This document shows, piece by piece, positions 1 through 64,000 of a DNA stretch of 64,000 nt. The translations under genes and the position numbers were made by a program. Origin of the DNA: Rubricoccus marinus (GTDB taxonomy: Bacteria; Bacteroidota; Rhodothermia; Rhodothermales; Rubricoccaceae); the NCBI RefSeq assembly GCF_002257665.1, contig NZ_MQWB01000001.1:1892622-1956621 (forward strand), read 5' to 3'. Each line of letters begins with the position of its first letter. The stretch's first letter is position 1. The notes beneath the pieces were generated by a model. The model saw only the letters and a program-made list of their open reading frames with translations. It was not told where the DNA came from and did no database searches.

Positions 1-1
1 G

Positions 2-1198
2 CGTCCCGCTCCCGGCCTCCTCACCGCCGGCGACGTGGACGACCACCTCAACTACGAGTACTTCCTCGGCTGGCTCGGCCGCTCGCTCGTCTCCGAGCAG
101 CGCCAGAGGCTGATCGGCGACCTCGACCTAGCGGACCGTGTGACGGTTCGCATCGTGGACCGCGTGGGCGCGCCGGTCGCGAACGCGCAGGTGCGCGTCG
201 AGGCCTCTGGCGGACGCCGCGCCGGCGGGCTGGTGACGCAGGCAGGGACCGACGGACGGCTCGAACTCTTCCCGACCTACGACTTCGGCCAGGGCGTGCG
301 GGACCTGGAGCTGTCCGTGACGCTCGCGGGGCAACGCGGCGCGACCGAGGAGCGCATCCGGCTCAACCGCCTGGGCGCCGACCGGGAGGTCACGATCCGC
401 CTCGCGGGCGACGCTCCCGGCCGCACGCGCCAGATGGACATCGCGTTCACGATCGACGTGACCGGCAGCATGGGCGACGAGTTGAACTACCTCACCGAGG
501 AGTTCCAGTCCATCGTGGAGCGCCTCAAGAGCCGCTACGATGGCGTCGACCTCCGCTTCGGCCTCGTCGCCTACCGCGACCAGGGCGACGAGTTCGTGGT
601 CCGCGACTACCCGTTCACCAGCGACATCCAGCGGATGCAGGGTCAGCTCAGCGACCTCCGCGCCTCTGGCGGCGGCGACTACCCGGAGGCGATGGACGAG
701 GCCTTCCGGGCCGCCCTCGATCTCGACTGGCGTCCGGGCGCCACGCGCCTCCTCTTCCTCGTCGCCGACGCGCCGCCGCACGATGGCAACATCGACGACA
801 TGATGGCGCACGTGCGTCGCGCGAGGGCCTCTGGCGTGCGCGTGTACCCGCTCGCCGCCAGCGGCGTGGCTGAGACCGCCGAAGTGGTGATGCGCACCGC
901 CGCCGCGCTCACGCAGGGCCGCCACCTATTCCTGACCGACGACTCCGGCATCGGCCGTAGCCACCAGGAGCCCAAAGTGGAGTGCTTTGTCGTGACCAAG
1001 CTCAACGACTTGCTCGTGCGCGTGATCGCCAGCGAGATCGAAGGCCGGCGGGTGGAGCCCTCGCGCCGCGAGGTCATCCGCGAGGTCGGCGACTACGACG
1101 CGGGCGTGTGCGAGAGCCAGCCCTTCGCTCAGCAGGGCCCCCAGATCTCGCCGCGCGGGCGGGACGAGTTGGGCGGCTACCTCACACCGAGCGAGTAA
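2..1198 (+). CDS. von Willebrand factor A domain protein, 5' end cut by window
   Basis: The reading frame is open to the left edge, so the true start lies outside; an in-frame GTG at 35 is probably internal. From that GTG, residues about 35-120 look like a carboxypeptidase-regulatory-like beta-sandwich. A vWA domain follows from about residue 133, with a MIDAS-type motif DVTGSMGDE, the core strand RFGLVAYRD and the later strand LLFLVADAPPH. Such domains bind metal and mediate protein contacts in extracytoplasmic or regulatory complexes. The partner is unknown because the upstream gene is missing. Three motif copies encode Ala-Ser-Gly inside the protein. Confidence 0.85.
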   Translation, partial: RPAPGLLTAGDVDDHLNYEYFLGWLGRSLVSEQRQRLIGDLDLADRVTVRIVDRVGAPVANAQVRVEASGGRRAGGLVTQAGTDGRLELFPTYDFGQGVRDLELSVTLAGQRGATEERIRLNRLGADREVTIRLAGDAPGRTRQMDIAFTIDVTGSMGDELNYLTEEFQSIVERLKSRYDGVDLRFGLVAYRDQGDEFVVRDYPFTSDIQRMQGQLSDLRASGGGDYPEAMDEAFRAALDLDWRPGATRLLFLVADAPPHDGNIDDMMAHVRRARASGVRVYPLAASGVAETAEVVMRTAAALTQGRHLFLTDDSGIGRSHQEPKVECFVVTKLNDLLVRVIASEIEGRRVEPSRREVIREVGDYDAGVCESQPFAQQGPQISPRGRDELGGYLTPSE

Positions 1199-1264
1199 GC
1201 GTCCCAGGCCTCTGGCGTGGCGCTGCTACTCGGCTCCTCCCGCCAGAGGCCTCTCGCGACGAAA

Positions 1265-1296
1265 AGAGCCCGCTCCGACGTACCGGAGCGGGCTCT
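1265..1296 (-). terminator. Intrinsic terminator hairpin after the SnoaL-like gene
   Basis: A perfect 13-base stem, AGAGCCCGCTCCG (1265-1277) with its complement (1284-1296), encloses a 6-base loop. Read on the minus strand it is followed by TTTTC. It lies just downstream of the minus-strand gene ending at 1319 and can also stop the plus-strand vWA transcript. Confidence 0.85.
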
Positions 1297-1318
1297 CTGT
1301 TTGAGCGGGCGCGAGCGC

Positions 1319-1675
1319 CTACAGCTTGTAGAAGCGCTCCTCCACGATCTGGCCGTCCTTCCACGTCTGGACAGCGACCTGGTCGTACTTCTGCACGCCG
1401 TAGTCGTTGTGCGTGAAGTCGAAGTGCCACTCGACGAGCGCCTTGCCCTTGTCCTCGTCGATCGCGACGGCCTTGACCTCGGCACCGCGGAACTCGGAGA
1501 GGCCGTTGACGAAGGCCTCCTCGTACGTGCGGTTGATGTCCTTGCCCTCGCGCGGCGGCTGACCGGCGTCGATCATCACGACGTTCTCGGCGTAGTAGTC
1601 CTCGAACGCGCCGAGGATGTCGCCGTTGAGGATGCGGTTGTTGAGGTCTTCGACCTTCTCTTTGAGATCTGACAT
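1319..1675 (-). CDS. SnoaL-like / NTF2-fold protein
   Basis: This 118-residue protein has the features of the SnoaL-like NTF2 fold: an N-terminal helix pair (EDLNNRILNGDILGAFEDYY), a segment NVVMIDAGQPPREGKD, then curved beta strands including KALVEWHFDFTHNDYGVQ. The family includes polyketide cyclases, isomerases and small ligand-binding proteins, so no reaction can be assigned. It stands alone, with a clear terminator downstream, and reads away from the neighbouring DNA glycosylase gene. Confidence 0.8.
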   Translation of the reverse strand: MSDLKEKVEDLNNRILNGDILGAFEDYYAENVVMIDAGQPPREGKDINRTYEEAFVNGLSEFRGAEVKAVAIDEDKGKALVEWHFDFTHNDYGVQKYDQVAVQTWKDGQIVEERFYKL

Positions 1676-1719
1676 GGGGTGGGGTTGTGAGGTGTGGCCT
1701 CAATACCTGTTACAACAAC

Positions 1720-2466
1720 CTATGTTTCAACAGAGGTCACCTTTTCCTGCCGCCGCTGCCCGAACGGGCACAACTCCAGGACCACGCACCGCTCGCACTC
1801 CGGCGTCCGCCAGTGGCAGACGCGCTGCCCGTGGAGCATCAGCACTTCGTGGTGGTCGTACACCTCGCGCGCGCCCCACTCCTCTGGGAGCATCGCTTCC
1901 AGCGCCTCGTGCGACGGGCCAACCGGCATCTTCTCGGGAATCCACCCCAGTCGTTGCGCCACGCGGTGGTGATGGCTATCCACGGGCAGCGCCGGCATCC
2001 GCAAGCGGCTGAACAGCAAGACCGCCGCGCTCGTCTTTGGCCCGACGCCCGGGATCGTCTCCAGCCACGCGCGCGCCTCCCGCACGCCGAGGTCCGCGAG
2101 CCAGTCCAGCGAGAGGCCTCTGGCGCCAGGGGCCTCCGCCGTGAACAGGTCCGGAGCCGGCCGCCGGTCGCCGATGGCTTTCAGCACGGCCTGAAGCCTC
2201 GGCGCCTTTTGCTCGGGCCACGTGCACGGCGCGATGGCCGCCTCCACCTCTGGCGTCGGCGCATCGCGCACGGCTTCCCACGAGGGGAAGCGATCGCGGA
2301 GCGCGCGGTAGGCGCGGGCGCTGTCCGCGTTCTTGGTCCGATGCGAGAGCAGCGCGGAGACGAGTTCGCTCAGCGGGTCCTTGCTGGAGAACCAGTCGAT
2401 GGGGCAGCCGTGCTCTTGGCACAGCGCGTCGTGGACGGCGAGGAATCGCTCGCGGGAAACGGTCAT
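1720..2466 (-). CDS. Endonuclease III family DNA glycosylase (HhH-GPD)
   Basis: This is a 248-residue base-excision repair enzyme. The helix-hairpin-helix is visible as IPGVGPKTSAAVLLF, whose lysine matches the catalytic lysine of bifunctional glycosylases. The following PVDSHHHRVAQRLG carries the catalytic aspartate. The C-terminus holds the iron-sulfur loop with spacing C-x6-C-x2-C-x5-C (CHWRTPECERCVVLELC). Family members excise oxidised pyrimidines and nick abasic sites. The central region is longer than in E. coli Nth, so the substrate may differ, and I therefore give no symbol. Two motif copies lie in the gene (Ala-Arg-Gly and Pro-Glu-Val contexts). Confidence 0.88.
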   Translation of the reverse strand: MTVSRERFLAVHDALCQEHGCPIDWFSSKDPLSELVSALLSHRTKNADSARAYRALRDRFPSWEAVRDAPTPEVEAAIAPCTWPEQKAPRLQAVLKAIGDRRPAPDLFTAEAPGARGLSLDWLADLGVREARAWLETIPGVGPKTSAAVLLFSRLRMPALPVDSHHHRVAQRLGWIPEKMPVGPSHEALEAMLPEEWGAREVYDHHEVLMLHGQRVCHWRTPECERCVVLELCPFGQRRQEKVTSVET

Positions 2467-2550
2467 GCGCGTCCGACCTCGCGCGCCGGGACCGGGTCCA
2501 CGCGCCTAGCTTTTCGGGGTCTCCCCCACCGCTCGCCTGCGCCCTCTGCG

Positions 2551-3018
2551 ATGACCGTCCGCTCCGTCCCCGCGTCCGCCGTCCGCCCCCTCCGCGCCGA
2601 AGTCCTGCGCCCCGGCCGCACGCCGGAATCCCTCGTCTACCCCGGCGACGACGCGCCTCTGGCGTTCCACGCCGGCGGTTTTATCGGCGACGAGATCCAC
2701 GGCATCGCGACGGTTTACCCGGAGCCGCCGCCAGAGGCCCATCGCGGAGACATCTCCGAGGAGGCGTACGGCACGTCCGCCACGTTCCGCCTGCGCGGCA
2801 TGGCGACAAGCGACATCGCCCGGAGCACAGGACTCGGACGCGAGGTGCTCCTCGCGTGCTTTGAGCACATCCGGGCCTCTGGCGGGCGCTTTCTGTGGTG
2901 CAACGCGCGGATCGGAGCGCTCGGGTTTTATGAGCGGATGGGCTGGACCGCCGTCGGCGAGGAGTTTGACATGCCGGGCATTGGCGGGCACTACGTGATG
3001 TGGATTGACCTGGGCTGA
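2551..3018 (+). CDS. GNAT family N-acetyltransferase
   Basis: The ATG at 2551 gives a 155-residue protein typical of GNAT acetyltransferases. The acetyl-CoA pyrophosphate loop is seen as RSTGLGREVL (R-x-x-G-x-G), followed by the amphipathic helix LLACFEHIRASGG. The C-terminal signature is WCNARIGALGFYERMGWTAV, as in enzymes that acetylate small amines or N-termini. The substrate cannot be predicted. The frame stays open far upstream, but only this start follows a non-coding gap and gives a protein of normal length. Several motif copies are present, including Ala-Ser-Gly in the acetyl-CoA helix. Confidence 0.85.
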   Translation: MTVRSVPASAVRPLRAEVLRPGRTPESLVYPGDDAPLAFHAGGFIGDEIHGIATVYPEPPPEAHRGDISEEAYGTSATFRLRGMATSDIARSTGLGREVLLACFEHIRASGGRFLWCNARIGALGFYERMGWTAVGEEFDMPGIGGHYVMWIDLG

Positions 3019-3096
3019 GCGCGCCACGCCAGAGGCCCTCTCGGAAGCGCTTCGTTCTCCGTAGGTTCACAACCTCCCTTTGGTCTTCCCCTCGCG

Positions 3097-4647
3097 ATGA
3101 AAATCCCTTCCCTCGTCCTCCGGCAGCTTTACACCAACGGCAGCCTCACGCCCACGGCCTCTGGCGCCCAGTTTTCGCTCAAGAACCGCCTGACCGACGC
3201 CAAACTGACCGGGCTCAAGCGCGTCACGATCGGCGGGCAGGAAGTCTCGGCCGACCGGCTCACGCTTAGCGTGGAAGGCGGGGAGCGGTTCGACGCGAGC
3301 GACATCTCCTCGACCAACCCCGTCCAGTTCCCCCTCCGCCAGGTGGTCCACGTGATGGCGCCGGGCGTGACCGTGGACGAGGGCGTCCACGAGATCAAGC
3401 TGGAGTTCGAGATCGAGGGGATGGGCCCGCTCAAGTTCAAAGTCAAGGACTCCATCCAGGCAGAGCGCCCAGCGCTGGACGAGAAAAAGGTGCCGCGCAT
3501 CGCCGAGGACGACTACGGCGAGGAGGCGATCAAGACGCGCCAGCGGTTTATCGAGGAGCACGCCGGGACCACGCTGGAGCACATCCCGAGCTACTCGTTC
3601 GATCCGCAAGGCCTGCAAGGCAACATCGAGGCATTTACGGGCGTGGCGCAGATCCCGCTCGGCATCGCGGGGCCGCTCCGGGTCAACGGCGAGTACGCGC
3701 AGGGCGAATTTTACATCCCGATGGCGACGACCGAGGGCACGCTCGTGGCGAGCTACAACCGGGGCATGAAGGTGCTCAACCTCTCGGGCGGGGTCACCTG
3801 CACGGTCTCGGACGACTCCATGCAGCGCGCGCCGGTCTTCATCTTCGAGAACGCCAGAGGCGCCCGCGACTTCCGCACGTGGCTGGACGAGAACTTCGAC
3901 GAGATCGCCGCTCAGGCGGAATCGACGACGAGCGTTGGCAAGCTGCAGTACATCGACACGTACCTCTCCAACCACTTCGCGTTCTGCCGCTTCAACTTCC
4001 ACACGGGGGACGCGGCCGGGCAGAACATGGTGGGCCGGGCCACCTTCGCGGCGTGCTCGTGGATCTTGGAAAACGCGCCCGGCATCCGGCGCTTCTACCT
4101 GGAGTCCAACTTCGCGACGGACAAGAAGGCCTCGATGGTCAACATCATGCGGACGCGCGGCAAGCGCGTCACCGCGGAGTGCAAGATCTCGGGCGACGTG
4201 CTGCGCCAGCACATGCGCGTGGAGCCCAAGGGGCTGGCCTACCACTGGGGCGTGGCCGCCGGCATCGGCTCGGTGCTCTCGGGCGCGAACAACAACGGCC
4301 TCCACAGCCCCAACGGGATCACGGCCATGTTTATCGCCACAGGCCAGGACGTCGCAAACGTCTCGGAGTCCTCCGCCGCGATCCTCTACGCCGAGCACAC
4401 CGACGACGACGATCTGTTCATGTCCATCACGATCCCGAGCCTGATCGTCGCGACGTACGGCGGCGGGACGGGGCTGGCGACGCAGCGCGAGAGCCTGGAG
4501 ATGATGGGCTGCTACGGCAAGGACAAGGTGCGCAAGCTGGCCGAGATCATCGCGGGCGTCGTCCTCGCGGGCGAGATCAGCCTCGCGAGCGCGATCTCGT
4601 CCAACGACTGGGTTTCGTCCCACGAGAAGTACGGCCGCAACCGGTAA
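3097..4647 (+). CDS. Hydroxymethylglutaryl-CoA reductase, class I-like, with a novel N-terminal domain
   Basis: This 516-residue protein would reduce HMG-CoA to mevalonate. The catalytic core starts near residue 145. Signatures are AQIPLGIAGPL, the glutamate loop MATTEGTLVAS, SNFATDKKASMVN with the catalytic lysine, FIATGQDVANVSESS with the catalytic aspartate, and GGTGLATQRESLEMMGCYG. A histidine near the C-terminus (SSHEKYGRNR) fits the general acid. In place of the eukaryotic membrane anchor there is a soluble N-terminal region of about 130 residues, rich in beta strands, that I do not recognise. It is monocistronic between the GNAT gene and an ABC1 kinase. A dxs gene for the alternative isoprenoid route lies at 32800. 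Confidence 0.92.
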   Translation: MKIPSLVLRQLYTNGSLTPTASGAQFSLKNRLTDAKLTGLKRVTIGGQEVSADRLTLSVEGGERFDASDISSTNPVQFPLRQVVHVMAPGVTVDEGVHEIKLEFEIEGMGPLKFKVKDSIQAERPALDEKKVPRIAEDDYGEEAIKTRQRFIEEHAGTTLEHIPSYSFDPQGLQGNIEAFTGVAQIPLGIAGPLRVNGEYAQGEFYIPMATTEGTLVASYNRGMKVLNLSGGVTCTVSDDSMQRAPVFIFENARGARDFRTWLDENFDEIAAQAESTTSVGKLQYIDTYLSNHFAFCRFNFHTGDAAGQNMVGRATFAACSWILENAPGIRRFYLESNFATDKKASMVNIMRTRGKRVTAECKISGDVLRQHMRVEPKGLAYHWGVAAGIGSVLSGANNNGLHSPNGITAMFIATGQDVANVSESSAAILYAEHTDDDDLFMSITIPSLIVATYGGGTGLATQRESLEMMGCYGKDKVRKLAEIIAGVVLAGEISLASAISSNDWVSSHEKYGRNR

Positions 4648-4697
4648 GGGCGATTCGGAATCGAGGGATGCAGTCCTGACCTCTGGCGTTCAGAGCG

Positions 4698-4715
4698 GCC
4701 TCTGGCGCCAGAGGC
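4698..4715. repeat. Motif palindrome, type A (GCGC centre)
   Basis: A perfect 18-base palindrome of two motifs facing each other, about 50 bases after the HMG-CoA reductase stop codon. Another single motif copy sits just upstream at 4680. Confidence 0.95.
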
Positions 4716-4734
4716 GCGCCCTGGCCTCCCGTAG

Positions 4735-4755
4735 GGACACACCGCCGGTGTGTCC
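4735..4755. other. Perfect hairpin in the gap before the ABC1 kinase gene
   Basis: GGACACACC (4735-4743) pairs exactly with GGTGTGTCC (4747-4755) around a 3-base GCC loop. No T tract follows, so it may be a factor-dependent terminator or a protein site. Apart from this, the motif palindrome and single motif copies, I see nothing in 4648-4929. Confidence 0.6.
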
Positions 4756-4929
4756 ACCGGCCGGACCGCTGTGGCGTTCGCGACTGCTGCGCTGCCCTAA
4801 AGGCGACTCGGTAGGCTGTGTTGCTCAATACGTCGGATCGGTTACGCCGGAGGCTCGCGTTCCGGGCCGATCCCCCCCATTCGCCAGAGGCCCCGGGAGC
4901 CTCCCCCCGCCCCGATGGTAGACTGACGC

Positions 4930-7032
4930 ATGGCCGACCGCCCTGACCTCGACTCGCCAGAGGAGACCGTCCCGTTCTCGGAGACGGTCCCCGACGCGCA
5001 CCGCCCCTACGTCACGCCCGCCTCTGGCGACGGCGCCGAGGGCTCGGGGCCAGACGACGTGCCGCCCGCAGGCGCCGAGCCGACCGAGAACGCCGAGGGC
5101 GAGACGCTGAGCGAAGAGATTGAGCACGCCGAGACGCCAGCGGCCTCTGGCGGGAGCGCGGCGGTCCGCGCCGAAGCCGCGCCGGGACCGGTCTCGGTGA
5201 TCTCCTCCCGCGTGCGGCAGACCAAGACGACGCCCGCCGAAAGCGAGCGGGTCATCGTCCGTGAGTTGCGCAAGCTCGCGCGGCGCCAGAAGCCCGAGGT
5301 GGAGGTCGATGCGGGCACCCTCGCGGCGCAAGAGGCCGGCTTCGAAGTGATGGAGCTCGGCCCACCGCCGACGCTCGTGCGGCGCTACTTCACCATCCTG
5401 CGGCACTCCATCGGGCTCGTGTACGGCAGCGCGGTGGCCGTCGCGCGAGACCGGGAGCAGTTCGCGTGGGTAAAGGGGTTCCCCCTCTTTCTGATCCGCA
5501 TCGCGGCGTTTTTCGTGCGGCCGTTTACCTCGCGAGAGCTCCGCCGGTTGCCGCTGGAAACGCAGCTCCGCCGCCGATTGGAGCTTCTCGGGCCGACCTA
5601 CATCAAGCTGGGGCAGGTGCTGGCCCTCCGCGAGGACATCCTGCCGGCGTTTATCACCGAGGAGCTGAAAAACCTGCTGGACCGTCTCCCGGTCATGCCG
5701 TTCCCGGAGTACCAGGACCGCGTCGCCAGAGGCCTCGGGCGGCCCATCGACGAGATGTTCGAGTGGATCGACCCGACGCCGATCGGCAGCGCGAGCATCG
5801 GTCAGATCCATCGCGCGCGCACGCTGGGCACGCCAGAGGCGCCGGGGGAGAACGTGATCCTCAAGGTGGTCAAGCCGCACATCTACGTGATCCTGAAGCG
5901 GGACGCGCGGCTGCTTGGTTTCGCGGGGCGCTTCCTGCAGATCTTTTTCTCGCGCTACCAGCCCAAGCGCATCCTGGACGAGTTCGCGGAATACACCCTC
6001 CGCGAGGTGGACCTGCGGCGCGAGGCGGACAACGCGGAGCAGCTTGCGCTCAACTTCGCGGACATGCCGCAGATCCGCTTCCCGCGCATCTACCGCGACC
6101 TCTCCTCGCGGCTCGTGATGACGATGGAGCTGTTCGACGGCATCCGGCCGGACATGCCCGCGGCTACGACGCTGCCTCTGGCGGTGCGAGAGGAGATCGT
6201 GGACCTGGGCGCCAGGAGCATTATCCGGATGCTGTACCAGGACGGCTTTTTCCACGCCGACCTGCACCCGGGCAACCTCTTCTTGCTGGACACCGCGCCG
6301 GACCCGGCCACGGGCAAGACCGAGCCCAAGATCGGATTCATCGACCTTGGTATGGTGGGGTACTTCGACGGCGAGCTCAGGCGGACGCTGATGTACTACT
6401 ACTTCTCCCTCGTGACGGGCGACGCGGAGAACGCGGCGCGGTACCTCACGAGCGTGGCCGAGGCCGGGCCGAAAAGCGACACGGCGGGGTTCCAGCGCGC
6501 CGTGGCCGAGATCTGCCGCCGCTTCTACCGCGCGAGCAAGTACGGAGACTTCTCCATCGCGCAGCTCATCATGGAGAGCGTGAGCCTGGGCGGCACGTAC
6601 CGGATGTACTTCCCCATCGAGCTCGTGCTGATGACCAAGGCGCTCGTGACGTTCGAGGGCGTGGGCAACGCGCTGATTCCGGGCATCGACGTGGCGGACG
6701 TGAGCCAGAAGCACGTCTCGCGCCTGTTCCGACGCCAGTTCAACCCGGCGACGCTGCTCAAGGAAAGCTTCCGCAATGCGCCGGAGCTTGTCGACCTCCT
6801 GATCAAGAGCCCGAGCCTGGCGGCCGAGGGTCTGCGCTTCCTGGAGACCAAGATCCGGCAGCCCGGCGGCTCGCCTCTGGCGGGGCTGCGCTCGGCGCTC
6901 CTCGCGGGCGCGCTCTTCGTCTCCGGCACGCTCGCGGCCACGCTGGACCTGTTGGACGCGACGGTCTCGATCTGGTGGCTGTGGGTGCCCGCCTACGCCC
7001 TCGCGGCGATGCTGGCGATGAAGCGCTCCTGA
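4930..7032 (+). CDS. ABC1/AarF/UbiB family atypical kinase
   Basis: This 700-residue protein belongs to the ABC1 (UbiB/ADCK) family linked to isoprenoid-lipid and quinone metabolism. Residues 1-130 are acidic and low in complexity, which is unusual for the family. The family KxGQ motif appears as YIKLGQVLALREDILP at about residue 222. An ATP-site lysine lies in ENVILKVVKPH, the catalytic-loop signature is HADLHPGNLFLL near 445, and the metal-binding aspartate is in GFIDLGMVGYFDGE. Two hydrophobic segments at the extreme C-terminus (from about 655) probably anchor it to the membrane. At least seven motif copies lie in the gene, several of them in the low-complexity N-terminus. Confidence 0.88.
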   Translation: MADRPDLDSPEETVPFSETVPDAHRPYVTPASGDGAEGSGPDDVPPAGAEPTENAEGETLSEEIEHAETPAASGGSAAVRAEAAPGPVSVISSRVRQTKTTPAESERVIVRELRKLARRQKPEVEVDAGTLAAQEAGFEVMELGPPPTLVRRYFTILRHSIGLVYGSAVAVARDREQFAWVKGFPLFLIRIAAFFVRPFTSRELRRLPLETQLRRRLELLGPTYIKLGQVLALREDILPAFITEELKNLLDRLPVMPFPEYQDRVARGLGRPIDEMFEWIDPTPIGSASIGQIHRARTLGTPEAPGENVILKVVKPHIYVILKRDARLLGFAGRFLQIFFSRYQPKRILDEFAEYTLREVDLRREADNAEQLALNFADMPQIRFPRIYRDLSSRLVMTMELFDGIRPDMPAATTLPLAVREEIVDLGARSIIRMLYQDGFFHADLHPGNLFLLDTAPDPATGKTEPKIGFIDLGMVGYFDGELRRTLMYYYFSLVTGDAENAARYLTSVAEAGPKSDTAGFQRAVAEICRRFYRASKYGDFSIAQLIMESVSLGGTYRMYFPIELVLMTKALVTFEGVGNALIPGIDVADVSQKHVSRLFRRQFNPATLLKESFRNAPELVDLLIKSPSLAAEGLRFLETKIRQPGGSPLAGLRSALLAGALFVSGTLAATLDLLDATVSIWWLWVPAYALAAMLAMKRS

Positions 7033-7050
7033 GCCTCTGGCGCCAGAGGC
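7033..7050. repeat. Motif palindrome, type A, abutting a TGA stop
   Basis: The palindrome begins directly after the TGA stop codon of the ABC1 kinase gene (7030-7032) and lies between it and the convergent integrase gene. Confidence 0.95.
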
Positions 7051-7077
7051 CAAGACGCCTGAGGCGCGCGTGGGCGC

Positions 7078-8055
7078 TCAGGCCAGGGCGTCCAGCGGGC
7101 TACGGATGCCGCGGCCGTTGAGGTCGGCGACGTGGAGGTAGATCTGCGTCGTCTTGATCTTCGCGTGGCCCAGGAGATCCTGAACGGTTCGGATATCGGT
7201 CCCGGATTCGAGTAGGTGCGTCGCGAACGAGTGCCGAAGCGTGTGGCACGTCGTGCGCTTTTCGAGGCCGGCCTCGCGGGCCGCACGGCGCACGGCCTTT
7301 TGCACGACGGAGGGCGAGAGATGGTGGCGATGCGTGCGGCCGGTCTCTGGATCGCGTGAGAGTTGCCGGGAGGGAAAGAGAAACTGCCATCCGATCTCCC
7401 AGGCGGCGCGGCTGTACTTGGCGCCTAGGGCGTGTGGGAGGCGGGCTTCGCCGTAGCCTCTGGCGAGATCGCGCGCGTGGAGGCGTCGGACGCGGTCGCG
7501 CTGGAACGCGAGCGCCTCGGTAAGAGAAAGGGGCACGATGCTCACGCGGTCCTTTCGCCCTTTGCCTTGCTGCACGGTGAGCTGATTCCGCTCCAGGTCC
7601 AGATCCTTCACCCGAAGCCGGAGGGCACCTCGGAGGCGTAGCCCCGCTCCGTACAGGAGGGAAGCGACGGTCTTGGGCGTTCCCTCCATGCGATGCAGCA
7701 GGGCAGAGATGTCCGTCTTGCTCAGCACGGTCGGGATGCGCGGGGGCTTTGTCGCGCGGACGATGCCGTTGACGGCGTCGAGCGGGCGGCCCAGCACGGC
7801 ATCGTACAGGAACAGGAGCGCCGACAGCGCCAGGACCTGTGTGCTGGCCGCGATGTTGCGCTCCACGGCGAGGTGCGTGAGAAATGCCTGCACCTCGGGC
7901 TCTGACATCTCACGCGGGTGGTGCGTGCCGTGATAGCGGATGTAGCGCTTGATCCAGTACCAATAGGTGGTGAGCGTGGCAGCACTCAGGTGCCGCACGA
8001 GTGCGGCTGTGCGGACCCGCTCTTGAAGCTTCGGGGACGTCTGCGCTGGGTTCAT
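7078..8055 (-). CDS. intI: Integron integrase (tyrosine recombinase, IntI family)
   Basis: This is a tyrosine recombinase that integrates gene cassettes by attI x attC recombination. The N-terminal core-binding domain shows TLTTYWYWIKRYIRYHG. The catalytic set is visible as the arginine in LLYGAGLR, the lysine in QQGKGRKDR, HTLRHSFATHLL (H-x-x-R), LLGHAKIKTTQIY with the second histidine and the nucleophilic tyrosine. The IntI-specific insertion is present between the lysine and H-x-x-R: KYSRAAWEIGWQFLFPS and THRHHLSP. I chose the ATG at 8055 (325 residues); a GTG at 8091 would add 12 residues and give 337. It is transcribed away from its cassettes, as in all integrons. It holds a resident motif copy at 7455, so it is not a recent arrival. 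Confidence 0.95.
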   Translation of the reverse strand: MNPAQTSPKLQERVRTAALVRHLSAATLTTYWYWIKRYIRYHGTHHPREMSEPEVQAFLTHLAVERNIAASTQVLALSALLFLYDAVLGRPLDAVNGIVRATKPPRIPTVLSKTDISALLHRMEGTPKTVASLLYGAGLRLRGALRLRVKDLDLERNQLTVQQGKGRKDRVSIVPLSLTEALAFQRDRVRRLHARDLARGYGEARLPHALGAKYSRAAWEIGWQFLFPSRQLSRDPETGRTHRHHLSPSVVQKAVRRAAREAGLEKRTTCHTLRHSFATHLLESGTDIRTVQDLLGHAKIKTTQIYLHVADLNGRGIRSPLDALA

Positions 8056-8138
8056 AGGGACGCCAGAGGCCAAACTTGCCCGTGTAGACACGCTTTTGCA
8101 TCGTTCGTAACATGGACGCTTTACGGATGTTCTGACGC

Positions 8139-8232
8139 ATGAAGTGCGGAAACCGTCGCTTCATACCGCCCAGCTTCCGCTTTTTGTCCCGATTCCGGAC
8201 TTCATCCGGCACTCAGTGCCGCTGAAGTACTA
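8139..8232. promoter_or_regulatory. Probable attI recombination region
   Basis: This stretch lies between the integrase gene and the first cassette junction, where attI and the cassette promoter are expected. It contains two inverted repeats. ATGAAG (8139-8144) pairs with CTTCAT (8159-8164). ACTTCA (8199-8204) and GGCAC pair with GTGCC and TGAAGT (to 8228), ending 4 bases before the crossover. The crossover is the GTTAGCT at 8233-8239, which matches the inverse core AGCTAAC at 8849. Assigning attI to this interval is inference from position. Confidence 0.7.
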
Positions 8233-8260
8233 GTTAGCTGGCACTCCCACCCTGCAATCT

Positions 8261-8839
8261 GTGAACTGGGCTACTGAACTCGCTAGTCTCCACGTGCCGG
8301 GGGATGGCACCTCACGGGTCTTCGGAATCGTCTTGTATACGAGGGAGCACGCTAACATCAAGCGGCTGCTCGACGACGAGGACTACTGGGCTTCGCTTGA
8401 CGAAGTGTCCGGTCCACTCTGGCACGTTCTAGCCGTAAGGGCTCAGCCTGGCCGATATACGTTTCCGAGATCGCGGCCTGGGCAGATCAGCATGATGGTC
8501 CAGGTATGGAGAGAACCCAATGCGAACAAGCAATTGCTCAGTGATTTCGGCCTCCGCTCCACTGAACAGCTTCCGTGCTTGGCTGTCTTCACACGCTTAG
8601 AATCGGGAGACTTAGCCACGACATCCATCCGGCTCAGCGACGCAAGCATCGAGGCGGCTTACAAATCGCTGAAAGATGCAATAGCCGTCGTCTCAGGCGC
8701 CCTAAGCAAGGTTCATGATGAGTATGTCCTAGAAGAAGGGGCGTATCGAGCGGTTGAAGCAGCTGTGTTGAATCACAACCAATGGCGTAAGCTCAGCGCG
8801 GCTGGGAGACTGATAGAGCGTTTCTTAAATGCCTCCTAA
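8261..8839 (+). CDS. Integron cassette 1: protein of unknown function
   Basis: A 192-residue soluble protein starting at a GTG 28 bases after the cassette boundary, with its stop 9 bases before the attC. I do not recognise a family. It has a mixed alpha/beta look, with strands such as VFGIVLYTR and LPCLAVFTRLESG, a conserved-looking segment YTFPRSRPGQISMMVQ, and a helical C-terminus. There is no signal peptide or membrane segment. Base composition is visibly lower in GC than its neighbours and the gene has no motif copy, both fitting recent acquisition. Confidence 0.75.
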   Translation: MNWATELASLHVPGDGTSRVFGIVLYTREHANIKRLLDDEDYWASLDEVSGPLWHVLAVRAQPGRYTFPRSRPGQISMMVQVWREPNANKQLLSDFGLRSTEQLPCLAVFTRLESGDLATTSIRLSDASIEAAYKSLKDAIAVVSGALSKVHDEYVLEEGAYRAVEAAVLNHNQWRKLSAAGRLIERFLNAS

Positions 8840-8848
8840 ACCCGTGCC

Positions 8849-8977
8849 AGCTAACCCGCCGCTGCAAGCCGACGAAGGGCGTCAGCGCTCTCGGCTCGCC
8901 CGAACGTCGGCGCTACTTTTGCCTCGTTCGATCATCCTGCCCTCAGCCCTTCGCGGTTGAGCGGCCATCTGTTCTAC
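8849..8977 (+). other. attC site of cassette 1
   Basis: The inverse core AGCTAAC (8849-8855) belongs to cassette 1 and matches GTTAGCT at 8233. The inner arm CCGCTGCAA (8859-8867) pairs with TTGAGCGG (8957-8964) leaving one unpaired base, as is characteristic of attC. An inner stem pairs CGACGAAGGGC with GCCCTTCG. The core GTTCTAC (8971-8977) begins cassette 2. Confidence 0.9.
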
Positions 8978-8984
8978 GGCCCTC

Positions 8985-9452
8985 GTGCTCAAGCGATCCG
9001 CCTTCCTCATCGTCGTCTTGCTGGCGGCAGGATGCGACTCCTCCAACCTCCTCGCTGCGAGTGGAGACAATGGGCACGTCACCGGGGACGTGACGAGGTG
9101 GGCGGGTGAGTCTCGCGTTGGCGCTCCAGTCCCAAACGTGACCGTTCAACTCCGCCCTCGCTACCGAGGTGGCCTGCTCCAGCGCTTCCGTTGGCAAGCC
9201 GGTAGCCCGGTCGCCGAGACTACCACGGACTCACTCGGGCGGTTCGAGGTGCGTGCTCGTCCGGGGACCTACTTCGTCGCTGCGCTGATGCCGCCCGAGA
9301 GGTATCTGATGCAGGGGTGCCCCACGGTAACGCGCGTCTTCAGCGGACGGTTTGAGACGGACGCCAAACTGGTGGACCTCGCGGCCGTCCGAGTCAGTCG
9401 AGGCCGAACGGCGGAGCAACAACTCAAGGTGGCGGTTGTCTGCCCTCATTAG
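8985..9452 (+). CDS. Integron cassette 2: predicted lipoprotein with carboxypeptidase-regulatory-like fold
   Basis: A 155-residue protein from a GTG 14 bases inside the cassette. The N-terminus MLKRSAFLIVVLLAAGCDSS is a lipoprotein signal with lipobox LAAGC, so the mature protein should be anchored to a membrane. The remainder resembles a small CarboxypepD-reg or CnaB-like beta-sandwich: GAPVPNVTVQLRPR, then TTTDSLGRFEVRARPGTYFVAAL. Such folds occur in surface proteins and give no enzymatic clue. Two further cysteines (GCPTV and VVCPH) could form a disulfide. It has no motif copy. Confidence 0.8.
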   Translation: MLKRSAFLIVVLLAAGCDSSNLLAASGDNGHVTGDVTRWAGESRVGAPVPNVTVQLRPRYRGGLLQRFRWQAGSPVAETTTDSLGRFEVRARPGTYFVAALMPPERYLMQGCPTVTRVFSGRFETDAKLVDLAAVRVSRGRTAEQQLKVAVVCPH

Positions 9453-9462
9453 ACACCGGGCC

Positions 9463-9587
9463 GTAGAACCCGGCGCTGCAGTCCGACAGCACGCCGTGCC
9501 GCGTTCGGCCTCTGGCGCCAGAGGCGTATTCTGGGGCTCGTCTGATCTGCTCGGCGCGTGCTGCGTCTGAGCGCCCATCCGTTATGC
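9463..9587 (+). other. attC site of cassette 2, with motif palindrome in its loop
   Basis: GTAGAAC (9463-9469) matches the start of cassette 2, GTTCTAC at 8971. GGCGCTGCAG (9472-9481) pairs with CTGAGCGCC (9567-9575) with one extra base. The stem continues with GACAGCACGCCG against CGGCGCGTGCTG. The variable loop contains the 18-base motif palindrome (9508-9525). The site ends in GTTATGC (9581-9587), the start of cassette 3. Confidence 0.9.
9508..9525. repeat. Motif palindrome, type A, inside attC
   Basis: A perfect palindrome in the loop region of the cassette 2 attC, in a stretch otherwise free of the motif between about 8.08 and 10.67 kb. Confidence 0.95.
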
Positions 9588-9603
9588 AGCCTAACACTTC
9601 CTC

Positions 9604-10083
9604 GTGATCCCAGACTTTGAGAGCAAGATCGAAGCGCTCTGTTACCACGAGGCTGGTCACTTCGTGCTCTGTTTGCTTTTCGGCTTTAATGTTAAGCGTG
9701 TGGTGCTCAGCGCTGAGATGACAGGGGTTGAGCACGACTACTCGCTGCCAAATTCAGACGATTCGTCTGTCGGCGACTACATCACCATGTCTATTGGCGG
9801 CGGTATCGCGGAGGAGATATTCACCGGCGACGAGTCGCTCGCTATGGATGAGGACCGACGCCAGGTGCTCTACGTCGCGAGGCATCTCCGACCTCACCTA
9901 GTGGCGACGATTGAAGATTGGAGAGCGAGCCTGTTAACCTGGAAGGATGAGGCGCGGCGCGAGCTGAGCAAGACGCAGGTTTGGGCGGCGGTTGAGTACG
10001 TCGCTCAGCAGCTTGGGGAAATTGAGCCACCATCGGAAATTGTTGGGAGTGACCTCTCAGGGTTGGTTGAATCCACAAACTAA
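9604..10083 (+). CDS. Integron cassette 3: stand-alone M41 (FtsH-like) metalloprotease domain
   Basis: A 159-residue protein from a GTG. The segment IEALCYHEAGHFVLCLLFGF carries the HExxH zinc motif in the FtsH context (HEAGH). GGGIAEEIFTGDES corresponds to the FtsH G-G-x-A-E-E segment. SLAMDEDRRQVLYVAR matches the N-D-x-x-x-A-T-x-x-A-R region that gives the third zinc ligand. There is no AAA ATPase domain and no transmembrane segment, so it is only the protease half. Related stand-alone M41-like proteins exist, but their substrates are not known to me. A role in protein turnover or toxin activation is speculation. Confidence 0.82.
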   Translation: MIPDFESKIEALCYHEAGHFVLCLLFGFNVKRVVLSAEMTGVEHDYSLPNSDDSSVGDYITMSIGGGIAEEIFTGDESLAMDEDRRQVLYVARHLRPHLVATIEDWRASLLTWKDEARRELSKTQVWAAVEYVAQQLGEIEPPSEIVGSDLSGLVESTN

Positions 10084-10095
10084 ATACTTCGGGCT

Positions 10096-10231
10096 GCATA
10101 ACCCGCCGCTGCAAGCCGACGAAGGGCATCAGCGTTCTCGGCTCGCCCGAACGTCGGCGCTACTTTTGCCTCGTTCGATCATCCTGCCCTCAGCCCTCAG
10201 CCCTTCGCGGTTGAGCGGCCCCCTGTTACAC
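10096..10231 (+). other. attC site of cassette 3
   Basis: GCATAAC (10096-10102) matches GTTATGC at 9581. CCGCTGCAA (10106-10114) pairs with TTGAGCGG (10211-10218). The site is nearly identical to the attC of cassette 1, differing by a few bases and a 7-base tandem duplication (CAGCCCT) near 10190-10203. It ends in GTTACAC (10225-10231), the start of cassette 4. Confidence 0.9.
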
Positions 10232-10235
10232 GGCC

Positions 10236-10631
10236 TTGGAGCTACTCGCCTTCGTCCCCGCTGCCTTCATCCTGTTCTGCTTCGTGTTTGCGGAGTTGAC
10301 CGAGAAGGTTACGATTCGGAAGCGTCTCTTCATCCTCGCGGTTCTGATAGCGGCTTCTGGCGCCGCAGCTTCGGTTTTACTCAGCACAGCGGTCCCGCTT
10401 CTCGCGTCGTTGGCACCTCTCGCCTTCCTCCTCTGGCAACGCGTACTGTCGTCGGTGTTCGCATCATGGAAGGGTGCACCGCTCGTCATCACGGGAGCTG
10501 GTACGAGAATCTGGACGTGGTACGATGTGGCTTATACCATCCTCCTCGCTATCAGCAGTGGCGGCCTCGGCGCACTCTCACTCGTTGCGCTTAGCAGTCT
10601 TAACTCAGCCCCCGCGCCAGTGGCCGTGTAA
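10236..10631 (+). CDS. Integron cassette 4: small membrane protein of unknown function
   Basis: A 131-residue hydrophobic protein, starting at a TTG right after the cassette boundary. Four likely membrane segments are LAFVPAAFILFCFVFAEL, LFILAVLIAASGAAASVLL, VPLLASLAPLAFLLWQ and AYTILLAISSGGLGALSLVA. The TAA stop (10629-10631) lies inside the inverse core of its attC, so the cassette has no 3' spacer. No family is recognised. The start codon is uncertain. Confidence 0.65.
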   Translation: MELLAFVPAAFILFCFVFAELTEKVTIRKRLFILAVLIAASGAAASVLLSTAVPLLASLAPLAFLLWQRVLSSVFASWKGAPLVITGAGTRIWTWYDVAYTILLAISSGGLGALSLVALSSLNSAPAPVAV

Positions 10632-10688
10632 CCCGGCGCTGCAGCCGACAGCCCGCCGTGCCGCGTTCGGCCTCTGGCGCCAGAGGCC
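10626..10688 (+). other. Truncated attC of cassette 4 (left half only)
   Basis: GTGTAAC (10626-10632) matches GTTACAC at 10225, and GGCGCTGCAG (10635-10644) is an intact inner arm. The sequence then follows the left half of attC 2 almost base for base up to the motif palindrome at 10670. Beyond the palindrome there is no right arm and no core; the terminator of the next gene starts at once. The array therefore ends in a half site. Confidence 0.85.
10670..10687. repeat. Motif palindrome, type A, at the broken end of the integron array
   Basis: Including flanking bases this is a perfect 20-base palindrome (10669-10688). It marks the exact point where similarity to attC 2 stops. Confidence 0.95.
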
Positions 10689-10722
10689 ACAAAAAACGCC
10701 CCCCGGCTAGAGCCGAGGGGCG
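10689..10722 (-). terminator. Intrinsic terminator of the small acidic lipoprotein gene
   Basis: On the minus strand a 12-base GC-rich stem (10711-10722 with 10697-10708, one mismatch) has a 2-base loop and is followed by six T residues. Confidence 0.85.
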
Positions 10723-10747
10723 CGAGTCTCACGTGAGACCTGTCGAT

Positions 10748-10984
10748 TTAGTCGACGATCGGGTCCTCTTCGAGGATCGTGTCGTCAGCCTCGCCGGGCT
10801 CCATTTCGCCGGGCTCATCGATGATCTCACCGTCGCCGATGACATCCTCTTGGTCGCCGATGGGGGCGCCCTCCTCGTAGGCCTCTTCTTCGGCCTCGGT
10901 CACGGGGGGGGTGGCGGTCTCCTCACATGCGGTGAGGGGGAGGGTCATGCCGAGCGCGAACAGCGCGATGAAAAACTTCTTCAT
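10748..10984 (-). CDS. Small acidic lipoprotein
   Basis: The start is the ATG that gives MKKFFIALFALGMTLPLTAC, a lipoprotein signal ending in a cysteine. The 78-residue product is then almost entirely acidic and low in complexity (EAEEEAYEEGAP, DDTILEEDPIVD). No family is recognised. Acidic short lipoproteins are common in this group, including halophilic relatives. It has its own terminator and lies downstream of mutS on the same strand. Confidence 0.75.
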   Translation of the reverse strand: MKKFFIALFALGMTLPLTACEETATPPVTEAEEEAYEEGAPIGDQEDVIGDGEIIDEPGEMEPGEADDTILEEDPIVD

Positions 10985-11027
10985 GGGAAGAGGGGGTGTG
11001 GGTGAAGGCACGAAACTACGCACGCGC

Positions 11028-13790
11028 TCACTTCGTGCCGCTCCCCAGCAATCTTGACAATTCTGAGAGGGCGATAAGCGCCTCAATCGGCGTCATCCGG
11101 TCGGGATCCAGCCGCGCCACCTCCGCTTTCAGGGATTCCCCGACGGGGTCCGAGGCCGGCTCCACGCGCACCGAGGGCGCCGGGACGCCAGAGGCCTGGA
11201 CGCCGGAGACGACCGGCATCGCGAGCGCGCCGTCGCCGCCAGAGGCCTCTGGCGCGGTGTGGCCGCTGACGCCGACCTCGGCCGCGACGTCGTGCGCCTG
11301 CAGGTGACGGAGCACGTCCTTGGCCCGGCTGACGACCTCGGGCGGGAGTCCGGCCATGCGCGCGACCTCGATGCCGAACGAGTGGTCGGCACCGCCAGCG
11401 ACGAGCGTGCGGAGAAAGACGACGCGGCCCTCGTGCTCCTGCACGCGAACCGAAAAGCTCTTGACGCGCTCCAGCCGGTCTGCGAGCGCGTTGAGCTCGT
11501 GGTAGTGCGTCGCGAAAAGCGTGCGCGCCTGCACGTCTGGCGCTTCGTGGAGGTGCTCCACGATGCTCCACGCGATGCTGAGCCCGTCGAAGGTGCTGGT
11601 CCCCCGCCCCACTTCGTCCAGCAGGACGAGCGAGCGCGGCGTGGCGTTGTTGAGGATGTTCGCCGTCTCGTTCATCTCCACGAGGAACGTGCTCTCCCCC
11701 GCAGCGAGGTTGTCGCTGGCGCCCACGCGTGTGAACAGCGCGTCCACGACGCCCACGCGCGCGCGAGAGGCCGGTACGAACGCACCCACCTGCGCCAGGA
11801 GCACGATCAGGCCGGTCTGCCGCAGGACCACGCTCTTGCCCGCCATGTTCGGCCCGGTGATGACCAGGACCTGGCCGTACGCGTCCGCCAGAGGCGCCTC
11901 CTCCCCCACCGGCGACGCGAGCCGAACGGAGTTGGGGATGAATGATTCACCCGCGGGAAGCGACGCTTCAACGACCGGGTGACGCCCGTTCTCGATCTCC
12001 AGAACGGCGCTGCCGTCCACCTCGGGGCGGACGTATCCGTTGCGCTCGGCGCTCTCGGCGAAGCTCGCGAACACGTCCAGCGTGGCCAGGGCGCGCGCGT
12101 TGGCCTGCAGCGGTTCTACCTCTTCGGCCACGCGCATCCGGAGTTCTGCGAACAGCGTGGTCTCCAGTTCCGAACTGCGCTCCTGCGCGGTCAGGATCTT
12201 CTCCTCGTACGTCTTGAGCTCGTCTGTGATGTAGCGCTCGGCGTTGACGAGCGTCTGCTTGCGGATCCAGGCCTCTGGCGCCTTGCCCTTGTGCGCGTTC
12301 GAGACCTCGAGGTAGTAGCCGAAGACGCGGTTGTAGCCCACCTTGAGGCTCGTGATCCCGGTCGCCTTCGCCTCTCGCGCCTGCAACTCCGCGAGATAGG
12401 TTTTGCCGCCCGAAGCGATCTCGCGCAACTCGTCCAGCTCGGCGTTGAAGCCGGGGCGCACGTAGCCGCCGCTGTCCATCTTGGCCGGGGGCTCGTCCAC
12501 GAGCGTTGCCGCGATGCGGTCTCGGATGTCGGCGCAGAGGTGGAGCTTGCCGCGGATGGCCGCCAGAGGCTCGGCGCCCTCCTGTTCGAGAAGGGCTTTG
12601 ATCTCGGGGATCTGCGCGAGCGTGAGCCGGAGCGCGACGAGATCGCGCGGCGTCGCGCGGCCGGTGCAGACCTTGCCCGCGAGGCGCTCCAAATCGCCCA
12701 CGTGGCGCAGCGCCTCGCGGACCTTCCGGCGCAGCGACGGCTCTACGAACAGCGCCTCCACGGCGTCCAGCCTCTGGCGGATGCGGTCCACGTCGCACAG
12801 CGGGCGGACGAGCCACTGGCGCAAGAGGCGCCCGCCCATGGGCGTGTGCGTGGCGTCGAGCACGCCGACAAGGGAGCCATCTCGCCGGCCGTCGGCCATG
12901 CTGGCGGTGAGTTCCAAGTTGCGCTTGGTAGCGGAATCCAGCGCGAGGTGGTCTTCGGCGCGGTAGCGGCGGATGCGGTTAACGTGCGGAAGACGGCCCT
13001 TCTGCGTCTCCCCGAGGTAGTACAGGACCGCGCCCGCGGCGACCGTCCCCAGGTCGAGGTCGTCCACGCCGAAGCCTTTGAGGCTGTGCGTCTTGAAGTG
13101 CCGCAGCAACGTCTCGGTCGCGAAGTCGACGCCGAACACCCAGTCCTCTTGCGGCGTGAGCGCGGCGCCGAGGCTCGTCGCCAGCGGCTGCGCCAGAGGC
13201 CTCTGGCGCTTGTCCGCGAGAAGTTCGGCGGGCGCGATGGTCCCGAGAACGTGCGGTACGCGCTCGGCGCTCGTCTCGGCGACGTAGAACTCGCCCGTCG
13301 TGGCATCGGCAAAGGCGACGCCGGCGCGGCCTTTGTCGCGGCCCTCGCCCCAGTGCACGGCCGCGACGTACGTGGAGTGCTTGGGCGTGAGGAGCGTATC
13401 GCGGAAGCTCACGCCCGGCGTGACGACTTCGACCACGCCGCGCTTGACGATCTTGCGCGCCATCTTCGGGTCCTCCAACTGCTCGCAGACGGCGACGCGG
13501 TGCCCGGCCTGCACCAGTTTGGGCAGGTGCTGATCAATGGCGTGGTGCGGGAACCCCGCCAAAGGCGTGTCCTCGCTCGCGCCGTTGCCGCGCTTGGTCA
13601 GCGTGATGCCGAGGATGTCGGCGACGAGCACGGCGTCCTCCTCGAACGTCTCGTAGAAGTCGCCCATGCGGAAGAGGAGGATCGCGCCGGGGTTGCGGTC
13701 CTTGATCTTCCAATACTGCCGCATGAGCGGCGTCATGTTCTGGCGCCGGCGGTCTTTCTCGTTCAGGAAAAGGTCGTTCTGATCGCTCAC
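11028..13790 (-). CDS. mutS: DNA mismatch repair protein MutS
   Basis: At 920 residues this is a full-length MutS, which recognises mismatches and signals repair with MutL. The N-terminal mismatch-binding domain contains the F-x-E region in LLFRMGDFYETFEEDA. The C-terminal ATPase has Walker A ITGPNMAGKSVVLRQ near residue 645 and Walker B plus signature VLLDEVGRGTSTFDG. TLFATHYHEL follows. Nine motif copies lie within the gene, including two type B palindromes; they encode pairs such as Pro-Glu-Ala-Ser-Gly and Arg-Gln-Arg-Pro-Leu-Ala, mainly in linker regions. No mutL is in view. Confidence 0.97.
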   Translation of the reverse strand: MSDQNDLFLNEKDRRRQNMTPLMRQYWKIKDRNPGAILLFRMGDFYETFEEDAVLVADILGITLTKRGNGASEDTPLAGFPHHAIDQHLPKLVQAGHRVAVCEQLEDPKMARKIVKRGVVEVVTPGVSFRDTLLTPKHSTYVAAVHWGEGRDKGRAGVAFADATTGEFYVAETSAERVPHVLGTIAPAELLADKRQRPLAQPLATSLGAALTPQEDWVFGVDFATETLLRHFKTHSLKGFGVDDLDLGTVAAGAVLYYLGETQKGRLPHVNRIRRYRAEDHLALDSATKRNLELTASMADGRRDGSLVGVLDATHTPMGGRLLRQWLVRPLCDVDRIRQRLDAVEALFVEPSLRRKVREALRHVGDLERLAGKVCTGRATPRDLVALRLTLAQIPEIKALLEQEGAEPLAAIRGKLHLCADIRDRIAATLVDEPPAKMDSGGYVRPGFNAELDELREIASGGKTYLAELQAREAKATGITSLKVGYNRVFGYYLEVSNAHKGKAPEAWIRKQTLVNAERYITDELKTYEEKILTAQERSSELETTLFAELRMRVAEEVEPLQANARALATLDVFASFAESAERNGYVRPEVDGSAVLEIENGRHPVVEASLPAGESFIPNSVRLASPVGEEAPLADAYGQVLVITGPNMAGKSVVLRQTGLIVLLAQVGAFVPASRARVGVVDALFTRVGASDNLAAGESTFLVEMNETANILNNATPRSLVLLDEVGRGTSTFDGLSIAWSIVEHLHEAPDVQARTLFATHYHELNALADRLERVKSFSVRVQEHEGRVVFLRTLVAGGADHSFGIEVARMAGLPPEVVSRAKDVLRHLQAHDVAAEVGVSGHTAPEASGGDGALAMPVVSGVQASGVPAPSVRVEPASDPVGESLKAEVARLDPDRMTPIEALIALSELSRLLGSGTK
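11237..11254. repeat. Motif palindrome, type B (GGCC centre), inside mutS
   Basis: Two motifs back to back, read through in frame as Pro-Glu-Ala-Ser-Gly in the C-terminal linker of MutS. Confidence 0.95.
13191..13208. repeat. Motif palindrome, type B, inside mutS
   Basis: Read through in frame as Arg-Gln-Arg-Pro-Leu-Ala in the connector region of MutS. Confidence 0.95.
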
Positions 13791-13820
13791 GGGGGCTCGG
13801 TCGTTTTCTACAAACTAGAG

Positions 13821-13852
13821 CCGCCCGCTGCCAGCGATGCGGCAGCGGGCGG
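13821..13852 (-). terminator. Hairpin between sodC and mutS
   Basis: A perfect 12-base stem, CCGCCCGCTGCC (13821-13832) with its complement (13841-13852), and an 8-base loop. On the minus strand it is followed only by CTCTAGTTTG, so termination may be partial. It would separate sodC from mutS transcription. Confidence 0.65.
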
Positions 13853-13866
13853 TGTAGATCCCGTGG

Positions 13867-13884
13867 CGCCAGAGGCCTCTGGCG
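13867..13884. repeat. Motif palindrome, type B, after sodC
   Basis: Lies between the sodC stop codon and the hairpin before mutS. A further single copy (13912-13921) overlaps the sodC TAG stop. Confidence 0.95.
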
Positions 13885-13921
13885 GGATGAATCCTGAGCA
13901 GGCGCCCTGGAGCGCCAGAGG

Positions 13922-14557
13922 CTAGTTGGGTGCCGTCGCGATCTGGACCACGCCGCAGCTCACGCGGTCGCCCGCGTCGCCCGAGGGCTGGCTGGAAAGG
14001 TCGTCGGCCTTGAAGTGGATCATCATCGCGCGGTCCACGATGGAGTTCGGGCCGGAGAGCGAGATCAGCGGATCGGTAAACGAGCCTCTGGCGACGCCGC
14101 CAGTCACGCCGCCAACGGCGGAGGTGATGTTGCCGAGGTCGCCGACGTGGCGCTCGTCGCGGCTGCCCTCGCGCGAGCCGTGGGGCGCGTCGTATGGGTT
14201 GAAGTGGCCGCCAGCGGCGCCACCGAGCGTGCCGTCGTCCCCGCGGCCACAGGCGCCGTTCTCGTGGACGTGGAAGCCGTGCTCACCGAGCTCGAGACCG
14301 GTGAAGTCGTACTCCACGAGCAGGCCCTCGTCGGTTTCGGTGAACGTGACGGTCCCGGTCGCGCTGCTCTCACCGAGAGGATCCAGCCGCGCCGTCGCGT
14401 AGGTGACGCCCGTGTTGCTCACGTCGGTCTCGCCGACGCCTGGCGCGCTTGCGCCGTCGGGTCCGGTCGCGGAGTCGGGGCCGGCCTGGTTGGGATCGGC
14501 GTCGGTTCCGCACGCAGCGAGGGCGAGCGGAAGGGCAAAAAGGAGGAGTCTGCGCAT
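13922..14557 (-). CDS. sodC: Copper/zinc superoxide dismutase, lipoprotein form
   Basis: A 211-residue extracytoplasmic enzyme that dismutates superoxide. The N-terminus LLLFALPLALAACGTDAD is a lipoprotein signal with lipobox LAAC. After a low-complexity Gly/Pro/Ala linker (residues about 20-45) the SodC domain shows LGEHGFHVHENGAC with copper-binding histidines, GGHFNPYDAPHG and RHVGDLGNI for copper and zinc, IHFKADD with the last copper histidine, and GDRVSCGVV with the disulfide cysteine and guiding arginine. The TAG stop overlaps a motif copy. Confidence 0.93.
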   Translation of the reverse strand: MRRLLLFALPLALAACGTDADPNQAGPDSATGPDGASAPGVGETDVSNTGVTYATARLDPLGESSATGTVTFTETDEGLLVEYDFTGLELGEHGFHVHENGACGRGDDGTLGGAAGGHFNPYDAPHGSREGSRDERHVGDLGNITSAVGGVTGGVARGSFTDPLISLSGPNSIVDRAMMIHFKADDLSSQPSGDAGDRVSCGVVQIATAPN

Positions 14558-14625
14558 GATGTCGGAAGGTGGGTGGCCGTCTCTACGCTTCTGTTTGGGT
14601 TGCGTTCGCGCCAGAGGCGAAGTGC

Positions 14626-14991
14626 TCAGGCCTCTGGCGCCGCGTCCAGCGCCGCGCGCTCTTTGCGCGTGAGCTTGGCCACGACGAGCGCGTAGGAGTG
14701 GTCGACGAGTTCGCGGATCAGCGTGTCCGGCACGTCGTCTTGGAGCAGCACCAGGTTCCAGTGCCTGCCGTTGAGGTACGGCCCGGTCGTCACGCCGCGA
14801 AAGCGCTCACGCAGGTCGCGCCCTCGCTCGGGGTCGCACTTCAACCCGATGCCGGGCGGCAAGCGCTCCAGGTTGAGGAGGCCGAACATCTTCCCGCGCA
14901 CCTTGAACACGAGCGCGTCCGGCCCGAACGGGAGGCTCTCGGTGGCGCCACGCTTGGCGAGGCAGTAGTCGCGAAGGGTATCCAGATGCAT
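14626..14991 (-). CDS. MmcQ/YjbR family DNA-binding-like protein
   Basis: Start at the ATG giving MHLDTLRDYCLAKRGATE, 121 residues. The family signatures are CLAKRGATESLPFGPDALVFKVRGKMFGLL, shared with YjbR/CyaY-like proteins, then a KCDPERG segment and PYLNGRHWNLV with the conserved asparagine and tryptophan near a basic patch. Members have a CyaY-like fold and bind DNA in some cases; cellular function is unknown. The frame is open far upstream on this strand, but that is a shadow of the HerA-like gene. It ends in Pro-Glu-Ala encoded by a motif. Confidence 0.85.
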   Translation of the reverse strand: MHLDTLRDYCLAKRGATESLPFGPDALVFKVRGKMFGLLNLERLPPGIGLKCDPERGRDLRERFRGVTTGPYLNGRHWNLVLLQDDVPDTLIRELVDHSYALVVAKLTRKERAALDAAPEA

Positions 14992-15028
14992 GGAGAGCGT
15001 GTGCGCTCGACCAAGGTGCGCACGGGCG

Positions 15029-15046
15029 GCCTCTGGCGCCAGAGGC
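15029..15046. repeat. Motif palindrome, type A, between divergent genes
   Basis: Sits in the 156-base gap between the MmcQ-like gene (minus) and the small membrane protein gene (plus). It is therefore at two 5' ends, unlike most type A palindromes. Confidence 0.95.
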
Positions 15047-15147
15047 CCGCACCTGGAAGGCGCGCCAAGCGCGGACGCAGACGCCAGCGGCCGGAAACGC
15101 AACGGGCCCTCGCGGGTACACGCACTCCTCTCCCCCACACCCGTCCG

Positions 15148-15411
15148 ATGGCTCAGCCCAGCACCGCTACCCGCTCCCTCCTCGAAGTCACCCTCGGTTT
15201 CCTGGGCGCGATCCTGATCATCCCGCTGCTGTTCAAGACGGTAAAGGGCGTGCTCAAAACCGTTTTCCGTCTGGGCGTGACCAAGCGGCTTCTGGCGGAC
15301 GTGGCGTTCGCCGGCGTGACGGCGCTTCTCACGCGGACGGACGTGCTTGATACTCTCTTCGGGCGCAAGGGCGACAAGAGCGCGCTGCTCAAGACCGACG
15401 CCAAGCGCTAG
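15148..15411 (+). CDS. Small membrane-associated protein of unknown function
   Basis: An 87-residue protein from the ATG at 15148. A hydrophobic stretch, LLEVTLGFLGAILIIPLLF, spans residues about 11-29 and is followed by basic amphipathic sequence (KTVKGVLKTVFRLGVTKRLL). A second weaker hydrophobic stretch is ADVAFAGVTALL. I do not recognise the family. It ends 15 bases before the HerA-like ATPase gene on the same strand and is probably co-transcribed with it. Confidence 0.65.
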   Translation: MAQPSTATRSLLEVTLGFLGAILIIPLLFKTVKGVLKTVFRLGVTKRLLADVAFAGVTALLTRTDVLDTLFGRKGDKSALLKTDAKR

Positions 15412-15426
15412 GTCTACCTTGGAGCC

Positions 15427-17085
15427 ATGCAGGCTCCTGACTCCACCCGCCGCCGCCGTCTCGGCGTCCTGACCCGCGGCTCCCTCGCCGGCGGCATCGA
15501 AGCCAAGCTCGATGCCGAGCGGCCCATCGAAAGCGTCCGCGCGGGGACGTTCTGCGTCGTCGAAGGCGCTACGCTCGACTTTTTCGCGCTCATCACCGAC
15601 TTGGAGATCGACGCCGCTAACGAGGGCATTCTTCTCCACCCTCCGGGGCCGGATGATGATCTCTTGCGCCGCGTGCTCCAGTCCGCGTCCGCGACCTACG
15701 CCAAAGCGTCGCTCCGCCCGCAGCTCGTCCTCGACCGCCAGAGGCCCGACGCCGACCCGCAGACGGTTAAGACGATCCCGAGTCACTTCTCCAACGTCGG
15801 GGAGGCAACCGAGGAGGACGTGGCGCGCGTGTTCAAAAGTGAGGCGACCGATCCCAGCCGGTACTTCGAGGTCGGAGATCCCGTCGGCATGGAGGGCGTG
15901 CCCGTCTGCCTGGACCTCCAGCGGTTCGTGGAGCGCAGCAATGCCGTCTTCGGCAAGACGGGAACGGGCAAAAGCTTTCTCACGCGGCTGCTCCTGGCGG
16001 GCGCGATGAAAGCCGGCCGCGGCGTCGCGCTCGTGTTCGACATGCACGGCGAGTACGGCAGCGGCCGCCGCAACGAGGAAGGCGCCTTCGCGCCCGGTCT
16101 TGCGGACGTGTTCGGCTCCCAAGTGCAGGTGTTCACGCTGGACCCGGCCACGATGCGCCAGAGGAACCAGTCGTTCGACGCCGCCATTGAGTTGTACGCG
16201 GACCAGATCGAGCCGGCGGACATCCTCCCGCTTCAGAAAACGCTCGACCTCAACCGGACCGCCGCCGAAAGCGCCGAGTTGATGCGCAGGACGTACAAGA
16301 GCCGCTGGCTCGCCACGCTGATCGACGCCTCTGGCGAGCGGCTCAAGGAAATCGCGGACGAGATCGGCGCAAACGAGAACTCGCTTCTGGCGCTCCGACG
16401 CAAGCTCTCGCGCTTCACCCGCCACGAATTCTTCCACACCGACCGGATGGACGGGAAGGAGGACCGGATCGAGCAGATCTTCGAGGCACTGGACAAGGGA
16501 AAATCCGTCGTTCTGGACTTCGGCCGGTACCGCACGCGAGAGGTGTACTTGCTTGTAGCCAACGTTCTCGCGCGACGGCTGCGGCAGATCTACGAGGAGA
16601 AGGTCAACCGCTACGAAGCCAGCCAGAAAGCCGAGGATGAACCGCGCCAACTGCTGGTCGTCGTGGAGGAGGCGCACCACTTCCTTTCGCCAGAGGTCGC
16701 CGGTGAGACGCCGTTTGGCAAGATTGCCCGCGAGATGCGGAAGTTCTACGTCTCGCTCCTCATCGTGGACCAGCGCCCGAGCGGGATCGACGAGGAGGTG
16801 CTGAGCCAGATCGGGACCAAGTTCGTGGCGCAGCTCTCGGATGAGAAGGACATCGCCGCAGCGCTCGTGGGCACGCCGGGCGCCAGCGGCCTCCGCCAGA
16901 TCCTCGCCTCGCTGGACTCCAAGCAGCAGGTGCTCCTGCTCGGCCACGCCGTCCCCATGCCCATCACGCTCCGCACGCGGACGTGGGACATGGACCTGGC
17001 GAAAACGCTCCGCGAAGGGATGCCCGGCGGCGAGGTGGTGGGCTCGGCGCACGAGATGCAGGCCAGCCTGACGGAGTTGTTCTAG
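15427..17085 (+). CDS. HerA-like ATPase (DUF87 family)
   Basis: A 552-residue P-loop ATPase of the HerA/FtsK superfamily. An N-terminal beta-barrel-like HAS domain (residues about 10-160) precedes Walker A AVFGKTGTGKSFLTRLLL near residue 180. VFDMHGEYG is the typical HerA strand. Walker B is LLVVVEEAHHFLSPE near 415. The C-terminal segment FVAQLSDEKDIAAAL and a possible arginine finger in RTRTWDMDLA follow. Homologues act with NurA nucleases on DNA ends or as stand-alone ATPases. No nurA gene is adjacent, so the partner is unknown. Confidence 0.87.
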   Translation: MQAPDSTRRRRLGVLTRGSLAGGIEAKLDAERPIESVRAGTFCVVEGATLDFFALITDLEIDAANEGILLHPPGPDDDLLRRVLQSASATYAKASLRPQLVLDRQRPDADPQTVKTIPSHFSNVGEATEEDVARVFKSEATDPSRYFEVGDPVGMEGVPVCLDLQRFVERSNAVFGKTGTGKSFLTRLLLAGAMKAGRGVALVFDMHGEYGSGRRNEEGAFAPGLADVFGSQVQVFTLDPATMRQRNQSFDAAIELYADQIEPADILPLQKTLDLNRTAAESAELMRRTYKSRWLATLIDASGERLKEIADEIGANENSLLALRRKLSRFTRHEFFHTDRMDGKEDRIEQIFEALDKGKSVVLDFGRYRTREVYLLVANVLARRLRQIYEEKVNRYEASQKAEDEPRQLLVVVEEAHHFLSPEVAGETPFGKIAREMRKFYVSLLIVDQRPSGIDEEVLSQIGTKFVAQLSDEKDIAAALVGTPGASGLRQILASLDSKQQVLLLGHAVPMPITLRTRTWDMDLAKTLREGMPGGEVVGSAHEMQASLTELF

Positions 17086-17092
17086 CCCGACG

Positions 17093-17110
17093 CGCCAGAG
17101 GCCTCTGGCG
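17093..17110. repeat. Motif palindrome, type B, after the HerA-like gene
   Basis: Begins 7 bases after the TAG stop at 17083-17085. Confidence 0.95.
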
Positions 17111-17200
17111 GGATGTCGCGGCGTGAGAAGATCCTGTGGTTTGCCCTTGGCGCGAAGTGTGCCCGTCGCGTACTCTTGCCGTGCACATTCCGACGCTTCC

Positions 17201-17566
17201 ATGCGCGCACTCCCCGTCCTGCTTCTGGCCGTCTTCGCCTTCGGGTGCCACGAGTACTCCGTCGAGCCGGAGCCGCTTGCCCCACTTCCTTCTGAGAACC
17301 TGGACCTGATCACGCTGAAAGGCCCACGGATCGTCTCCCCGGGCGACCTGCCGACCTACCTCGCGCAGTCCCATCCGGAAGCCGTCCGCTACCGGTTCCA
17401 GATCAACAACCCCTCGCAGCCCGTCATGGGCTCGATCGACACCAACGACGACCGCCACCTCAACGCGGAAGTCCTCGCGCAGGGCTCCGTCGAGTTGGTC
17501 GCGACGGCCTACAACGCCGCTGGCGAGCGCATCGCGCAGGGACGGCACTTGGTCGAGTCGCGCTAG
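17201..17566 (+). CDS. Small lipoprotein of unknown function
   Basis: From the ATG at 17201 the product is 121 residues. MRALPVLLLAVFAFGCHEYS is a lipoprotein signal with a lipobox ending in cysteine. The mature part (SHPEAVRYRFQINNPSQPVMGSI and SVELVATAYNAAGERIAQG) looks like a single beta-sandwich. No family is recognised. Confidence 0.75.
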   Translation: MRALPVLLLAVFAFGCHEYSVEPEPLAPLPSENLDLITLKGPRIVSPGDLPTYLAQSHPEAVRYRFQINNPSQPVMGSIDTNDDRHLNAEVLAQGSVELVATAYNAAGERIAQGRHLVESR

Positions 17567-17574
17567 AGCGCCGG

Positions 17575-17592
17575 GCCTCTGGCGCCAGAGGC
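17575..17592. repeat. Motif palindrome, type A, between convergent genes
   Basis: Lies 9 bases after the lipoprotein stop codon, between that gene and the convergent uvsE gene. Confidence 0.95.
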
Positions 17593-17672
17593 CTGGATTC
17601 TGTGCTGAGGGCGCTGGCGGTATGGCCGCGCCCTCCAACGTCCTCATGTGGTCGCCTAGAGGGACGGCGGCC

Positions 17673-18614
17673 TCAGGCGTCGTCCGTGGCCTCCATCGGG
17701 ATCGGGCGGTCGGGCCGCTCGCCCGTGCCGAGGTAGCGCTTGACTTCGAGGACGGCTTTTTCCTTCTGCTTGGCCTCCAGCATCACGTCGTACGGCGCCT
17801 CTGGCGCGCCGACCCGGTCCATGAGCCGCGTTAGGCGATCGACGTCGTCCATGTCGAGGTAGTCCGCGTGCGAGACGCGCGCGCCGGGTTTTTGCGACGA
17901 GAGGTGGAGCTTGGGCGGGCGCTTGCCCCACGTAGCAACGGCGCGGTCCAGCCACTCGATCAGCTCGTCCTCCGGCATGCTCTCGCCGGGAAACACGAGG
18001 TGGTGGAACAGGTCCACGACCACCCGCAACCCGGTCCGCTCGGCGAGTTGGACGACCTCGGGAAGGCTCCACGTCGTGTCGTCGTTTTCGAGGATCAGCA
18101 TCGCGCGGGCGTCCTCGCTGAGCCTCTCCAGGTTGGCCTCGAAGCGCTCCAGCGCCGCCGGCCTGTCGCCGTAGGCGCCGCCGACGTGCAAGGTCATGGT
18201 GCCCTTGGGGTCCATCTGCTTCAGCACGCGCGCCTGGTGGTCCAGCTCTTCTACGCTGGAAGCGACGACCTCGGGCCGGGGCGAGTTGAGGACCGTGTAC
18301 TGCCCGGGGTGGCTCGTGATGCGCATCTTGTGCGTCTTGGCGAGTCGCCGGATGCTTTTGAACTTCCACGCGAAGGCCTCTTCCCAATCGAACGGGAAAA
18401 CGGGCAGCGGCCCAAACGGGATGAGATCGGACGAGATGCGGAAAAAGTGCAGGCCGCGCTCCGCGTTCCACTCAAGCGCACGCTCGATGTCTTCCAGGTT
18501 CTGCGTGATAACCGGGATGAGCGTCTCGGTGCGGACGTTGGCGAGGCGGACGGTACGGGACTTGGTGCCGAGCGTGACGTTCTGGCACGCGTAGCCGAGG
18601 TGGCGGAGGCGCAT
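17673..18614 (-). CDS. uvsE: UV damage endonuclease UvsE/UVDE
   Basis: A 313-residue enzyme that nicks DNA 5' to UV photoproducts and starts an excision pathway independent of UvrABC. It starts MRLRHLGYACQNVTLG, the family hallmark (LGY-x-CQN). Further signatures of the TIM-barrel metal site are FRISSDLIPFG, ITSHPGQYTVLNSP, LHVGGAYGD, LILENDDTTW, VVDLFHHLVFPGE and KLHLSSQ. VMLEAKQKEKAVL provides the C-terminal glutamate and lysine. Length matches the family. Confidence 0.95.
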   Translation of the reverse strand: MRLRHLGYACQNVTLGTKSRTVRLANVRTETLIPVITQNLEDIERALEWNAERGLHFFRISSDLIPFGPLPVFPFDWEEAFAWKFKSIRRLAKTHKMRITSHPGQYTVLNSPRPEVVASSVEELDHQARVLKQMDPKGTMTLHVGGAYGDRPAALERFEANLERLSEDARAMLILENDDTTWSLPEVVQLAERTGLRVVVDLFHHLVFPGESMPEDELIEWLDRAVATWGKRPPKLHLSSQKPGARVSHADYLDMDDVDRLTRLMDRVGAPEAPYDVMLEAKQKEKAVLEVKRYLGTGERPDRPIPMEATDDA

Positions 18615-18652
18615 CGAAGGGCGTTGAGAGATGGGACGTGGATACGGCCTCT

Positions 18653-18698
18653 CCGCGCCGCGGGTCCGCGCCGCGGGTCCGCGCCGCGGGTCCGCGCC
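18653..18698. repeat. 13-base tandem repeat, about 3.5 copies
   Basis: The unit CCGCGCCGCGGGT occurs at 18653, 18666 and 18679, with a partial fourth copy (18692-18698) running into the type B palindrome at 18695. It lies in the gap between uvsE and the M28 peptidase gene. Confidence 0.95.
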
Positions 18699-18712
18699 AG
18701 AGGCCTCTGGCG
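18695..18712. repeat. Motif palindrome, type B, after the M28 peptidase gene
   Basis: Starts at the end of the 13-base tandem repeat and lies 19 bases beyond the stop codon of the minus-strand peptidase gene. Confidence 0.95.
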
Positions 18713-18730
18713 CATCTACTCCGCCAGGGG

Positions 18731-20137
18731 CTACTCCCCCTGCGGCAGCCGCTGCGGCATCTCGGCGGCGACGTAGGCGAGGATCGCCATCGCGGCGACG
18801 TTCCGCTGTACGTGGCCCGCGTCGAGCTTGTCGACGGTGTCGGCCGCGGTGTGGTGGTACCAGAAATAGCGCTCGTTGGCCGTGCGGTGGCCGACGCCCG
18901 GCACGCCCTGCCGCATCAGCGGACCGATGTCGGCCCCTCCCCCGCCGCTCACGATGCCGATGGGCTGGCTGGCCTCTTGCGCCAGGACGGGCGCGAGCAG
19001 CGCCTCGATGGGTTTGAGCGTTTCGAACACCCCGGACGAGCCCGTCACGCCAAAGCCGATGGGCTCGAAGACGCCACCGTCGCTCTCGATCGCGAGTTGG
19101 GTGTTGGCGGCGCCAGAGGCCCCGACGGAGTCGGCGTAGGTCGTCGCGCCACGTAGACCGTTTTCCTCGTTCGTCCAGAGAACGACGCGGATGGTGCGGC
19201 GCGGGCGGAGGCCGAGATCGTGCAAGAGACGAACGGCTTCCCAGGCCACGACGCAACCGCCACCGTCGTCGTGCATGCCCTGCCCGACGTCCCAGGAATC
19301 GATGTGTCCCCCGATGACGACGACTTCCTGGGGCGACTCGCGGCCGCGGATCTCGCCGATCACGTTGCGCGAGAGGCGGTCGGGTGCGGTGGTCGCGCCC
19401 ATCGTGACGCGGAGGCGCGGCGCCTCGCCGCGGTCGGCCATGCGCTGGAGCATCGCCGCGGCCTCGACGGTGATGGCGGCGTGCGGGATGCGCGGCACGC
19501 CGTCTTCGTAGCTCATCGTGCCCGTATGCGGCGTGGAGAGCGAAACGGGACCGACAGAGCGGACCAGGCTCGCGACAGCGCCGACCTTCGCCGCGGCGAT
19601 GGCGCCCTGCGTGCGATACGCGACCGTCCGGCCGTAGCTGGTAAACGGCACGTTGTAGACCACGATCTTGCCCTCGGCTTCGCTCGCCCGCGCCGTGAGT
19701 TCGTCGAACGAGCCCACGACCAGCACCTCGGCCTCAACGCCCGCAGCGGTTGTGCCGACGCTCCCGCCAAGCCCAAGCATCGCCAGAGGCTCAACGCGGG
19801 GGTGCGTCATCAGGACGGACTCCTGGCCGCGGATCCACGCGGGCACCATGACGGGCTGGCCGCGCACGGATTCCAGCCCGTCAGCTCGCATCTCGTCCAA
19901 GATCCAGTCGATCGCGTCTTCGAGCGACTGGCTTCCAGAGAAGCGGTGGCCGAACGTGTCGCCCATGTACGCCGCGCGGTCGTACGCGGCCGAGTCCGCT
20001 AGTGCGGCTTCGATGATGCGCGATGCGGCCTCGCGGTACGGGTCGACGTCGAGAGGCGTCTGGGCACTCGCACCAGAGGCCAGGCCAAGCAGGAGGCCGC
20101 TGGCGAGCACGAGGGCGACACAGAAAAGGCGGGGCAT
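18731..20137 (-). CDS. Secreted M28 family zinc peptidase (carboxypeptidase Q-like)
   Basis: From the ATG at 20137 the protein has 468 residues with a signal peptide, MPRLFCVALVLASGLLLGLASGASAQ. A protease-associated-type insert lies around residues 125-260. The di-zinc site of M28 is seen in VVIGGHIDSWDVGQGMHDDG (histidine, then aspartate), TNEENGLRG (catalytic and ligand glutamates), AIESDGGVF (aspartate) and RYFWYHHTAADTVDKL (histidine). It probably cleaves small peptides outside the cytoplasm. The frame continues upstream without a plausible signal peptide, so the internal start is preferred. Confidence 0.9.
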   Translation of the reverse strand: MPRLFCVALVLASGLLLGLASGASAQTPLDVDPYREAASRIIEAALADSAAYDRAAYMGDTFGHRFSGSQSLEDAIDWILDEMRADGLESVRGQPVMVPAWIRGQESVLMTHPRVEPLAMLGLGGSVGTTAAGVEAEVLVVGSFDELTARASEAEGKIVVYNVPFTSYGRTVAYRTQGAIAAAKVGAVASLVRSVGPVSLSTPHTGTMSYEDGVPRIPHAAITVEAAAMLQRMADRGEAPRLRVTMGATTAPDRLSRNVIGEIRGRESPQEVVVIGGHIDSWDVGQGMHDDGGGCVVAWEAVRLLHDLGLRPRRTIRVVLWTNEENGLRGATTYADSVGASGAANTQLAIESDGGVFEPIGFGVTGSSGVFETLKPIEALLAPVLAQEASQPIGIVSGGGGADIGPLMRQGVPGVGHRTANERYFWYHHTAADTVDKLDAGHVQRNVAAMAILAYVAAEMPQRLPQGE

Positions 20138-20185
20138 AGATACGGAGGGATGATCCCCGAACCTACGCCCCGCCTTGGGTCTTGC

Positions 20186-20203
20186 CGCCAGAGGCCTCTG
20201 GCG
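20186..20203. repeat. Motif palindrome, type B, next to a TAA stop
   Basis: Lies one base from the stop codon of the minus-strand gene that ends at 20205, and upstream of the M28 peptidase gene. Confidence 0.95.
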
Positions 20204-20204
20204 T

Positions 20205-20996
20205 TTAGCCGTTGCGCGCCGCGTTGCGGTTGGCGCGCTTCTGGTTGATCTCGTCGGCCTGGTCGGTTTCCGGGAGGTCGTCTGCGGTGGTCTCGCCGTA
20301 CCAGACGGCGAGAGCGAGCGCGAGAGCGGGCGCCTCGTGCTCTCCGAGGTCCGGCGCGTCCTCATTGGTCTCAGCGGCGATGCGACCCGTACGGACATCC
20401 ATCGCGACCGCGGCGGCGCTGGCCTCGCGGGCGTCCAACGGGCGCTTCACGGTCTCGGTAGAGAGCGCAGCCGACGAGCCGCTCTGCTCTACCTCGACGG
20501 CGGACGGGCCGCTGGCGTCCGAGGCGTCGAGGTCTCCGGACTCGTCGCGCTCGCCGTCGGGGGCGGCGTTGTCCAGATCGGCGCCCTGGTACAGCGCGCG
20601 GAGCGCGCCAGAGGCGGCGTCCGTGGGGGTGGGCAGCGTGACGGCGCCGGCGCGGTACAGCATCTCGAACGTGTCGACGAGCACCTGCGTGGTCGTGTCG
20701 TGCGCGTCGCGGTCGGCGCTGGAGTCCGCGCGGAGCGTGACGGCGGCGGCGCTTGGGCCGTGCGCGTGGAGGGCGTCGGCCGCCTTCTGCCCGCCCGTGG
20801 TTACGACGACCGTGTTGCCGACGTACTGCCGCTCGGACGCGAGCAGCGACTCGATCTCGTCAAACGGGGAGTCCCCAAGCGAGCGGACGGTGCGGACGGT
20901 GTAGGTCGCGCCAGAGGCGGACATGCCGGTCTCGACAAGGGCGAGGGCGTGAGGCGTGGCGCCGGTGGCGTGGACGGCGGCGATAAACTGGGCCAT
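20205..20996 (-). CDS. Protein of unknown function, acidic
   Basis: Start at the ATG giving MAQFIAAVHATGATPHALAL; 263 residues. It has no cysteine, signal peptide or membrane segment. The N-terminal half has alternating strands and helices (ALALVETGMSASG, NTVVVTTGGQKAADAL, TQVLVDTFEMLYR), which could be a Rossmann-like or RNase H-like fold. The middle is acidic and low in complexity (DGERDESGDLDASDASG). The C-terminus has APALALALAVWYGE and a basic tail. No family is recognised. Confidence 0.7.
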   Translation of the reverse strand: MAQFIAAVHATGATPHALALVETGMSASGATYTVRTVRSLGDSPFDEIESLLASERQYVGNTVVVTTGGQKAADALHAHGPSAAAVTLRADSSADRDAHDTTTQVLVDTFEMLYRAGAVTLPTPTDAASGALRALYQGADLDNAAPDGERDESGDLDASDASGPSAVEVEQSGSSAALSTETVKRPLDAREASAAAVAMDVRTGRIAAETNEDAPDLGEHEAPALALALAVWYGETTADDLPETDQADEINQKRANRNAARNG

Positions 20997-21121
20997 GAGA
21001 TAGGGTTGGGTAGATGGGAGCGTGGTCAACGCACGGCGGGCGGCCCGTGGTCCGGCCGGCCGCGCAGATTTGTAGGCCTCAGCGCCTGCTCGCCTCATGT
21101 GGGATGACGCAAGAGGCCGGA

Positions 21122-21574
21122 TCAGTTGAGCCGGGCTCCCACCGCCACGTGGGCCTCTGGCGGCGGGAGCGTGCCCGAGACGAGGTAGCCGGCGATGGTG
21201 CCGCCTTCCACGAACACGACGATCGCCTCCCGTTCGGGATCGTAGGTCTCGATCAGTTCGGCCTCCCACCCGTCAAAGTCCACGCGCGAGGCGCCGGGGA
21301 TGACGTGGGCCTGGGTGGCGAACCACAAGCGCTCGGGCTCAAACGGCCGCGGGCGCCAGAAGCGTGGCTTGTCGTCGCGCCAGAGGACGACGGCGCCGGC
21401 GCCGTGCTCGCGGAAGCCGCCGTACGCCGCCGCTGCGAGTTGGTCCCAGTGGTCGGCGAGAAACGTTTGGTGCGCGGGCTCGCGCTTGGCCGCGGCGCGG
21501 CGGGGCTCAGGAGCGCTCGTGACGCGAACGAGGCCTCTGGCGGTGGCGAGCGTGGTGGATCGGGGGCTAGGCAT
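21122..21574 (-). CDS. Protein of unknown function
   Basis: A 150-residue predicted cytoplasmic protein with no recognised family. Visible features are a basic N-terminus, a helical segment HQTFLADHWDQLAAAAYGGF, and a strand-rich C-terminal half with VVLWRDDKPRFWRPRPFEPE and EAIVVFVEGGTIAGYLV. Motif copies encode Ala-Arg-Gly near the N-terminus and Pro-Pro-Glu-Ala near the end, in regions that look unstructured. Confidence 0.65.
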   Translation of the reverse strand: MPSPRSTTLATARGLVRVTSAPEPRRAAAKREPAHQTFLADHWDQLAAAAYGGFREHGAGAVVLWRDDKPRFWRPRPFEPERLWFATQAHVIPGASRVDFDGWEAELIETYDPEREAIVVFVEGGTIAGYLVSGTLPPPEAHVAVGARLN

Positions 21575-21657
21575 CGGCCCGGCACGCGAGGACGCGCGTG
21601 CGCGTTCCTGAGCCGTCCACTCCCCCTATCTTCGGGCCCCTCCATTCTGCCAATCTT

Positions 21658-21996
21658 ATGCCTCGCTACGCATCCATCGACGACGTCATCGCCTCTTACC
21701 CGGAGCGCTTCCAGCCTGAAAAGGCACAGGGCGTCAACGACACCGTCTACATGAACCTCACCGGCGACAGCGCGCGCGACGTCGTGCTCCACGTCAACGA
21801 CGGGACGCTCGACATCAAGCAGGGCGAAACGCCCGAGGACGCGACGCTCACGCTGACCGCCGACGCCGACGACTGGCTCAAGATCGAGAACGGCGAGCTC
21901 AACCCCATGATGGCCATGATGTCCGGCAAGGCGAAGATGCGCGGCTCGATGCCCTTCGCGATGAAGTTCATGGGCATGTTCGGCTTCTCGGGCTAA
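21658..21996 (+). CDS. SCP2 sterol-binding domain protein
   Basis: A 112-residue single-domain protein from the ATG at 21658. The SCP2 pattern is visible: helix, then strands TVYMNLTGDSARDVVLHVNDGTLDI, a stretch with ATLTLTADADDWLKIENGELNP, and MMAMMSGKAKMRGSMPFAMKF at the end, where the G-K-x-K-x-x-G segment is typical. The fold binds lipids or acyl-CoA in a hydrophobic tunnel. It is followed by moeA on the same strand, but a functional link is not evident. Confidence 0.88.
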   Translation: MPRYASIDDVIASYPERFQPEKAQGVNDTVYMNLTGDSARDVVLHVNDGTLDIKQGETPEDATLTLTADADDWLKIENGELNPMMAMMSGKAKMRGSMPFAMKFMGMFGFSG

Positions 21997-22042
21997 CCGA
22001 CGGTCTGGGACTGGCCTTGCGAGGCCGGGCGCCAGAGGCCCC

Positions 22043-23263
22043 ATGCGACTCGACCTCTCGGTCCCCGACGCGCTCGGCGCCGTTCTCGCGACGGCGCGCC
22101 AGACCGAGCCCGAGACCGTGCCTCTGGCGGACGCGCTCGGCCGCACGTTGGCCGAGCGCGTGCTCGCGCCAGAGGCGATCCCGCCGTTCGATACCTCCGC
22201 GATGGACGGCTACGCCGTTCGCGCCGAGGACTGCGCGCATGCGCCTCTGGCGCTCCCGGTCGCGGGGTCCAGCATGGCAGGCGCGGCGCCCTCTGGGCCG
22301 CTGGCGCCCGGAACAGCGATGCCGATCGCGACCGGCGCCCCCCTCCCCTCCGGTGCCGACGCCATCGTGCCCGTCGAGTGGACCGAGCGCGCCGATGCCT
22401 CCCAGGACGAGCGCGTCCAGATCAGCCGCGCGCCAGAGGCCGGGCGCTACATCCGCCGCGCCGGCTCGGCCCTCGCCGTCGGAGACGCCCCGCTGGCCTC
22501 TGGCGTCGCCGTTACGCCCGCCGCTATCGGCATGTTGGCCGCGATGGGCCTGGGATCTGTACGCGTCCGCCAGAGGCCCCGCGTCCGACTCGTTGTGACC
22601 GGCGACGAAGTGGCCGGTCCGGGCGCGCCTCTGGCGCCGGGACAGATCCGAGACATCAACGGACCCGCGCTGGCCGCCCAGATAGACGCCGCAGGCGCCG
22701 AGGTTTGCGAGATCGTTCAGGCGGACGACGCCAGCGGCTCCGTGGCACAGGCCGCGCGCGGCGACGCGGATCTGCTCCTCCTGACCGGCGGAGTCTCCGT
22801 AGGGCCGCGCGACCGCGTCCTGGCCGACCTCTCCGCTTCCGGCGTCGTCTGGCACTTCTGGCGCGTGCGCCAGAGGCCAGGCAAGCCATTGCTGTTCGGC
22901 ACGTGGGATGGCGTGCCCGTTCTCGCGCTACCCGGCAACCCTGTTTCGGCTTCGGTCGGCTTCGAGGTGTACGGCCGCCCTTTGATCGCCGCCATGCTGG
23001 GCCGGGCCTCTGGCGCGGAGCCCATCAACGCCCGCCTCGGCGAAGACCTCGCCACCGCCAGAGGCCTCCACACGTTTGCGCGCGTCTTTGCCCGACGGGA
23101 CAGCTGCGGACAGCTCGTGCTCACTTCGGCCGGGCCGCAGGGCTCGCACGTGTACCGCACGCTTCTCGGCGACGGCCTCGCGCACCTCCCGGCCGACTGG
23201 GACCTCGCGCCAGAGGGCTCCGTTGTCCCCTACTCACCGTTTGCCTGGACCCCCACGTGTTGA
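22043..23263 (+). CDS. moeA: Molybdopterin molybdenumtransferase MoeA
   Basis: A 406-residue enzyme that inserts molybdate into adenylylated molybdopterin. Signatures are PPFDTSAMDGYAVRAED, TGAPLPSGADAIVPVEW, VTGDEVAGPG, LLTGGVSVGPRD (canonical G-G-V-S-V-G) and VLALPGNPVSASVGFE. Eleven motif copies lie inside this 1.2-kb gene, the highest density in the window, encoding Pro-Leu-Ala, Pro-Glu-Ala, Ala-Ser-Gly, Arg-Gln-Arg and Ala-Arg-Gly. The TGA stop overlaps the GTG start of the next gene, so the two are translationally coupled. Confidence 0.95.
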   Translation: MRLDLSVPDALGAVLATARQTEPETVPLADALGRTLAERVLAPEAIPPFDTSAMDGYAVRAEDCAHAPLALPVAGSSMAGAAPSGPLAPGTAMPIATGAPLPSGADAIVPVEWTERADASQDERVQISRAPEAGRYIRRAGSALAVGDAPLASGVAVTPAAIGMLAAMGLGSVRVRQRPRVRLVVTGDEVAGPGAPLAPGQIRDINGPALAAQIDAAGAEVCEIVQADDASGSVAQAARGDADLLLLTGGVSVGPRDRVLADLSASGVVWHFWRVRQRPGKPLLFGTWDGVPVLALPGNPVSASVGFEVYGRPLIAAMLGRASGAEPINARLGEDLATARGLHTFARVFARRDSCGQLVLTSAGPQGSHVYRTLLGDGLAHLPADWDLAPEGSVVPYSPFAWTPTC

Positions 23264-23541
23264 TCCGAACCGTCCGCATGACCTTCGCGCCCGCTCACCA
23301 AGAGCGCTTCCTGACGCTTTTCGGCGGCGTGCGCGAGAAGATCCAGGCCCAGGACGGGTGCGAGCACCTCGCCCTCTGGCGCGACGCCCGCTACCCCAAC
23401 GTGTTCACGACCTACAGCCTCTGGCGCGACGAGGACGCGCTCAACGCGTACCGGCACTCGGACCTGTTCAAGGCGACCTGGGCGGAGACGAAGCCGCTGT
23501 TTGCGGCCCCGCCAGAGGCCCGGAGCCAGCACGAGGTCTAG
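23257..23541 (+). CDS. Antibiotic biosynthesis monooxygenase (ABM) domain protein
   Basis: A 94-residue single ABM-type ferredoxin-like domain. The GTG at 23257 overlaps the moeA stop and gives a first strand (LIRTVRMTF) with a normal family start. The pattern APAHQERFLTLFGGVREKIQAQDGCEHLALWRDARYPNVFTTYSLW is typical, with a conserved tryptophan strand. Family members include monooxygenases and heme-degrading proteins, so the reaction is open. Its end overlaps by 4 bases the convergent bcp gene. Confidence 0.82.
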   Translation: MLIRTVRMTFAPAHQERFLTLFGGVREKIQAQDGCEHLALWRDARYPNVFTTYSLWRDEDALNAYRHSDLFKATWAETKPLFAAPPEARSQHEV

Positions 23542-24026
23542 ACGCCCAGCTTCTCCAGACGCGCCAGGATCTCCTCGGAGTGGGCGTCGGTCTTCGGGCG
23601 CTTGAACACGTGCAGGATGGAACCGTCGGGCGCGATCAAGAACGTGGTCCGCTTCACGCCGACGACCTTTTTGCCGTAGAAGCTCTTCTCGCCGTAGACG
23701 CCGTACGCGTCCATGATCTCGCGGTCCGTGTCCGCGACGAGCGGGAAGCCGAGGTCGTACTTCTCAGCGAAGCGCTCGTGACTCGCCTCGTCGTCTCCGG
23801 ACACGCCCACCACGGCAACGCCAGAGGCCTGGAGTTGCGTGTCGTTGTCGCGGAGGTTGCAGGCCTGCTTGGTGCAGCCGGGGGTGTCGTCCTTCGGGTA
23901 GAAGTAGAGCGCGAGGGCACGGAGGCCATCTTGCTGCAGCGCACGGTCGAGCGAGAACGTGTCGCCGGTTTGCGTGGGGCCTTCGAACTGGGGCGCGCGG
24001 TCGCCCGCGGCGGGCATATCGGACAT
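23538..24026 (-). CDS. bcp: Thioredoxin-dependent thiol peroxidase (BCP-type peroxiredoxin)
   Basis: A 162-residue peroxiredoxin that reduces peroxides with thioredoxin. YFYPKDDTPGCTKQACNLRD contains the peroxidatic cysteine (TPGC) and, five residues later, the resolving cysteine, as in the E. coli BCP subclass. VVGVSGDDEASHERFAEKYDLGFPLVADTDREI and RTTFLIAPDGSI complete the thioredoxin fold. It lies downstream of surE on the same strand. Confidence 0.95.
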   Translation of the reverse strand: MSDMPAAGDRAPQFEGPTQTGDTFSLDRALQQDGLRALALYFYPKDDTPGCTKQACNLRDNDTQLQASGVAVVGVSGDDEASHERFAEKYDLGFPLVADTDREIMDAYGVYGEKSFYGKKVVGVKRTTFLIAPDGSILHVFKRPKTDAHSEEILARLEKLGV

Positions 24027-24037
24027 GAGAATCGGGG

Positions 24038-24055
24038 CGCCAGAGGCCTCTGGCG
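24038..24055. repeat. Motif palindrome, type B, between surE and bcp
   Basis: Located in the 46-base gap between the surE stop codon and the bcp start codon, inside a likely operon. Confidence 0.95.
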
Positions 24056-24072
24056 TTAGGGAGATGAGAGCG

Positions 24073-24870
24073 TTACACCCAGTCCGCGAAGCGGCTCAGG
24101 TGCTGATGAGCGGTGAGGTCGATCTGGAGCGGCGTCACGGAGACGTAGCCGTCCCGGATGGCCTGGAGGTCGGTATCCGTCCCCTCGTCGAGGTCTACGA
24201 ACTCGCCGCCGAGCCAGTAGTACGGGCGGTCGGTCGGGTCGCGGCGCTCCTCGAAGGCCTCGTTCCAGCGCGCGCGCGCCTGGCGTGTAATGCGGGTCCC
24301 CGCGATGTCCTCTGGCGCCCCCCCGGGCACATTCACGTTGAGCAGGATGCCATCGGGCAAACCATCCGCGAGCACGCGCTCTCCGAGACGACGCGCGGCG
24401 TGGCCGGCAGCGGTAAAGTCTGTCGGCCGCCACTCCGCGTGTGAGACCGCGATGGATGGGATTCCGAGGATGCACGCCTCGGTAGCCGCGCTGACCGTAC
24501 CGGAATAGATCACGTTGACGGCCGTGTTCGGCCCGTGGTTGATCCCGGACATCACCAGGTCTGGGTGCCGGGGCAGCAGCCGCTGGCACGCGATCTTGAC
24601 GCAGTCCGCAGGCGTGCCCGTGACGGCGCGCGCCCAGACCGGGCCGCTGGCGCCCTCGAACGGCCACGTATGCACCCGCATGGGATCGCGGATGGTGATG
24701 GAGTGCCCCACGGCGCTCTGCTCCTCGAACGGCGCGACGACCACCAAGTCGCCCATGCCGTCAAACGCGGCGACGAGCGCATGGAGGCCTCTGGCATCGA
24801 TCCCGTCGTCGTTGGCGAAGAGGATGAGCGGGCGGTCGGCGCCGTCCGGCGTCGGGATGGAGTCTAGCAT
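24073..24870 (-). CDS. surE: 5'/3'-nucleotidase SurE
   Basis: A 265-residue metal-dependent nucleoside monophosphatase. The metal-binding start [18 protein letters not shown], the loop [44 protein letters not shown] and [21 protein letters not shown] all match the family. It sits downstream of panB with a 164-base gap that holds only two motif copies. Confidence 0.95.
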
Positions 24871-25034
24871 GCGGTCGGGAGAGGTCGTGCGCCAAGCTGA
24901 CGCCAGAGGCCTCTCGGGACCACGGAGCGCCGGGGAAGTTCTCCGGCCCCAACGCGAGACTCACCCGCCGTTCCGCGTTCTCGCCAGAAGCGGACCGCGC
25001 TGGCCTCTGGCGCGAGGAGGGGTTCTTCTTCGCC

Positions 25035-25868
25035 CTAGTAGCTCTCGCTTTCGTCCGGGAACGTCCCATCGCGGACGTCCTGGACGTACTGCTGAACCGC
25101 CCCGGTCACGGTTTCCGCCAGCGAGGCGTAGTGGCGGACAAACCGTGGGTTGAAGTCAACCGTGAGGCCGAGCATGTCGTGTGTGACTAGGACCTGCCCG
25201 CTCGTGCCTCCCCCGGCGCCGATGCCGATAGTAGGAATCGAGACCGATTCGGTCACCTCGGTGGCTAGGGCGGCGGGAATCTTCTCCAGCACGACGCTAA
25301 AGCACCCGACCTCTTCGAGCCGCTTGATGTCGGCGCGGAGTTGGTCGGCCTCCTCGTCCTCACGCGCGCGCACTTTGTAGGTCCCGAACTTGTAAATGCT
25401 CTGCGGGGTCAGTCCAAGGTGGCCCATGACGGGGATTCCAGACGTGACCAGCCGGTCGATGGTCTCCACCACGCGCTCGCCTCCTTCCAGCTTGATCGCG
25501 TGCGCGCCCGTCTCCTTCATCACGCGGATCGCCGAGCGCAGGGCCTCTCGCGACGAACCTTGATACGTCCCGAACGGGAGGTCCACCACCACCAGCGCGC
25601 GCTGCACGCCCCGCACCACGCACTGCGCGTGGTAGATCATGTGGTCCAGCGTGATCGGGAGTGTGGTCTCGTGGCCCGCCATCACGTTCGACGCCGAGTC
25701 CCCGACGAGGAGCACGTCGGCGCCAGAGGCGTCCAGGATGCGCGCCGAGGTGTAGTCGTACGCCGTGAGCATCGCAATGCGCGTCCCGGCCTCGCGCATC
25801 TCCAGAAGCGTTTGGGTGGTGACGGGGCGAGCGTCTTTGGCGGTGAGGGACGTCGTCTGGGTGCTCAT
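25035..25868 (-). CDS. panB: 3-methyl-2-oxobutanoate hydroxymethyltransferase PanB
   Basis: First step of pantothenate synthesis: it transfers a hydroxymethyl group to 2-oxoisovalerate. From the ATG at 25868 it has 277 residues. Signatures are [67 protein letters not shown] and [22 protein letters not shown]. An upstream in-frame start would add 18 residues with no counterpart in the family. One motif copy encodes Ala-Ser-Gly-Ala in the metal-site strand region. Confidence 0.96.
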
Positions 25869-25916
25869 GGCGGTCGAGAAGAGGGGCGGCAGGATACGCC
25901 GAGAGCCGCAGCGCCC

Positions 25917-25954
25917 AAACAAGACGCGCCCACCGACCTAAGCCGATGGGCGCG
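25917..25954 (-). terminator. Hairpin terminator after the second ompH gene
   Basis: On the minus strand CGCGCCCA pairs with TGGGCGCG (25947-25954 with 25925-25932) and is followed by TCTTGTTTG. It separates the envelope cluster from panB. Confidence 0.6.
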
Positions 25955-25992
25955 AGGGCTTCTGGCGGAGAGGCCGAGGCCTCTGGCGAGAG

Positions 25993-26586
25993 CTAGTTGC
26001 CGGGGGGCACCGGGGTGGACATCTCCACAGCAGCCTCGCCCTCCTCTGGGATCTCGATCCCGAGCTTCGCGAACAGCGGCATGGTCATGTCGACGACGCG
26101 GTCGCTGTCGAAGTTGGCGTAGAGGAGGACCGGCGCGTTGTTCGCGACCGGGGTCATCACGAGGTCGATGCCCATCTCCTCAGCGAGCTCCTGGATCGCG
26201 GTGTTGAGGCGGATCAGCGCGGGCTGCAGGAGGCGGACCTCCTGATCGCTGAGGTAGCGCAGGCCCTGCTCCTCTCCGTTCTGCAGCTCACCGACGAGCC
26301 GCTGGAGGTTCGCCTGCTTCTCCTCACGGGCACCCGCGGAAACGACGGGGCTATCGGCCATGGCGCGGAGCTCGTTGTTGATCGCAACGGCGGAGTCCTG
26401 CTTGGCCTGCAGCGTGGCGCCGATCTGGGCTTCGAGCTGGGCGATCTGGCCGCGCACCTGCTCGTACTCCGGCATGCGGACCACGATCAAGTCGGGGTCG
26501 AGCACGCCGACTTTCAGGTTCTGCGCCTGGGCGACGCCAGAGGCCGCGAGAAGCGCCAGGAGAAACAGGGGGAGTCGGAACGTCAT
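25993..26586 (-). CDS. OmpH/Skp family periplasmic chaperone (second copy)
   Basis: A 197-residue protein with signal peptide MTFRLPLFLLALLAASGVAQAQ. The mature part starts LKVGVLDPDLIVVRMPEYEQV, the Skp/OmpH opening strand, followed by a long charged helical region (residues about 40-150) that would form the tentacles of the chaperone. Skp holds unfolded outer-membrane proteins. It follows another ompH and bamA on the same strand, as is usual in Bacteroidota. Its C-terminal extension (EIPEEGEAAVEMSTPVPP) is acidic. Confidence 0.85.
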   Translation of the reverse strand: MTFRLPLFLLALLAASGVAQAQNLKVGVLDPDLIVVRMPEYEQVRGQIAQLEAQIGATLQAKQDSAVAINNELRAMADSPVVSAGAREEKQANLQRLVGELQNGEEQGLRYLSDQEVRLLQPALIRLNTAIQELAEEMGIDLVMTPVANNAPVLLYANFDSDRVVDMTMPLFAKLGIEIPEEGEAAVEMSTPVPPGN

Positions 26587-26628
26587 CGGTATGGATTGGA
26601 ATCAGTGGGGAGGCAGAACAGGCAGCGG

Positions 26629-27177
26629 CTAGAGCCCGCTGCGGTTCGTTCCGCCGGTGGCGGTAGAGGTCACGCCGAGTTCGTCGAGGACGCGCTCGGT
26701 GAGGTCGTGTTGTGGCTTGGCGAAGAGGAAGACCACCTCGCCTGAACGGTCGAGGACGTAGTCGTAGCCTGTCTCGCTTGCGACCGTGGCCACAGCGTCA
26801 AGCACGCGCTCTTGGATCGGCCGGAGGCGCTGCTGCTGGTCACGGACGAGTTCGCCCTGTGGGCCGAAGTAGCGACGGCGGAGCGCAACGCTTTCCTGGC
26901 GCTTGGCCTGGATCTCGCCTTGCTTGGCGCGGCGCTCCTGATCGGTGTAGAGCAGCTCGCGGCCGGCGAACTCGCTCGCGAGGGCTTCCGCCTCTCGGTC
27001 CAGCGCGTCGACCTCGCCCTGGTATTGAGTCGTCAGCCGCTCGATCTCCTGCTGGAGGCTTTGGAACTCGGGCAAGCGCGAGAGGATGAGCTCGGAGTCC
27101 ACGTGCGCGATCTGCTGCTGCGCCGCCAGAGGCGTCGCGAGTAGGAGCAGTGCGAGAACCGGGAGAAAGCGTGTCAT
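26629..27177 (-). CDS. OmpH/Skp family periplasmic chaperone (first copy)
   Basis: From the ATG at 27177 the protein has 182 residues with a signal peptide (FLPVLALLLLATPLAAQ). The mature start QQIAHVDSELILSRLPEF is the OmpH core strand, and a long coiled-coil region rich in Glu, Gln and Arg follows (LQQEIERLTTQYQGEVDALD). The end YDYVLDRSGEVVFLFAK closes the small beta-barrel body. It starts 14 bases after the bamA stop codon and so is translationally linked to it. Confidence 0.88.
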   Translation of the reverse strand: MTRFLPVLALLLLATPLAAQQQIAHVDSELILSRLPEFQSLQQEIERLTTQYQGEVDALDREAEALASEFAGRELLYTDQERRAKQGEIQAKRQESVALRRRYFGPQGELVRDQQQRLRPIQERVLDAVATVASETGYDYVLDRSGEVVFLFAKPQHDLTERVLDELGVTSTATGGTNRSGL

Positions 27178-27191
27178 CAGAGTGGGGGTCG

Positions 27192-29627
27192 CTAGAGGCC
27201 GGCGCCGAGGGTGACCTGTCCGCGCCACTTCGGCAAGCCGTCGTCGCGCGTGCTGACGGGATCGAACGGGTCGATGCCGTAGCCGTAGTTGAGGTCTACA
27301 AGGCCGAGGATGGGCAGGATGACGCGGGCGCCGAAACCGGCCGAGCGGTACAGCCGCGCCGGGTCGTAGTCGCTGAAGCCGTCGTAGGAGTTCGCGGCGT
27401 CGGCGAAGACGTATGGGGCAACGGAGAGCTGTGGGGTTTGCAGCGCGACGTACTGGAGCTCGGTTTGGAAGACGTTCAGGATCCGTCCGCCCACCGGCTC
27501 TCCCTCGCTCCGGGGCCCGATGGCCGTGGTTGGGTAGCCACGGAGGTACACGAGGTCCTTGCCGAAGCCGACGAAGTTGCGGTTGGTCTCCAGCGGCGAA
27601 CCACCGACGAGGTACCGCTGGAACTCCACGTCCTCACCCGTGAGTGAGCCGATGTAGCCAAACTTGGTCTTGAGCGAGAGCGACAGCTTGTTCGCCAGAG
27701 GCGCATACCAGTTGCTCTCCAGGTCGGTCTTGTGGTACTGGATAAAGCCAGGAACCGGCGGCGCGATGGTGACGGAGAGCTCGTTCCGCGAACCCGCTTG
27801 TGGGAAGAGCGGGTTGTCGAGGTTGTTGCGGCTCAGCGTCTGACGCACGGTGAGCTCCTGGCTTACGCCCTCGGGAAGGCCGTAGAGGTTGGAGCGGCCG
27901 TCGATGTCGTAGATCCGGTAGCCCAGGGTGGTGCCCGTCTGGAAGTAGTCATCGGGCCACTTCAAGCGTGTCCGCGCGAAGACCTGCGCCGTGCCCAGGA
28001 GGATCTTGTAGTCCTCTTGCGTGGGGCTGTTGGAGAAGTTCTGGAAGCCCAGCGAGAAGCCAACGGGCGTCGGGCGGCCACGGAACCACGGCTCGGTAAA
28101 CGCGAGCGTGTAGTTCTGGTAGCGCGTGCCGCTCGTGACCACCTGCAGCGAGAGCTGCTGGCCGTCGCCGGCCGGAATCGGCTTCCAAGCGCTTCCGTCC
28201 AGGATGCCCTGGGCGGAGAAGTTGTTGAACGTCACCTTGGCGGTGAGGAGAAGACCAAGCGAGCCGCCGTAGCCGCCGGACAGCTCCAACTGGTCCGACG
28301 AGGTCTCGGCCAGCGAGTAAGTCAGGTCGACCGTTTTGTCCTCGTCGTTGGGACGGATGGCCGGGCCGCCACCGATGCTGCTCTGGTCGAAATAGTTGAG
28401 CTGGACCAGGTCGCGCACGCTGCGCTCGATGGCCTGACGGCTGTACGTCTGCCCAGGGACCGTGCGGATCTCGCGGCGGATGACGTGCTCCTTTGTGCGC
28501 GTGTTGCCCGCGATCTCGACGGTTCCGAACTCGTACACGTCGCCCTCGGTGATCTCGACGTAAATGTCGAGCGAGTCACCGGGGACCTCTACAACCTGCG
28601 GGGCCACGTTGAAGCGGAGGTAGCCGCGGTCGGTGTAGAGGCTGGCGACGTCGGAGTGGTCCGGGCTGTAGTACAGGTTCCGGTCGATGAGCGAGCGGTT
28701 GTACACGTCGCCGGGCTCGATACCGAGCGCGAATTCGAGTTGCTCATCGGTGTAGAGCGTGTTGCCCTCAAAGACCACCTCGCGGACGTGGTACTTCGGG
28801 CCCTCGTCGATCTCGAGTTCGACGACGAGCTCGGGGTCCTCGCCAGAGGCCTCTGGCGTGCGGAGGTAGACCGAGTCGCGGACGACGCGGGCGCCGTAGT
28901 AGCCGCGGTCGTTGTAGTAGCGGATCAGCGCGTCTTTGTCCTCCTCGAAGCCGGACTGCGTAAACGTCTCGCGCTTCCAGAAGCGCCACCAGCGGTCCTC
29001 GGGCGTGTTCTTGAGCCTCTTGCGGAGCGTGCGCTCACTGAAGTTCTCGTTGCCGACGAAGACCACGTCCTCGACTTCGACGCGATCGCCCTTGTTGGCG
29101 GCGAGAGTGAGCGTGAGGCGGTCGCCGTCGAGCTTTTGCGATGCGGAAACGGACGAGAGGCGGAAGCCTTTCTCGCGGAGGTAGCTCTGCACGATGAGGC
29201 GGCTCTGCTCCACATCGGCGGGGCGCACGCGGCGGCCGCGGATCAGCGGGAGCCGGTCGCGCAGCTCGTCCTGCTCGCCTTTGCTCAGGCCCTCGTACTC
29301 GACGACGCCGAGCCGGGGCTCCTGCGTCACGCGGATCGTGAGGAACACGCCGTCTCCTACAACCCGGTCAACCGTGATCTCGGCGTCCGAGACCTGCGCC
29401 CGCTCGTAGAGGCCGCGGACGGCCTCGCCGAACGCTTCGTCGTAGGGAAGCTGGACGCGTTCGCCCGGGCGGAGATCAGCGATGCTGATGATGAACGTTT
29501 GTTCGCTGTCTTCCGTAACGCCATCCACTTCGACCCCGAGGATCTCGTAGGTCTGGGCGGTCTGGGCAGAGGCAGGAACGGCAGCGAAGGCCACGAGGGC
29601 CGCGAGCACGAATCGGAGTCGGAGCAT
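27192..29627 (-). CDS. bamA: Outer membrane protein assembly factor BamA
   Basis: An 811-residue Omp85 protein that inserts beta-barrel proteins into the outer membrane. The start at 29627 gives signal peptide MLRLRFVLAALVAFAAVPASA. Five POTRA domains follow (to about residue 430), with characteristic pieces such as VEDVVFVGNENFSERTLRK, REVVFEGNTLYTDEQLE and GTVEIAGNTRTKEHVIRREI. The barrel shows typical Omp85 strands, GTRYQNYTLAFTEPWFRGRP (the conserved EPWF/RG element) and FVGFGKDLVYLRGY. A type B palindrome is read through in frame as Pro-Glu-Ala-Ser-Gly between POTRA domains. Confidence 0.95.
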   Translation of the reverse strand: MLRLRFVLAALVAFAAVPASAQTAQTYEILGVEVDGVTEDSEQTFIISIADLRPGERVQLPYDEAFGEAVRGLYERAQVSDAEITVDRVVGDGVFLTIRVTQEPRLGVVEYEGLSKGEQDELRDRLPLIRGRRVRPADVEQSRLIVQSYLREKGFRLSSVSASQKLDGDRLTLTLAANKGDRVEVEDVVFVGNENFSERTLRKRLKNTPEDRWWRFWKRETFTQSGFEEDKDALIRYYNDRGYYGARVVRDSVYLRTPEASGEDPELVVELEIDEGPKYHVREVVFEGNTLYTDEQLEFALGIEPGDVYNRSLIDRNLYYSPDHSDVASLYTDRGYLRFNVAPQVVEVPGDSLDIYVEITEGDVYEFGTVEIAGNTRTKEHVIRREIRTVPGQTYSRQAIERSVRDLVQLNYFDQSSIGGGPAIRPNDEDKTVDLTYSLAETSSDQLELSGGYGGSLGLLLTAKVTFNNFSAQGILDGSAWKPIPAGDGQQLSLQVVTSGTRYQNYTLAFTEPWFRGRPTPVGFSLGFQNFSNSPTQEDYKILLGTAQVFARTRLKWPDDYFQTGTTLGYRIYDIDGRSNLYGLPEGVSQELTVRQTLSRNNLDNPLFPQAGSRNELSVTIAPPVPGFIQYHKTDLESNWYAPLANKLSLSLKTKFGYIGSLTGEDVEFQRYLVGGSPLETNRNFVGFGKDLVYLRGYPTTAIGPRSEGEPVGGRILNVFQTELQYVALQTPQLSVAPYVFADAANSYDGFSDYDPARLYRSAGFGARVILPILGLVDLNYGYGIDPFDPVSTRDDGLPKWRGQVTLGAGL
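28841..28858. repeat. Motif palindrome, type B, inside bamA
   Basis: Encodes Thr-Pro-Glu-Ala-Ser-Gly-Glu in the POTRA region, where a short loop extension would be tolerated. Confidence 0.95.
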
Positions 29628-29849
29628 CGAGGAGAGCGGTCTCGACAAGGGGGTGCCGAAAAAGGGAGCGCGAAGGTAACGGGGCGGTCTGCGGGCGCTC
29701 GGGGCAGAACGGGCGAAATCCCGGCCTCTGGCGCCCCGCCAGAGGCGCGGTCGTCTGCCAACGGCGCGTGCGGACGGCCTATTGCCGGGGGCGCCGAGTG
29801 TGCCCTGCCGCGGTCGCGTTTGAGCGGGACCTCTGTGGGGCTCGCGGTC

Positions 29850-29865
29850 CCTCTGGCGCCAGAGG
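29850..29865. repeat. Motif palindrome, type A (16 bases), after uppS
   Basis: Lies 20 bases beyond the uppS stop, in the gap of about 250 bases to bamA. Two further single copies of opposite orientation are at about 29724 and 29737. I see nothing else in this gap. Confidence 0.95.
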
Positions 29866-29884
29866 CGCGTGGTCCAGAAGGCCC

Positions 29885-30664
29885 CTAGGCTTCTTCAACG
29901 CGGCCAAAGCGGCGATCGCGGTTCTGGAAGTCCCGAATCGCCTCGTACAGTTGCTCGCGGCGAAAATCTGGCCAGAGCGTTTGCGTGACGACAATCTCGG
30001 AGTACGCGATCTGCCACAGCAGGAAGTTGCTCACGCGCATCTCGCCGCCGGTGCGGATCAGGAGGTCGGGGTCCGGCACGCCAGAGGTGGGGAGCGCGCG
30101 CGCCACGTCCTCTTCCGTAATGGCCTCTGGCGAGAGCTCGCCCGAGGCGGCCTGGCGGGCGAGGGCGCGGGCGGCCTCGGTGATCTCCCATCGACCGGAG
30201 TAGGACAGCGCGAGGCCGAGCGACATCCGCGTGTTGCCGGCGGTCATGTCCACGGCCTCCTGCATCTCGCGCTGGGCGCGAGCGGGCAAACGCGAGAGGT
30301 CGCCGAGCGTGCGGAGGCGGATGCCGTTCTCGTGGAGCTTTTTGGCCTCGCGCCGAATCGTGTGGATCAGGAGTTCCATCAGCGCCATCACCTCGGCCTT
30401 CGGGCGGTTCCAGTTCTCGGTCGAGAAGGTGTAGAGCGTGAGGTGCTGGATTCCGACCTGCGCGCTGGCCTCTACGATCTCGCGGACGGACTCCACGCCG
30501 ACCTTGTGGCCGCTGGCGCGCCGCTTGCCGCGCGCTTTCGCCCAGCGTCCGTTGCCGTCCATGATGATGGCGACGTGCTCGGGGATGGCGCCTCGGGCAG
30601 CGAGGGCCTCTTGCGCGGCGATGTCGGCGGCGGTCTGAGGAGCGTCGGAGAGTTGGACGGGCAT
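29885..30664 (-). CDS. uppS: Isoprenyl transferase (undecaprenyl diphosphate synthase)
   Basis: A 259-residue cis-prenyltransferase that makes the C55 carrier lipid for peptidoglycan. Signatures are HVAIIMDGNGRWAKARGKRR with the catalytic aspartate, GHKVGVESVREIVE, LTLYTFSTENWNRPK, and the C-terminal PDPDLLIRTGGEMRVSNFLL plus WPDF. I chose the ATG at 30664 (MPVQLSDAPQ); upstream starts give no extra conserved sequence. The gene is part of the minus-strand envelope cluster. Confidence 0.96.
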   Translation of the reverse strand: MPVQLSDAPQTAADIAAQEALAARGAIPEHVAIIMDGNGRWAKARGKRRASGHKVGVESVREIVEASAQVGIQHLTLYTFSTENWNRPKAEVMALMELLIHTIRREAKKLHENGIRLRTLGDLSRLPARAQREMQEAVDMTAGNTRMSLGLALSYSGRWEITEAARALARQAASGELSPEAITEEDVARALPTSGVPDPDLLIRTGGEMRVSNFLLWQIAYSEIVVTQTLWPDFRREQLYEAIRDFQNRDRRFGRVEEA

Positions 30665-30734
30665 GGCCGAAGCTATCGCGGCGGGCTTGGAGAGCGGGTG
30701 AAAGGCGCAGGCTGTGCCGGAAGCCACACCCTCA

Positions 30735-30752
30735 GCCTCTGGCGCCAGAGGC
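30735..30752. repeat. Motif palindrome, type A, fused to a TAG stop
   Basis: The last base of the palindrome is the first base-pair of the TAG stop of the zinc-ribbon gene (30752-30754). Confidence 0.95.
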
Positions 30753-31039
30753 TACTTGGGCTCCGTCGCGTAGGCGCGGAGGGCGCCGCACGCGGCGCAG
30801 CGGAACGTCTCGACGAAATACTGCCGGCGGCCCTTGCTCTTGTACCCGGTCCACATGCTCTTCTCGAAGACGCCCTCCACCCACAGATGGCGCGCGGTCC
30901 CGCCATGCGTCATGTCGGGCGAGAAGCCGCGCTCCATCGGACCGCCGCACTCGAAGCACGTACGCTCCGCTTCTGGGAGCGCGTGCCCGGCCTCTGGCGC
31001 CAGAGGCCTGCGGCCGGAGCGGGACGAGGTCTTAGCCAA
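30752..31039 (-). CDS. Small zinc-ribbon protein
   Basis: A 95-residue protein with two CxxC-type knuckles, CFECGGPMERGF near residue 28 and FRCAACGALRAYA near residue 79, separated by beta-like sequence (ARHLWVEGVF, GRRQYFVETF). The layout is that of a small treble-clef or zinc-ribbon protein of unknown role. The start is a TTG that overlaps the rseP stop by 8 bases, so the two genes are coupled; a later start is possible. A motif palindrome near the start encodes Arg-Pro-Leu-Ala-Pro-Glu-Ala. Confidence 0.72.
   Translation of the reverse strand: MAKTSSRSGRRPLAPEAGHALPEAERTCFECGGPMERGFSPDMTHGGTARHLWVEGVFEKSMWTGYKSKGRRQYFVETFRCAACGALRAYATEPK
30990..31007. repeat. Motif palindrome, type A, inside the zinc-ribbon gene
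   Basis: Encodes Pro-Leu-Ala-Pro-Glu-Ala near the N-terminus, before the first cysteine pair. Confidence 0.95.
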
Positions 31040-32504
31040 AGATGCGGAGCGTGTCGTTGAAGATGACGAACACCATCAGCGCGAGGATCGCCACCATGCC
31101 CACCTTCTGCACGGCGATGCGGAAGCGCAGCGACGGCTCGCGGCGCACGATGCCCTCGTAGACGAGGAACACGAGGTGGCCACCGTCCAGAACCGGGATC
31201 GGTAGGATGTTGAAGACCGCCAGCGCGATGGAGAGCGTCGCGACGAGGCCCCAGAACTGAGTGCCTCCCATGTCTGCCGCCTCTTTGGCCTGCTTGGCGA
31301 TCATGATCGGCCCGCCCACATTCTGACGGAAGCTCTCGCGGCCGGTCACAATCTTGCCGACGAAGCCGAAGTAGGTCCCGATCATCGACGCCGTCTGGTC
31401 CACGCCGAGGCTCATTGACTCGCCGAAGCCGAGATCGGCCACGCGGGCACCGTACATCGTCGGGTCCGACCCTACACCGACCAGGTAGCCGTCACCCGAC
31501 TCACGCGGCGTCACGTCGACCTCTACCGTACCGGTTTCGCGCTCGACGCGCAGCGCCAGAGGCTCGCCTCCACTGCTGTTGACGGCCTCAGTGAAGTCCT
31601 GCCAAGACGTGACGCGCTCGCTGTCGGCTGCGACGATCCGGTCTCCTGGCTGGAGGCCCGCTTCCTCTGCTGCCGATCCCGGTGAGATGGATGTCACCAG
31701 AGCCGGTAGCATCACGTCGATGCCGATGATGTTTCTCAGGTCTGGAGGGTTGCCAGCGGCCTCGGCTTCGCGCTGTGCGATGCTGAACCGCGTCAGGCCG
31801 CGCTCCAATCCATTTACGACGACCGTGTCCTGGCCGCGGATCACAGACAGGCGCAGGTTCTCGTCGGCCAGCACCATGGGCGTGAGGTCCTCGATCCGCT
31901 GCAACGGCGTACCGTTGATGGCATACGCGCGGTCGCCGGTTTCCAGGCCCATCTCGCTGGCGAACGAGCCGGGAACGATCTCGAACGGGAGGTTCTCCGG
32001 GGGGGTCGTCCGTTCCCCGTAGGCGAGGTTGAGGCCGGTGTAGACCATCCACGCGAAGATGACATTGAAGATCACGCCGCCCGTGATCACCAGGATGCGC
32101 TGCCAAACCGGCTTGGCCCGGTACTCGTCGGACTCCGGCTCGCTGGCCTCCACGAGGATCGGCTTGCCGTCGGCGTCCAGCACCTCTTCGTAGAGCGGAC
32201 GCCCCTTTTTATCCAGCTTGGGCTGTCCGTCGGCGTCCAAGACCGGCCGCATCTCGTAAGGCATCTCCATACTCTCGTCGATCATGCCCGCGATCTTGAC
32301 GTAGCCGCCGAGCGGGATCACGCCCAGGCGGTACTCCGTCTGCCCCACCTGCTTCGCGATGATGTTCGGCGGGAAGCCGAGAGAAAAGGCGTCCACGCGC
32401 ATGCCGAACAGGCGCGCGAAGAGGAAGTGGCCCAGTTCGTGAACGAACACGAGGATGCCGAGGGCCACGGCCACCCAGAAGAAATACGAGAGCGCTGTCA
32501 GCAC
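31032..32504 (-). CDS. rseP: RIP site-2 metalloprotease RseP
   Basis: A 490-residue inner-membrane protease that cleaves transmembrane substrates such as anti-sigma factors. The GTG at 32504 gives MLTALSYFFWVAVALGILVFVHELGHFL with the zinc motif HELGH in the first membrane segment. Two PDZ domains follow (for example GSFASEMGLETGDRAYAING and GSAAEEAGLQPGDRIVAADS). The third ligand is in FNILPIPVLDGGHLVF. Between the first membrane segment and the first PDZ there is an insert of about 45 residues with a repeated VLDADG-type sequence, not usual in the family. The open frame upstream is not conserved. Confidence 0.93.
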   Translation of the reverse strand: MLTALSYFFWVAVALGILVFVHELGHFLFARLFGMRVDAFSLGFPPNIIAKQVGQTEYRLGVIPLGGYVKIAGMIDESMEMPYEMRPVLDADGQPKLDKKGRPLYEEVLDADGKPILVEASEPESDEYRAKPVWQRILVITGGVIFNVIFAWMVYTGLNLAYGERTTPPENLPFEIVPGSFASEMGLETGDRAYAINGTPLQRIEDLTPMVLADENLRLSVIRGQDTVVVNGLERGLTRFSIAQREAEAAGNPPDLRNIIGIDVMLPALVTSISPGSAAEEAGLQPGDRIVAADSERVTSWQDFTEAVNSSGGEPLALRVERETGTVEVDVTPRESGDGYLVGVGSDPTMYGARVADLGFGESMSLGVDQTASMIGTYFGFVGKIVTGRESFRQNVGGPIMIAKQAKEAADMGGTQFWGLVATLSIALAVFNILPIPVLDGGHLVFLVYEGIVRREPSLRFRIAVQKVGMVAILALMVFVIFNDTLRIFG

Positions 32505-32599
32505 GATGCAGGGAGTCGGAGGACCGAAAGAAACGAACCCGATGGAGCCGGGGCCGCGTGCATGAACGGAGGTGTCGGTGAAATGTGACGTGGGCGCTG

Positions 32600-32617
32600 C
32601 GCCAGAGGCCTCTGGCG
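32600..32617. repeat. Motif palindrome, type B, between rseP and dxs
   Basis: Lies in the 295-base gap between these divergent genes. The gap must hold both promoters; I could not identify a convincing box. Confidence 0.95.
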
Positions 32618-32799
32618 TGCTGGCCTCCCCCCGCGCTGCAGACTGAACGCCTGGCACCCCGGGCCTGAGACACGCACAGTTCTGGCTTTCAGCCGCGACT
32701 GAAACCACGCCCTAGGGGACCTCGTCCCAGCCCTGCGCCCAATTCGGCGGCTCTCCTCGCGCCAGCGGCTAGATTCGTCCCCCTCCCTCCTGCTCGTCC

Positions 32800-34755
32800 A
32801 TGACCGACCCGGCGATCACCCCCGGCCCTCTTCTCGCTACCATCGAACGCCCGGCAGACGTCCGCGCGCTCGACGTTGAGCAGCTCCCTCAGCTGTGCGA
32901 CGAGCTCCGCCAGTACATCGTCGACATCGTCGCGGTCTACGGTGGTCACTTTGGCGCGAGCCTCGGTGTTGTGGAGCTGACGGTCGCCCTCCACTGGGCG
33001 TACGACACGCCAGAGGATCAGTTGGTGTGGGACGTGGGCCACCAGGCATACGGGCACAAGATCCTGACGGGCCGCCGCGATGCGTTCCCCACCAACCGGA
33101 AGTACGGTGGCCTGAGCGGCTTCCCGAAGCGGAGCGAGAGCGAGTACGACACGTTCGGCGTGGGCCACGCGAGCACGAGCATCTCGGCCGCGCTCGGCAT
33201 GGCGACGGCGAGCAAGCTGAACGCCAGCGGCCGCAAGGTCGTCGCCGTGATTGGTGACGGGTCCATGACCGGCGGGCTTGCCTTCGAGGGCATGAACAAC
33301 GCGGGCGCGATGGACACCGACCTGCTGGTGGTCCTCAACGACAACCGCATCTCCATCGACCCCAACGTGGGCGCTCTGCACGAGTACCTCGCCAAGGTGA
33401 GCGCCAGCGGCTCTTGGAACACCCTCAAGAACGAGGTCTGGGAGATGTTCGACAAGATGAAGGGGCTCGGCGGCGGGCACCTCCAGCGCCTGGCCTCTCG
33501 TGTCGAGGACGGCATGAAGGCGGTCCTCACCCCCGGGATGTTGTTCGAAGCCCTCGGCTTCCGCTACATCGGGCCCACCGATGGGCACGACGTGGTCAAG
33601 CTGGCAACGACGCTGAAGAAGCTTCGCGATCTGCCCGGCCCGATTCTGCTCCACTCCCTCACGGTCAAGGGCAAGGGCTTCGCGCCTGCCGAGGCGGACC
33701 AGGTGAAGTGGCACGCGCAGTCCAGCCCGTTCGACAAGGTGACCGGCAAAAGCCTCGCCAAGGCGACGGCCTCTGGCGGCAAGGCGCCCAAGTACCAGGA
33801 CGTGTTCGGCGACGCCATCATCGAACTGGCGCGCGAGGACGACCGGATCGTGGGCGTGACCGCTGCGATGCCCAGCGGCACCAGCATGGGCAAGATGATG
33901 AAAGCGATGCCCGACCGAGCCTTTGATGTCGGCATCGCTGAGATGCACGCCGTCGTGTTCGCGGCCGGCATGGCGACGCAGGGGAAGTACCCTGTCTGCG
34001 CCATCTACAGCACGTTCATGCAGCGCGCCTATGACGGTGTAGTGCACGACGTGGCGCTCCAGAACCTCCCCGTCCTGTTCGCGATGGACCGCGCAGGCGT
34101 GGCCGGCGCCGATGGCCCCACGCACCACGGCGCGCTGGACATCGCGTACATGCGGGCCGTCCAAGGCATGGTTTGCGCCGCGCCGATGGACGAGCAGGAC
34201 CTTCGTGACCTCCTCTATACCGCCACGCAACACGACGGCCCGTTTGCGCTCCGCTACCCCCGCGGTGAAGCCACGGGCATGCCGATGCGCGAAGGCTTCG
34301 AGGCCATCCCGCTCGGGACGGGCCGCTGGATCACGCCAGAGGCCGACGGCGCCTCTGGCGACGTGTGCATCCTCACCTACGGCGCCATCGGTGGATACGT
34401 AGCCGAGGCGCGGCAAACGCTGGAGGCTGACGGCATCACTGCCGCGCACGCCGACCTGCGTTTCTGCAAGCCGCTCGATGAGAGCCTCTTGCGCGATGTC
34501 TTCGCGCGCTATGACAAGGTCATCACCGTCGAGGACGGCGTGGTTCAAGGTGGCGCCGGCAGCGCGGTCTTGGAGTGGGCGGCAGACGCCGACGTACTCT
34601 CCGGCACGCAGGTTGTCCGTCTCGGCCTGCCGGACTCCTACGTGGAGCACGGCTCGCAGCGGCAGCTGCACGACGAGGTCGGCATCGGACCGGACGGAAT
34701 CGCCCAAGCGGTCCGCGCGCTTGTCGGCGCACACGCAAGCGCAGAGGCGGCGTGA
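32800..34755 (+). CDS. dxs: 1-deoxy-D-xylulose-5-phosphate synthase
   Basis: A 651-residue thiamine diphosphate enzyme that condenses pyruvate and glyceraldehyde 3-phosphate, the first step of the MEP isoprenoid pathway. Signatures are LGVVELTVALHWAYDTPED, VWDVGHQAYGHKILTGR, VGHASTSISAALGMA, the ThDP/Mg site VIGDGSMTGGLAFEGMNNAG, and in the transketolase part ITVEDGVVQGGAGSAVLEW. The length is normal. Its TGA overlaps the GTG of the next gene. The organism also has an HMG-CoA reductase at 3097. Confidence 0.97.
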   Translation: MTDPAITPGPLLATIERPADVRALDVEQLPQLCDELRQYIVDIVAVYGGHFGASLGVVELTVALHWAYDTPEDQLVWDVGHQAYGHKILTGRRDAFPTNRKYGGLSGFPKRSESEYDTFGVGHASTSISAALGMATASKLNASGRKVVAVIGDGSMTGGLAFEGMNNAGAMDTDLLVVLNDNRISIDPNVGALHEYLAKVSASGSWNTLKNEVWEMFDKMKGLGGGHLQRLASRVEDGMKAVLTPGMLFEALGFRYIGPTDGHDVVKLATTLKKLRDLPGPILLHSLTVKGKGFAPAEADQVKWHAQSSPFDKVTGKSLAKATASGGKAPKYQDVFGDAIIELAREDDRIVGVTAAMPSGTSMGKMMKAMPDRAFDVGIAEMHAVVFAAGMATQGKYPVCAIYSTFMQRAYDGVVHDVALQNLPVLFAMDRAGVAGADGPTHHGALDIAYMRAVQGMVCAAPMDEQDLRDLLYTATQHDGPFALRYPRGEATGMPMREGFEAIPLGTGRWITPEADGASGDVCILTYGAIGGYVAEARQTLEADGITAAHADLRFCKPLDESLLRDVFARYDKVITVEDGVVQGGAGSAVLEWAADADVLSGTQVVRLGLPDSYVEHGSQRQLHDEVGIGPDGIAQAVRALVGAHASAEAA

Positions 34756-35015
34756 CCGCTTCCGCGCGCCCAGCCTCTGATCGGCAGGGTCGTGCCCCTC
34801 TGTGGATCGCAGCGATCATCAACACGCTGATCGGTGTCCCCGTCCTGCTTTTTACCCTGTACGGATGGCTCCTGATAGGTCTGGGAGGCAGTGACGCGAG
34901 CACCCTGGCGCTTATGACGGCCGGGATGTTTGTCGCGCCACTGGTCGGGACAGTGCTTCTCGTCGGCTACTGGCGTGCCGCCAGAGGCACGTTGAAGCGC
35001 GCGCGCCTTCTGTAG
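34752..35015 (+). CDS. Small membrane protein, interrupted by an in-frame TAG
   Basis: The GTG start overlaps the dxs stop codon by 4 bases. The 87 residues contain two membrane segments, LWIAAIINTLIGVPVLLFTLYGWLLIGL and LMTAGMFVAPLVGTVLLVGYW. The frame ends at a TAG (35013-35015). Translation of the same frame beyond the stop continues as a well-formed membrane protein to a second TAG at 35157. The gene may therefore be a four-helix protein of 135 residues broken by a nonsense change. No family recognised. Confidence 0.6.
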   Translation: MTASARPASDRQGRAPLWIAAIINTLIGVPVLLFTLYGWLLIGLGGSDASTLALMTAGMFVAPLVGTVLLVGYWRAARGTLKRARLL

Positions 35016-35159
35016 GCCACTTCGCTCGCCTTCAACGCCGTCGTTCTGGGCATTTCAGCGATGTTCATCGCGGACATTCCGCTGCTCTCGCTACTGGGTG
35101 CGTGGGCTCTCTATATGAGCGCCCTGAGCGCCTACCGGATGCGGGCCGTGGTGGTCTAG
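35016..35159 (+). pseudogene. Same-frame continuation after the TAG: two further membrane helices
   Basis: Reading on from 35016 in the same frame gives 47 residues, including ATSLAFNAVVLGISAMFIAD and IPLLSLLGAWALYMSALSAY, ending in a TAG fused to a motif palindrome. Open length, hydrophobic pattern and the stop-palindrome junction suggest that this was the original C-terminal half. Confidence 0.5.
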
Positions 35160-35176
35160 CCTCTGGCGCCAGAGGC
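35159..35176. repeat. Motif palindrome, type A, fused to a TAG stop
   Basis: The G of the TAG at 35157-35159 is the first base of the palindrome. Confidence 0.95.
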
Positions 35177-35243
35177 TGGCACCTCGCCGGACGCGGGCAC
35201 CCGGGCGGGTGGTGCACCGGTTTTTCCTGAAGCCTCTGGCGAA

Positions 35244-35291
35244 GCGCCGCTATCTTCGGCGCACGTTGCCGGGCCTCGCAGGAGACCCGGC
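35244..35291 (+). terminator. Tandem hairpins upstream of the PpiD-like gene
   Basis: GCGCCG (35244-35249) pairs with CGGCGC (35257-35262). A second stem, GCCGGG (35268-35273) with CCCGGC (35286-35291), is followed by GGCGTTGTTTCT. They lie 85-132 bases after the end of the dxs unit and may end its transcript. Confidence 0.5.
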
Positions 35292-35375
35292 GGCGTTGTT
35301 TCTACGGGACGCCAGAGGCTCTGCCGCGCGCGCCCGCCTCCTCAGACTTCTCCCCCGCACGGCGGGGTACGCGTT

Positions 35376-37460
35376 ATGGGCATGATGGTAAAAATCCGCC
35401 AGAAGGTGGGATCGGCCATGATCTTCGTGCTGGTGCTGGCCTTCGGCGGGCTCTGGATGCTCCAGGACTCCGGCGTCTTCGACGCGATCGGCGGCGGCCC
35501 ACAGGGCAGCTCCATCGCGCGAGTCGACGGCATCGACGTGTCCGCCGAGCTGTTTGACCAGGCCGTTGAGCAACGCGTACAGCTCTACGAACAGCAGGGC
35601 ATCGAGGTCACCGAAACCGTCCGTGCGCAGATCGAGACCGAGGTCTTCGACGCGCTCGTGGACAACGCGCTCCGCGAGAAGGAGATGGAGCGCCTCGGCA
35701 TCGAGGTCTCAGACGCCGAGGTCACCGACCTCATCACCGGCGCCAACCCGGACCCGCTCATCCTGCAGCTCTTCCCCGACGGGCAGGGCGGCGTGGATCG
35801 CGCCAGCATCCGCGAGCTCGTGGACCGCGCGAGCGATGACCCACAGCTCCGCACGCAGCTTGTCGGCCTGCAAGAGCAGATCCGCCAGGGCCGCCGCCAG
35901 GCCAAGCTCGACGCGATGGTGAACGCGAGCGTTCGCGTGAGCTCCGCCGAGATTGAGCGGGAGTTCGTGCGCCGCGCCCGCCGCGCCGCCGTGCAGTACG
36001 TCGCCCTCCGCTACGCGGACGTGGCCGACAGCGAGGTCGAGATCAGCGACGCGGACCTTCAGTCCTACTACCGCGAGAACTCGGACGACTACGAGCGCGA
36101 GGCGACCTCCACCGTGGAGTACGTCTCGTTCCCGAAGACGCCGACGGCAGCCGACTCCGCCAAGGCTCTCAACGAGCTCCGCGAGATCCGCAGCGGTCTC
36201 GCTGCCGCGCAGGACCCCGGCGCGTTCGCGTCGCAGTACACGTTCGGCGCCGTCACGGCCCCGGAGTTCACGCCAGCGGCGGACCTGCCGCCGAAGCTCG
36301 CCGACGCCATCTACTCCAACGTCCAGGTCGGCCGCGTCGTCGGGCCGGTCGTCGCAGGAGGCGAGGCGGCGGTCGTCAAGATTACTGGCGTCCGCGATGC
36401 GGAAGACCCGATCGTCCACGCGCGTCACATCCTGCTCCCCGCCACCCAGGCGGCGCAGGCCAACTCGCTCAAGGCTCGGATTCAAAGCGGCGAGATCTCG
36501 TTCGAGGACGCGGCACGTCAGAACTCCATCGACGATGCCAACAAGGCCACTGGCGGTGATCTCGGCTGGTTCAGCCGTGGCCGGATGGTTCGTCCGTTCG
36601 AGGAGGCCGTATTCGCGGCTCCCGTTGGAACGGTCGTCGGTCCGGTGGAGACGCAGTTCGGCTTGCACCTCGTCCGGGTAGAGGCCCGCGCGAACCAGCA
36701 GGCGCAGATCGTGCGCATCACGCGCCCGGTCCAGGGTGACTACACCAAGATCCGGGACCGCGCGGAGGACTTCCAGGTCTTTACCGAGGAGGAAGGTCTG
36801 GTGTTCGCCGATGCCGCCCGCGAGCAGAACCTCCAGACCACGAGCGTGCTCGTGACCGAGGACCAGAACGCGCTTCCGAATCTTCAGGTCGGTCGCGACT
36901 TCTTCCGCTTCGTCCGCGGAGCCAAGGTGGGAGACCTCTCCGACCCACTCGACGCCGGTGACCAGATCATCGTCGCTCGCTTGGCCGAGAAGATCCCCGC
37001 CGGCACGCGTCCCTTCGAGGAGGTCGAGTCGCAGGTTCGCTCCGAGGTGCTGATCGCGAAGAAGCGGGCCGTGCAGGCCGAGCGACTCCGCGCCGCTGCC
37101 ACGTCGACCGCCTCGCTCAACGCGATCGCGCAGGCCTCTGGCGGGACGGTTCAGACCGTCGAAGCGCTCACGCTCGCCAACCCCACGGTACCGGGCTTCG
37201 GCCGCGAGCCTCGCCTCGTCGGCGCGGCGTTCGGTCTCCGCCCCGGCCAGCGTAGCGGCGTGATCGAAGGCGAGAACGCCGCGTTCGTCGTCCGCACGAC
37301 AGGCCTCCGCGGCGGTCTGCCAAACGAGATGACGGACCAGACGCGCGACCAGATCGCGACGCAGCTCCTGCAGCGCAAGCGTCAGCAGGTGCAGCAGGCT
37401 TGGCTCCAAGCGCTCCGCGACGGCGCGGACATCGAGGACTACCGCTCTCGCTTCCTCTAG
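35376..37460 (+). CDS. PpiD/SurA-like periplasmic peptidyl-prolyl isomerase
   Basis: A 694-residue protein with one N-terminal membrane anchor (GSAMIFVLVLAFGGLWML). A SurA_N-type chaperone domain follows, opening SIARVDGIDVSAELFDQAVEQ. The parvulin domain lies around residues 345-435, with VHARHILLPAT, SFEDAARQNSIDDANKATGGDLGWFSRGRMV and FGLHLVRV, all family marks. A second, more degenerate parvulin-like region may follow. The role is folding of exported proteins at the inner membrane, which fits the nearby bamA cluster. The TAG stop is fused to a palindrome and followed by a strong terminator. Only one motif copy lies in its 2.1 kb. Confidence 0.88.
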   Translation: MGMMVKIRQKVGSAMIFVLVLAFGGLWMLQDSGVFDAIGGGPQGSSIARVDGIDVSAELFDQAVEQRVQLYEQQGIEVTETVRAQIETEVFDALVDNALREKEMERLGIEVSDAEVTDLITGANPDPLILQLFPDGQGGVDRASIRELVDRASDDPQLRTQLVGLQEQIRQGRRQAKLDAMVNASVRVSSAEIEREFVRRARRAAVQYVALRYADVADSEVEISDADLQSYYRENSDDYEREATSTVEYVSFPKTPTAADSAKALNELREIRSGLAAAQDPGAFASQYTFGAVTAPEFTPAADLPPKLADAIYSNVQVGRVVGPVVAGGEAAVVKITGVRDAEDPIVHARHILLPATQAAQANSLKARIQSGEISFEDAARQNSIDDANKATGGDLGWFSRGRMVRPFEEAVFAAPVGTVVGPVETQFGLHLVRVEARANQQAQIVRITRPVQGDYTKIRDRAEDFQVFTEEEGLVFADAAREQNLQTTSVLVTEDQNALPNLQVGRDFFRFVRGAKVGDLSDPLDAGDQIIVARLAEKIPAGTRPFEEVESQVRSEVLIAKKRAVQAERLRAAATSTASLNAIAQASGGTVQTVEALTLANPTVPGFGREPRLVGAAFGLRPGQRSGVIEGENAAFVVRTTGLRGGLPNEMTDQTRDQIATQLLQRKRQQVQQAWLQALRDGADIEDYRSRFL

Positions 37461-37477
37461 CCTCTGGCGCCAGAGGC
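37460..37477. repeat. Motif palindrome, type A, fused to the ppiD-like TAG stop
   Basis: The G of the stop codon is the first base of the palindrome. A separate intrinsic terminator lies 18 bases further on, so the palindrome is not needed as the terminator here. Confidence 0.95.
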
Positions 37478-37494
37478 GCTCGACGGCCAGTTAG

Positions 37495-37528
37495 ACGGGC
37501 CGCTTCTACGGAGGCGGCCCGTTTTTTT
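37495..37528 (+). terminator. Intrinsic terminator after the PpiD-like gene
   Basis: ACGGGCCGC (37495-37503) pairs exactly with GCGGCCCGT (37514-37522), and a run of seven T residues follows. Confidence 0.93.
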
Positions 37529-37617
37529 GTGGCCGCAGGCCGGGGAGATAGAAGCCTCGCCTCTGGCGCAAGCGGCGCGCGATGGCACTCTGGCTACCGC
37601 GGACTCAACCCAGAGGG

Positions 37618-37926
37618 TCAGTTCGCCATGAGCGGCGGTCCATCGCCGACCACCGTCACGTCTTGGACGGCGAACCATCCTTCGCCCTCGCCGCCGGCGG
37701 AGTTCTTGTAGGGCACCTCCTCCCCTTCGGGTCCCTTGGACGGCTCGATATCGACGACGTAGACGAGGTCCTTCCGGATCTCGCGGCCCTCAGCGTCAGT
37801 GCCGACGAGGACGTCGCCAGAGGCGTCGGCCACGCGGCCTTCGAGGGCGCCGAGCAGGAAGCCCTCACGTGTGTAGAGGTGAACGCGGACGCGCTTGCCG
37901 ACGAGGTGGTAGTTGCGTGCTGACAT
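37618..37926 (-). CDS. Small protein of unknown function, possibly Sm-like
   Basis: A 102-residue protein from the ATG at 37926 (MSARNYHLVGKRVRVHLYTR). The first 65 residues have an SH3/Sm-like strand pattern: KRVRVHLYTREGFLLGALEGRVADASGDVLVGTD then EIRKDLVYVVDIEP, reminiscent of small RNA- or ligand-binding barrels. The tail is acidic and Gly-rich. This fold guess is weak and I name no family. It ends about 90 bases from the convergent terminator of the PpiD-like gene. Confidence 0.65.
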   Translation of the reverse strand: MSARNYHLVGKRVRVHLYTREGFLLGALEGRVADASGDVLVGTDAEGREIRKDLVYVVDIEPSKGPEGEEVPYKNSAGGEGEGWFAVQDVTVVGDGPPLMAN

Positions 37927-37958
37927 GCCGCCCATACGCGCGAGCGCGGCGCAGGCTC

Positions 37959-37976
37959 CGCCAGAGGCCTCTGGCG
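37959..37976. repeat. Motif palindrome, type B, between divergent genes
   Basis: Sits in the 90-base gap between the Sm-like gene and the chorismate mutase gene. Confidence 0.95.
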
Positions 37977-38016
37977 CTCGCGGCGCGGGGAAGGGATCTT
38001 CCTTCTCGCCCCACAT

Positions 38017-38403
38017 GTGACCGTGCCCGACGCTTTCCTCGACGCCCTCCGCCCCCTCCTCGCGGCTCAAGACCCGGCCATCGAAGCGGACGCACGCGCG
38101 CTCGGCCCGTGGCGCGACCGGATCGACGCCATCGACCGGGCGATCAGCACGCTCTTGAACGAGCGGATGCGGTGCGCGCACGCCATCGGCGAGATCAAGC
38201 GCCTCTTGGACGTGCCGGTCTACGCGCCACGGCGGGAGGAGGACGTGCTGCGCAACGCGTCGAGCGTGGCAGGCCCGCTGCCAGAGGCTGTGGTGCGACG
38301 CCTGTTCGAGCGCATCATCGACGAGACGCGGACGCTGGAGCGCGAGGCCAGCCAGGCCTCTGGCGCGGCGCCATCCCATGCAGCCCCTGACACCAGAGGC
38401 TAG
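38017..38403 (+). CDS. Chorismate mutase, AroQ type
   Basis: A 128-residue protein from a GTG. The AroQ helical domain is clear: LGPWRDRIDAIDRAISTLLNERMRCAHAIGEIKRLLDVPVYAPRRE, holding the conserved arginine, lysine and R-x-x-E residues of the active site. RRLFERIIDETRTLE forms the third helix. It converts chorismate to prephenate for Phe and Tyr. The tail (SQASGAAPSHAAPDTRG) is dispensable sequence made largely from motif copies. The last 4 bases overlap the convergent queE gene. Confidence 0.92.
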   Translation: MTVPDAFLDALRPLLAAQDPAIEADARALGPWRDRIDAIDRAISTLLNERMRCAHAIGEIKRLLDVPVYAPRREEDVLRNASSVAGPLPEAVVRRLFERIIDETRTLEREASQASGAAPSHAAPDTRG

Positions 38404-39200
38404 TCCACGCCGAGGGCTTTGTGACCCTGCACGCTCACGCGCCAGCGCGGGTCGGCCAGCGCGAGGTCTACGGCGAGCCGCGCCGCGGCCTCGAAGCGGG
38501 GGCCGTCCTCGGGCTGGAGCCACAGCAACGGCCCTGCCAGGCTCCGCTCCCGCACGCGCTGCGCCAGAGGCCTGTACGCCTCGGGCCGGTAGTCCGGGAC
38601 CACCAGCTTGAGCTCGTCGCACGTCTCGATCTCCAGCCGCGCTGCGGCCAGCTTGGGGCTGCACACGATCCAGTCTGGCCAGTCGGCCTCGTCGCCGAAG
38701 GCGCCGGCAAGCGAGAGCGTGCCGTTGGTCTCCACGGCCACGGTCACGCCTCTGGCGTGGAGCGCGCGGATCAGGGCCGCATCGGCCTGGAGAAGCGGCT
38801 CGCCGCCCGTGAGAACGCAGAACGTGACGCCGTCGCCCGTGGCGACGACCGCATCCGCGAGGTCCGAGGCCGTAAGGCGCACGCTGCCTTCCTTGGTAAA
38901 AGCGGTGTCGCACCAGAGCGGGCAGTCGGCGCCGTTGCGCTCGGCGTCGCGCGCGCGGTCGGCCTCGTAGCCGCTCCACATGTTGCACGCGACGAGGCGC
39001 ACGAACACGGCCGGGCGGCCCGCCCAGAACCCCTCACCCTGGAGCGTCCGCCACAGCGCCCGCACGCGGTACGTCTTCTCGCCAGAGGCCGCACTCGGCG
39101 CCACGCGAGAGGCGAGCCCGTCCTCGCGCTCGGCCTCTGGCGCGGTGAGCGAGGCTTCTGGCGGCAAAGGCGCACTCTCTTTTTTTCTCTCGTCGTGCAC
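38400..39200 (-). CDS. queE: 7-carboxy-7-deazaguanine synthase QueE
   Basis: A radical SAM enzyme that makes the deazaguanine ring for queuosine. The GTG at 39200 (overlapping the queC stop by one base) gives 266 residues with a 45-residue low-complexity N-terminus. Family marks are RTLQGEGFWAGRPAVFVRL, then the cysteine segment, FCVLTGGEPLLQ (G-G-E), VAVETNGTL and the SPK motif in VCSPKLAAARLE. The iron-sulfur cysteines are present but spaced unusually: CNMWSGYEADRA... then CPLWCDT, giving C-x20-C-x3-C instead of the usual C-x14-C-x2-C. Confidence 0.9.
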   Translation of the reverse strand: MHDERKKESAPLPPEASLTAPEAEREDGLASRVAPSAASGEKTYRVRALWRTLQGEGFWAGRPAVFVRLVACNMWSGYEADRARDAERNGADCPLWCDTAFTKEGSVRLTASDLADAVVATGDGVTFCVLTGGEPLLQADAALIRALHARGVTVAVETNGTLSLAGAFGDEADWPDWIVCSPKLAAARLEIETCDELKLVVPDYRPEAYRPLAQRVRERSLAGPLLWLQPEDGPRFEAAARLAVDLALADPRWRVSVQGHKALGVD

Positions 39201-39904
39201 TACACCCACCCCTTTTCGCGCGCCTCTTCCCAGCCGCGTGCGCGGAGCACGGAGGCCGGGTTGTCCAGCTTGCCGTAGCCCCAGTCGTGGCGCTCGGAGC
39301 GGTCGCCGTTGTAATCCGTGTGGCTCATCTCGCGGACGGTCTCCAGCACGTCCAGCCCGCGCACCGTTCCTAGGTCGCGCGCCAACTTCCACGTTTCCGC
39401 CTTGGTGAGGTGCATCAGCGGCGTGTGAATGCGAACGGGCGCGTCCAGCGCAAGCGCGAGCGTGGCCTCTTGCGAAGCAACGAAATCCAGACGGCAGTCC
39501 GGGTAGCCGGAGTAGTCGGTCTGGCACACGCCGGTAACGAGGTCTCGCGTTTGGGTGAGGTACGCGCGAGAGGCCGCGAGCGTCAGGAACAGCGCGTTTC
39601 GGCCCGGCACGAACGACGCAGGGAGGTCCGGCGCGAGCGCGTGCTCGGCGTTCGTGTCGCCGCCGTCGGTCAGCGCGGAGCCCGCAAGGAGTCCGCGCAT
39701 GTCGGCTACGTGGAACGGCACGCCAGAGGCCTCGGCGATGGCACGTGCCTGCTCCAACTCGACCGCGTGCCGTTGCCCGTAGTCGAACGCCAGCGCGTCG
39801 ACGTGCTCCCAGCGCGAGAGCGCCCAGAACAGGCACGTCGTGGAATCTTGCCCGCCTGAAAACAGGACGAGCGCGCGGGAGCCGAGGGGGGCGCGGTCGG
39901 TCAT
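39200..39904 (-). CDS. queC: 7-cyano-7-deazaguanine synthase QueC
   Basis: A 234-residue ATP-dependent ligase that converts carboxydeazaguanine to preQ0. It starts MTDRAPLGSRALVLFSGGQD with the PP-loop SGGQDSTTCL. ALAFDYGQRHAVELEQARAIA, FVPGRNALFLTLAAS and TGVCQTDYSGYPDCR, with zinc cysteines, are family marks. The usual C-terminal C-x2-C-x2-C zinc cluster is not seen; the end reads SERHDWGYGKLDNPASVLRARG, so zinc binding may differ. It is coupled to queE. Confidence 0.92.
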   Translation of the reverse strand: MTDRAPLGSRALVLFSGGQDSTTCLFWALSRWEHVDALAFDYGQRHAVELEQARAIAEASGVPFHVADMRGLLAGSALTDGGDTNAEHALAPDLPASFVPGRNALFLTLAASRAYLTQTRDLVTGVCQTDYSGYPDCRLDFVASQEATLALALDAPVRIHTPLMHLTKAETWKLARDLGTVRGLDVLETVREMSHTDYNGDRSERHDWGYGKLDNPASVLRARGWEEAREKGWV

Positions 39905-40054
39905 AGCGTGGCGGTGTGGGAGCCGCGCCCCGCCTGAGGCGCCAGAGGCCCCGAGTGGACGCGCGGCGGCATCGGTTCTCCGCGAAGAACGGACCTCCGG
40001 CGCCGATGCGCCCGTCTGCATCGTTGTATCCTCGCCCGATTCATTCCGACACGC

Positions 40055-40630
40055 ATGCACATCACGACCGAACCGGCCGCGCCAGAGGCGGCCTCTGGCG
40101 ACAGCGCCGAGGCGCGTCTCGCTGAGATCCAGGCGCAGGCTGCCGAGCACGCTCGGCTCTCCATCGCGCACATGGCGCGCTACGGCATCAAGCCGGAGGG
40201 GCGCGTGGCCACGTTCCTCCCGCCAGAGGTCCGGCAACACGAGATCCACCGGTTGCCGTACGAGCACGCCGCGCGGCAGCGCGTGAGCTACGAGACCGAG
40301 CCCGGCGAGTTCACGGCGCTCTGCCCGTTTTCCGGCCTTCCCGATTCCGGCAGCGTCCACATCGAGTACGTCCCGGGGGAGTGGCTGCTCGAGCTCAAAA
40401 GCTTGAAGTACTACCTCATGAGCTGGCGCCACATCGGCGCCGCGCAGGAGGACATCACGGCGTTCATGTACGAGGACCTCGCGCGGCACCTCGCGCCGTT
40501 CGATCAGCTCGTCGTCACGACCGATTACACCGTCCGCGGTGGCATCCACACCGTGTGCCGCGTGGACAGCCGCGAGCAGGCCTCTGGCGAGGCCGCCGCC
40601 TCTGACGACGCCACGGCCGCCTCGTCCTAA
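40055..40630 (+). CDS. queF: NADPH-dependent 7-cyano-7-deazaguanine reductase QueF
   Basis: A 191-residue tunnel-fold enzyme that reduces preQ0 to preQ1. The active-site region FTALCPFSGLPDSGSVHIEYVPGEWLLELKSLKYYLMSWR contains the catalytic cysteine and aspartate and the QueF motif. It starts with 40 residues of low complexity, partly made of two motif copies (Pro-Glu-Ala-Ala-Ser-Gly). It is divergent from queC with a 150-base gap that holds one motif copy. No preQ1 riboswitch could be recognised there. Confidence 0.94.
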   Translation: MHITTEPAAPEAASGDSAEARLAEIQAQAAEHARLSIAHMARYGIKPEGRVATFLPPEVRQHEIHRLPYEHAARQRVSYETEPGEFTALCPFSGLPDSGSVHIEYVPGEWLLELKSLKYYLMSWRHIGAAQEDITAFMYEDLARHLAPFDQLVVTTDYTVRGGIHTVCRVDSREQASGEAAASDDATAASS

Positions 40631-40735
40631 CGCCAGCGGCCTCACGCGCACGCCGTGCGCGACAATCGCCGCCGCTAAACGCCCCTCCCCCGCCCTGGCG
40701 CGACCTGTGACCTTCCGCGCCTGTCCCACCGCATC

Positions 40736-41836
40736 ATGCGCAAAGCACTTCTCTTCACCGTTCTCCTCGTCGTCCTCATCGGAGGCGGCCTCGTGGCGTG
40801 GCTCGCCTTTCTGCCCAACGTTTCCGGTGACGAGAGCGTCGGCGTGAAGCTCCCGGCCGGGACCGAGTTCGCTGCCGCGCTGGACTCCCTGGACGCCTCT
40901 GGCGCGATCGGCTCGGCGACGAGCATCCGGCTGTTCGGCACACTGACCGGCTGGGGCGATCAGGTCAAGGCCGGGCACTACCTCATCGAGCCGGGGATGA
41001 ACAACTGGGCGGTGCTGGACAAAATCCGCAAGGGGCTCCAGGACCCGGTTCGCATCACGCTGCCCGCTGGGCGCACCGCGCCCGTCATCGCCGCTGCCAT
41101 CGCGCGTCAGATGGATGCGGACTCCTCTGAGGTGATGGACGCCCTGTTCGCCGAGGACCTCGCTGAGCAACTCGATACGGACACCCGCCACCTGTTCGCC
41201 GAGATGCGCGGCGACACCTACGACGTGATGTGGACCCAGGACGCTCGGCGCGCCGTCAGCCGCATCCACCAGTGGCACGAGCGCTATTGGACCGACGCGC
41301 GGCTTGCCAAAGCCGAAGCGCTTGGACTCACGCCGGACGAGGTCGTCACGATGGCGAGCATCGTGGAGTGGGAAGCCCGGTACGACGACGAGAAGGCGCG
41401 CATTGCAGGCGTCTACCTCAACCGACTCCTCGGCCGCACGTCCGCCGGCACGATGCGCCTCCAGGCCGACCCGACCGTTCAGTTCGCCCTGATGGAGTCC
41501 GACGGGATGCCCATGCGCCGCCTGTTCCTGCGCGATTACGGCTTCTCGCACCCCTACAACACGTACCTCATCGACGGCCTCCCGCCCGGCCCGATCAACA
41601 ACCCGTCCGACGCCGCGCTGGACGCCGTGCTGGACAACGAGGAGCACGAGTACCTCTTCTTCGTAGCCAGCCCCACCAAGCTGGGCTACCACGACTTTAG
41701 CCGGACCGTCGCCGAGCACAACGCGAAGGCGCGCGCCTGGAGCCAGTTTATCAGCCAGCAGGTCCGCGAGCGCAACGCCCGCGAGCGGGCTGAGGCCTCT
41801 GGCGCGGCTCCCGCCGTCCCGGTCCCCGCCCAGTAA
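40736..41836 (+). CDS. mltG: Endolytic transglycosylase MltG
   Basis: A 366-residue membrane-anchored lytic transglycosylase (YceG family) that cuts nascent peptidoglycan. One N-terminal membrane helix, LLFTVLLVVLIGGGLVAWLAF, precedes a LysM-like region (KAGHYLIEPGMNN). The catalytic glutamate lies in MASIVEWEARYDDEKARIAG. Other marks are VYLNRL, MRLQADPTVQFAL and SPYNTY-like HPYNTYLIDGLPPGPINNP, then FFVASPTKLGYHDFSRTVAEHN. The C-terminal tail (AEASGAAPAVPVPAQ) is low in complexity. Confidence 0.94.
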   Translation: MRKALLFTVLLVVLIGGGLVAWLAFLPNVSGDESVGVKLPAGTEFAAALDSLDASGAIGSATSIRLFGTLTGWGDQVKAGHYLIEPGMNNWAVLDKIRKGLQDPVRITLPAGRTAPVIAAAIARQMDADSSEVMDALFAEDLAEQLDTDTRHLFAEMRGDTYDVMWTQDARRAVSRIHQWHERYWTDARLAKAEALGLTPDEVVTMASIVEWEARYDDEKARIAGVYLNRLLGRTSAGTMRLQADPTVQFALMESDGMPMRRLFLRDYGFSHPYNTYLIDGLPPGPINNPSDAALDAVLDNEEHEYLFFVASPTKLGYHDFSRTVAEHNAKARAWSQFISQQVRERNARERAEASGAAPAVPVPAQ

Positions 41837-41838
41837 CC

Positions 41839-41856
41839 GCCTCTGGCGCCAGAGGC
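41839..41856. repeat. Motif palindrome, type A, after mltG
   Basis: Three bases beyond the mltG TAA stop and 14 bases before the next start codon. Confidence 0.95.
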
Positions 41857-41869
41857 CTCCCGTCCCGAC

Positions 41870-43444
41870 ATGAGCCCCATCCGACTCCTCACCTCAGCGC
41901 AGCTGCGCGTGGATCTCCGCGATCCTCGCACGGGCAAGCCGGGGTCCAGCCGAGTCGGCATGACGCTTCTGGCGTACGGGTTCTCTGGGCTTGTCCTGGC
42001 GCTTTCGCTGGGAAGCGCGACGCCGGAGCAGGCCGTTTTTGTCGCGTCCTCCTTCGGCGTGGTCCTCGCGGCCTTCGGCGTTGTGGGGTCGTACGACGAG
42101 TTGATGGGGCGCCCCAAAGAGAACGCGTGGCTCGCGACGCTTCCCGCGACGGAGCGCCAGCACTACGCGGCGCGCTTGCTCGGGATCGCCGCGTACGTCG
42201 GCCTGATGGCGATCTCCGTCGCGGTCCCGGTGGCGGTCCGCCTCGGACTGGGATTCGGAGTCTCCAGCGGCGTGCAGGTCGGCGTATTGGTGGGAATCGG
42301 CGTGATGTGGACGGCAGCCCTCAGCCTTGCGCTGATGTGGGCCATCTCGCTCGCGCTCCCTCCCCGGATCGCGCGCCCTGCCCTGACCGCTGCCCGCACG
42401 ATCCTGATCGCGACGCTCGTACTCGGCTACCAGTGGATCGGGGCCGAGCCCGAGGCCGCGTCCGCACCGTGGTGGCCTGCGGCGTGGCTCTCGGACGCGA
42501 TGGCCGGCCGCTCCACCCTGGGCCTCGCGATGCTCGTCGGGGCCACAGGCGCACTCATCGTCGCGTTCGCGACGGCGTTCCCGCGGCGCTACTTCACCCT
42601 GCTCGATCGCATCGCGGACGGCACGCGGTGGGCCGAAGACTCAGGGAAAGGCCAGAACACCCTGACGTGGCCCGAACGGGTCGCGGTGCGTGGCGCGCCG
42701 GCGCGCGCGGCGTACGGGTTCGCACTCGCCGCCATCACACGAGACAGGATCGTGAGAGGCCGCCTGTGGCCCGCCGCGCTCCTCCCCCTCGGCTTCGCCG
42801 TGTTCGGATGGCTCGGCGGAGGCTTGGAAAGCCTCTTCATCCACGGCGCCGAGAACGCCCTCGCGCTGGAGGAAACGCAGCTGCACCTCTCGCTGCTCGT
42901 CATCCTGCTCTTCTGCGCCCAAACTTTGGTCCAGGCCGTTCAAGTCTCCGACCACGATCAGGCTTCGTGGGTGTTCGACACGCTCCCGGACGCGCGCCCG
43001 AGACGGCTGCAACTCGGCGCGCAACAGGCGCTGACCTTCCGCGTCCTTCTGCCTCTCCACGCGCTTCTGGCGGCCACGCTCGCACTCCAGATGCCCGCGC
43101 TGGACGCGTGCGTACACGCCCTGTTCTGGTTTTCGGTCACGGCGGTGACAACGCGCGTCTACTCGCTCTTTCAGCGCTCCACGCCGTTTTCCCGACGCTC
43201 GGATCGGTTCAGCATCGCCGCCCGGTTTATTCCGCTTCTGGCATCTGTCCCGACTGGCCTCGCGGCGCTCTTGATCCAGACGTTTGCGTTCACCTCGCCC
43301 GTGCGAGCCATCTTCGTGTCGCTCGTGATTCTGGCCGTCAACGCGCTTCTGGCGCGTGTCGTGACCGGTCCACCTCACCACTCGGCGCCAGAGGTCCCAC
43401 GGATGGTGGTGCGCCCGTCCCGGCCTGTTGCCGTAGCGGGTTAG
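41870..43444 (+). CDS. Large membrane protein, possibly an ABC-2-type permease
   Basis: A 524-residue protein with at least ten hydrophobic segments (for example MTLLAYGFSGLVLALSLGS, AVFVASSFGVVLAAFGVVG, VGVLVGIGVMWTAALSLALM). The pattern, with ENAWLATLPATERQHYAARLLG between early helices, resembles permease subunits of ABC-2-type exporters, but no ATPase gene is adjacent, so this is tentative. The gene has a motif copy only at its very end, yet carries the near-match GCTTCTGG repeatedly in frame as Leu-Leu-Ala. Confidence 0.7.
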   Translation: MSPIRLLTSAQLRVDLRDPRTGKPGSSRVGMTLLAYGFSGLVLALSLGSATPEQAVFVASSFGVVLAAFGVVGSYDELMGRPKENAWLATLPATERQHYAARLLGIAAYVGLMAISVAVPVAVRLGLGFGVSSGVQVGVLVGIGVMWTAALSLALMWAISLALPPRIARPALTAARTILIATLVLGYQWIGAEPEAASAPWWPAAWLSDAMAGRSTLGLAMLVGATGALIVAFATAFPRRYFTLLDRIADGTRWAEDSGKGQNTLTWPERVAVRGAPARAAYGFALAAITRDRIVRGRLWPAALLPLGFAVFGWLGGGLESLFIHGAENALALEETQLHLSLLVILLFCAQTLVQAVQVSDHDQASWVFDTLPDARPRRLQLGAQQALTFRVLLPLHALLAATLALQMPALDACVHALFWFSVTAVTTRVYSLFQRSTPFSRRSDRFSIAARFIPLLASVPTGLAALLIQTFAFTSPVRAIFVSLVILAVNALLARVVTGPPHHSAPEVPRMVVRPSRPVAVAG

Positions 43445-43608
43445 CAACCACGCCTTCACGAGATGGAGGCGGACTGTAGTGCTCTCCTGAGCCGAGCGCG
43501 GCCTACTCGCCGAGCGTATGCAGAGGCGTGCCCACTACTTCGCGCGCGTAGCGGCGCAGGGCACCGGCCCGGTTTCCCCGCGCCCCCAACGGCGACGGGC
43601 TGCGTGTG

Positions 43609-43626
43609 GCCTCTGGAGCCAGAGGC
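43609..43626. repeat. Variant motif palindrome with one changed centre base
   Basis: GCCTCTGGAGCCAGAGGC differs from the type A palindrome at the centre only. It lies in the 270-base gap between the membrane protein gene and the Tyr-rich lipoprotein gene. I see no gene in that gap. Confidence 0.9.
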
Positions 43627-43654
43627 GACGGAAGGCACGGCATCGCAGAGGGTT

Positions 43655-43692
43655 AAAACAATCGAGGGGAGCCCCATTCAGGACTCCCCTCG
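43655..43692 (-). terminator. Intrinsic terminator of the Tyr-rich lipoprotein gene
   Basis: CGAGGGGAG (43663-43671) pairs with CTCCCCTCG (43684-43692). On the minus strand the stem is followed by ATTGTTTTAA. Confidence 0.85.
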
Positions 43693-43714
43693 GTTCTATC
43701 GCGGCGCCAGAGGC

Positions 43715-45277
43715 CTAGTCGTTGCCGCCACGGCTGCGTGACGACCTGCCGCTGGACTTGCTCTCGGACGAGCGGCCGGAGCGAGAGTTCGAGCGGCTGC
43801 TCGAACCGTTGTTGCCTCCGCGGGTGCGGGCGGGGCGGCTTTCCGTGCGAGGCGCGGGCGCCGGACGGCTCTGCCTGGGCGTAGGCGCGGGGCGGCTCTC
43901 ACGGCGCGGCGCGGGTGCAGGACGGCTCTCGCGGCGGGGCGCTGGAGCGGGCGTCGTCTGCTCGCGACGGGGCGCCGGGCGCGTCCGGCGCGGTGGCGGC
44001 GACTGTGTGCTCCGGTTCGTCTCTGCTCTCCGTGCGGGAGGAGCAGTGCGGCGTGGCGGAGTCGTCGTGCGGGTTTCCGCGGGTGTCGCCTGACGGGGAG
44101 TGCGCGTAACGGGGGCACGCGTCACAGGACGTGCGGCCTCGGGCTCGCGCGTCGCCGCTTCGCGGGACGGCCGCGTCCGGACTGGCTCTCTCGTCGAGGG
44201 CTTCGCCTCACCACGGGACGGCAGCCCCGTCAGGTCGCCGCGGGTGCGGGTCCCTTCGGAGACGCGACCGGCCTCTGGCGAGCGCGTGACAGGGGTGCGA
44301 GAAGGCGTGGAACGCGTGGCGACTCCCGGCTTCACAGGATCAGTCGCAGCAGCAGGCAGGCGCGAGACTCGAGTCGGCTGGCCGATGCTTGGGACGCTGC
44401 CGCGGGAGGGTACGCCGGCAGACGCAGGCGCGCGGGCGATTCCAACGCCTACGGCACCGCGCTCTCCGTCGTCGCGGCCTCTGCGATCGCGGTCACGGTC
44501 GTGGTCCTCGTAGCGCCAGCGGCGTCCGTTCCCGCGGTAGCTACCACGGTAGCTCCCGTCCGAGTAGCCGTCCCAGTATCCGGCGCGGTAGCCGCTGTAC
44601 CCGTGGCCGTATCCCCAGCCTACGGAGACGTAGATGCCCGGCGTGTAGAAGTAGGGGTCGAAGAAGAACGGATCGTGCCAGTAGGGGCTGTAGTACCCGG
44701 CGTACGCGTACGTCGGGCGGTGGCAACGGTACCGTCCGTAGCCGCCGTAGTAGCCGTAGTACCGGCTGCGGCACCAGCCGTAGTTGTAGTAAGGGCTGTA
44801 GGTCCGGTACGGCTCGTAGTACGCGTACGGCGACGAGTAGTAGCTCGGGTCGTCGTAGTGGTAGTAGTCCGCGTCGTACGAGGAGTAGCTGGCCTGGTAG
44901 TAGTCCTCACCTCCATAGACGGATGTCCCCTCCTCGTCCACGTAGTACTGGCCGTCGTCGTCGTAGTAGTAGCGGTTGACCGTGATCGTATCGAGGTCGC
45001 TCTCGCCAGAGGCCCATGGGAGTTCGTCGAGCGGCTCGGTGGCGTCGGTCGCCAGAGGGTCCCCGAACGGCTGGGATTCGAGCGAGTCGGCCTCGACGTC
45101 CATCGCGGCCATCACGCCGATGCGTGGACGAACGGACGCCGGGAGTTCCTCCGAGGCGTTCTGATCCGCGGGCCGGACGGCGGTCTCGGACCGGTCGGTG
45201 GTGCGTTGGCTTGCCGAGCACCCCGCGAGGAGCAGGGCGCAGCCGAGCGCAAACGGGATGCGAAGTCGTGGTCTCAT
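43715..45277 (-). CDS. Low-complexity lipoprotein: Tyr/Gly-rich centre and Arg/Pro-rich tail
   Basis: A 520-residue protein. [15 protein letters not shown] is a lipoprotein signal. Residues about 100-255 are extremely rich in Tyr, Gly and Asp, with runs such as [19 protein letters not shown] and [21 protein letters not shown] basic stretch ([17 protein letters not shown]) follows, then about 200 residues rich in Pro, Arg, Thr and Ala with repeats like [12 protein letters not shown]. The end is Ser/Arg/Gly-rich. It is probably a surface or periplasmic protein with disordered, possibly cation-binding or adhesive segments. No family is recognised. Confidence 0.8.
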
Positions 45278-45468
45278 CGCGGGGTGGGGAAGCAGGCGGC
45301 ATGAAGGCCGCGCAAGGTCGGGTGCCGGGGAAGGCGGAGGGGGGAACAGGCCGTCTATCTTGGCGGCTTACTCTACGGGCCGCCGCCTCTGGCGCCGGGG
45401 TAACGCGCGGGATCAGGATTCCGCACCCCATCATAACGCCGCTGGCGCCCAATCGTTCGCATCTGCAC

Positions 45469-46953
45469 ATGGCTGACACCATTACCCCCCGAGATCAGGA
45501 CTACGCGCAGTGGTACCAGGACGTGATCCGCGCCGCGAAGCTGGCCGAGACCTCGCCGGTCCGCGGCTCCATGGTGCTGCCGCCCAACGGCTACGAGCTG
45601 TGGCAGAACATGCAAGGCGCGCTGGACGCGATGTTCAAGGCCACAGGCCATCGCAACGCGTACTTCCCCCTCTTCATCCCCAAGAGCTTTCTCGCGAAGG
45701 AGGCCGAGCACGTCGAGGGGTTTGCCAAGGAGTGCGCCGTCGTGACGCACTACCGGCTGAAAGAGGAGGACGGTGACCTGATCGTGGACCCCGACGCCGA
45801 GTTGGAAGAGCCCCTGATCGTGCGGCCTACGTCGGAGACCATCATCTGGGACACGTACTCGCGGTGGATCCAGAGCTGGCGCGATCTGCCGCTCAAGCTC
45901 AACCAGTGGGCCAACGTCGTCCGGTGGGAGATGCGCACCCGGCTGTTCCTGCGCACGGCGGAGTTCCTCTGGCAGGAAGGCCACACGGCCCACGCGACCG
46001 AGGCTGAAGCCATCGAGGAGACGCGCCAGATGCTAGACGTCTACGCGACCTTTGCCGAGGAGTGGATGGCGATGCCGGTTGTCAAGGGCGTCAAGACGGC
46101 GAGCGAGCGGTTCCCCGGCGCCATCGACACGTACTGCATCGAGGCGCTCATGCAGGACGGCAAGGCGCTGCAGGCCGGCACGAGCCACTTCTTAGGCCAG
46201 AACTTCGCCAAAGCGTTCGAGTGCACCTTCCAGAACGCGGACAACGAGCAGGAGTACGTCTGGGCCACGAGTTGGGGCGTGAGCACCCGCCTGATTGGCG
46301 CGCTCATCATGACGCACTCCGACGACAAGGGCCTGGTCCTCCCGCCGAAGCTGGCGACGACCCAGGTCGCCATCGTGCCCATCACGCGGAAGAACGCCGA
46401 CAACCAGGCCACGCTCGACGCCGCCTACGCCATGCGTGACGCGCTGGAGGCCTCTGGCGTCCGCGTGACCGTGGACGACCGCGAGCAGTACCGGCCCGGC
46501 TGGAAGTTCGCGCAGTACGAGGTAGAGGGCGTCCCCGTGCGCCTCGCCATCGGACCGCGCGACGTGGAAAACGGGACCGTCGAGATGACGCGCCGCGACA
46601 CGAGCGAGAAGGAGTCGGTCCAGCGCGAGGGCATCGCGGAAACGGTCGGCGGCGTGTTGGAGAGCATGCAGGCAGCGCTGTTCGAGTCCGCGCGCCAGAG
46701 GCGGACCGACCACACGCACGTGGTCGACAGCTACGACCGGCTCAAGGAGGTCGTGGAGGCCGGCGGCTTCGCGCTCATGCACTGGGACGGCTCGGCGGAG
46801 ACGGAGGCGGAGATCAAAGCCGAAACCAAGGCCACGATCCGCTGCATCCCGTTCCCCGGCCAGTTCGAGGGCGTGGACACCGAGGAAGCGGGAATCGACC
46901 CCGTCTCAGGCGAGCCGTCCGAGCGCCGCGTCGTCTACGCGAAGGCGTACTAG
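45469..46953 (+). CDS. proS: Prolyl-tRNA synthetase, archaeal/eukaryotic type
   Basis: A 494-residue class II aminoacyl-tRNA synthetase of the short form that lacks the bacterial editing insert. Marks are [40 protein letters not shown] (motif 2 region), [21 protein letters not shown]-type motif seen as [35 protein letters not shown] and [20 protein letters not shown] (motif 3). The anticodon domain VAIVPITRK follows, and the chain ends in the typical YAKAY. I start at the ATG at 45469; the longer open frame upstream is not conserved. Confidence 0.96.
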
Positions 46954-46999
46954 GGTGGGGTCTCGCGACCCGCAGTCCGCGCACGCATCGAGCCGCTGG

Positions 47000-47017
47000 C
47001 GCCAGAGGCCTCTGGCG
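47000..47017. repeat. Motif palindrome, type B, after proS
   Basis: With its flanks it forms a perfect 22-base palindrome (46998-47019), the longest in the window. It sits between proS and the PAP2-like gene, both on the plus strand. Confidence 0.95.
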
Positions 47018-47070
47018 CCGGGGACGTGCGCGTCGCTGGCAATGGCCCCTCTCCTGTTCCGCCAGAGGCC

Positions 47071-47751
47071 ATGAGCCACGTCGGCCCCCATTCGACGCGC
47101 GCCGAGCGGGTGGCGAACGCGCTGTCGTATTTCCTGAACCCGCTGGCGTTTCCGCCCATCGCGTTCACGCTCGTCTCGTGGCACTTCGGGGCGCCCCCTC
47201 TGGAAGTCGCGTGGGTGTTCGCGCTCTCGGTCACGTTCTTTTGCGTGGTGCCACTGCTCGCGCTGCTGTGGATGGTGCGCGAGGGCCGGGCCGAGTCGGT
47301 CGAGATCCGGGACCGGACGCGGCGGCGGTTCCCGCTCCTCGTCGCTGTCGGCTCGTACCTCGTGGGCATCGTCGCGCTAGGCGCGTCGACGGGCACGGCG
47401 ACGGCGGTGCTGGTCGCGTTCGCGCTCATCTATCCGGTCAACACGCTGATTTTGATCGCGATCACGCACTGGTGGAAGATCTCGATCCACATGGCCGGTC
47501 TCGCTGCCTTTGTGAGCGGGCTCCTGTTCGTGTCGCTCGTCGCCTGGCGGGACCTGCCCGCCGACTGGGAGGCCGCGCTCACACTCGCGACGACCGCCCC
47601 GCTCATGTTGCTGCTGCCGGTCCTGATGTGGGCGCGCGTCAAGATCCGGGCGCACACCGTCGGACAGGTCGTAGCCGGCGCAGCCTTCGGCCTGTTCGTG
47701 CCTCTGGCGGAGCTGTACCTCCTCACCTACACAATCCTGGACCTGGCGTGA
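47071..47751 (+). CDS. PAP2-like membrane protein
   Basis: From the ATG at 47071 the product has 226 residues and about six membrane helices (LAFPPIAFTLVSWHFG, WVFALSVTFFCVVPLLALLW, LLVAVGSYLVGIVALGA, LYPVNTLILIAITHWW-like region). THWWKISIHMAGLAAFVSGL and IRAHTVGQVVAGAAFG resemble the later PAP2 phosphatase motifs with two histidines, but the first PAP2 motif (K-x6-R-P) is replaced by EIRDRTRRRFPLL, so activity is uncertain. It could act on isoprenyl or phospholipid diphosphates. Confidence 0.72.
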   Translation: MSHVGPHSTRAERVANALSYFLNPLAFPPIAFTLVSWHFGAPPLEVAWVFALSVTFFCVVPLLALLWMVREGRAESVEIRDRTRRRFPLLVAVGSYLVGIVALGASTGTATAVLVAFALIYPVNTLILIAITHWWKISIHMAGLAAFVSGLLFVSLVAWRDLPADWEAALTLATTAPLMLLLPVLMWARVKIRAHTVGQVVAGAAFGLFVPLAELYLLTYTILDLA

Positions 47752-47769
47752 GCCTCTGGCGCCAGAGGC
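47752..47769. repeat. Motif palindrome, type A, abutting two stop codons
   Basis: It starts at the base after the TGA stop of the PAP2-like gene (47749-47751) and ends two bases before the miaA stop codon (47771-47773, minus strand), so it fills the whole space between two convergent genes. Confidence 0.95.
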
Positions 47770-47770
47770 G

Positions 47771-48742
47771 TTAGGCGGCCGTAAACGCGCGGATGCGGGC
47801 TTCGAGGGCGTCCACGTCCGGCGCGCTCATGTCCATCCATTCGATGTCGGTCCGCTTGCGGAACCAGGTCATCTGTCGCTTGGCGTAGCGCCGGATCTGC
47901 ATCGCGAGTTCGGCCTTCATGGCGTCCAGGCTTGGCCACTCGCCGCGGAGGTACTCGGAGACGGAGCGGTACTCCAGCCCGAGTTCGAGCATCCGCTCGT
48001 GCGTCACGCCAGAGGCGAGCAGCGCCTCGACTTCCTCGACCATGCCGTCGGCGAGGCGACGGTCCAGCCGCTCCTCAATGCGATCGGCCAGGACCTCGCG
48101 AGGCCACGTCACGCCGAAATGGAGCGCGCTATAGCGCGGCCGCTTCGTGTGAAAGTCATCCACGCTTACGCCTGCACTCGCCACCTCGATCGCGCGGACC
48201 AGCCGGCGCGGGTTGTTGAGGTCCGTAATGGCCGCGTACTCCGGGTGATCGCGCTCCAGGCGCGCGGCCAGCACCTCTGGCGCCAGAGGCTCGATCTCGG
48301 CGCGGAGGTCGGGATCGACCGGCACGTCTACGAGCGCGTAGCCGTCCACGACGGCGTTGACGTACAGCCCTGTCCCGCCCGCCATGAAGGGGACCTTGCC
48401 TCTGGCGAGGATGTCGTCCAGCGCTGCGTAGGCGTCGCGCTGGTAATCGAACAGCGTGTACCGCTCGCGCGGATCGGCCACGTCCAACAGGTGGTGCGGC
48501 ACGCGGGCCTGCTCCTCGGGCGTGACCTTGCCGGTCCCGAGGTCGAGCCCGGTGTAGACCTGCCGCGAGTCCGCGCTGACAATCTCGCCGCCGAGACGCG
48601 CGGCCAGGTCCAGCGCGAGCCGGCTCTTGCCGGACGCGTTGGTACCGGAGATCACGACGATGCGCGGGCGCGCGGCCTCTGGCGCCAGAGGCCGTCCGTC
48701 CTCCGCCGCGGGTCGGTTTTCGTCCGCCAGAGGCTCAGGCAT
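47771..48742 (-). CDS. miaA: tRNA dimethylallyltransferase MiaA
   Basis: A 323-residue enzyme that prenylates A37 of tRNAs. The P-loop ISGTNASGKSRLALDLA is at residues 31-47; EIVSADSRQVYTGLDLGTGK, PHHLLDVADP and FMAGGTGLYVNAVVDG follow, and NPRRLVRAIEV and TWFRKR near the end are family marks. In most homologues the P-loop is within ten residues of the start; here about 25 extra residues are encoded largely by motif copies (Pro-Leu-Ala-Pro-Glu-Ala). The start overlaps the recN end by 8 bases. Its substrate dimethylallyl diphosphate is an isoprenoid pathway product. Confidence 0.95.
   Translation of the reverse strand: MPEPLADENRPAAEDGRPLAPEAARPRIVVISGTNASGKSRLALDLAARLGGEIVSADSRQVYTGLDLGTGKVTPEEQARVPHHLLDVADPRERYTLFDYQRDAYAALDDILARGKVPFMAGGTGLYVNAVVDGYALVDVPVDPDLRAEIEPLAPEVLAARLERDHPEYAAITDLNNPRRLVRAIEVASAGVSVDDFHTKRPRYSALHFGVTWPREVLADRIEERLDRRLADGMVEEVEALLASGVTHERMLELGLEYRSVSEYLRGEWPSLDAMKAELAMQIRRYAKRQMTWFRKRTDIEWMDMSAPDVDALEARIRAFTAA
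48274..48289. repeat. Motif palindrome, type A (16 bases), inside miaA
   Basis: Read in frame as Glu-Pro-Leu-Ala-Pro-Glu-Val. Confidence 0.95.
48675..48692. repeat. Motif palindrome, type A, in the miaA N-terminal extension
   Basis: Read in frame as Arg-Pro-Leu-Ala-Pro-Glu-Ala just before the P-loop strand. Confidence 0.95.
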
Positions 48743-50468
48743 CGCGCTCCATCTCGCGGCCGGCGTCGATGAGCTCGCGGGCGCTCTGGAGCGCGGCCTC
48801 GGTCGGGTCATCGCCCGAGAGGAGTTGGGCGACGGCTTCGGCGCGCTCCGACTCGTCCAGCGTGCGGATCCGCGTCCGGGTGCGGCCCTCGTAGACGTGC
48901 TTCTCGACCGAGAAGTGCACGTCGCCCAGGCTCGCGATCTGCGGCAGGTGCGTAATCGCGATGATCTGGTGGTAGGCCGCCAGTCCGCGCATGCTCTCGC
49001 CCACGCGCCGCGCGATGGGGCCGGAGATGCCCGTATCGATCTCGTCGAAGACGAGGATCGGGAGCCGCTCGGACTTGGCGAGGATCGTCTTGAGCGCCAG
49101 CATGATGCGGCTCACCTCGCCGCCCGAGGCCGTTTTCGCCAGAGGCTTCGGGTCTTCGCCGAGGTTCGCGGAGATGTAGAACTCCACCAGGTCGGCGCCG
49201 GCCGGGAAGGCCGCCACGCGACGCTCTTTGGCGCCAGAGGGAAACGCGATCCAACCATTCGCGTCGTCTTGGAGCGCGAAGCGGACCTCAAAGCGCGCGT
49301 GCGGCATGCCGAGCGCGGCGAGTTCGATGGCGATCATGGCCTCGATGCGCTCGGCGACCTCGTGGCGCTTTTGTGAGAGCCGGTAGGCGGCGCGGCTGAG
49401 CGCCTCGCTCGCGTCGTCTACCTGCGAGTCCAGCTTCTCGATGGCCTTGTCGAAGTTGGCCGCCAAGTCGAACGCCTGCCCGATGTCCTCGCGGTGCGCG
49501 AGCACGGCCTCGATGGTCCCGCCGTACTTCCGCTCCAGGTAGTCCAGCTCGCCCAGCCGCTCTCGGATTTCGTCCAACCGCTCCGGGTTGAACTCGATGC
49601 GCGCGTTGTAGTCCTGGAGGAACTGCATCGTCTCTTTGAGCATGACCTCGGCGCCGCGGATCTCCCCCAGCGTGTCCTCGAACGTGGCGTCGATCCGCGC
49701 GAGGTCCTGGACCTGGTTCCGCGCGACCACGAGCCGGTCATATAGCGCGTCGTCGCTCTCGCCCAGGCTCTCGTAGAGCGCCGCGGTCGCCTCAAACAGG
49801 GTCTCCGCGTTTTCCAACACGCGCCGCTCCGCTTCGAGATCATCGGTCTCCCCCACGACCGGCTCGACGCGGTCGATCTCTTCGATCTGGAAGCCGTACA
49901 GCTCCTTCTGCCGCGCGAGTTCGTCCTTGCGTGTAACGAGGTCCCGCCTCTGGCGCTGAAGCGCCGCGAGCGCGTCGTAGCGCGTGCGGTAGGTGCTCAC
50001 CAAGCCGCCGAGCCCGCCGAAATTGTCCAGCAACTCGACGTGCGTCTCGGTCCGCAAGAGGCTCTGGTGCTCGTGCTGCCCGTGAAGGTCGATGGTGTTG
50101 CTCGCCACGTCGCGGAGCACGTCGAGCGTGGCGGGCGTGTCATTGAGGAACGCGCGGGAGCCGCGCTCGCTCACCTCGCGGCGGATCGTGAGAAGGCCCG
50201 TCGCGTTGGGCTCGATCTCGTGCGCCTCCAACAGCGCCGGCAGGCGCCCCTCGTGCGCGTTGTCGAACACGCCTTCGATGACGGCTTTCTTGGCGCCCGT
50301 CCGGAGCGCCTCCGTGCTCGCACGCTCGCCCAAGAGCAGCTTCAGCGCGCCCAGGAGGATCGACTTACCCGCGCCCGTCTCGCCCGTGATGATGTTCAGC
50401 CCGCTGTCGAATTCGACCTCGAGCTCTTCGATCAGAGCGTAATCGCGGATGTAAAGGCTTCGCAGCAT
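48735..50468 (-). CDS. recN: DNA repair protein RecN
   Basis: A 577-residue SMC-like ATPase for double-strand break repair. The N-terminus MLRSLYIRDYALIEELEVEFDSGLNIITGETGAGKSILL contains Walker A at about residues 30-37 (family hallmark). A coiled-coil region fills residues about 170-360. The C-terminal half has LAKTASGGEVSRIMLALKTILA (ABC signature) and PILVFDEIDTGISGPIARRVG (Walker B), then QIIAITHLPQIASLGDVHF. The end overlaps miaA by 8 bases, so the two are co-transcribed. Confidence 0.96.
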   Translation of the reverse strand: MLRSLYIRDYALIEELEVEFDSGLNIITGETGAGKSILLGALKLLLGERASTEALRTGAKKAVIEGVFDNAHEGRLPALLEAHEIEPNATGLLTIRREVSERGSRAFLNDTPATLDVLRDVASNTIDLHGQHEHQSLLRTETHVELLDNFGGLGGLVSTYRTRYDALAALQRQRRDLVTRKDELARQKELYGFQIEEIDRVEPVVGETDDLEAERRVLENAETLFEATAALYESLGESDDALYDRLVVARNQVQDLARIDATFEDTLGEIRGAEVMLKETMQFLQDYNARIEFNPERLDEIRERLGELDYLERKYGGTIEAVLAHREDIGQAFDLAANFDKAIEKLDSQVDDASEALSRAAYRLSQKRHEVAERIEAMIAIELAALGMPHARFEVRFALQDDANGWIAFPSGAKERRVAAFPAGADLVEFYISANLGEDPKPLAKTASGGEVSRIMLALKTILAKSERLPILVFDEIDTGISGPIARRVGESMRGLAAYHQIIAITHLPQIASLGDVHFSVEKHVYEGRTRTRIRTLDESERAEAVAQLLSGDDPTEAALQSARELIDAGREMERDA

Positions 50469-50750
50469 GGCTGCTTCGCGGGGCGGTTGGTGAGGGCGGC
50501 GAGGTTCGGGCGGGCCTCTGGCGGCGTGGTGTCACACCCCGAAAGTTGGCGCTCCGGCGGCGGCACCGTCAGAGGCTACAACCGAAACGGGGGGTCCTGC
50601 GTCAGGCGGTGGCGAAAATGAGACGAGGCCTCCTGTGGACGGGGGGCGCCAGAGGCCAGGCTCCGCGCACGACCGCAGATCCTCCGCCCTGGGCATGAGC
50701 CGATCTGCCCCGGGATTCCGATTTCTGTTGGCCGTCACCATTCCCCGTTC

Positions 50751-53700
50751 ATGCTCACTCCCTCCTCCCTCGCTCTCGTGGCCTTCACCGCGGTAGCCCT
50801 TGCCTCTGGCGCCGCGGCGCAGCCATGCACCACGTCCTGGGCCGCGCCCGCCGACGGCAACTGGGAAACCGCCGCCAACTGGACAGACGGCGTTCCGGAC
50901 GACGCGGACGTGGCCTGCATCACTGCGGCGGGCAGCTACACCGTCACCGCAAGCCGCGGGGATAAGGCGCTGGCCGGACTGGTCATCGGAGGCGCCAGCG
51001 GCACGCAGACGCTCACGACTAACAGCCGCATCACGATGAGCGGCGACGGGACCGTCGGCACGAACGGCCGCTGGACGTTCCTGAACCGCACGCCGGGCGG
51101 CAGCGACGGCCTCGTGTTCGACGGCGGCACTGGCACGCTCGTCGTCGAGGGAGCCGTGGAGCTTCCCGACGGCGTCACCTTCCTCACGACCGGCGGCACG
51201 CTCGACGTGGCCGAGAGCGGCGTGTTTCGCATGGGCACCGGGGCCAGCGCGGGTACCGGGACCGGGCTCATCCGCGTGCGCGGCACCCTCGAAGTGGACG
51301 CCCCTAACAACGCGGGCGTCTACTCCCCCGTCGAAGTCGAGGCAGGGCTCATCCGCGTGCGGGCAGGTCGGTTCCAAATGAGCCAGGGCACGCTCCGCAA
51401 CGCCTCGTTCGAGATCGCCGAGGCCGCCTCGGTGTCGATCACGTCCTCCAACAGCGGCGGCCTCTCGGGCGTGTTCACGGTGGAAGGCACGCTCTCCGGC
51501 GACATCGATGGAGCGCTCACCTTCAGTAGCGGGAGCACGCTCATGGCCGCCACGACCGGAGCGACCCTGGACGTGGGCGGCACGGGACTGCGGCTCTTCG
51601 CCGGCAGCGGGAGCCGAACGACACTCGCGAGCGAGGGCGGCATCCTCCGAAACGTCGGCCTCGTCACCATCGAGGCTCGCACCACCCAGCTCCAAGGGGC
51701 CACGCTCCGCAACGAGGGTACCTTCCGCATCGCCAACAACTCCAACCTCTCGCTTGCCGAGGGCGCACGGTTCGAGAACACCGCCAGCGGCCTGCTCGAC
51801 CTGGTGGACACGGCCGGCATTTCCGGCGGCCCGGATGGAGGCCGAATCATGAGCGCCGGTCGGCTGGTGGCGCGGCTCGACGCCTCGTCGTCGCGGTCCC
51901 AGAGTATCCAGGTGCCAGTCGATCTGACCAACGCGACGGTCGAGGTGGCAGCCAACGTGCGGCTCCAGATGAGCGAGGGCGTCTGGCAGGATGTGGCGTT
52001 CGACGTGGCTGAGACAGGCGAGGTGCTGCTGACGACCTCCAACAGCGGTGGCCTCTCGGGTGTGATCAAAACCTCGGGCACGCTCTCCGGCGACGTGCAG
52101 GGATCCCTTCGCCTGAGCCGCGCAGAGATGCAGACCACTGCGACAGGAACCACGCTCGACCTCGGCGGCAACGGGTTCACGATGGCCGCCGGAAGTGGAG
52201 GCTACGCGACGCTCTCCGGAGGCCCATTCGTTAACCGGACCACCCTCACTGTGATCAGCAGCGGGAGCGGTCTCACTGACGCGACGCTCCTCAACGAGGG
52301 TACGCTTCGCATTGATGGCTCAAGCCTGATAGTTCGCGAGGGGTCCTCGGTAACGAACGCCACCAGCGCGACGGTGGACCTCGTGGGTCCCGGCGGGTTC
52401 TCAGGGTCGGGCCTGTTCGTCAACGAGGGCTTGGTAACGAAGACCGGCGGTAACACGAGCAGCTTCCGGGGCCTGCTCCGCGGCCGGCCCGGCTCCGAGC
52501 TCCGGGTGCTCGACGGACAGTTCTTCTTCCGCGACGAGCCCGCCGAGAACTACGGGGCGGGGGTGCTCCTGACGGGGGCCGGCGAGACGGCCCAGATCTA
52601 CATCGGCCCGCCGCTCCAAGGCACGCTCAGCCCCGGTACCCCGGAGCAGCCCATCGCCACGTTGGCGCTCTCGAGCAGCCTCCGGCTGTCCCCGACCGAA
52701 GGTGACGCCCGCCTCATGATCGACGTCGGCGCGGGTGGCGCGAGCGATGTGGTCACCACGCAGTTCACGATCTACCTCGGCGGCACACTGGTGATCCGGC
52801 TGGCGGACGGCTTCACGCCATCGTTCGGAGACCAGTGGACCATTGTGACCGACCTCCGCAATAACCTGCCACAAGGGATCTTCGAGACCATTGAGGTGGA
52901 AGGAGATGCAGGCGGCGTCACGTTCGTGGTCGACACGTCGAACCCCGGGGCTGTAGTGCTCCGGGCCGTCGCCGGGGCCACCGTCGCCACCAGCGCTGCG
53001 GAGGTCTCCGAGGGCGAGCCCGCATCGTTCCGCATTCGCCACCCGGCCTCGCCCGAGCCTCTCCGCATCGCCTTCGAGACCGACGGCACGGCCACTCGCG
53101 TAGCGGACTACACGCTCACCGCGCGCGGAGGCGTGCTCCGCACCCAGCCGGGCACCACCGAGACCGTCGTCTCGCTGTTCGCGAGGCGTGATGCGGACGC
53201 GAGCGAAGGGCCGGAAACTGTGACGTTCCGGCTCCTCCCCAGCGGGGATGCCTCGCCCGTCGACGGCTCGACGGAAGCGTCCGTAGTGATTCGCGACGCC
53301 CCATCGTCCGACGCGCTGGCGGTGAGCGGCGTTGTGCCCGCGCGCGGCGAGAACGCGGGGACGATCTCACCCACCATCTTGGGTACGGCGCTCAATGCCA
53401 GCGCTACCGTCCATTTGGTAGGGGCCGTCACGCTGCCGGCCACACGCGTGGAGGCCGCCAGCGGCGCGGCAGGCCTCGGCGTCGTGTTCGACCTCGCCCT
53501 CGCTCCGCCCGGGCGCTACGATGTCGTCGTGGTGCAGGGCGGCGAGACGGCCACGCTGGCCGGCGCCTTCGAAGTGGTTCCTGCCCAGCGCCGCGTCCGC
53601 GTCTGGGCTGACGTGGCGGGCACGCCGGCGCCGCGGTTTGGCCGATGGAGCACGTACACGGTCTTCCTAGGAAACGACGCTGACGCCGACATCTACGACG

Positions 53701-55658
53701 TGGGCTTGGTGCTCCGCATCACTGACGGCGCCGAGATCGAGTTCATGGACGGGATCTTGGACCTCAGCGATCGTCCCGCCAACCTGCAAACCCTCGTGCA
53801 GCCAGCCGTGCCCGGCGTGCAATCGGTCCCGCTGTACTTCAAGAAACTCCCCGCAGGCTCTGCGAACTCGTTCCGCGTTCGTGTCCGGCCCACCTCACCG
53901 CTCTCTATCGGGGACGACGTAGGCGTGGCTTACGAGCTGTTCCCACCCGATGGGAACAACCCGGCCACCTGGAGCGGGGATTTCGAAGCCGACACGCCGT
54001 TCAACCTCGGTCTCCTGATGGGCGCATTAGCGGCGCACGTTGACGAGTACCCACCCGCGAACTATTCACTGGCCGCTGTCTCGCTCGCCAACCCGGCGCC
54101 CGAAGACGACTGCCCCCCCGACGACGACGTGATCCCGCCCATTCAAGATGTCTCGGCTGAGGACCTGATCCGGATGTACGACCAGGGTGCACGTTTCAAC
54201 CGATACTACGGGTCGGACATCCAGCCCAGCACTAGCACGGCCGTCTCGGAGTTCGGGGGGTTCTCGCTGGCGGTCATCATCCCCGAGGCGGCGAGCGCGG
54301 CGGGCTACACATCCGCTGGCGCCGGCGGAATCGTAGCAGCGGGAATCTCGACGATGTCGTTTATGCGGTCCTCGGGGTTGTACTCCCGGCAGGTCATCTG
54401 TGACCGACAAGCGGAAGGCTCACTCCCACGCACCGACTTCTGCGAGCGCTACCCGCCGGCGGTCCCGGCTGGCACGACCGCGCAGGGACCGGGGACCGGA
54501 GGGGCGTGCGGCCAGACAGGAGGCTCCTTCGACCCCAACGACAAGTTCGGCCCGGCGGGGTTCGGTAGCGCCCGCTACTACGACCCCTCCACGGTTACGA
54601 CGCCGTACACGATTCGCTTCGAGAACCTCGCCACAGCCTCTCTCCCGGCCCAGGAGGTCATCATCGTGGACACGCTCGATACGGCGGCGTTCGACCTCGA
54701 CACGTTCTCGCTCGGACCGATCCGGTGGGGCGCAGACAAGACCGTGATGCCTCCGCCAGGGGCCACGAGCTTCGAGACCGAGGTGGACCTCTCGCCGGAC
54801 CTCGATGCCACGCTGCTCATCACCGCTAGCCTGGACCCGACTACCGGGCGCGCCGTGTGGCACTTCCTCACGTTGGACCCCGACACGGGCGACCTCCCAG
54901 AAGACGGAACGGTGGGCTTCCTCCCTCCCAACCAAACCTCACCGGAAGGCGAGGGCAGCGTCTCGTTCGTCGTCTCCGCGCATGAGCGACTGGCCTCTGG
55001 CGCCGAGGTGAGCAACCGCGCCGAGATCGTCTTCGACGTGAACGAACCCATCGTCACGCCGGTCTGGACGAACACCGTGGACCGCGAGGCCCCGGCATCC
55101 ACCGTGGCGGCGCTGGACGCCACGGTGGAGAACCCCATCCGGATCACCGTGAGCGCGAGCGACGCGGACTCCGGTGTGCAGCAGTATGCACTATTCGCCT
55201 CTCGCAACGGCGGTGATTTTGAGTTCGTCGCGCGGTCAGACACCCCGACGTTCGTGTTCGAGGGCGAACCGGGGAGCGTGTATGGGTTCTACAGTCTCAC
55301 AGTAGACGCCGTAGGCAATGCAGAGCCTTTTAAGACCGATGCGGAGGCCACGACGACCGTCGCCGTGGGCGCCGAAGGCGGGCCGGACCTCCCAAGCGCG
55401 CTCTCGCTCTCGCCGGCATGGCCCAACCCCGTCCACACGCGTGCGGCGTTCCGGCTAGGCGTGCCGGAGGCCGGGCCCGTCCGCGTAACGGTGTTCGACG
55501 CGCTCGGGCGAGAGGTGGCACGCCTCGCCGATGGGGAGCACGCCGCCGGGTGGCACGCGCTGCCCTGGGAGGCCTCAAGGGTGGCTACGGGTGCGTACGT
55601 GGTTCGCGCGCAGTCCGCAGGTGAGACCGTGACGCAGTCCGTTACCGTCGTGCGGTAG
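50751..55658 (+). CDS. Giant secreted multidomain protein with type IX sorting domain
   Basis: A 1635-residue protein with signal peptide LALVAFTAVALASGAAAQ. Residues about 25-740 form a repetitive beta-helix-like region of Gly/Thr/Asn-rich strands; a segment containing SNSGGLSG is duplicated (near residues 225 and 430). A Calx-beta-like domain follows around 750-850, then an IPT/TIG-like unit (to about 945). A region with GGSFDPNDKFGPAGFG and TTPYTIRFENLATASLPAQEV matches conserved repeat domains of Bacteroidota secreted proteins. The last 85 residues, from PSALSLSPAWPNPVHTRAAF, are a type A T9SS sorting domain. Only two motif copies occur in 4.9 kb. Confidence 0.85.
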   Translation: MLTPSSLALVAFTAVALASGAAAQPCTTSWAAPADGNWETAANWTDGVPDDADVACITAAGSYTVTASRGDKALAGLVIGGASGTQTLTTNSRITMSGDGTVGTNGRWTFLNRTPGGSDGLVFDGGTGTLVVEGAVELPDGVTFLTTGGTLDVAESGVFRMGTGASAGTGTGLIRVRGTLEVDAPNNAGVYSPVEVEAGLIRVRAGRFQMSQGTLRNASFEIAEAASVSITSSNSGGLSGVFTVEGTLSGDIDGALTFSSGSTLMAATTGATLDVGGTGLRLFAGSGSRTTLASEGGILRNVGLVTIEARTTQLQGATLRNEGTFRIANNSNLSLAEGARFENTASGLLDLVDTAGISGGPDGGRIMSAGRLVARLDASSSRSQSIQVPVDLTNATVEVAANVRLQMSEGVWQDVAFDVAETGEVLLTTSNSGGLSGVIKTSGTLSGDVQGSLRLSRAEMQTTATGTTLDLGGNGFTMAAGSGGYATLSGGPFVNRTTLTVISSGSGLTDATLLNEGTLRIDGSSLIVREGSSVTNATSATVDLVGPGGFSGSGLFVNEGLVTKTGGNTSSFRGLLRGRPGSELRVLDGQFFFRDEPAENYGAGVLLTGAGETAQIYIGPPLQGTLSPGTPEQPIATLALSSSLRLSPTEGDARLMIDVGAGGASDVVTTQFTIYLGGTLVIRLADGFTPSFGDQWTIVTDLRNNLPQGIFETIEVEGDAGGVTFVVDTSNPGAVVLRAVAGATVATSAAEVSEGEPASFRIRHPASPEPLRIAFETDGTATRVADYTLTARGGVLRTQPGTTETVVSLFARRDADASEGPETVTFRLLPSGDASPVDGSTEASVVIRDAPSSDALAVSGVVPARGENAGTISPTILGTALNASATVHLVGAVTLPATRVEAASGAAGLGVVFDLALAPPGRYDVVVVQGGETATLAGAFEVVPAQRRVRVWADVAGTPAPRFGRWSTYTVFLGNDADADIYDVGLVLRITDGAEIEFMDGILDLSDRPANLQTLVQPAVPGVQSVPLYFKKLPAGSANSFRVRVRPTSPLSIGDDVGVAYELFPPDGNNPATWSGDFEADTPFNLGLLMGALAAHVDEYPPANYSLAAVSLANPAPEDDCPPDDDVIPPIQDVSAEDLIRMYDQGARFNRYYGSDIQPSTSTAVSEFGGFSLAVIIPEAASAAGYTSAGAGGIVAAGISTMSFMRSSGLYSRQVICDRQAEGSLPRTDFCERYPPAVPAGTTAQGPGTGGACGQTGGSFDPNDKFGPAGFGSARYYDPSTVTTPYTIRFENLATASLPAQEVIIVDTLDTAAFDLDTFSLGPIRWGADKTVMPPPGATSFETEVDLSPDLDATLLITASLDPTTGRAVWHFLTLDPDTGDLPEDGTVGFLPPNQTSPEGEGSVSFVVSAHERLASGAEVSNRAEIVFDVNEPIVTPVWTNTVDREAPASTVAALDATVENPIRITVSASDADSGVQQYALFASRNGGDFEFVARSDTPTFVFEGEPGSVYGFYSLTVDAVGNAEPFKTDAEATTTVAVGAEGGPDLPSALSLSPAWPNPVHTRAAFRLGVPEAGPVRVTVFDALGREVARLADGEHAAGWHALPWEASRVATGAYVVRAQSAGETVTQSVTVVR

Positions 55659-55680
55659 CCTCGGCGTGCGCCTGAGGCGT

Positions 55681-55714
55681 CCGCGATCCCATACCGAGCA
55701 GCATGGGACCGCGG
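55681..55714. terminator. Hairpin between the convergent giant gene and secA
   Basis: CCGCGATCCCAT (55681-55692) pairs with ATGGGACCGCGG (55703-55714) with a single mismatch around a 10-base loop. There is no clear T tract. It may stop transcription from both sides. Confidence 0.6.
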
Positions 55715-55727
55715 GCCTCTGGCGGGG

Positions 55728-58700
55728 CTATCCGCGCCCGTGGCAGTGCTTGTACTTCTTGCCGGAGCCGCACGGGCACTTGTCGTTGCGCCCGATCTGC
55801 TCGCCGACCACGACGGGATCCGCCTTGACGGTCGGGTCCTTTTCGGCGCTGCTCTGGCCGCTGGCGCCAGAGGCCCCGAACGTGGCGGCGTAGTTGGGAT
55901 CGCCGGCGGCGTGCTGCGTCGTGGCGCGGCGCTCGTCCAAGCGGGGCTTGCTGACCTCCTTGACGCGGCGCGCGGCCTGGCCCTGGCTGTCGCCCTGGAT
56001 CAGCGGCCCGGCCTTGAACACGAGCCCGACGACGTCCTCGTCGATGGCCGTGATCATCTCCTTGAAGAGACGGTACGCCTCCATCTTGTACTCGATCAGC
56101 GGGTCCTTCTGCCCGTAGGCGCGGAGGCCCACACCCTCCTTGACCTCGTCGAGGTCGCGGAGGTGCTCGGTCCACTTGGAGTCGATCGTGGAGAGCACGG
56201 CGGAGCGCTCCAGCGCGTCGTTGATCTCCTGGCCCTCGGTGGCGAGCACGTCTTCGGCCTGCACCATCGCGCGGAGCACGCGGCGGCCGTCGGAGAAGTC
56301 GACGAAGAACCGCTTCGGCGCCTCGGCGCCTTCGGGCGTGTTCTCGATCATCTGCCGCGCGCTCTCGTAGAACGGGCGGGCCAACGCGGCGCGCTTGCGG
56401 CGGTAGTGCGCCGTCGCCTCGTCCAGAATGCGCTCCACCAAGCCGCCCTCACCGAGGTTGTACGCGGTCTGCTGGTCCACGTCGAGTTCGAAGGCGAGCG
56501 TCCGGCGGATGTCCTCCTGGATCTCCTCGATGTCGCCAGAGGCGAAGTGCTCGCCCACGATCCGCTCGGCGAGGCCGCGGAGCATGTCGAGGATGTCGCC
56601 GCGCAGGCGCTCGCCCGAGAGGGCGTGCATCCTGCGGTCGTAGATGACTTCGCGCTGCGCGTTGAGCACGTCGTCGTACTCCAACTGCCGCTTGCGGATG
56701 GCGAAGTTGTTCTGCTCCACCTTCGTCTGCGAGCGCTCGATGCCCTTGGTGATCCACTTGTGCTCGATCACCTCGTCCTCCTCCATGCCCAGCTTGTCCA
56801 TGATCCGTGCGGTGCGGTCGTGGCCGAAGAGGCGCATGAGGTCGTCTTCGAGGGAGACGTAGAAGCGGCTCACGCCGGGGTCGCCCTGGCGGCCGGCGCG
56901 GCCTCGGAGCTGGTTGTCGATGCGGCGGCTCTCGTGCCGCTCGGTCCCGATGATGGCGAGCCCGCCCATCTCCTTGACGCCTTCGCCGAGCTTGATGTCG
57001 GTTCCACGGCCGGCCATGTTCGTGGCGATGGTGACCGCGCCGCGCTTACCGGCTTCGGCGACGATCTCGGCCTCGGACGCGGCGCGAGAGGCCTTCGCGT
57101 TGAGGACGTGGTGCGGGATCTTCTCCAATTGAAGCAGTCGCGCGATGGTCTCGGAGGACTCCACGCTCGCGGTGCCGACGAGGACCGGCTGCCCCTTCTC
57201 GTGGTACTCGCGGATGACCTCGAGCACGGCCTTGAGCTTGGCGCGCTTCGTCTTGTACACCCAGTCCTCGCGGTCATCGCGGATGACCGGCTTGTTCGTT
57301 GGGACGACGATAACGGGGAGCTTGTAGATCTTGTCGAACTCCTCGGCCTCGGTCTCGGCCGTACCGGTCATGCCGGCAAGCTTGGAGTAGAGGCGGAAGT
57401 AGTTCTGGATGGTGATCGTCGCGTACGTCTGCGTAGACGCCTGCACCTTGACCTTTTCCTTCGCCTCGATGGCCTGGTGCAAGCCGTCGGAGTAGCGGCG
57501 GCCACCCAGGACGCGGCCGGTGTGCTCGTCAACGATCATCACCTTGCCGTCTTCGACGACGTACTCCACGTCCTTCTCGTAGAGCGTGTAGCCGCGGAGC
57601 AATTGGTTGACGGCGTGGATGCGCTCGGAGCGCTCGGAGTAGGCGGTGTAGAGCTGGCGCTTCTTCTCCTCCGTCTCGTTCTTCAGGACGGCGAGGTCGT
57701 TTTGCAGCTTGTTCTGGCGCTTCTCGTCGTCCAGGCTGGAATCAGTCTTGAGAGCCTCGACCATCTCGGCCTTCCGGGTCTCGTACTCACGCTCGATCTC
57801 GGCGACCTCGGAGCCCATGTCGGGGATGACCCAGAAGTCCGTATCCGTTCCCGCCTGCTTGGCGATGAACTCGCGGCCCTTATCGGTCATTTCGAGCTGG
57901 TGCATCTTCTCCTCCAGGGCGAAGTGCAGCGGCTCGTCCACCTCCGGCATCCGCTTGGCGGAGTCCTGGAGGTACACGCCCTCAATCTTGCGGATCAGAA
58001 GCTCGACGCCGGGCTCGCCCTTCATCTTGATAAGCTTCTTGTTGCGCGGGTAGCCGCGCTGCGCGCGGAGCAGCGCGAGGCCGGCCTCCTCCCGCAGGCG
58101 GGTGGCCGCCTTTTTGTCGCCAGAGGCCTCTTGCGCGTCGGCTTCGGAAAGCTTGCGCTCGGCCTCCATGACGTAGCCGGCGACGAGCTTTTGCTGGTCG
58201 CGCACGAGGCGCTCGACGTACGGGTTGAACTCCTGGTACTCGTCGGTGTCGCCTTGCGGGACGGGGCCGGAAATGATGAGCGGCGTCCGGGCCTCGTCGA
58301 TGAGGACGGAGTCGACCTCGTCAACGATCGCGTAGTGGTGCTCGCGCTGGACGAGTTGGTCGGCCTCGACGACGAACGAGTTGTCGCGGAGGTAGTCGAA
58401 GCCGTACTCGTTGTTCGTGCCGTAGGTGATGTCGGCGCGGTAGGCGGCGCGGCGGCCGGGCGTGTGGGCCTTGTACTTGTCGATGCAGTCCACGGTCATG
58501 CCGTGGAAGCCGAAGATGGGCGCCATCCACTCCGCATCGCGCTGCGCGAGGTACGGGTTGACGGTGACCACGTGCGCGCCGCGCCCCACCAGGGCGTTGA
58601 GGTAGAGCGGCGCAACGGCCGTGAGGGTTTTGCCCTCGCCCGTGCGCATCTCGGCCACCGACCCGCGGTGGAGCACGATGCCGCCCAAGAGCTGCACGTC

Positions 58701-59174
58701 GTACGGGACCATCTGCCACTCGACGGTGGTGCCGCCGGCCTCCCACGACTTGCCGACAAAGCGACGGCAGGTCTCCTTCACGACGGCGAACGCCTCGGGG
58801 AGGATGTCTTCGAGGACGTCCTCGGCGGCGTCCAGCCAGTCCCCTTCCAGGTCGTCGAGGTCGGCGTAGAGGTCCTGCCGCTCGCGGACGCTCAGGGCCT
58901 CTCGCGCCGCGGTCTGGCCGTCGCCAGAGGCCGCTGGCGCGTCGTCGCCCGCGGCGCGGAGACGGGCGCGGAGCTCGGCCTGCTCCTGCTCAATGGGCGC
59001 GACGGCCTCTCGGATGCGGGCTTTGAACTCGGCGGTCTTGGCCTGCAACTCCTCGTCCGTGAGGCTCTGGAGGCGGTCGGCGTGCTCGTTGATCTCCTCA
59101 ACGACGGGCCAGAGCTTTTTAAGCTCGCGGTCGTTGGAATCGCCGCCGAACAGTTTCTGGAGGGTCTTCAGCAT
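55728..59174 (-). CDS. secA: Preprotein translocase ATPase SecA
   Basis: A 1148-residue SecA, which drives proteins through SecYEG. It is longer than the E. coli form, as in other Bacteroidota, because of charged inserts (residues about 55-90, 350-380 and 465-520). Marks are VQLLGGIVLHRGSVAEMRTGEGKTL (Walker A), GTNNEYGFDYLRDN, AIVDEVDSVLIDEARTPLIISG (Walker B DEVD), GMTGTAETEAEEF, IATNMAGRGTDIKLGEGV and RGRAGRQGDPG. The C-terminal tail NDKCPCGSGKKYKHCHG is the zinc-binding SecB contact site. Three motif copies lie in the non-conserved inserts. Confidence 0.97.
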   Translation of the reverse strand: MLKTLQKLFGGDSNDRELKKLWPVVEEINEHADRLQSLTDEELQAKTAEFKARIREAVAPIEQEQAELRARLRAAGDDAPAASGDGQTAAREALSVRERQDLYADLDDLEGDWLDAAEDVLEDILPEAFAVVKETCRRFVGKSWEAGGTTVEWQMVPYDVQLLGGIVLHRGSVAEMRTGEGKTLTAVAPLYLNALVGRGAHVVTVNPYLAQRDAEWMAPIFGFHGMTVDCIDKYKAHTPGRRAAYRADITYGTNNEYGFDYLRDNSFVVEADQLVQREHHYAIVDEVDSVLIDEARTPLIISGPVPQGDTDEYQEFNPYVERLVRDQQKLVAGYVMEAERKLSEADAQEASGDKKAATRLREEAGLALLRAQRGYPRNKKLIKMKGEPGVELLIRKIEGVYLQDSAKRMPEVDEPLHFALEEKMHQLEMTDKGREFIAKQAGTDTDFWVIPDMGSEVAEIEREYETRKAEMVEALKTDSSLDDEKRQNKLQNDLAVLKNETEEKKRQLYTAYSERSERIHAVNQLLRGYTLYEKDVEYVVEDGKVMIVDEHTGRVLGGRRYSDGLHQAIEAKEKVKVQASTQTYATITIQNYFRLYSKLAGMTGTAETEAEEFDKIYKLPVIVVPTNKPVIRDDREDWVYKTKRAKLKAVLEVIREYHEKGQPVLVGTASVESSETIARLLQLEKIPHHVLNAKASRAASEAEIVAEAGKRGAVTIATNMAGRGTDIKLGEGVKEMGGLAIIGTERHESRRIDNQLRGRAGRQGDPGVSRFYVSLEDDLMRLFGHDRTARIMDKLGMEEDEVIEHKWITKGIERSQTKVEQNNFAIRKRQLEYDDVLNAQREVIYDRRMHALSGERLRGDILDMLRGLAERIVGEHFASGDIEEIQEDIRRTLAFELDVDQQTAYNLGEGGLVERILDEATAHYRRKRAALARPFYESARQMIENTPEGAEAPKRFFVDFSDGRRVLRAMVQAEDVLATEGQEINDALERSAVLSTIDSKWTEHLRDLDEVKEGVGLRAYGQKDPLIEYKMEAYRLFKEMITAIDEDVVGLVFKAGPLIQGDSQGQAARRVKEVSKPRLDERRATTQHAAGDPNYAATFGASGASGQSSAEKDPTVKADPVVVGEQIGRNDKCPCGSGKKYKHCHGRG

Positions 59175-59540
59175 GGAATAAATCCGGGGTCAATGTGGGG
59201 GCGCCGCTCAGCGCCCGGCCAGAACGATTGTCAACCGGGCGAAGCTACGACGGCGCCTCTAGCGCAACGGGCGTGCCACGGCCGGGATGCGCGCCCGTTC
59301 CGCCGACGAACGTGTTTCCGTGCGTTCTTCGGATGCCACGGGTTCCGGGTTCACAGTTGGTGGGGTCAAGACTGCCCACGTGCTCCCGCAACGCCCGAGC
59401 CGCCAGAGGCCAGGGACGCCGGCGTGCCCTGACGGCCTCTGGCGCGCGTCGTAGCTTTGACGACGCCAGCCCCCTCGCGCCCCCGAGACGTTCGAGACGG
59501 ACCCGACCTCCCGATTTCCGCGCACTGCGCGCGCTGCTCG
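59175..59540. other. Intergenic stretch between divergent secA and porQ
   Basis: In these 366 bases I see two single motif copies (about 59402 reverse and 59441 forward) and no convincing gene or strong hairpin. It must contain promoters for both flanking genes, but no box was clear enough to call. Confidence 0.6.
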
Positions 59541-60515
59541 ATGCCCCGTCCTCTGGCGCTCCGCGTCTTCTCCTCGCTCGCTCTCGCCGCGCTTCTCGCC
59601 CAGCCTCTGGCGGCGCAGGACAGCCGCGACACCTCGTTCGACCTCGTCCGGCTGGACCCCTCGGCCCGATCGGCCGCCCTCGCCGGCGCCGTGACGGCGC
59701 TCCCCAGTTCGGACCCCGGCGCGTTCTACGCCAACCCGGCGCTCCTGGCGCCAGAGGCCGAGAAGCAGCTCTCGCTGGGCTACCTCAACCACCTGGCGGG
59801 CGTGAGCGCGGGATTCGCGACCTACGCCCGTGAGATCCCGAGCGTCGGGCGGCTCGCGCTGGGCGTGCGCTACCTCTCCTACGGGGAGTTTGACCGCGCC
59901 GACGAGGACGGCACGGCCGATGACACCTTTGGGGCGAACGAAGCGGCGGTGAGCTTGGGCTACGCGTACGACGTCAACCGCCGCTTGCGGGTCGGCGCGA
60001 CGGGGCACGCGCTGTTCGAGAGCGTCGATGGCGCCAGCGGCCAAGCGCTCGTGGCGGACCTCGGCGTGGCGTACTCGGTCCCGAGCCAGCTGCTGACGCT
60101 TTCGGCTTCGGCCCACGGCATTGGGGCGGTCACGTCCTCGCTCGGAGCGGACGACGCAGCGCTTCCCATCGACCTACGGGTGGGGATCTCGAAGCGGCTG
60201 CAGTACCTCCCGCTGACCATCACCCTCTCGGGGCATGAGCTCCAGAACTACGAGAACGAAAGCGGCTCCGCACTGGACGAGGCGTTGCGTCACGTGGCCG
60301 CTGGCGGCGAGCTCCAGCTCGGCAAGGCGCTCGCGCTGCGGGCTGGCTACCACCCCGGGCGCGCCGAGGGGCTCCGCACGGGCGGACGGCTGGACCTCGC
60401 GGGTCTCAACGTCGGCTTCGGGATCGCGACGCGTCGCGTGACGATCGACTACGCGCGGGTGGGCTGGGGCGAGTTCGGAGGCTTGCATCAACTAGGCGTG
60501 CGCCTCGGGCTGTAA
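59541..60515 (+). CDS. PorQ-like type IX secretion protein
   Basis: A 324-residue outer-membrane beta-barrel of the PorV/PorQ family. Signal peptide MPRPLALRVFSSLALAALLAQPLAAQ. The family start SFDLVRLDPSARSAALAGAVTALPSSDPGAFYANPALLA is clear, and amphipathic strands continue to the end (RRVTIDYARVGWGEFGGLHQLGVRLGL). PorQ belongs to the T9SS attachment machinery, which fits the T9SS sorting domain of the protein encoded at 50751. The gene starts at the ATG at 59541; the TAA is followed directly by a motif copy. Confidence 0.85.
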   Translation: MPRPLALRVFSSLALAALLAQPLAAQDSRDTSFDLVRLDPSARSAALAGAVTALPSSDPGAFYANPALLAPEAEKQLSLGYLNHLAGVSAGFATYAREIPSVGRLALGVRYLSYGEFDRADEDGTADDTFGANEAAVSLGYAYDVNRRLRVGATGHALFESVDGASGQALVADLGVAYSVPSQLLTLSASAHGIGAVTSSLGADDAALPIDLRVGISKRLQYLPLTITLSGHELQNYENESGSALDEALRHVAAGGELQLGKALALRAGYHPGRAEGLRTGGRLDLAGLNVGFGIATRRVTIDYARVGWGEFGGLHQLGVRLGL

Positions 60516-60635
60516 GCCTCTGGCGGCGGAGCCGCCACGCCAGTCCCGCGTGGTCCCGTACGGGCGAAAGCGTCGCATGAGTAGAGAGGTGGCACCCGCG
60601 GCGGTGCTGCTCCCTCTCCACCTACGCCCCCTGTG

Positions 60636-61382
60636 ATGCGCTCCCTCCTACTGGTCGGTTTTGTGCTGCTTTGCAGCGTCCCCGCTTCGGCCCAGATTCT
60701 GTCCTCGTCGCCCATCCGTCGGGCGCCTCAGCCTGCGGCGGCACCCACAGACGATGGACCCGAGATGGTCTGGAGGTACAGGCCGAGCGGAGGAACGTCG
60801 GCGGGCCTTTCAGGCCGGACGGGAAACCGCAGCGTTCTCGGACGCGCGCACGACGGCCTCGGAGGCGGTCCGATCTACGCGATCGAGATGGGCGAGCGGA
60901 ACGACAAGCCCTGCTACATGAAGGTGTTTTACTCCTGGCAGAACGCTCAATACCGCGCGAGCAAGGAGTTCGACGTCTGTGGCTCTGCCGGCCCCACGTC
61001 TAGCAGCCGGGAGCGCATCGGCGCGGCCACGCCCGCGCAGGGCACCCGCATCCCGGCGCTGCGGAGCCTTCGCGTGTGCTCGAACGATCGAAACGGTGCC
61101 AACTACCGCGTAAAAGGGCTCCGCCTCGGCCGGGCGCGCGTGACCGAAAGCGGCGAAGGAAGCGTCCAAGCGCTCCCCGGCAACGACTACCTGCTCTCGC
61201 GCTCCAACTGCAGAGAGTGGGAGCAAACGCGAACGTGCCCGGCGAATCAGGTGATCATCGCGATTGACGTGCATTACACGCTCGAAAGCGGCCGAGGCGC
61301 CATCTCTGGCCTTACACCTCATTGCGGGGCGCCGTCGCACGAAGAGATGCAGAGCGATACGTGCCGCCCCGGCGGCTGTTAG
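60636..61382 (+). CDS. Secreted cysteine-containing protein of unknown function
   Basis: A 248-residue protein with signal peptide MRSLLLVGFVLLCSVPASAQ. The mature protein contains eight cysteines, among them NDKPCYMKVFYSW, EFDVCGSAG, RVCSNDRNGANYRVKGLRL, RSNCREWEQTRTCPANQVI and a C-terminal PHCG, CRPGGC. The segment IYAIEMGERNDKPCYMKVFYSWQ and ANQVIIAIDVHYT suggest a jelly-roll or lectin-like beta fold stabilised by disulfides. No family is recognised. A GTG three bases upstream is an alternative start. The gene itself contains no motif copy. Confidence 0.75.
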   Translation: MRSLLLVGFVLLCSVPASAQILSSSPIRRAPQPAAAPTDDGPEMVWRYRPSGGTSAGLSGRTGNRSVLGRAHDGLGGGPIYAIEMGERNDKPCYMKVFYSWQNAQYRASKEFDVCGSAGPTSSSRERIGAATPAQGTRIPALRSLRVCSNDRNGANYRVKGLRLGRARVTESGEGSVQALPGNDYLLSRSNCREWEQTRTCPANQVIIAIDVHYTLESGRGAISGLTPHCGAPSHEEMQSDTCRPGGC

Positions 61383-61430
61383 ACAAACGCCCTTGAGCGA
61401 ACCGGCCTCTGGCGGCCGCGTACGCGGCCC

Positions 61431-62318
61431 ATGCCGTCCCGACTCGCCAGAAGCCGAACCCGCCTCGCCAAGGGCGCCGAAGCCGTCGCCCGTAGGGCGG
61501 TGGAACTGGTGCCCGCACCTCAGCCACCCCTTACGCCCACGCGCTACCCGGTCGTGCTGCTGCACGGCTTCGGCGCGCTCGCGAACGTGCTGCAAGGCGG
61601 CGTGCTTCACCGCGAGGCGATGTACCTCCGCGCCAGAGGCATCCACGCCTACGCGCCGCACGCGAACCCGTACGACACTGTCGCCGTCCGCTCGGCCACG
61701 TGGGCGGAGCACCTGGAGCGCGCGATGGAGGAGACCGGCGCGGACAAACTCAACCTGATCGGTTTCTCGTCGGGCGGCTTGGACGCGCGCTGGCTGGCAC
61801 GCGAGATGGGCTGGGCGGACCGCATCGCGTCGGTCGTGACGGTCTCGACGCCGCACCGGGGCACGGCGCTTGCGCAGTTCGTGCTGGACCGGCCCGAGCG
61901 GCTACGCTCGTGGGCCGTCGCGTTTATGGACTTCGTAGGCCGCGCCGCTTACGAGTTGGAGCCGCCGGACTCGTTCGGCGCGCTCCGCGAACTCACGCCG
62001 GAAACCGTCGCCGACCTCTTCCCGCCAGAGGAGACCATTCCGGGCGCGTGGTGCGCCTCCATCGTAGGCCGCGCGGGCAAGGGCACGGACGTCTCGATCA
62101 CGCCGTCGCTCGCGCTCACAAACCGCATCCTCTACGCCGCGCAGGGCGTCAACGACGGCATCGTGCCGACTGACGGCGCCTGGTGGGGTGAGCGCCTGGA
62201 AACGCTCGACGCCGACCACGCGCGGCAGATCGGCATCGGGCTGTCCATCGGCTCCTCGTTCGACTCGCGGGCGTTTTTCCTTTCGATCTGCGAGCGCCTC
62301 CGCGAGCGCGGGCTCTAA
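61431..62318 (+). CDS. Alpha/beta hydrolase, lipase-like
   Basis: A 295-residue hydrolase. The oxyanion-hole strand YPVVLLHGFGALANVLQGG, the nucleophile elbow LNLIGFSSGGLDARWLAREM (G-x-S-x-G) and VVTVSTPHRGTALAQF match bacterial triacylglycerol lipases. The catalytic aspartate probably lies in VNDGIVPTDGAWWGE and the histidine in LDADHARQIG. The N-terminus has no clear signal peptide but is basic (SRLARSRTRLAKGAEAVARR), so location is uncertain. Confidence 0.87.
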   Translation: MPSRLARSRTRLAKGAEAVARRAVELVPAPQPPLTPTRYPVVLLHGFGALANVLQGGVLHREAMYLRARGIHAYAPHANPYDTVAVRSATWAEHLERAMEETGADKLNLIGFSSGGLDARWLAREMGWADRIASVVTVSTPHRGTALAQFVLDRPERLRSWAVAFMDFVGRAAYELEPPDSFGALRELTPETVADLFPPEETIPGAWCASIVGRAGKGTDVSITPSLALTNRILYAAQGVNDGIVPTDGAWWGERLETLDADHARQIGIGLSIGSSFDSRAFFLSICERLRERGL

Positions 62319-62364
62319 GCCCCGGCCTCTGGCGAATCCCGGGCGCCTCTTGGAGAAACATCCG

Positions 62365-62382
62365 GCCTCTGGCGCCAGAGGC
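62365..62382. repeat. Motif palindrome, type A, abutting the SprT-like TAG stop
   Basis: Ends at the base before the stop codon of the minus-strand SprT-like gene (62383-62385) and lies between two convergent genes. Confidence 0.95.
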
Positions 62383-63075
62383 CTAGGAAGGGCGCGACCA
62401 CCGCAGGGTGAAGCGGGGATCGAAACGTCCGCCCGCGTGCTGAGCGCAGCACGGGCCACAGGCCTGGGCGCGCGTAGGGCGGCGCGCACGGCGCGTCACC
62501 GTTCCGCACCCGGGGCAGGTGGCTTGCACGCCCGCCGTCCCGCCGTACGGTCCCGGTGTCTCGCCGCCCGGCCAGATCACGCGACCCGAAGCGCGGTGCA
62601 CGACGTGGTGGTACGACGGTAGCCCCGCCTTCCGACAAGCCTTGCACCGGCGCGGGTGGACCGGCTGCCGGTACAGATCGCCAGAGGCCCCGCACGACGG
62701 ACACGTAGAGGCGTATGGCGCGTCGGGGTTTTCCGGCACGTCGCCATCGAACAGGCGCTCCGGGGAGGCCCCGCACGCCACGGCGAGCGCCTGCCACGTC
62801 GCGTCGTGGTTGGTTCGGCCGCGTCGCTCCACGTCGATGGCGTGCGCGATCTCGTGGCGGAGCGTGTCCTCGATGTCCGCGGCCGAGAGCACCTTCGCCA
62901 GAGGCGCCGACAGCGTGATCCGCCTCTGGCGCGGGCGGCAGGCGCCGAGGCGGCGGCGCGCGCGGTCGAAGCCGAACGTCCAGCCGCGGGCTTGGAGCGG
63001 CTCGCCCAGAAGTTCGCGCCCGAGGCGGTCCATGAGCTGGTCTGCAAGGCGGGCGTGCGGGGAAGAAGCGGCCAT
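62383..63075 (-). CDS. SprT-like zinc metalloprotease domain protein with zinc fingers
   Basis: A 230-residue protein. The SprT-like domain opens with WTFGFDRARRRLGACRPRQRRITLSAPLA, and IEDTLRHEIAHAIDVERRGRTNHDATWQALAVACGA contains HEIAH plus the downstream histidine that completes the zinc site. Two zinc-ribbon-like parts follow, CPSCGASGD with CKACRKAG, and CPGCGTV with CGPCC. The family includes Spartan-type proteases that degrade DNA-protein crosslinks, but the role of the bacterial members is not established. Confidence 0.88.
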   Translation of the reverse strand: MAASSPHARLADQLMDRLGRELLGEPLQARGWTFGFDRARRRLGACRPRQRRITLSAPLAKVLSAADIEDTLRHEIAHAIDVERRGRTNHDATWQALAVACGASPERLFDGDVPENPDAPYASTCPSCGASGDLYRQPVHPRRCKACRKAGLPSYHHVVHRASGRVIWPGGETPGPYGGTAGVQATCPGCGTVTRRARRPTRAQACGPCCAQHAGGRFDPRFTLRWSRPS

Positions 63076-63186
63076 CGGGGCGGGAGCGGGGCCGAGAACC
63101 TACGCGGCCTCTGGCGCGGGTGACCCCGGATCGCGCCAGAGGCCGTATTGAGGAGTAGCCTCCTGTCCTCCTCGTCCTGTTTCTCG

Positions 63187-63942
63187 ATGCGCGTCCTCTT
63201 CGTTGTACTCCTCGCTGCCTTTGCTATGCCTACCCGGGCGCAGATCAACACGGAGCAGCTCCGAAAGCGGAACCAGGAAGGACTGCACCTCCAGTTGGAC
63301 GCCGGGGGCGGCTACGCAGCGGGCAACACAGACTTTTTGCAGCTCTCCCTCGGAGCGCGGCTGGACGCGACCAAAGGGCGCGAGTCCGGCTTCGCCCTCG
63401 CCCGCTACACCCTCGCGGAGGCCAACGGCGACACCGACGTGAGCAACATGTTTGCGCACGTCCGCTACAACAGCAAGCTCACGCCGCTCGTCGTCGGCGA
63501 GGTGTTTGCCCAGGCCGAGCGCAATGCGCAGCAGTTGTTGGAGCACCGCTACCTCTTCGGAGGAGGCGTGCGGCTGGAGTTCGTGGAGACGGAAGCCGTC
63601 GGCGTGGCGCTCGGGACGACGCCGATGTTGGAGTTTGAGCAGCTCGCGCCAGAGGCCATGGAGGACCCCACGCAGGCGTTCCGCTGGAGCAACTACCTCG
63701 CGCTCCGGGTCGACGTGAGCGATACCGCCGAGGCGTTCAGCGTGGTGTACGCGCAGCCACGCCTGGAGGCGATCAGCGACTACCGCATCTTTTCCGAATC
63801 GCGGCTGGACCTGAAGGTGAGTGAGTACCTGAAGGTGCGCCTCCGCGGCTTGGTACGCTATGACAGCCAGCCACCGCTGGGCGTGGAGGAAACCGACGTC
63901 ACCATCCTGACCGGCTTCGTGTTCAACAGCCAGGGATCCTGA
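63187..63942 (+). CDS. DUF481 family outer membrane protein
   Basis: From the ATG at 63187 the product has 251 residues with signal peptide MRVLFVVLLAAFAMPTRAQ. The remainder is an amphipathic beta-barrel pattern as in DUF481 (YdiY-like) proteins: LQLDAGGGYAAGNTDFLQLSLGARLDATKG, SNMFAHVRYNSKLTPLVVGEVFAQAERN, YLFGGGVRLEF, and a last strand VTILTGFVFNSQGS. Function is unknown. The barrel runs almost to the end of the window. Confidence 0.8.
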   Translation: MRVLFVVLLAAFAMPTRAQINTEQLRKRNQEGLHLQLDAGGGYAAGNTDFLQLSLGARLDATKGRESGFALARYTLAEANGDTDVSNMFAHVRYNSKLTPLVVGEVFAQAERNAQQLLEHRYLFGGGVRLEFVETEAVGVALGTTPMLEFEQLAPEAMEDPTQAFRWSNYLALRVDVSDTAEAFSVVYAQPRLEAISDYRIFSESRLDLKVSEYLKVRLRGLVRYDSQPPLGVEETDVTILTGFVFNSQGS

Positions 63943-63969
63943 GCACACTCGCGAATGGCCGCTACGCCG

Positions 63970-63987
63970 CGCCAGAGGCCTCTGGCG
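63970..63987. repeat. Motif palindrome, type B, after the DUF481 gene
   Basis: Lies 27 bases beyond the stop codon, at the right edge of the window. Confidence 0.95.
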
Positions 63988-64000
63988 TGTAGTGTGATCC

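Follow-up and report, generated by a model that had tools for sequence, protein, structure and literature searches.

Positions 10748-14557 of the window, the whole 64,000-nucleotide stretch of Rubricoccus marinus DNA that was analyzed, carry mutS and a sodC-like gene. This region contains 13 perfect copies of the exact 10-mer CGCCAGAGGC, where the genome-wide control rate predicts ~0.05. Nine of these copies fall in mutS, an inverted pair occupies the gap between mutS and sodC, one copy lies at the sodC stop codon and one within sodC. The mutS gene (920 aa; 11028..13790, minus strand) was identified by gene calling, its copies were taken from the copy list, and MutS orthologs were found.

Within mutS, plus-strand copies of the word yield Ala-Ser-Gly in the C-terminal tail (aa 866; 11186..11195) and Pro-Leu-Ala at both aa 632 (11886..11895) and aa 407 (12561..12570). 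Minus-strand copies yield Pro-Glu-Ala at aa 504 (12271..12280) and Arg-Gln-Arg in a conserved stretch at aa 338 (12770..12779). At this last position the relative G004 encodes the same peptide, RQRL, with CGCCAGCGGC; a single synonymous change, CGG to AGG, lies within the word. The remaining mutS copies form inverted pairs, CGCCAGAGGCCTCTGGCG, one in the C-terminal tail (aa 846-852, APEASGG; 11237..11254) and the other at aa 195-200 (RQRPLA; 13191..13208). The same pair occupies the mutS/sodC gap (13867..13884), where it gives a 7-bp stem in the RNA fold. Of the two copies at the sodC-like gene (13922-14557), the plus-strand one (13913..13922) starts in the stop codon and the minus-strand one (14084..14093) lies inside the gene. 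Additionally, an attC-like stretch just upstream of the region holds the palindrome GCCTCTGGCGCCAGAGGC (10670..10687). Viral contigs scanned for the 18-mers gave no match.

Abundance, shape and strand balance

Across the whole window (1..64000, both strands), we counted 176 perfect copies of CGCCAGAGGC, 90 forward and 86 reverse. The 4.43 Mb genome holds 14,176 copies compared with 61 for the reversed control, a spacing of ~1 copy per 310 letters or ~3.2 per kb (3,200 per Mb). The first-pass annotation of this DNA had already reported the motif; that observation is confirmed, yet the real scale is much larger than was stated. A literature search on the letters of CGCCAGAGGC returned unrelated matches only, among the top matches listed.

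The word is non-palindromic, and a search for a flanking consensus around it found none, the constraint stopping at 10 bp. Codon and copy counts were made on 564 kb of gene-called DNA, equal to 13% of the genome. Perfect copies in this sample numbered 1,963 and singly mismatched copies 896, a ratio of 2.2. Over-representation was 124-fold with no mismatch, 4-fold with one and 0.87-fold with two.

A word this short and this frequent could be a polar chromosome signal that, like Chi or KOPS, directs recombination or segregation. Such a signal should be oriented, but CGCCAGAGGC is unbiased both overall (7,127 forward vs 7,049 reverse) and relative to local GC skew (570/541 against 404/448 in the chromosome sampled, where skew is weak). 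Its enrichment between genes and its pairing after gene ends, described below, would also be unexpected. Since strand bias is absent, we rejected Chi- or KOPS-type sites and regard a polar signal as very unlikely.

Codon usage and encoded peptides

Outside the word, TCT makes up 5.3% of Ser codons, and AGA and AGG make up 0.8% and 2.0% of Arg codons (564 kb), bearing out the claim that TCT and AGA are rare elsewhere in these genes. Inside it lie 441 of the 898 TCT codons (49%), 174 of the 265 AGA codons (66%) and 89 of the 322 AGG codons in the same DNA; about half of the TCT (Ser) and two thirds of the AGA (Arg) in the sampled genes are therefore owed to CGCCAGAGGC. The frequencies of TCT and AGA inside and outside the word were thus unequal in the 564 kb. 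That these codons are standard within the motif, as had also been claimed, is correct but holds by construction, the word being fixed; the informative figure is the number of copies observed against that expected. All five peptide readings named in the first-pass annotation occur in the 564 kb, namely Ala-Ser-Gly (441), Pro-Glu(-Ala) (305), Pro-Leu-Ala (233), Ala-Arg-Gly (174) and Arg-Gln-Arg (89), together with a sixth, Leu-Trp (32), whereas codon usage outside the word predicts ~1 or fewer of each. Rare codons within the word were the same in relatives in 2 of 73 cases and rare codons elsewhere in 7 of 198, a comparison that does not discriminate.

In genes, the word prefers frames that yield small flexible residues, as might be expected if it were the product of context-dependent mutation or of selection on codons or peptides. 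However, the word turns up in every one of the six frames and in non-coding DNA, it is missing from relatives that have the same proteins, and an exact 10-bp target exceeds known mutational contexts. We give this explanation almost no credence. The rare codons and linker peptides are instead consequences of a DNA-level process, and CGCCAGAGGC appears to be an extreme example of a DNA-level drive that leaves its imprint on both codon choice and the encoded proteins.

Placement in and between genes

The density of CGCCAGAGGC is 7.55 per kb between genes and 2.67 per kb in genes, a 2.8-fold difference, and inverted pairs occur at 1.50 and 0.13 per kb, respectively. A palindrome was found within 25 bp for 65 of 146 neighbouring gene 3' ends, compared with 7 of 112 5' ends. 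Paired copies lie just downstream of stop codons and fold well as hairpins, which is the pattern expected if the word were one half of a transcription terminator, selected to end transcripts. Against this, 944 of 1,512 copies in the first 447 kb sampled are isolated, with the nearest other copy >40 bp away, and 1,274 of the 1,963 copies in the 564 kb lie inside genes. Terminators are a highly improbable explanation for the word, and ending transcripts can be no more than a secondary role of its paired copies.

The copies had been described as sitting in linkers and tails. On average this is so: the 8 residues on each side of a copy show an amino-acid identity of 0.63 to the same-genus relative, against 0.76 elsewhere, and indel-adjoining residues, in the same comparison, amount to 2.5% near copies and 0.8% elsewhere. 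The rule is not universal, as the MutS aa 338 copy lies in a conserved stretch. The wording that the motif forces peptides into proteins is not borne out where it implies a price to the protein. We looked for an amino-acid cost on the R. marinus lineage and found no excess, with 11 polarised changes at motif codons vs 10 on the relative's lineage. The word is better described as settling where its peptides are tolerated.

Relatives and a second word

In ortholog alignments to the same-genus relative (G001), 76 of 88 CGCCAGAGGC copies aligned free of gaps and none was intact there; only 4 of the 88 lay wholly within an alignment gap. Thus, the copies arose by substitution in place and not by insertion. 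Inverted pairs and copies inside open reading frames do resemble mobile or inserted repeats of the REP, MITE or Rickettsia-palindromic-element type, which copy themselves into genes and gaps. Because the alignments are gap-free and conservation ends at 10 bp with no longer conserved body, we rejected an insertion element and consider a mobile repeat extremely unlikely.

CGCCAGAGGC is absent from ~300 other genomes of the phylum. A second word, CCGCCAGC, is dense in G001 (8,020 copies vs 1,599 for the control) and in G007 (7,454 vs 2,023), is enriched between genes in both, and has the core CGCCAG in common with CGCCAGAGGC. Within the family, three genomes carry a dense word, in two dialects, and six carry none. 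Positional conversion of CCGCCAGC into CGCCAGAGGC was considered and rejected: CCGCCAGC was found within 4 bp at 4 of 76 aligned sites, and the reverse comparison gave 4 of 102, indicating that the two sets of sites are mostly independent.

The first-pass annotation had suggested selection or conversion at the DNA level. The involvement of all six frames, the equal strands, the presence of the word in and between genes, its 10-bp limit and its gain by in-place substitution uphold that suggestion.

Foreign-looking DNA and competence genes

The few foreign-looking stretches sampled carry few copies of the word. A defence/IS110/split-umuC island (L095) has 15 copies vs 71 expected, loci on contig C11 have 2 in ~10 kb, and cassettes have 2 in 2.4 kb. 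This scarcity fits either an uptake word or a HIP1-like site, both discussed below. The idea that atypical genes lack CGCCAGAGGC was unsupported across all genes: copies are fewest in the most codon-typical genes, and the least typical decile lies close to the average.

The R. marinus genome encodes ComEC (above the NCBIfam cut-off), a ComEA helix-hairpin-helix domain and DprA, and its chromosome carries a PilB/PilC-like pair. Competence genes are also found in family members without a dense word, so gene presence does not explain the word. Although a dense word is present in G001, its assembly (91% complete, 300 contigs) lacks the family's PilB-like ATPase. Canonical pilin N-methylation motifs were found only on contig C11 of the R. 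marinus genome and in G003, and a search for a sequence-specific receptor or ComP-type minor pilin identified none. The literature searched held no uptake or competence experiment and no report of natural transformation for Rhodothermales.

Discussion

We propose, at about an even chance of being right, that CGCCAGAGGC is an uptake-sequence-like word of R. marinus maintained by transformation drive. Competent cells would bind and import free DNA bearing the word more readily, and recombination of the imported fragments into the chromosome would copy it over near-matching homologous sites. By such molecular drive the word would pile up wherever protein function permits, and the rare codons and the ASG, PEA, PLA, ARG and RQR peptides would be carried along with it. 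If receptor specificity changed, the lineage would then move to a new dialect. In favour of this reading are the abundance of the word, its exact 10-bp extent, its gain in place, its concentration where change is tolerated, the hairpins after gene ends, the second word with a common core, and the presence of ComEC, ComEA and DprA. If true, this reading points to natural transformation in Rhodothermales. Besides the findings above on competence genes, PilB, pilins, the receptor and the literature, two observations count against it: the density of CGCCAGAGGC is above what uptake of kilobase fragments needs, and over-representation drops with mismatches more abruptly than reported for DUS and USS.

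Alternatively, CGCCAGAGGC could benefit the cell from within, as a site for a DNA-modifying or chromosome-maintenance protein involved in methylase-guided repair or nucleoid organisation. The precedent is HIP1, a word linked to methylases and found at 300-2,700 per Mb (PMC4390886); the 3,200 per Mb of CGCCAGAGGC is like or above this density, and a role of CGCCAGAGGC in uptake is itself putative. HIP1 differs in being a palindrome, GCGATCGC, that contains methylase targets and is the same throughout the cyanobacteria having it, whereas CGCCAGAGGC is non-palindromic and the word differs between genomes of one genus. We consider a HIP1-like role unlikely, though far from negligible.

An uptake-sequence-like word invites comparison with the DUS of Neisseriaceae (PMC3630211, PMC2397512). 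Both are non-palindromic words of ~10 bp with thousands of copies, enriched between genes, and both show stronger divergence around the copies and inverted pairs by gene ends, Neisseria DUS pairs likewise lying at gene 3' ends (PMC2397512, PMC3630211). The scarcity of DUS in foreign DNA may have a parallel in the few foreign-looking stretches sampled here. Similar to DUS dialects, related species have different words with a common core. In contrast, R. marinus belongs to another phylum, and its putative uptake word has another sequence and ~14,000 copies, and forms inverted pairs that overlap by 2 bp, while those of Neisseriaceae are mostly non-overlapping.

The USS of Pasteurellaceae (PMC1939737, PMC12616744) are also gained by point substitution, and in H. 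influenzae perfect copies outnumber singly mismatched ones 1.9-fold (1,471 vs 764; PMC1939737), similar to the ratio of 2.2 in R. marinus. The R. marinus word is unrelated in sequence, is without an extended flanking consensus and has a sharper mismatch fall-off. Over-representation of USS declines gradually to a mismatch load of 6 (PMC1939737), a reported property and not a definition, whereas CGCCAGAGGC is already at 0.87 with two mismatches.

According to a 2025 paper, Neisseriaceae and Pasteurellaceae are the only groups known to use a short word for recognising self-DNA during uptake (PMC12616744). It is possible, at somewhat less than an even chance, that R. marinus represents a third independent evolution of a self-DNA uptake word and the first outside those two families, with a density above the compared systems and with dialects, CCGCCAGC and CGCCAGAGGC, within one genus. 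If so, the origin, spread and switching of uptake words would become comparable across independent cases.

Abundance and anatomy of the motif

The most frequent 10-mer of the window is CGCCAGAGGC (reverse, GCCTCTGGCG), which occurs in 176 copies, 13 of them within 10748-14557. Genome-wide (4.43 Mb), we counted 7,127 forward and 7,049 reverse copies of this word, compared to 37 and 24 for a reversed-word control. None of the bases flanking the 10 positions is conserved, and there is no strand bias, either overall or relative to local GC skew. An order-4 background model, trained after masking the motif, gave observed/expected ratios of 124, 4.0 and 0.87 at 0, 1 and 2 mismatches, respectively, with 1,963 exact copies versus 896 carrying a single mismatch in 564 kb of gene-called DNA. 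Variation is tolerated chiefly at three positions of the word: 10, 7 (A replaced by C) and 4 (C replaced by A).

Motif density is 7.55 per kb in intergenic DNA versus 2.67 per kb within genes. Overlapping inverted pairs take two forms, GCCTCTGGCGCCAGAGGC and CGCCAGAGGCCTCTGGCG, which are 12 times denser in intergenic DNA than in genes. A gene 3' end is found no more than 25 bp from such a pair in 65 cases, versus 7 for the 5' end. Folded as RNA, both forms give hairpins of 7 to 8 bp.

Codon usage and position in proteins

The first-pass annotation held that the motif places rare codons (TCT, AGA and AGG) and fixed tripeptides in the proteins around mutS (11028..13790, minus strand). We analyzed codon usage in genes called across 564 kb, made up of the window and 25 segments of contig C1, each 20 kb long. 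Outside the motif, TCT accounts for 5.3% of 8,601 Ser codons, and AGA and AGG for 0.8% and 2.0% of 11,585 Arg codons. Motif copies contributed 441 of 898 TCT, 174 of 265 AGA and 89 of 322 AGG codons, as well as 233/838 CCT and 305/885 CCA. The frequencies of TCT and AGA inside and outside the motif are thus unequal, contrary to the result that would have refuted the claim. Uniform codons within a fixed word are trivial; the excess over codon-usage expectation is not, as outside usage predicts approximately one copy or fewer per reading frame of the word and 32 to 441 were observed.

Amino-acid identity to a same-genus relative was lowest at motif codons (0.50), intermediate in the eight residues on either side (0.63) and highest elsewhere (0.76), and residues flanking motif codons adjoin indels three times as often. 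Thus, the further claim that copies sit in linkers and tails is correct on average. In MutS, three copies fall in the variable C-terminal tail and two more, overlapping as a pair, in a variable region around aa 195, but the copy at aa 338 departs from this pattern and lies in a conserved stretch. There, another relative (G004) has the same RQRL encoded by CGCCAGCGGCTC, which differs from the word by one synonymous base. MutS relatives at 56-63% identity come from Rhodothermales and related Bacteroidetes assemblies, including Longimonas halophila, which makes a host from that order most probable.

Origin of the copies

We examined 88 motif copies in 48 ortholog alignments between R. marinus and the same-genus genome G001, whose MutS is 84% identical. 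Seventy-six copies align gap-free, four lie wholly in gaps and eight are partly gapped or split. None of the 88 is intact at the orthologous G001 site, nor is any aligned copy intact in three other relatives (0/38 in G007, 0/19 in G006, 0/25 in G004). Since most copies align without gaps and none is intact in relatives, they would most simply have been gained on the R. marinus lineage through substitution at pre-existing sites. A three-way comparison revealed no excess of amino-acid change at motif codons on this lineage (11 vs 10), and a protein cost of the motif is therefore not supported.

Motif copies in foreign-looking and mobile DNA

A 20-kb stretch of contig C1 (1220001-1240000) contains 15 motif copies versus 71 expected at equal G+C. 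It encodes an MmeI-type restriction-modification protein, a DUF3800 protein, a UmuD-like peptidase and an IS110-family transposase, the last located between two parts of a split umuC-like gene. On contig C11, loci that carry a transposase-like gene together with a second GspE-like ATPase hold 2 copies in ~10 kb, versus 11 to 16 copies in 3-4 kb at each of the chromosomal PilB, ComEC, ComEA and DprA loci. This foreign-DNA sample is small, and contig C11 may represent a stray contig or a replicon separate from the chromosome. Comparing codon typicality with motif count across all genes did not reproduce the scarcity trend of the foreign stretches.

The nearly motif-free C11 cluster resembles a second type II secretion/type IV pilus system and adjoins the transposase-like gene. 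The presence of more T2SSE-family ATPases on contigs C14 and C15 suggests conjugative plasmids; a similar ATPase in G007 is TrbB. Within the window, a complete integron integrase (7078-8055, minus strand; TIGR02249, 407 bits) is followed by an array (8262-10631) in which the gene cassettes are small and of lower GC and attC-like repeats occur. An attC-like 99-bp pair at 8852 and 10099 is 98% identical, and the palindromic form of the motif occurs inside two attC-like stretches. The window's longest motif-free stretch (~4.2 kb) falls in the gene for a 1635-aa protein with internal repeats (50751-55658).

DNA-import machinery

Homologs of ComEC, ComEA and DprA are present in 9/9 genomes of the family, and R. 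marinus ComEC exceeds the NCBI ComEC/Rec2 cut-off. The comEC gene (L249, 706-3243) contains 15 motif copies in 2.5 kb, approximately twice the coding average. On the R. marinus chromosome a PilB/GspE-like ATPase adjoins a PilC-like protein; this ATPase is kept across the family except in the G001 assembly, where it was not found. Canonical pilin signatures are nearly absent. A DNA import and recombination pathway is thus plausible, its outer-membrane step being putative; no receptor was found.

Related words and comparison with known systems

Neither the 60 relatives searched nor 296 genomes sampled from the phylum contain CGCCAGAGGC beyond trace level. A second word, CCGCCAGC, is present in 8,020 copies in G001 (control, 1,599) and 7,454 copies in G007, from another genus of the family (control, 2,023); a comparable excess is absent from the other searched members of the order. 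It is also denser in intergenic DNA (3.4-3.5 versus 2.0 per kb in genes) and occurs as inverted pairs. The two words have CGCCAG in common, and their sites mostly do not coincide.

The main rival explanation is a word like HIP1, the highly iterated palindrome of cyanobacteria, maintained by a protein that modifies DNA or acts on the chromosome. In density, CGCCAGAGGC does resemble HIP1, but HIP1 is a palindrome and identical across the cyanobacteria that have it (PMC4390886). The combined features of CGCCAGAGGC are best fitted by uptake-sequence drive, in which DNA carrying the word would be taken up preferentially and recombination would then copy it to any site where function allows. We file CGCCAGAGGC as acting like an uptake sequence and as a putative member of that class. 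One point that holds this reading back is the abrupt drop in over-representation with mismatches, which differs from published uptake sequences. Each anatomical feature has a counterpart in published work on DNA uptake sequences (DUS) and uptake signal sequences (USS). Perfect copies outnumber mismatched ones in H. influenzae as they do here (1,471 vs 764; PMC1939737), and Neisseria DUS form inverted pairs near terminators, are missing from recent genes and have more divergent flanks (PMC2397512, PMC3630211). Similarly, CGCCAGAGGC and CCGCCAGC resemble the Neisseriaceae 'dialects', related words that differ among close relatives (PMC3630211).
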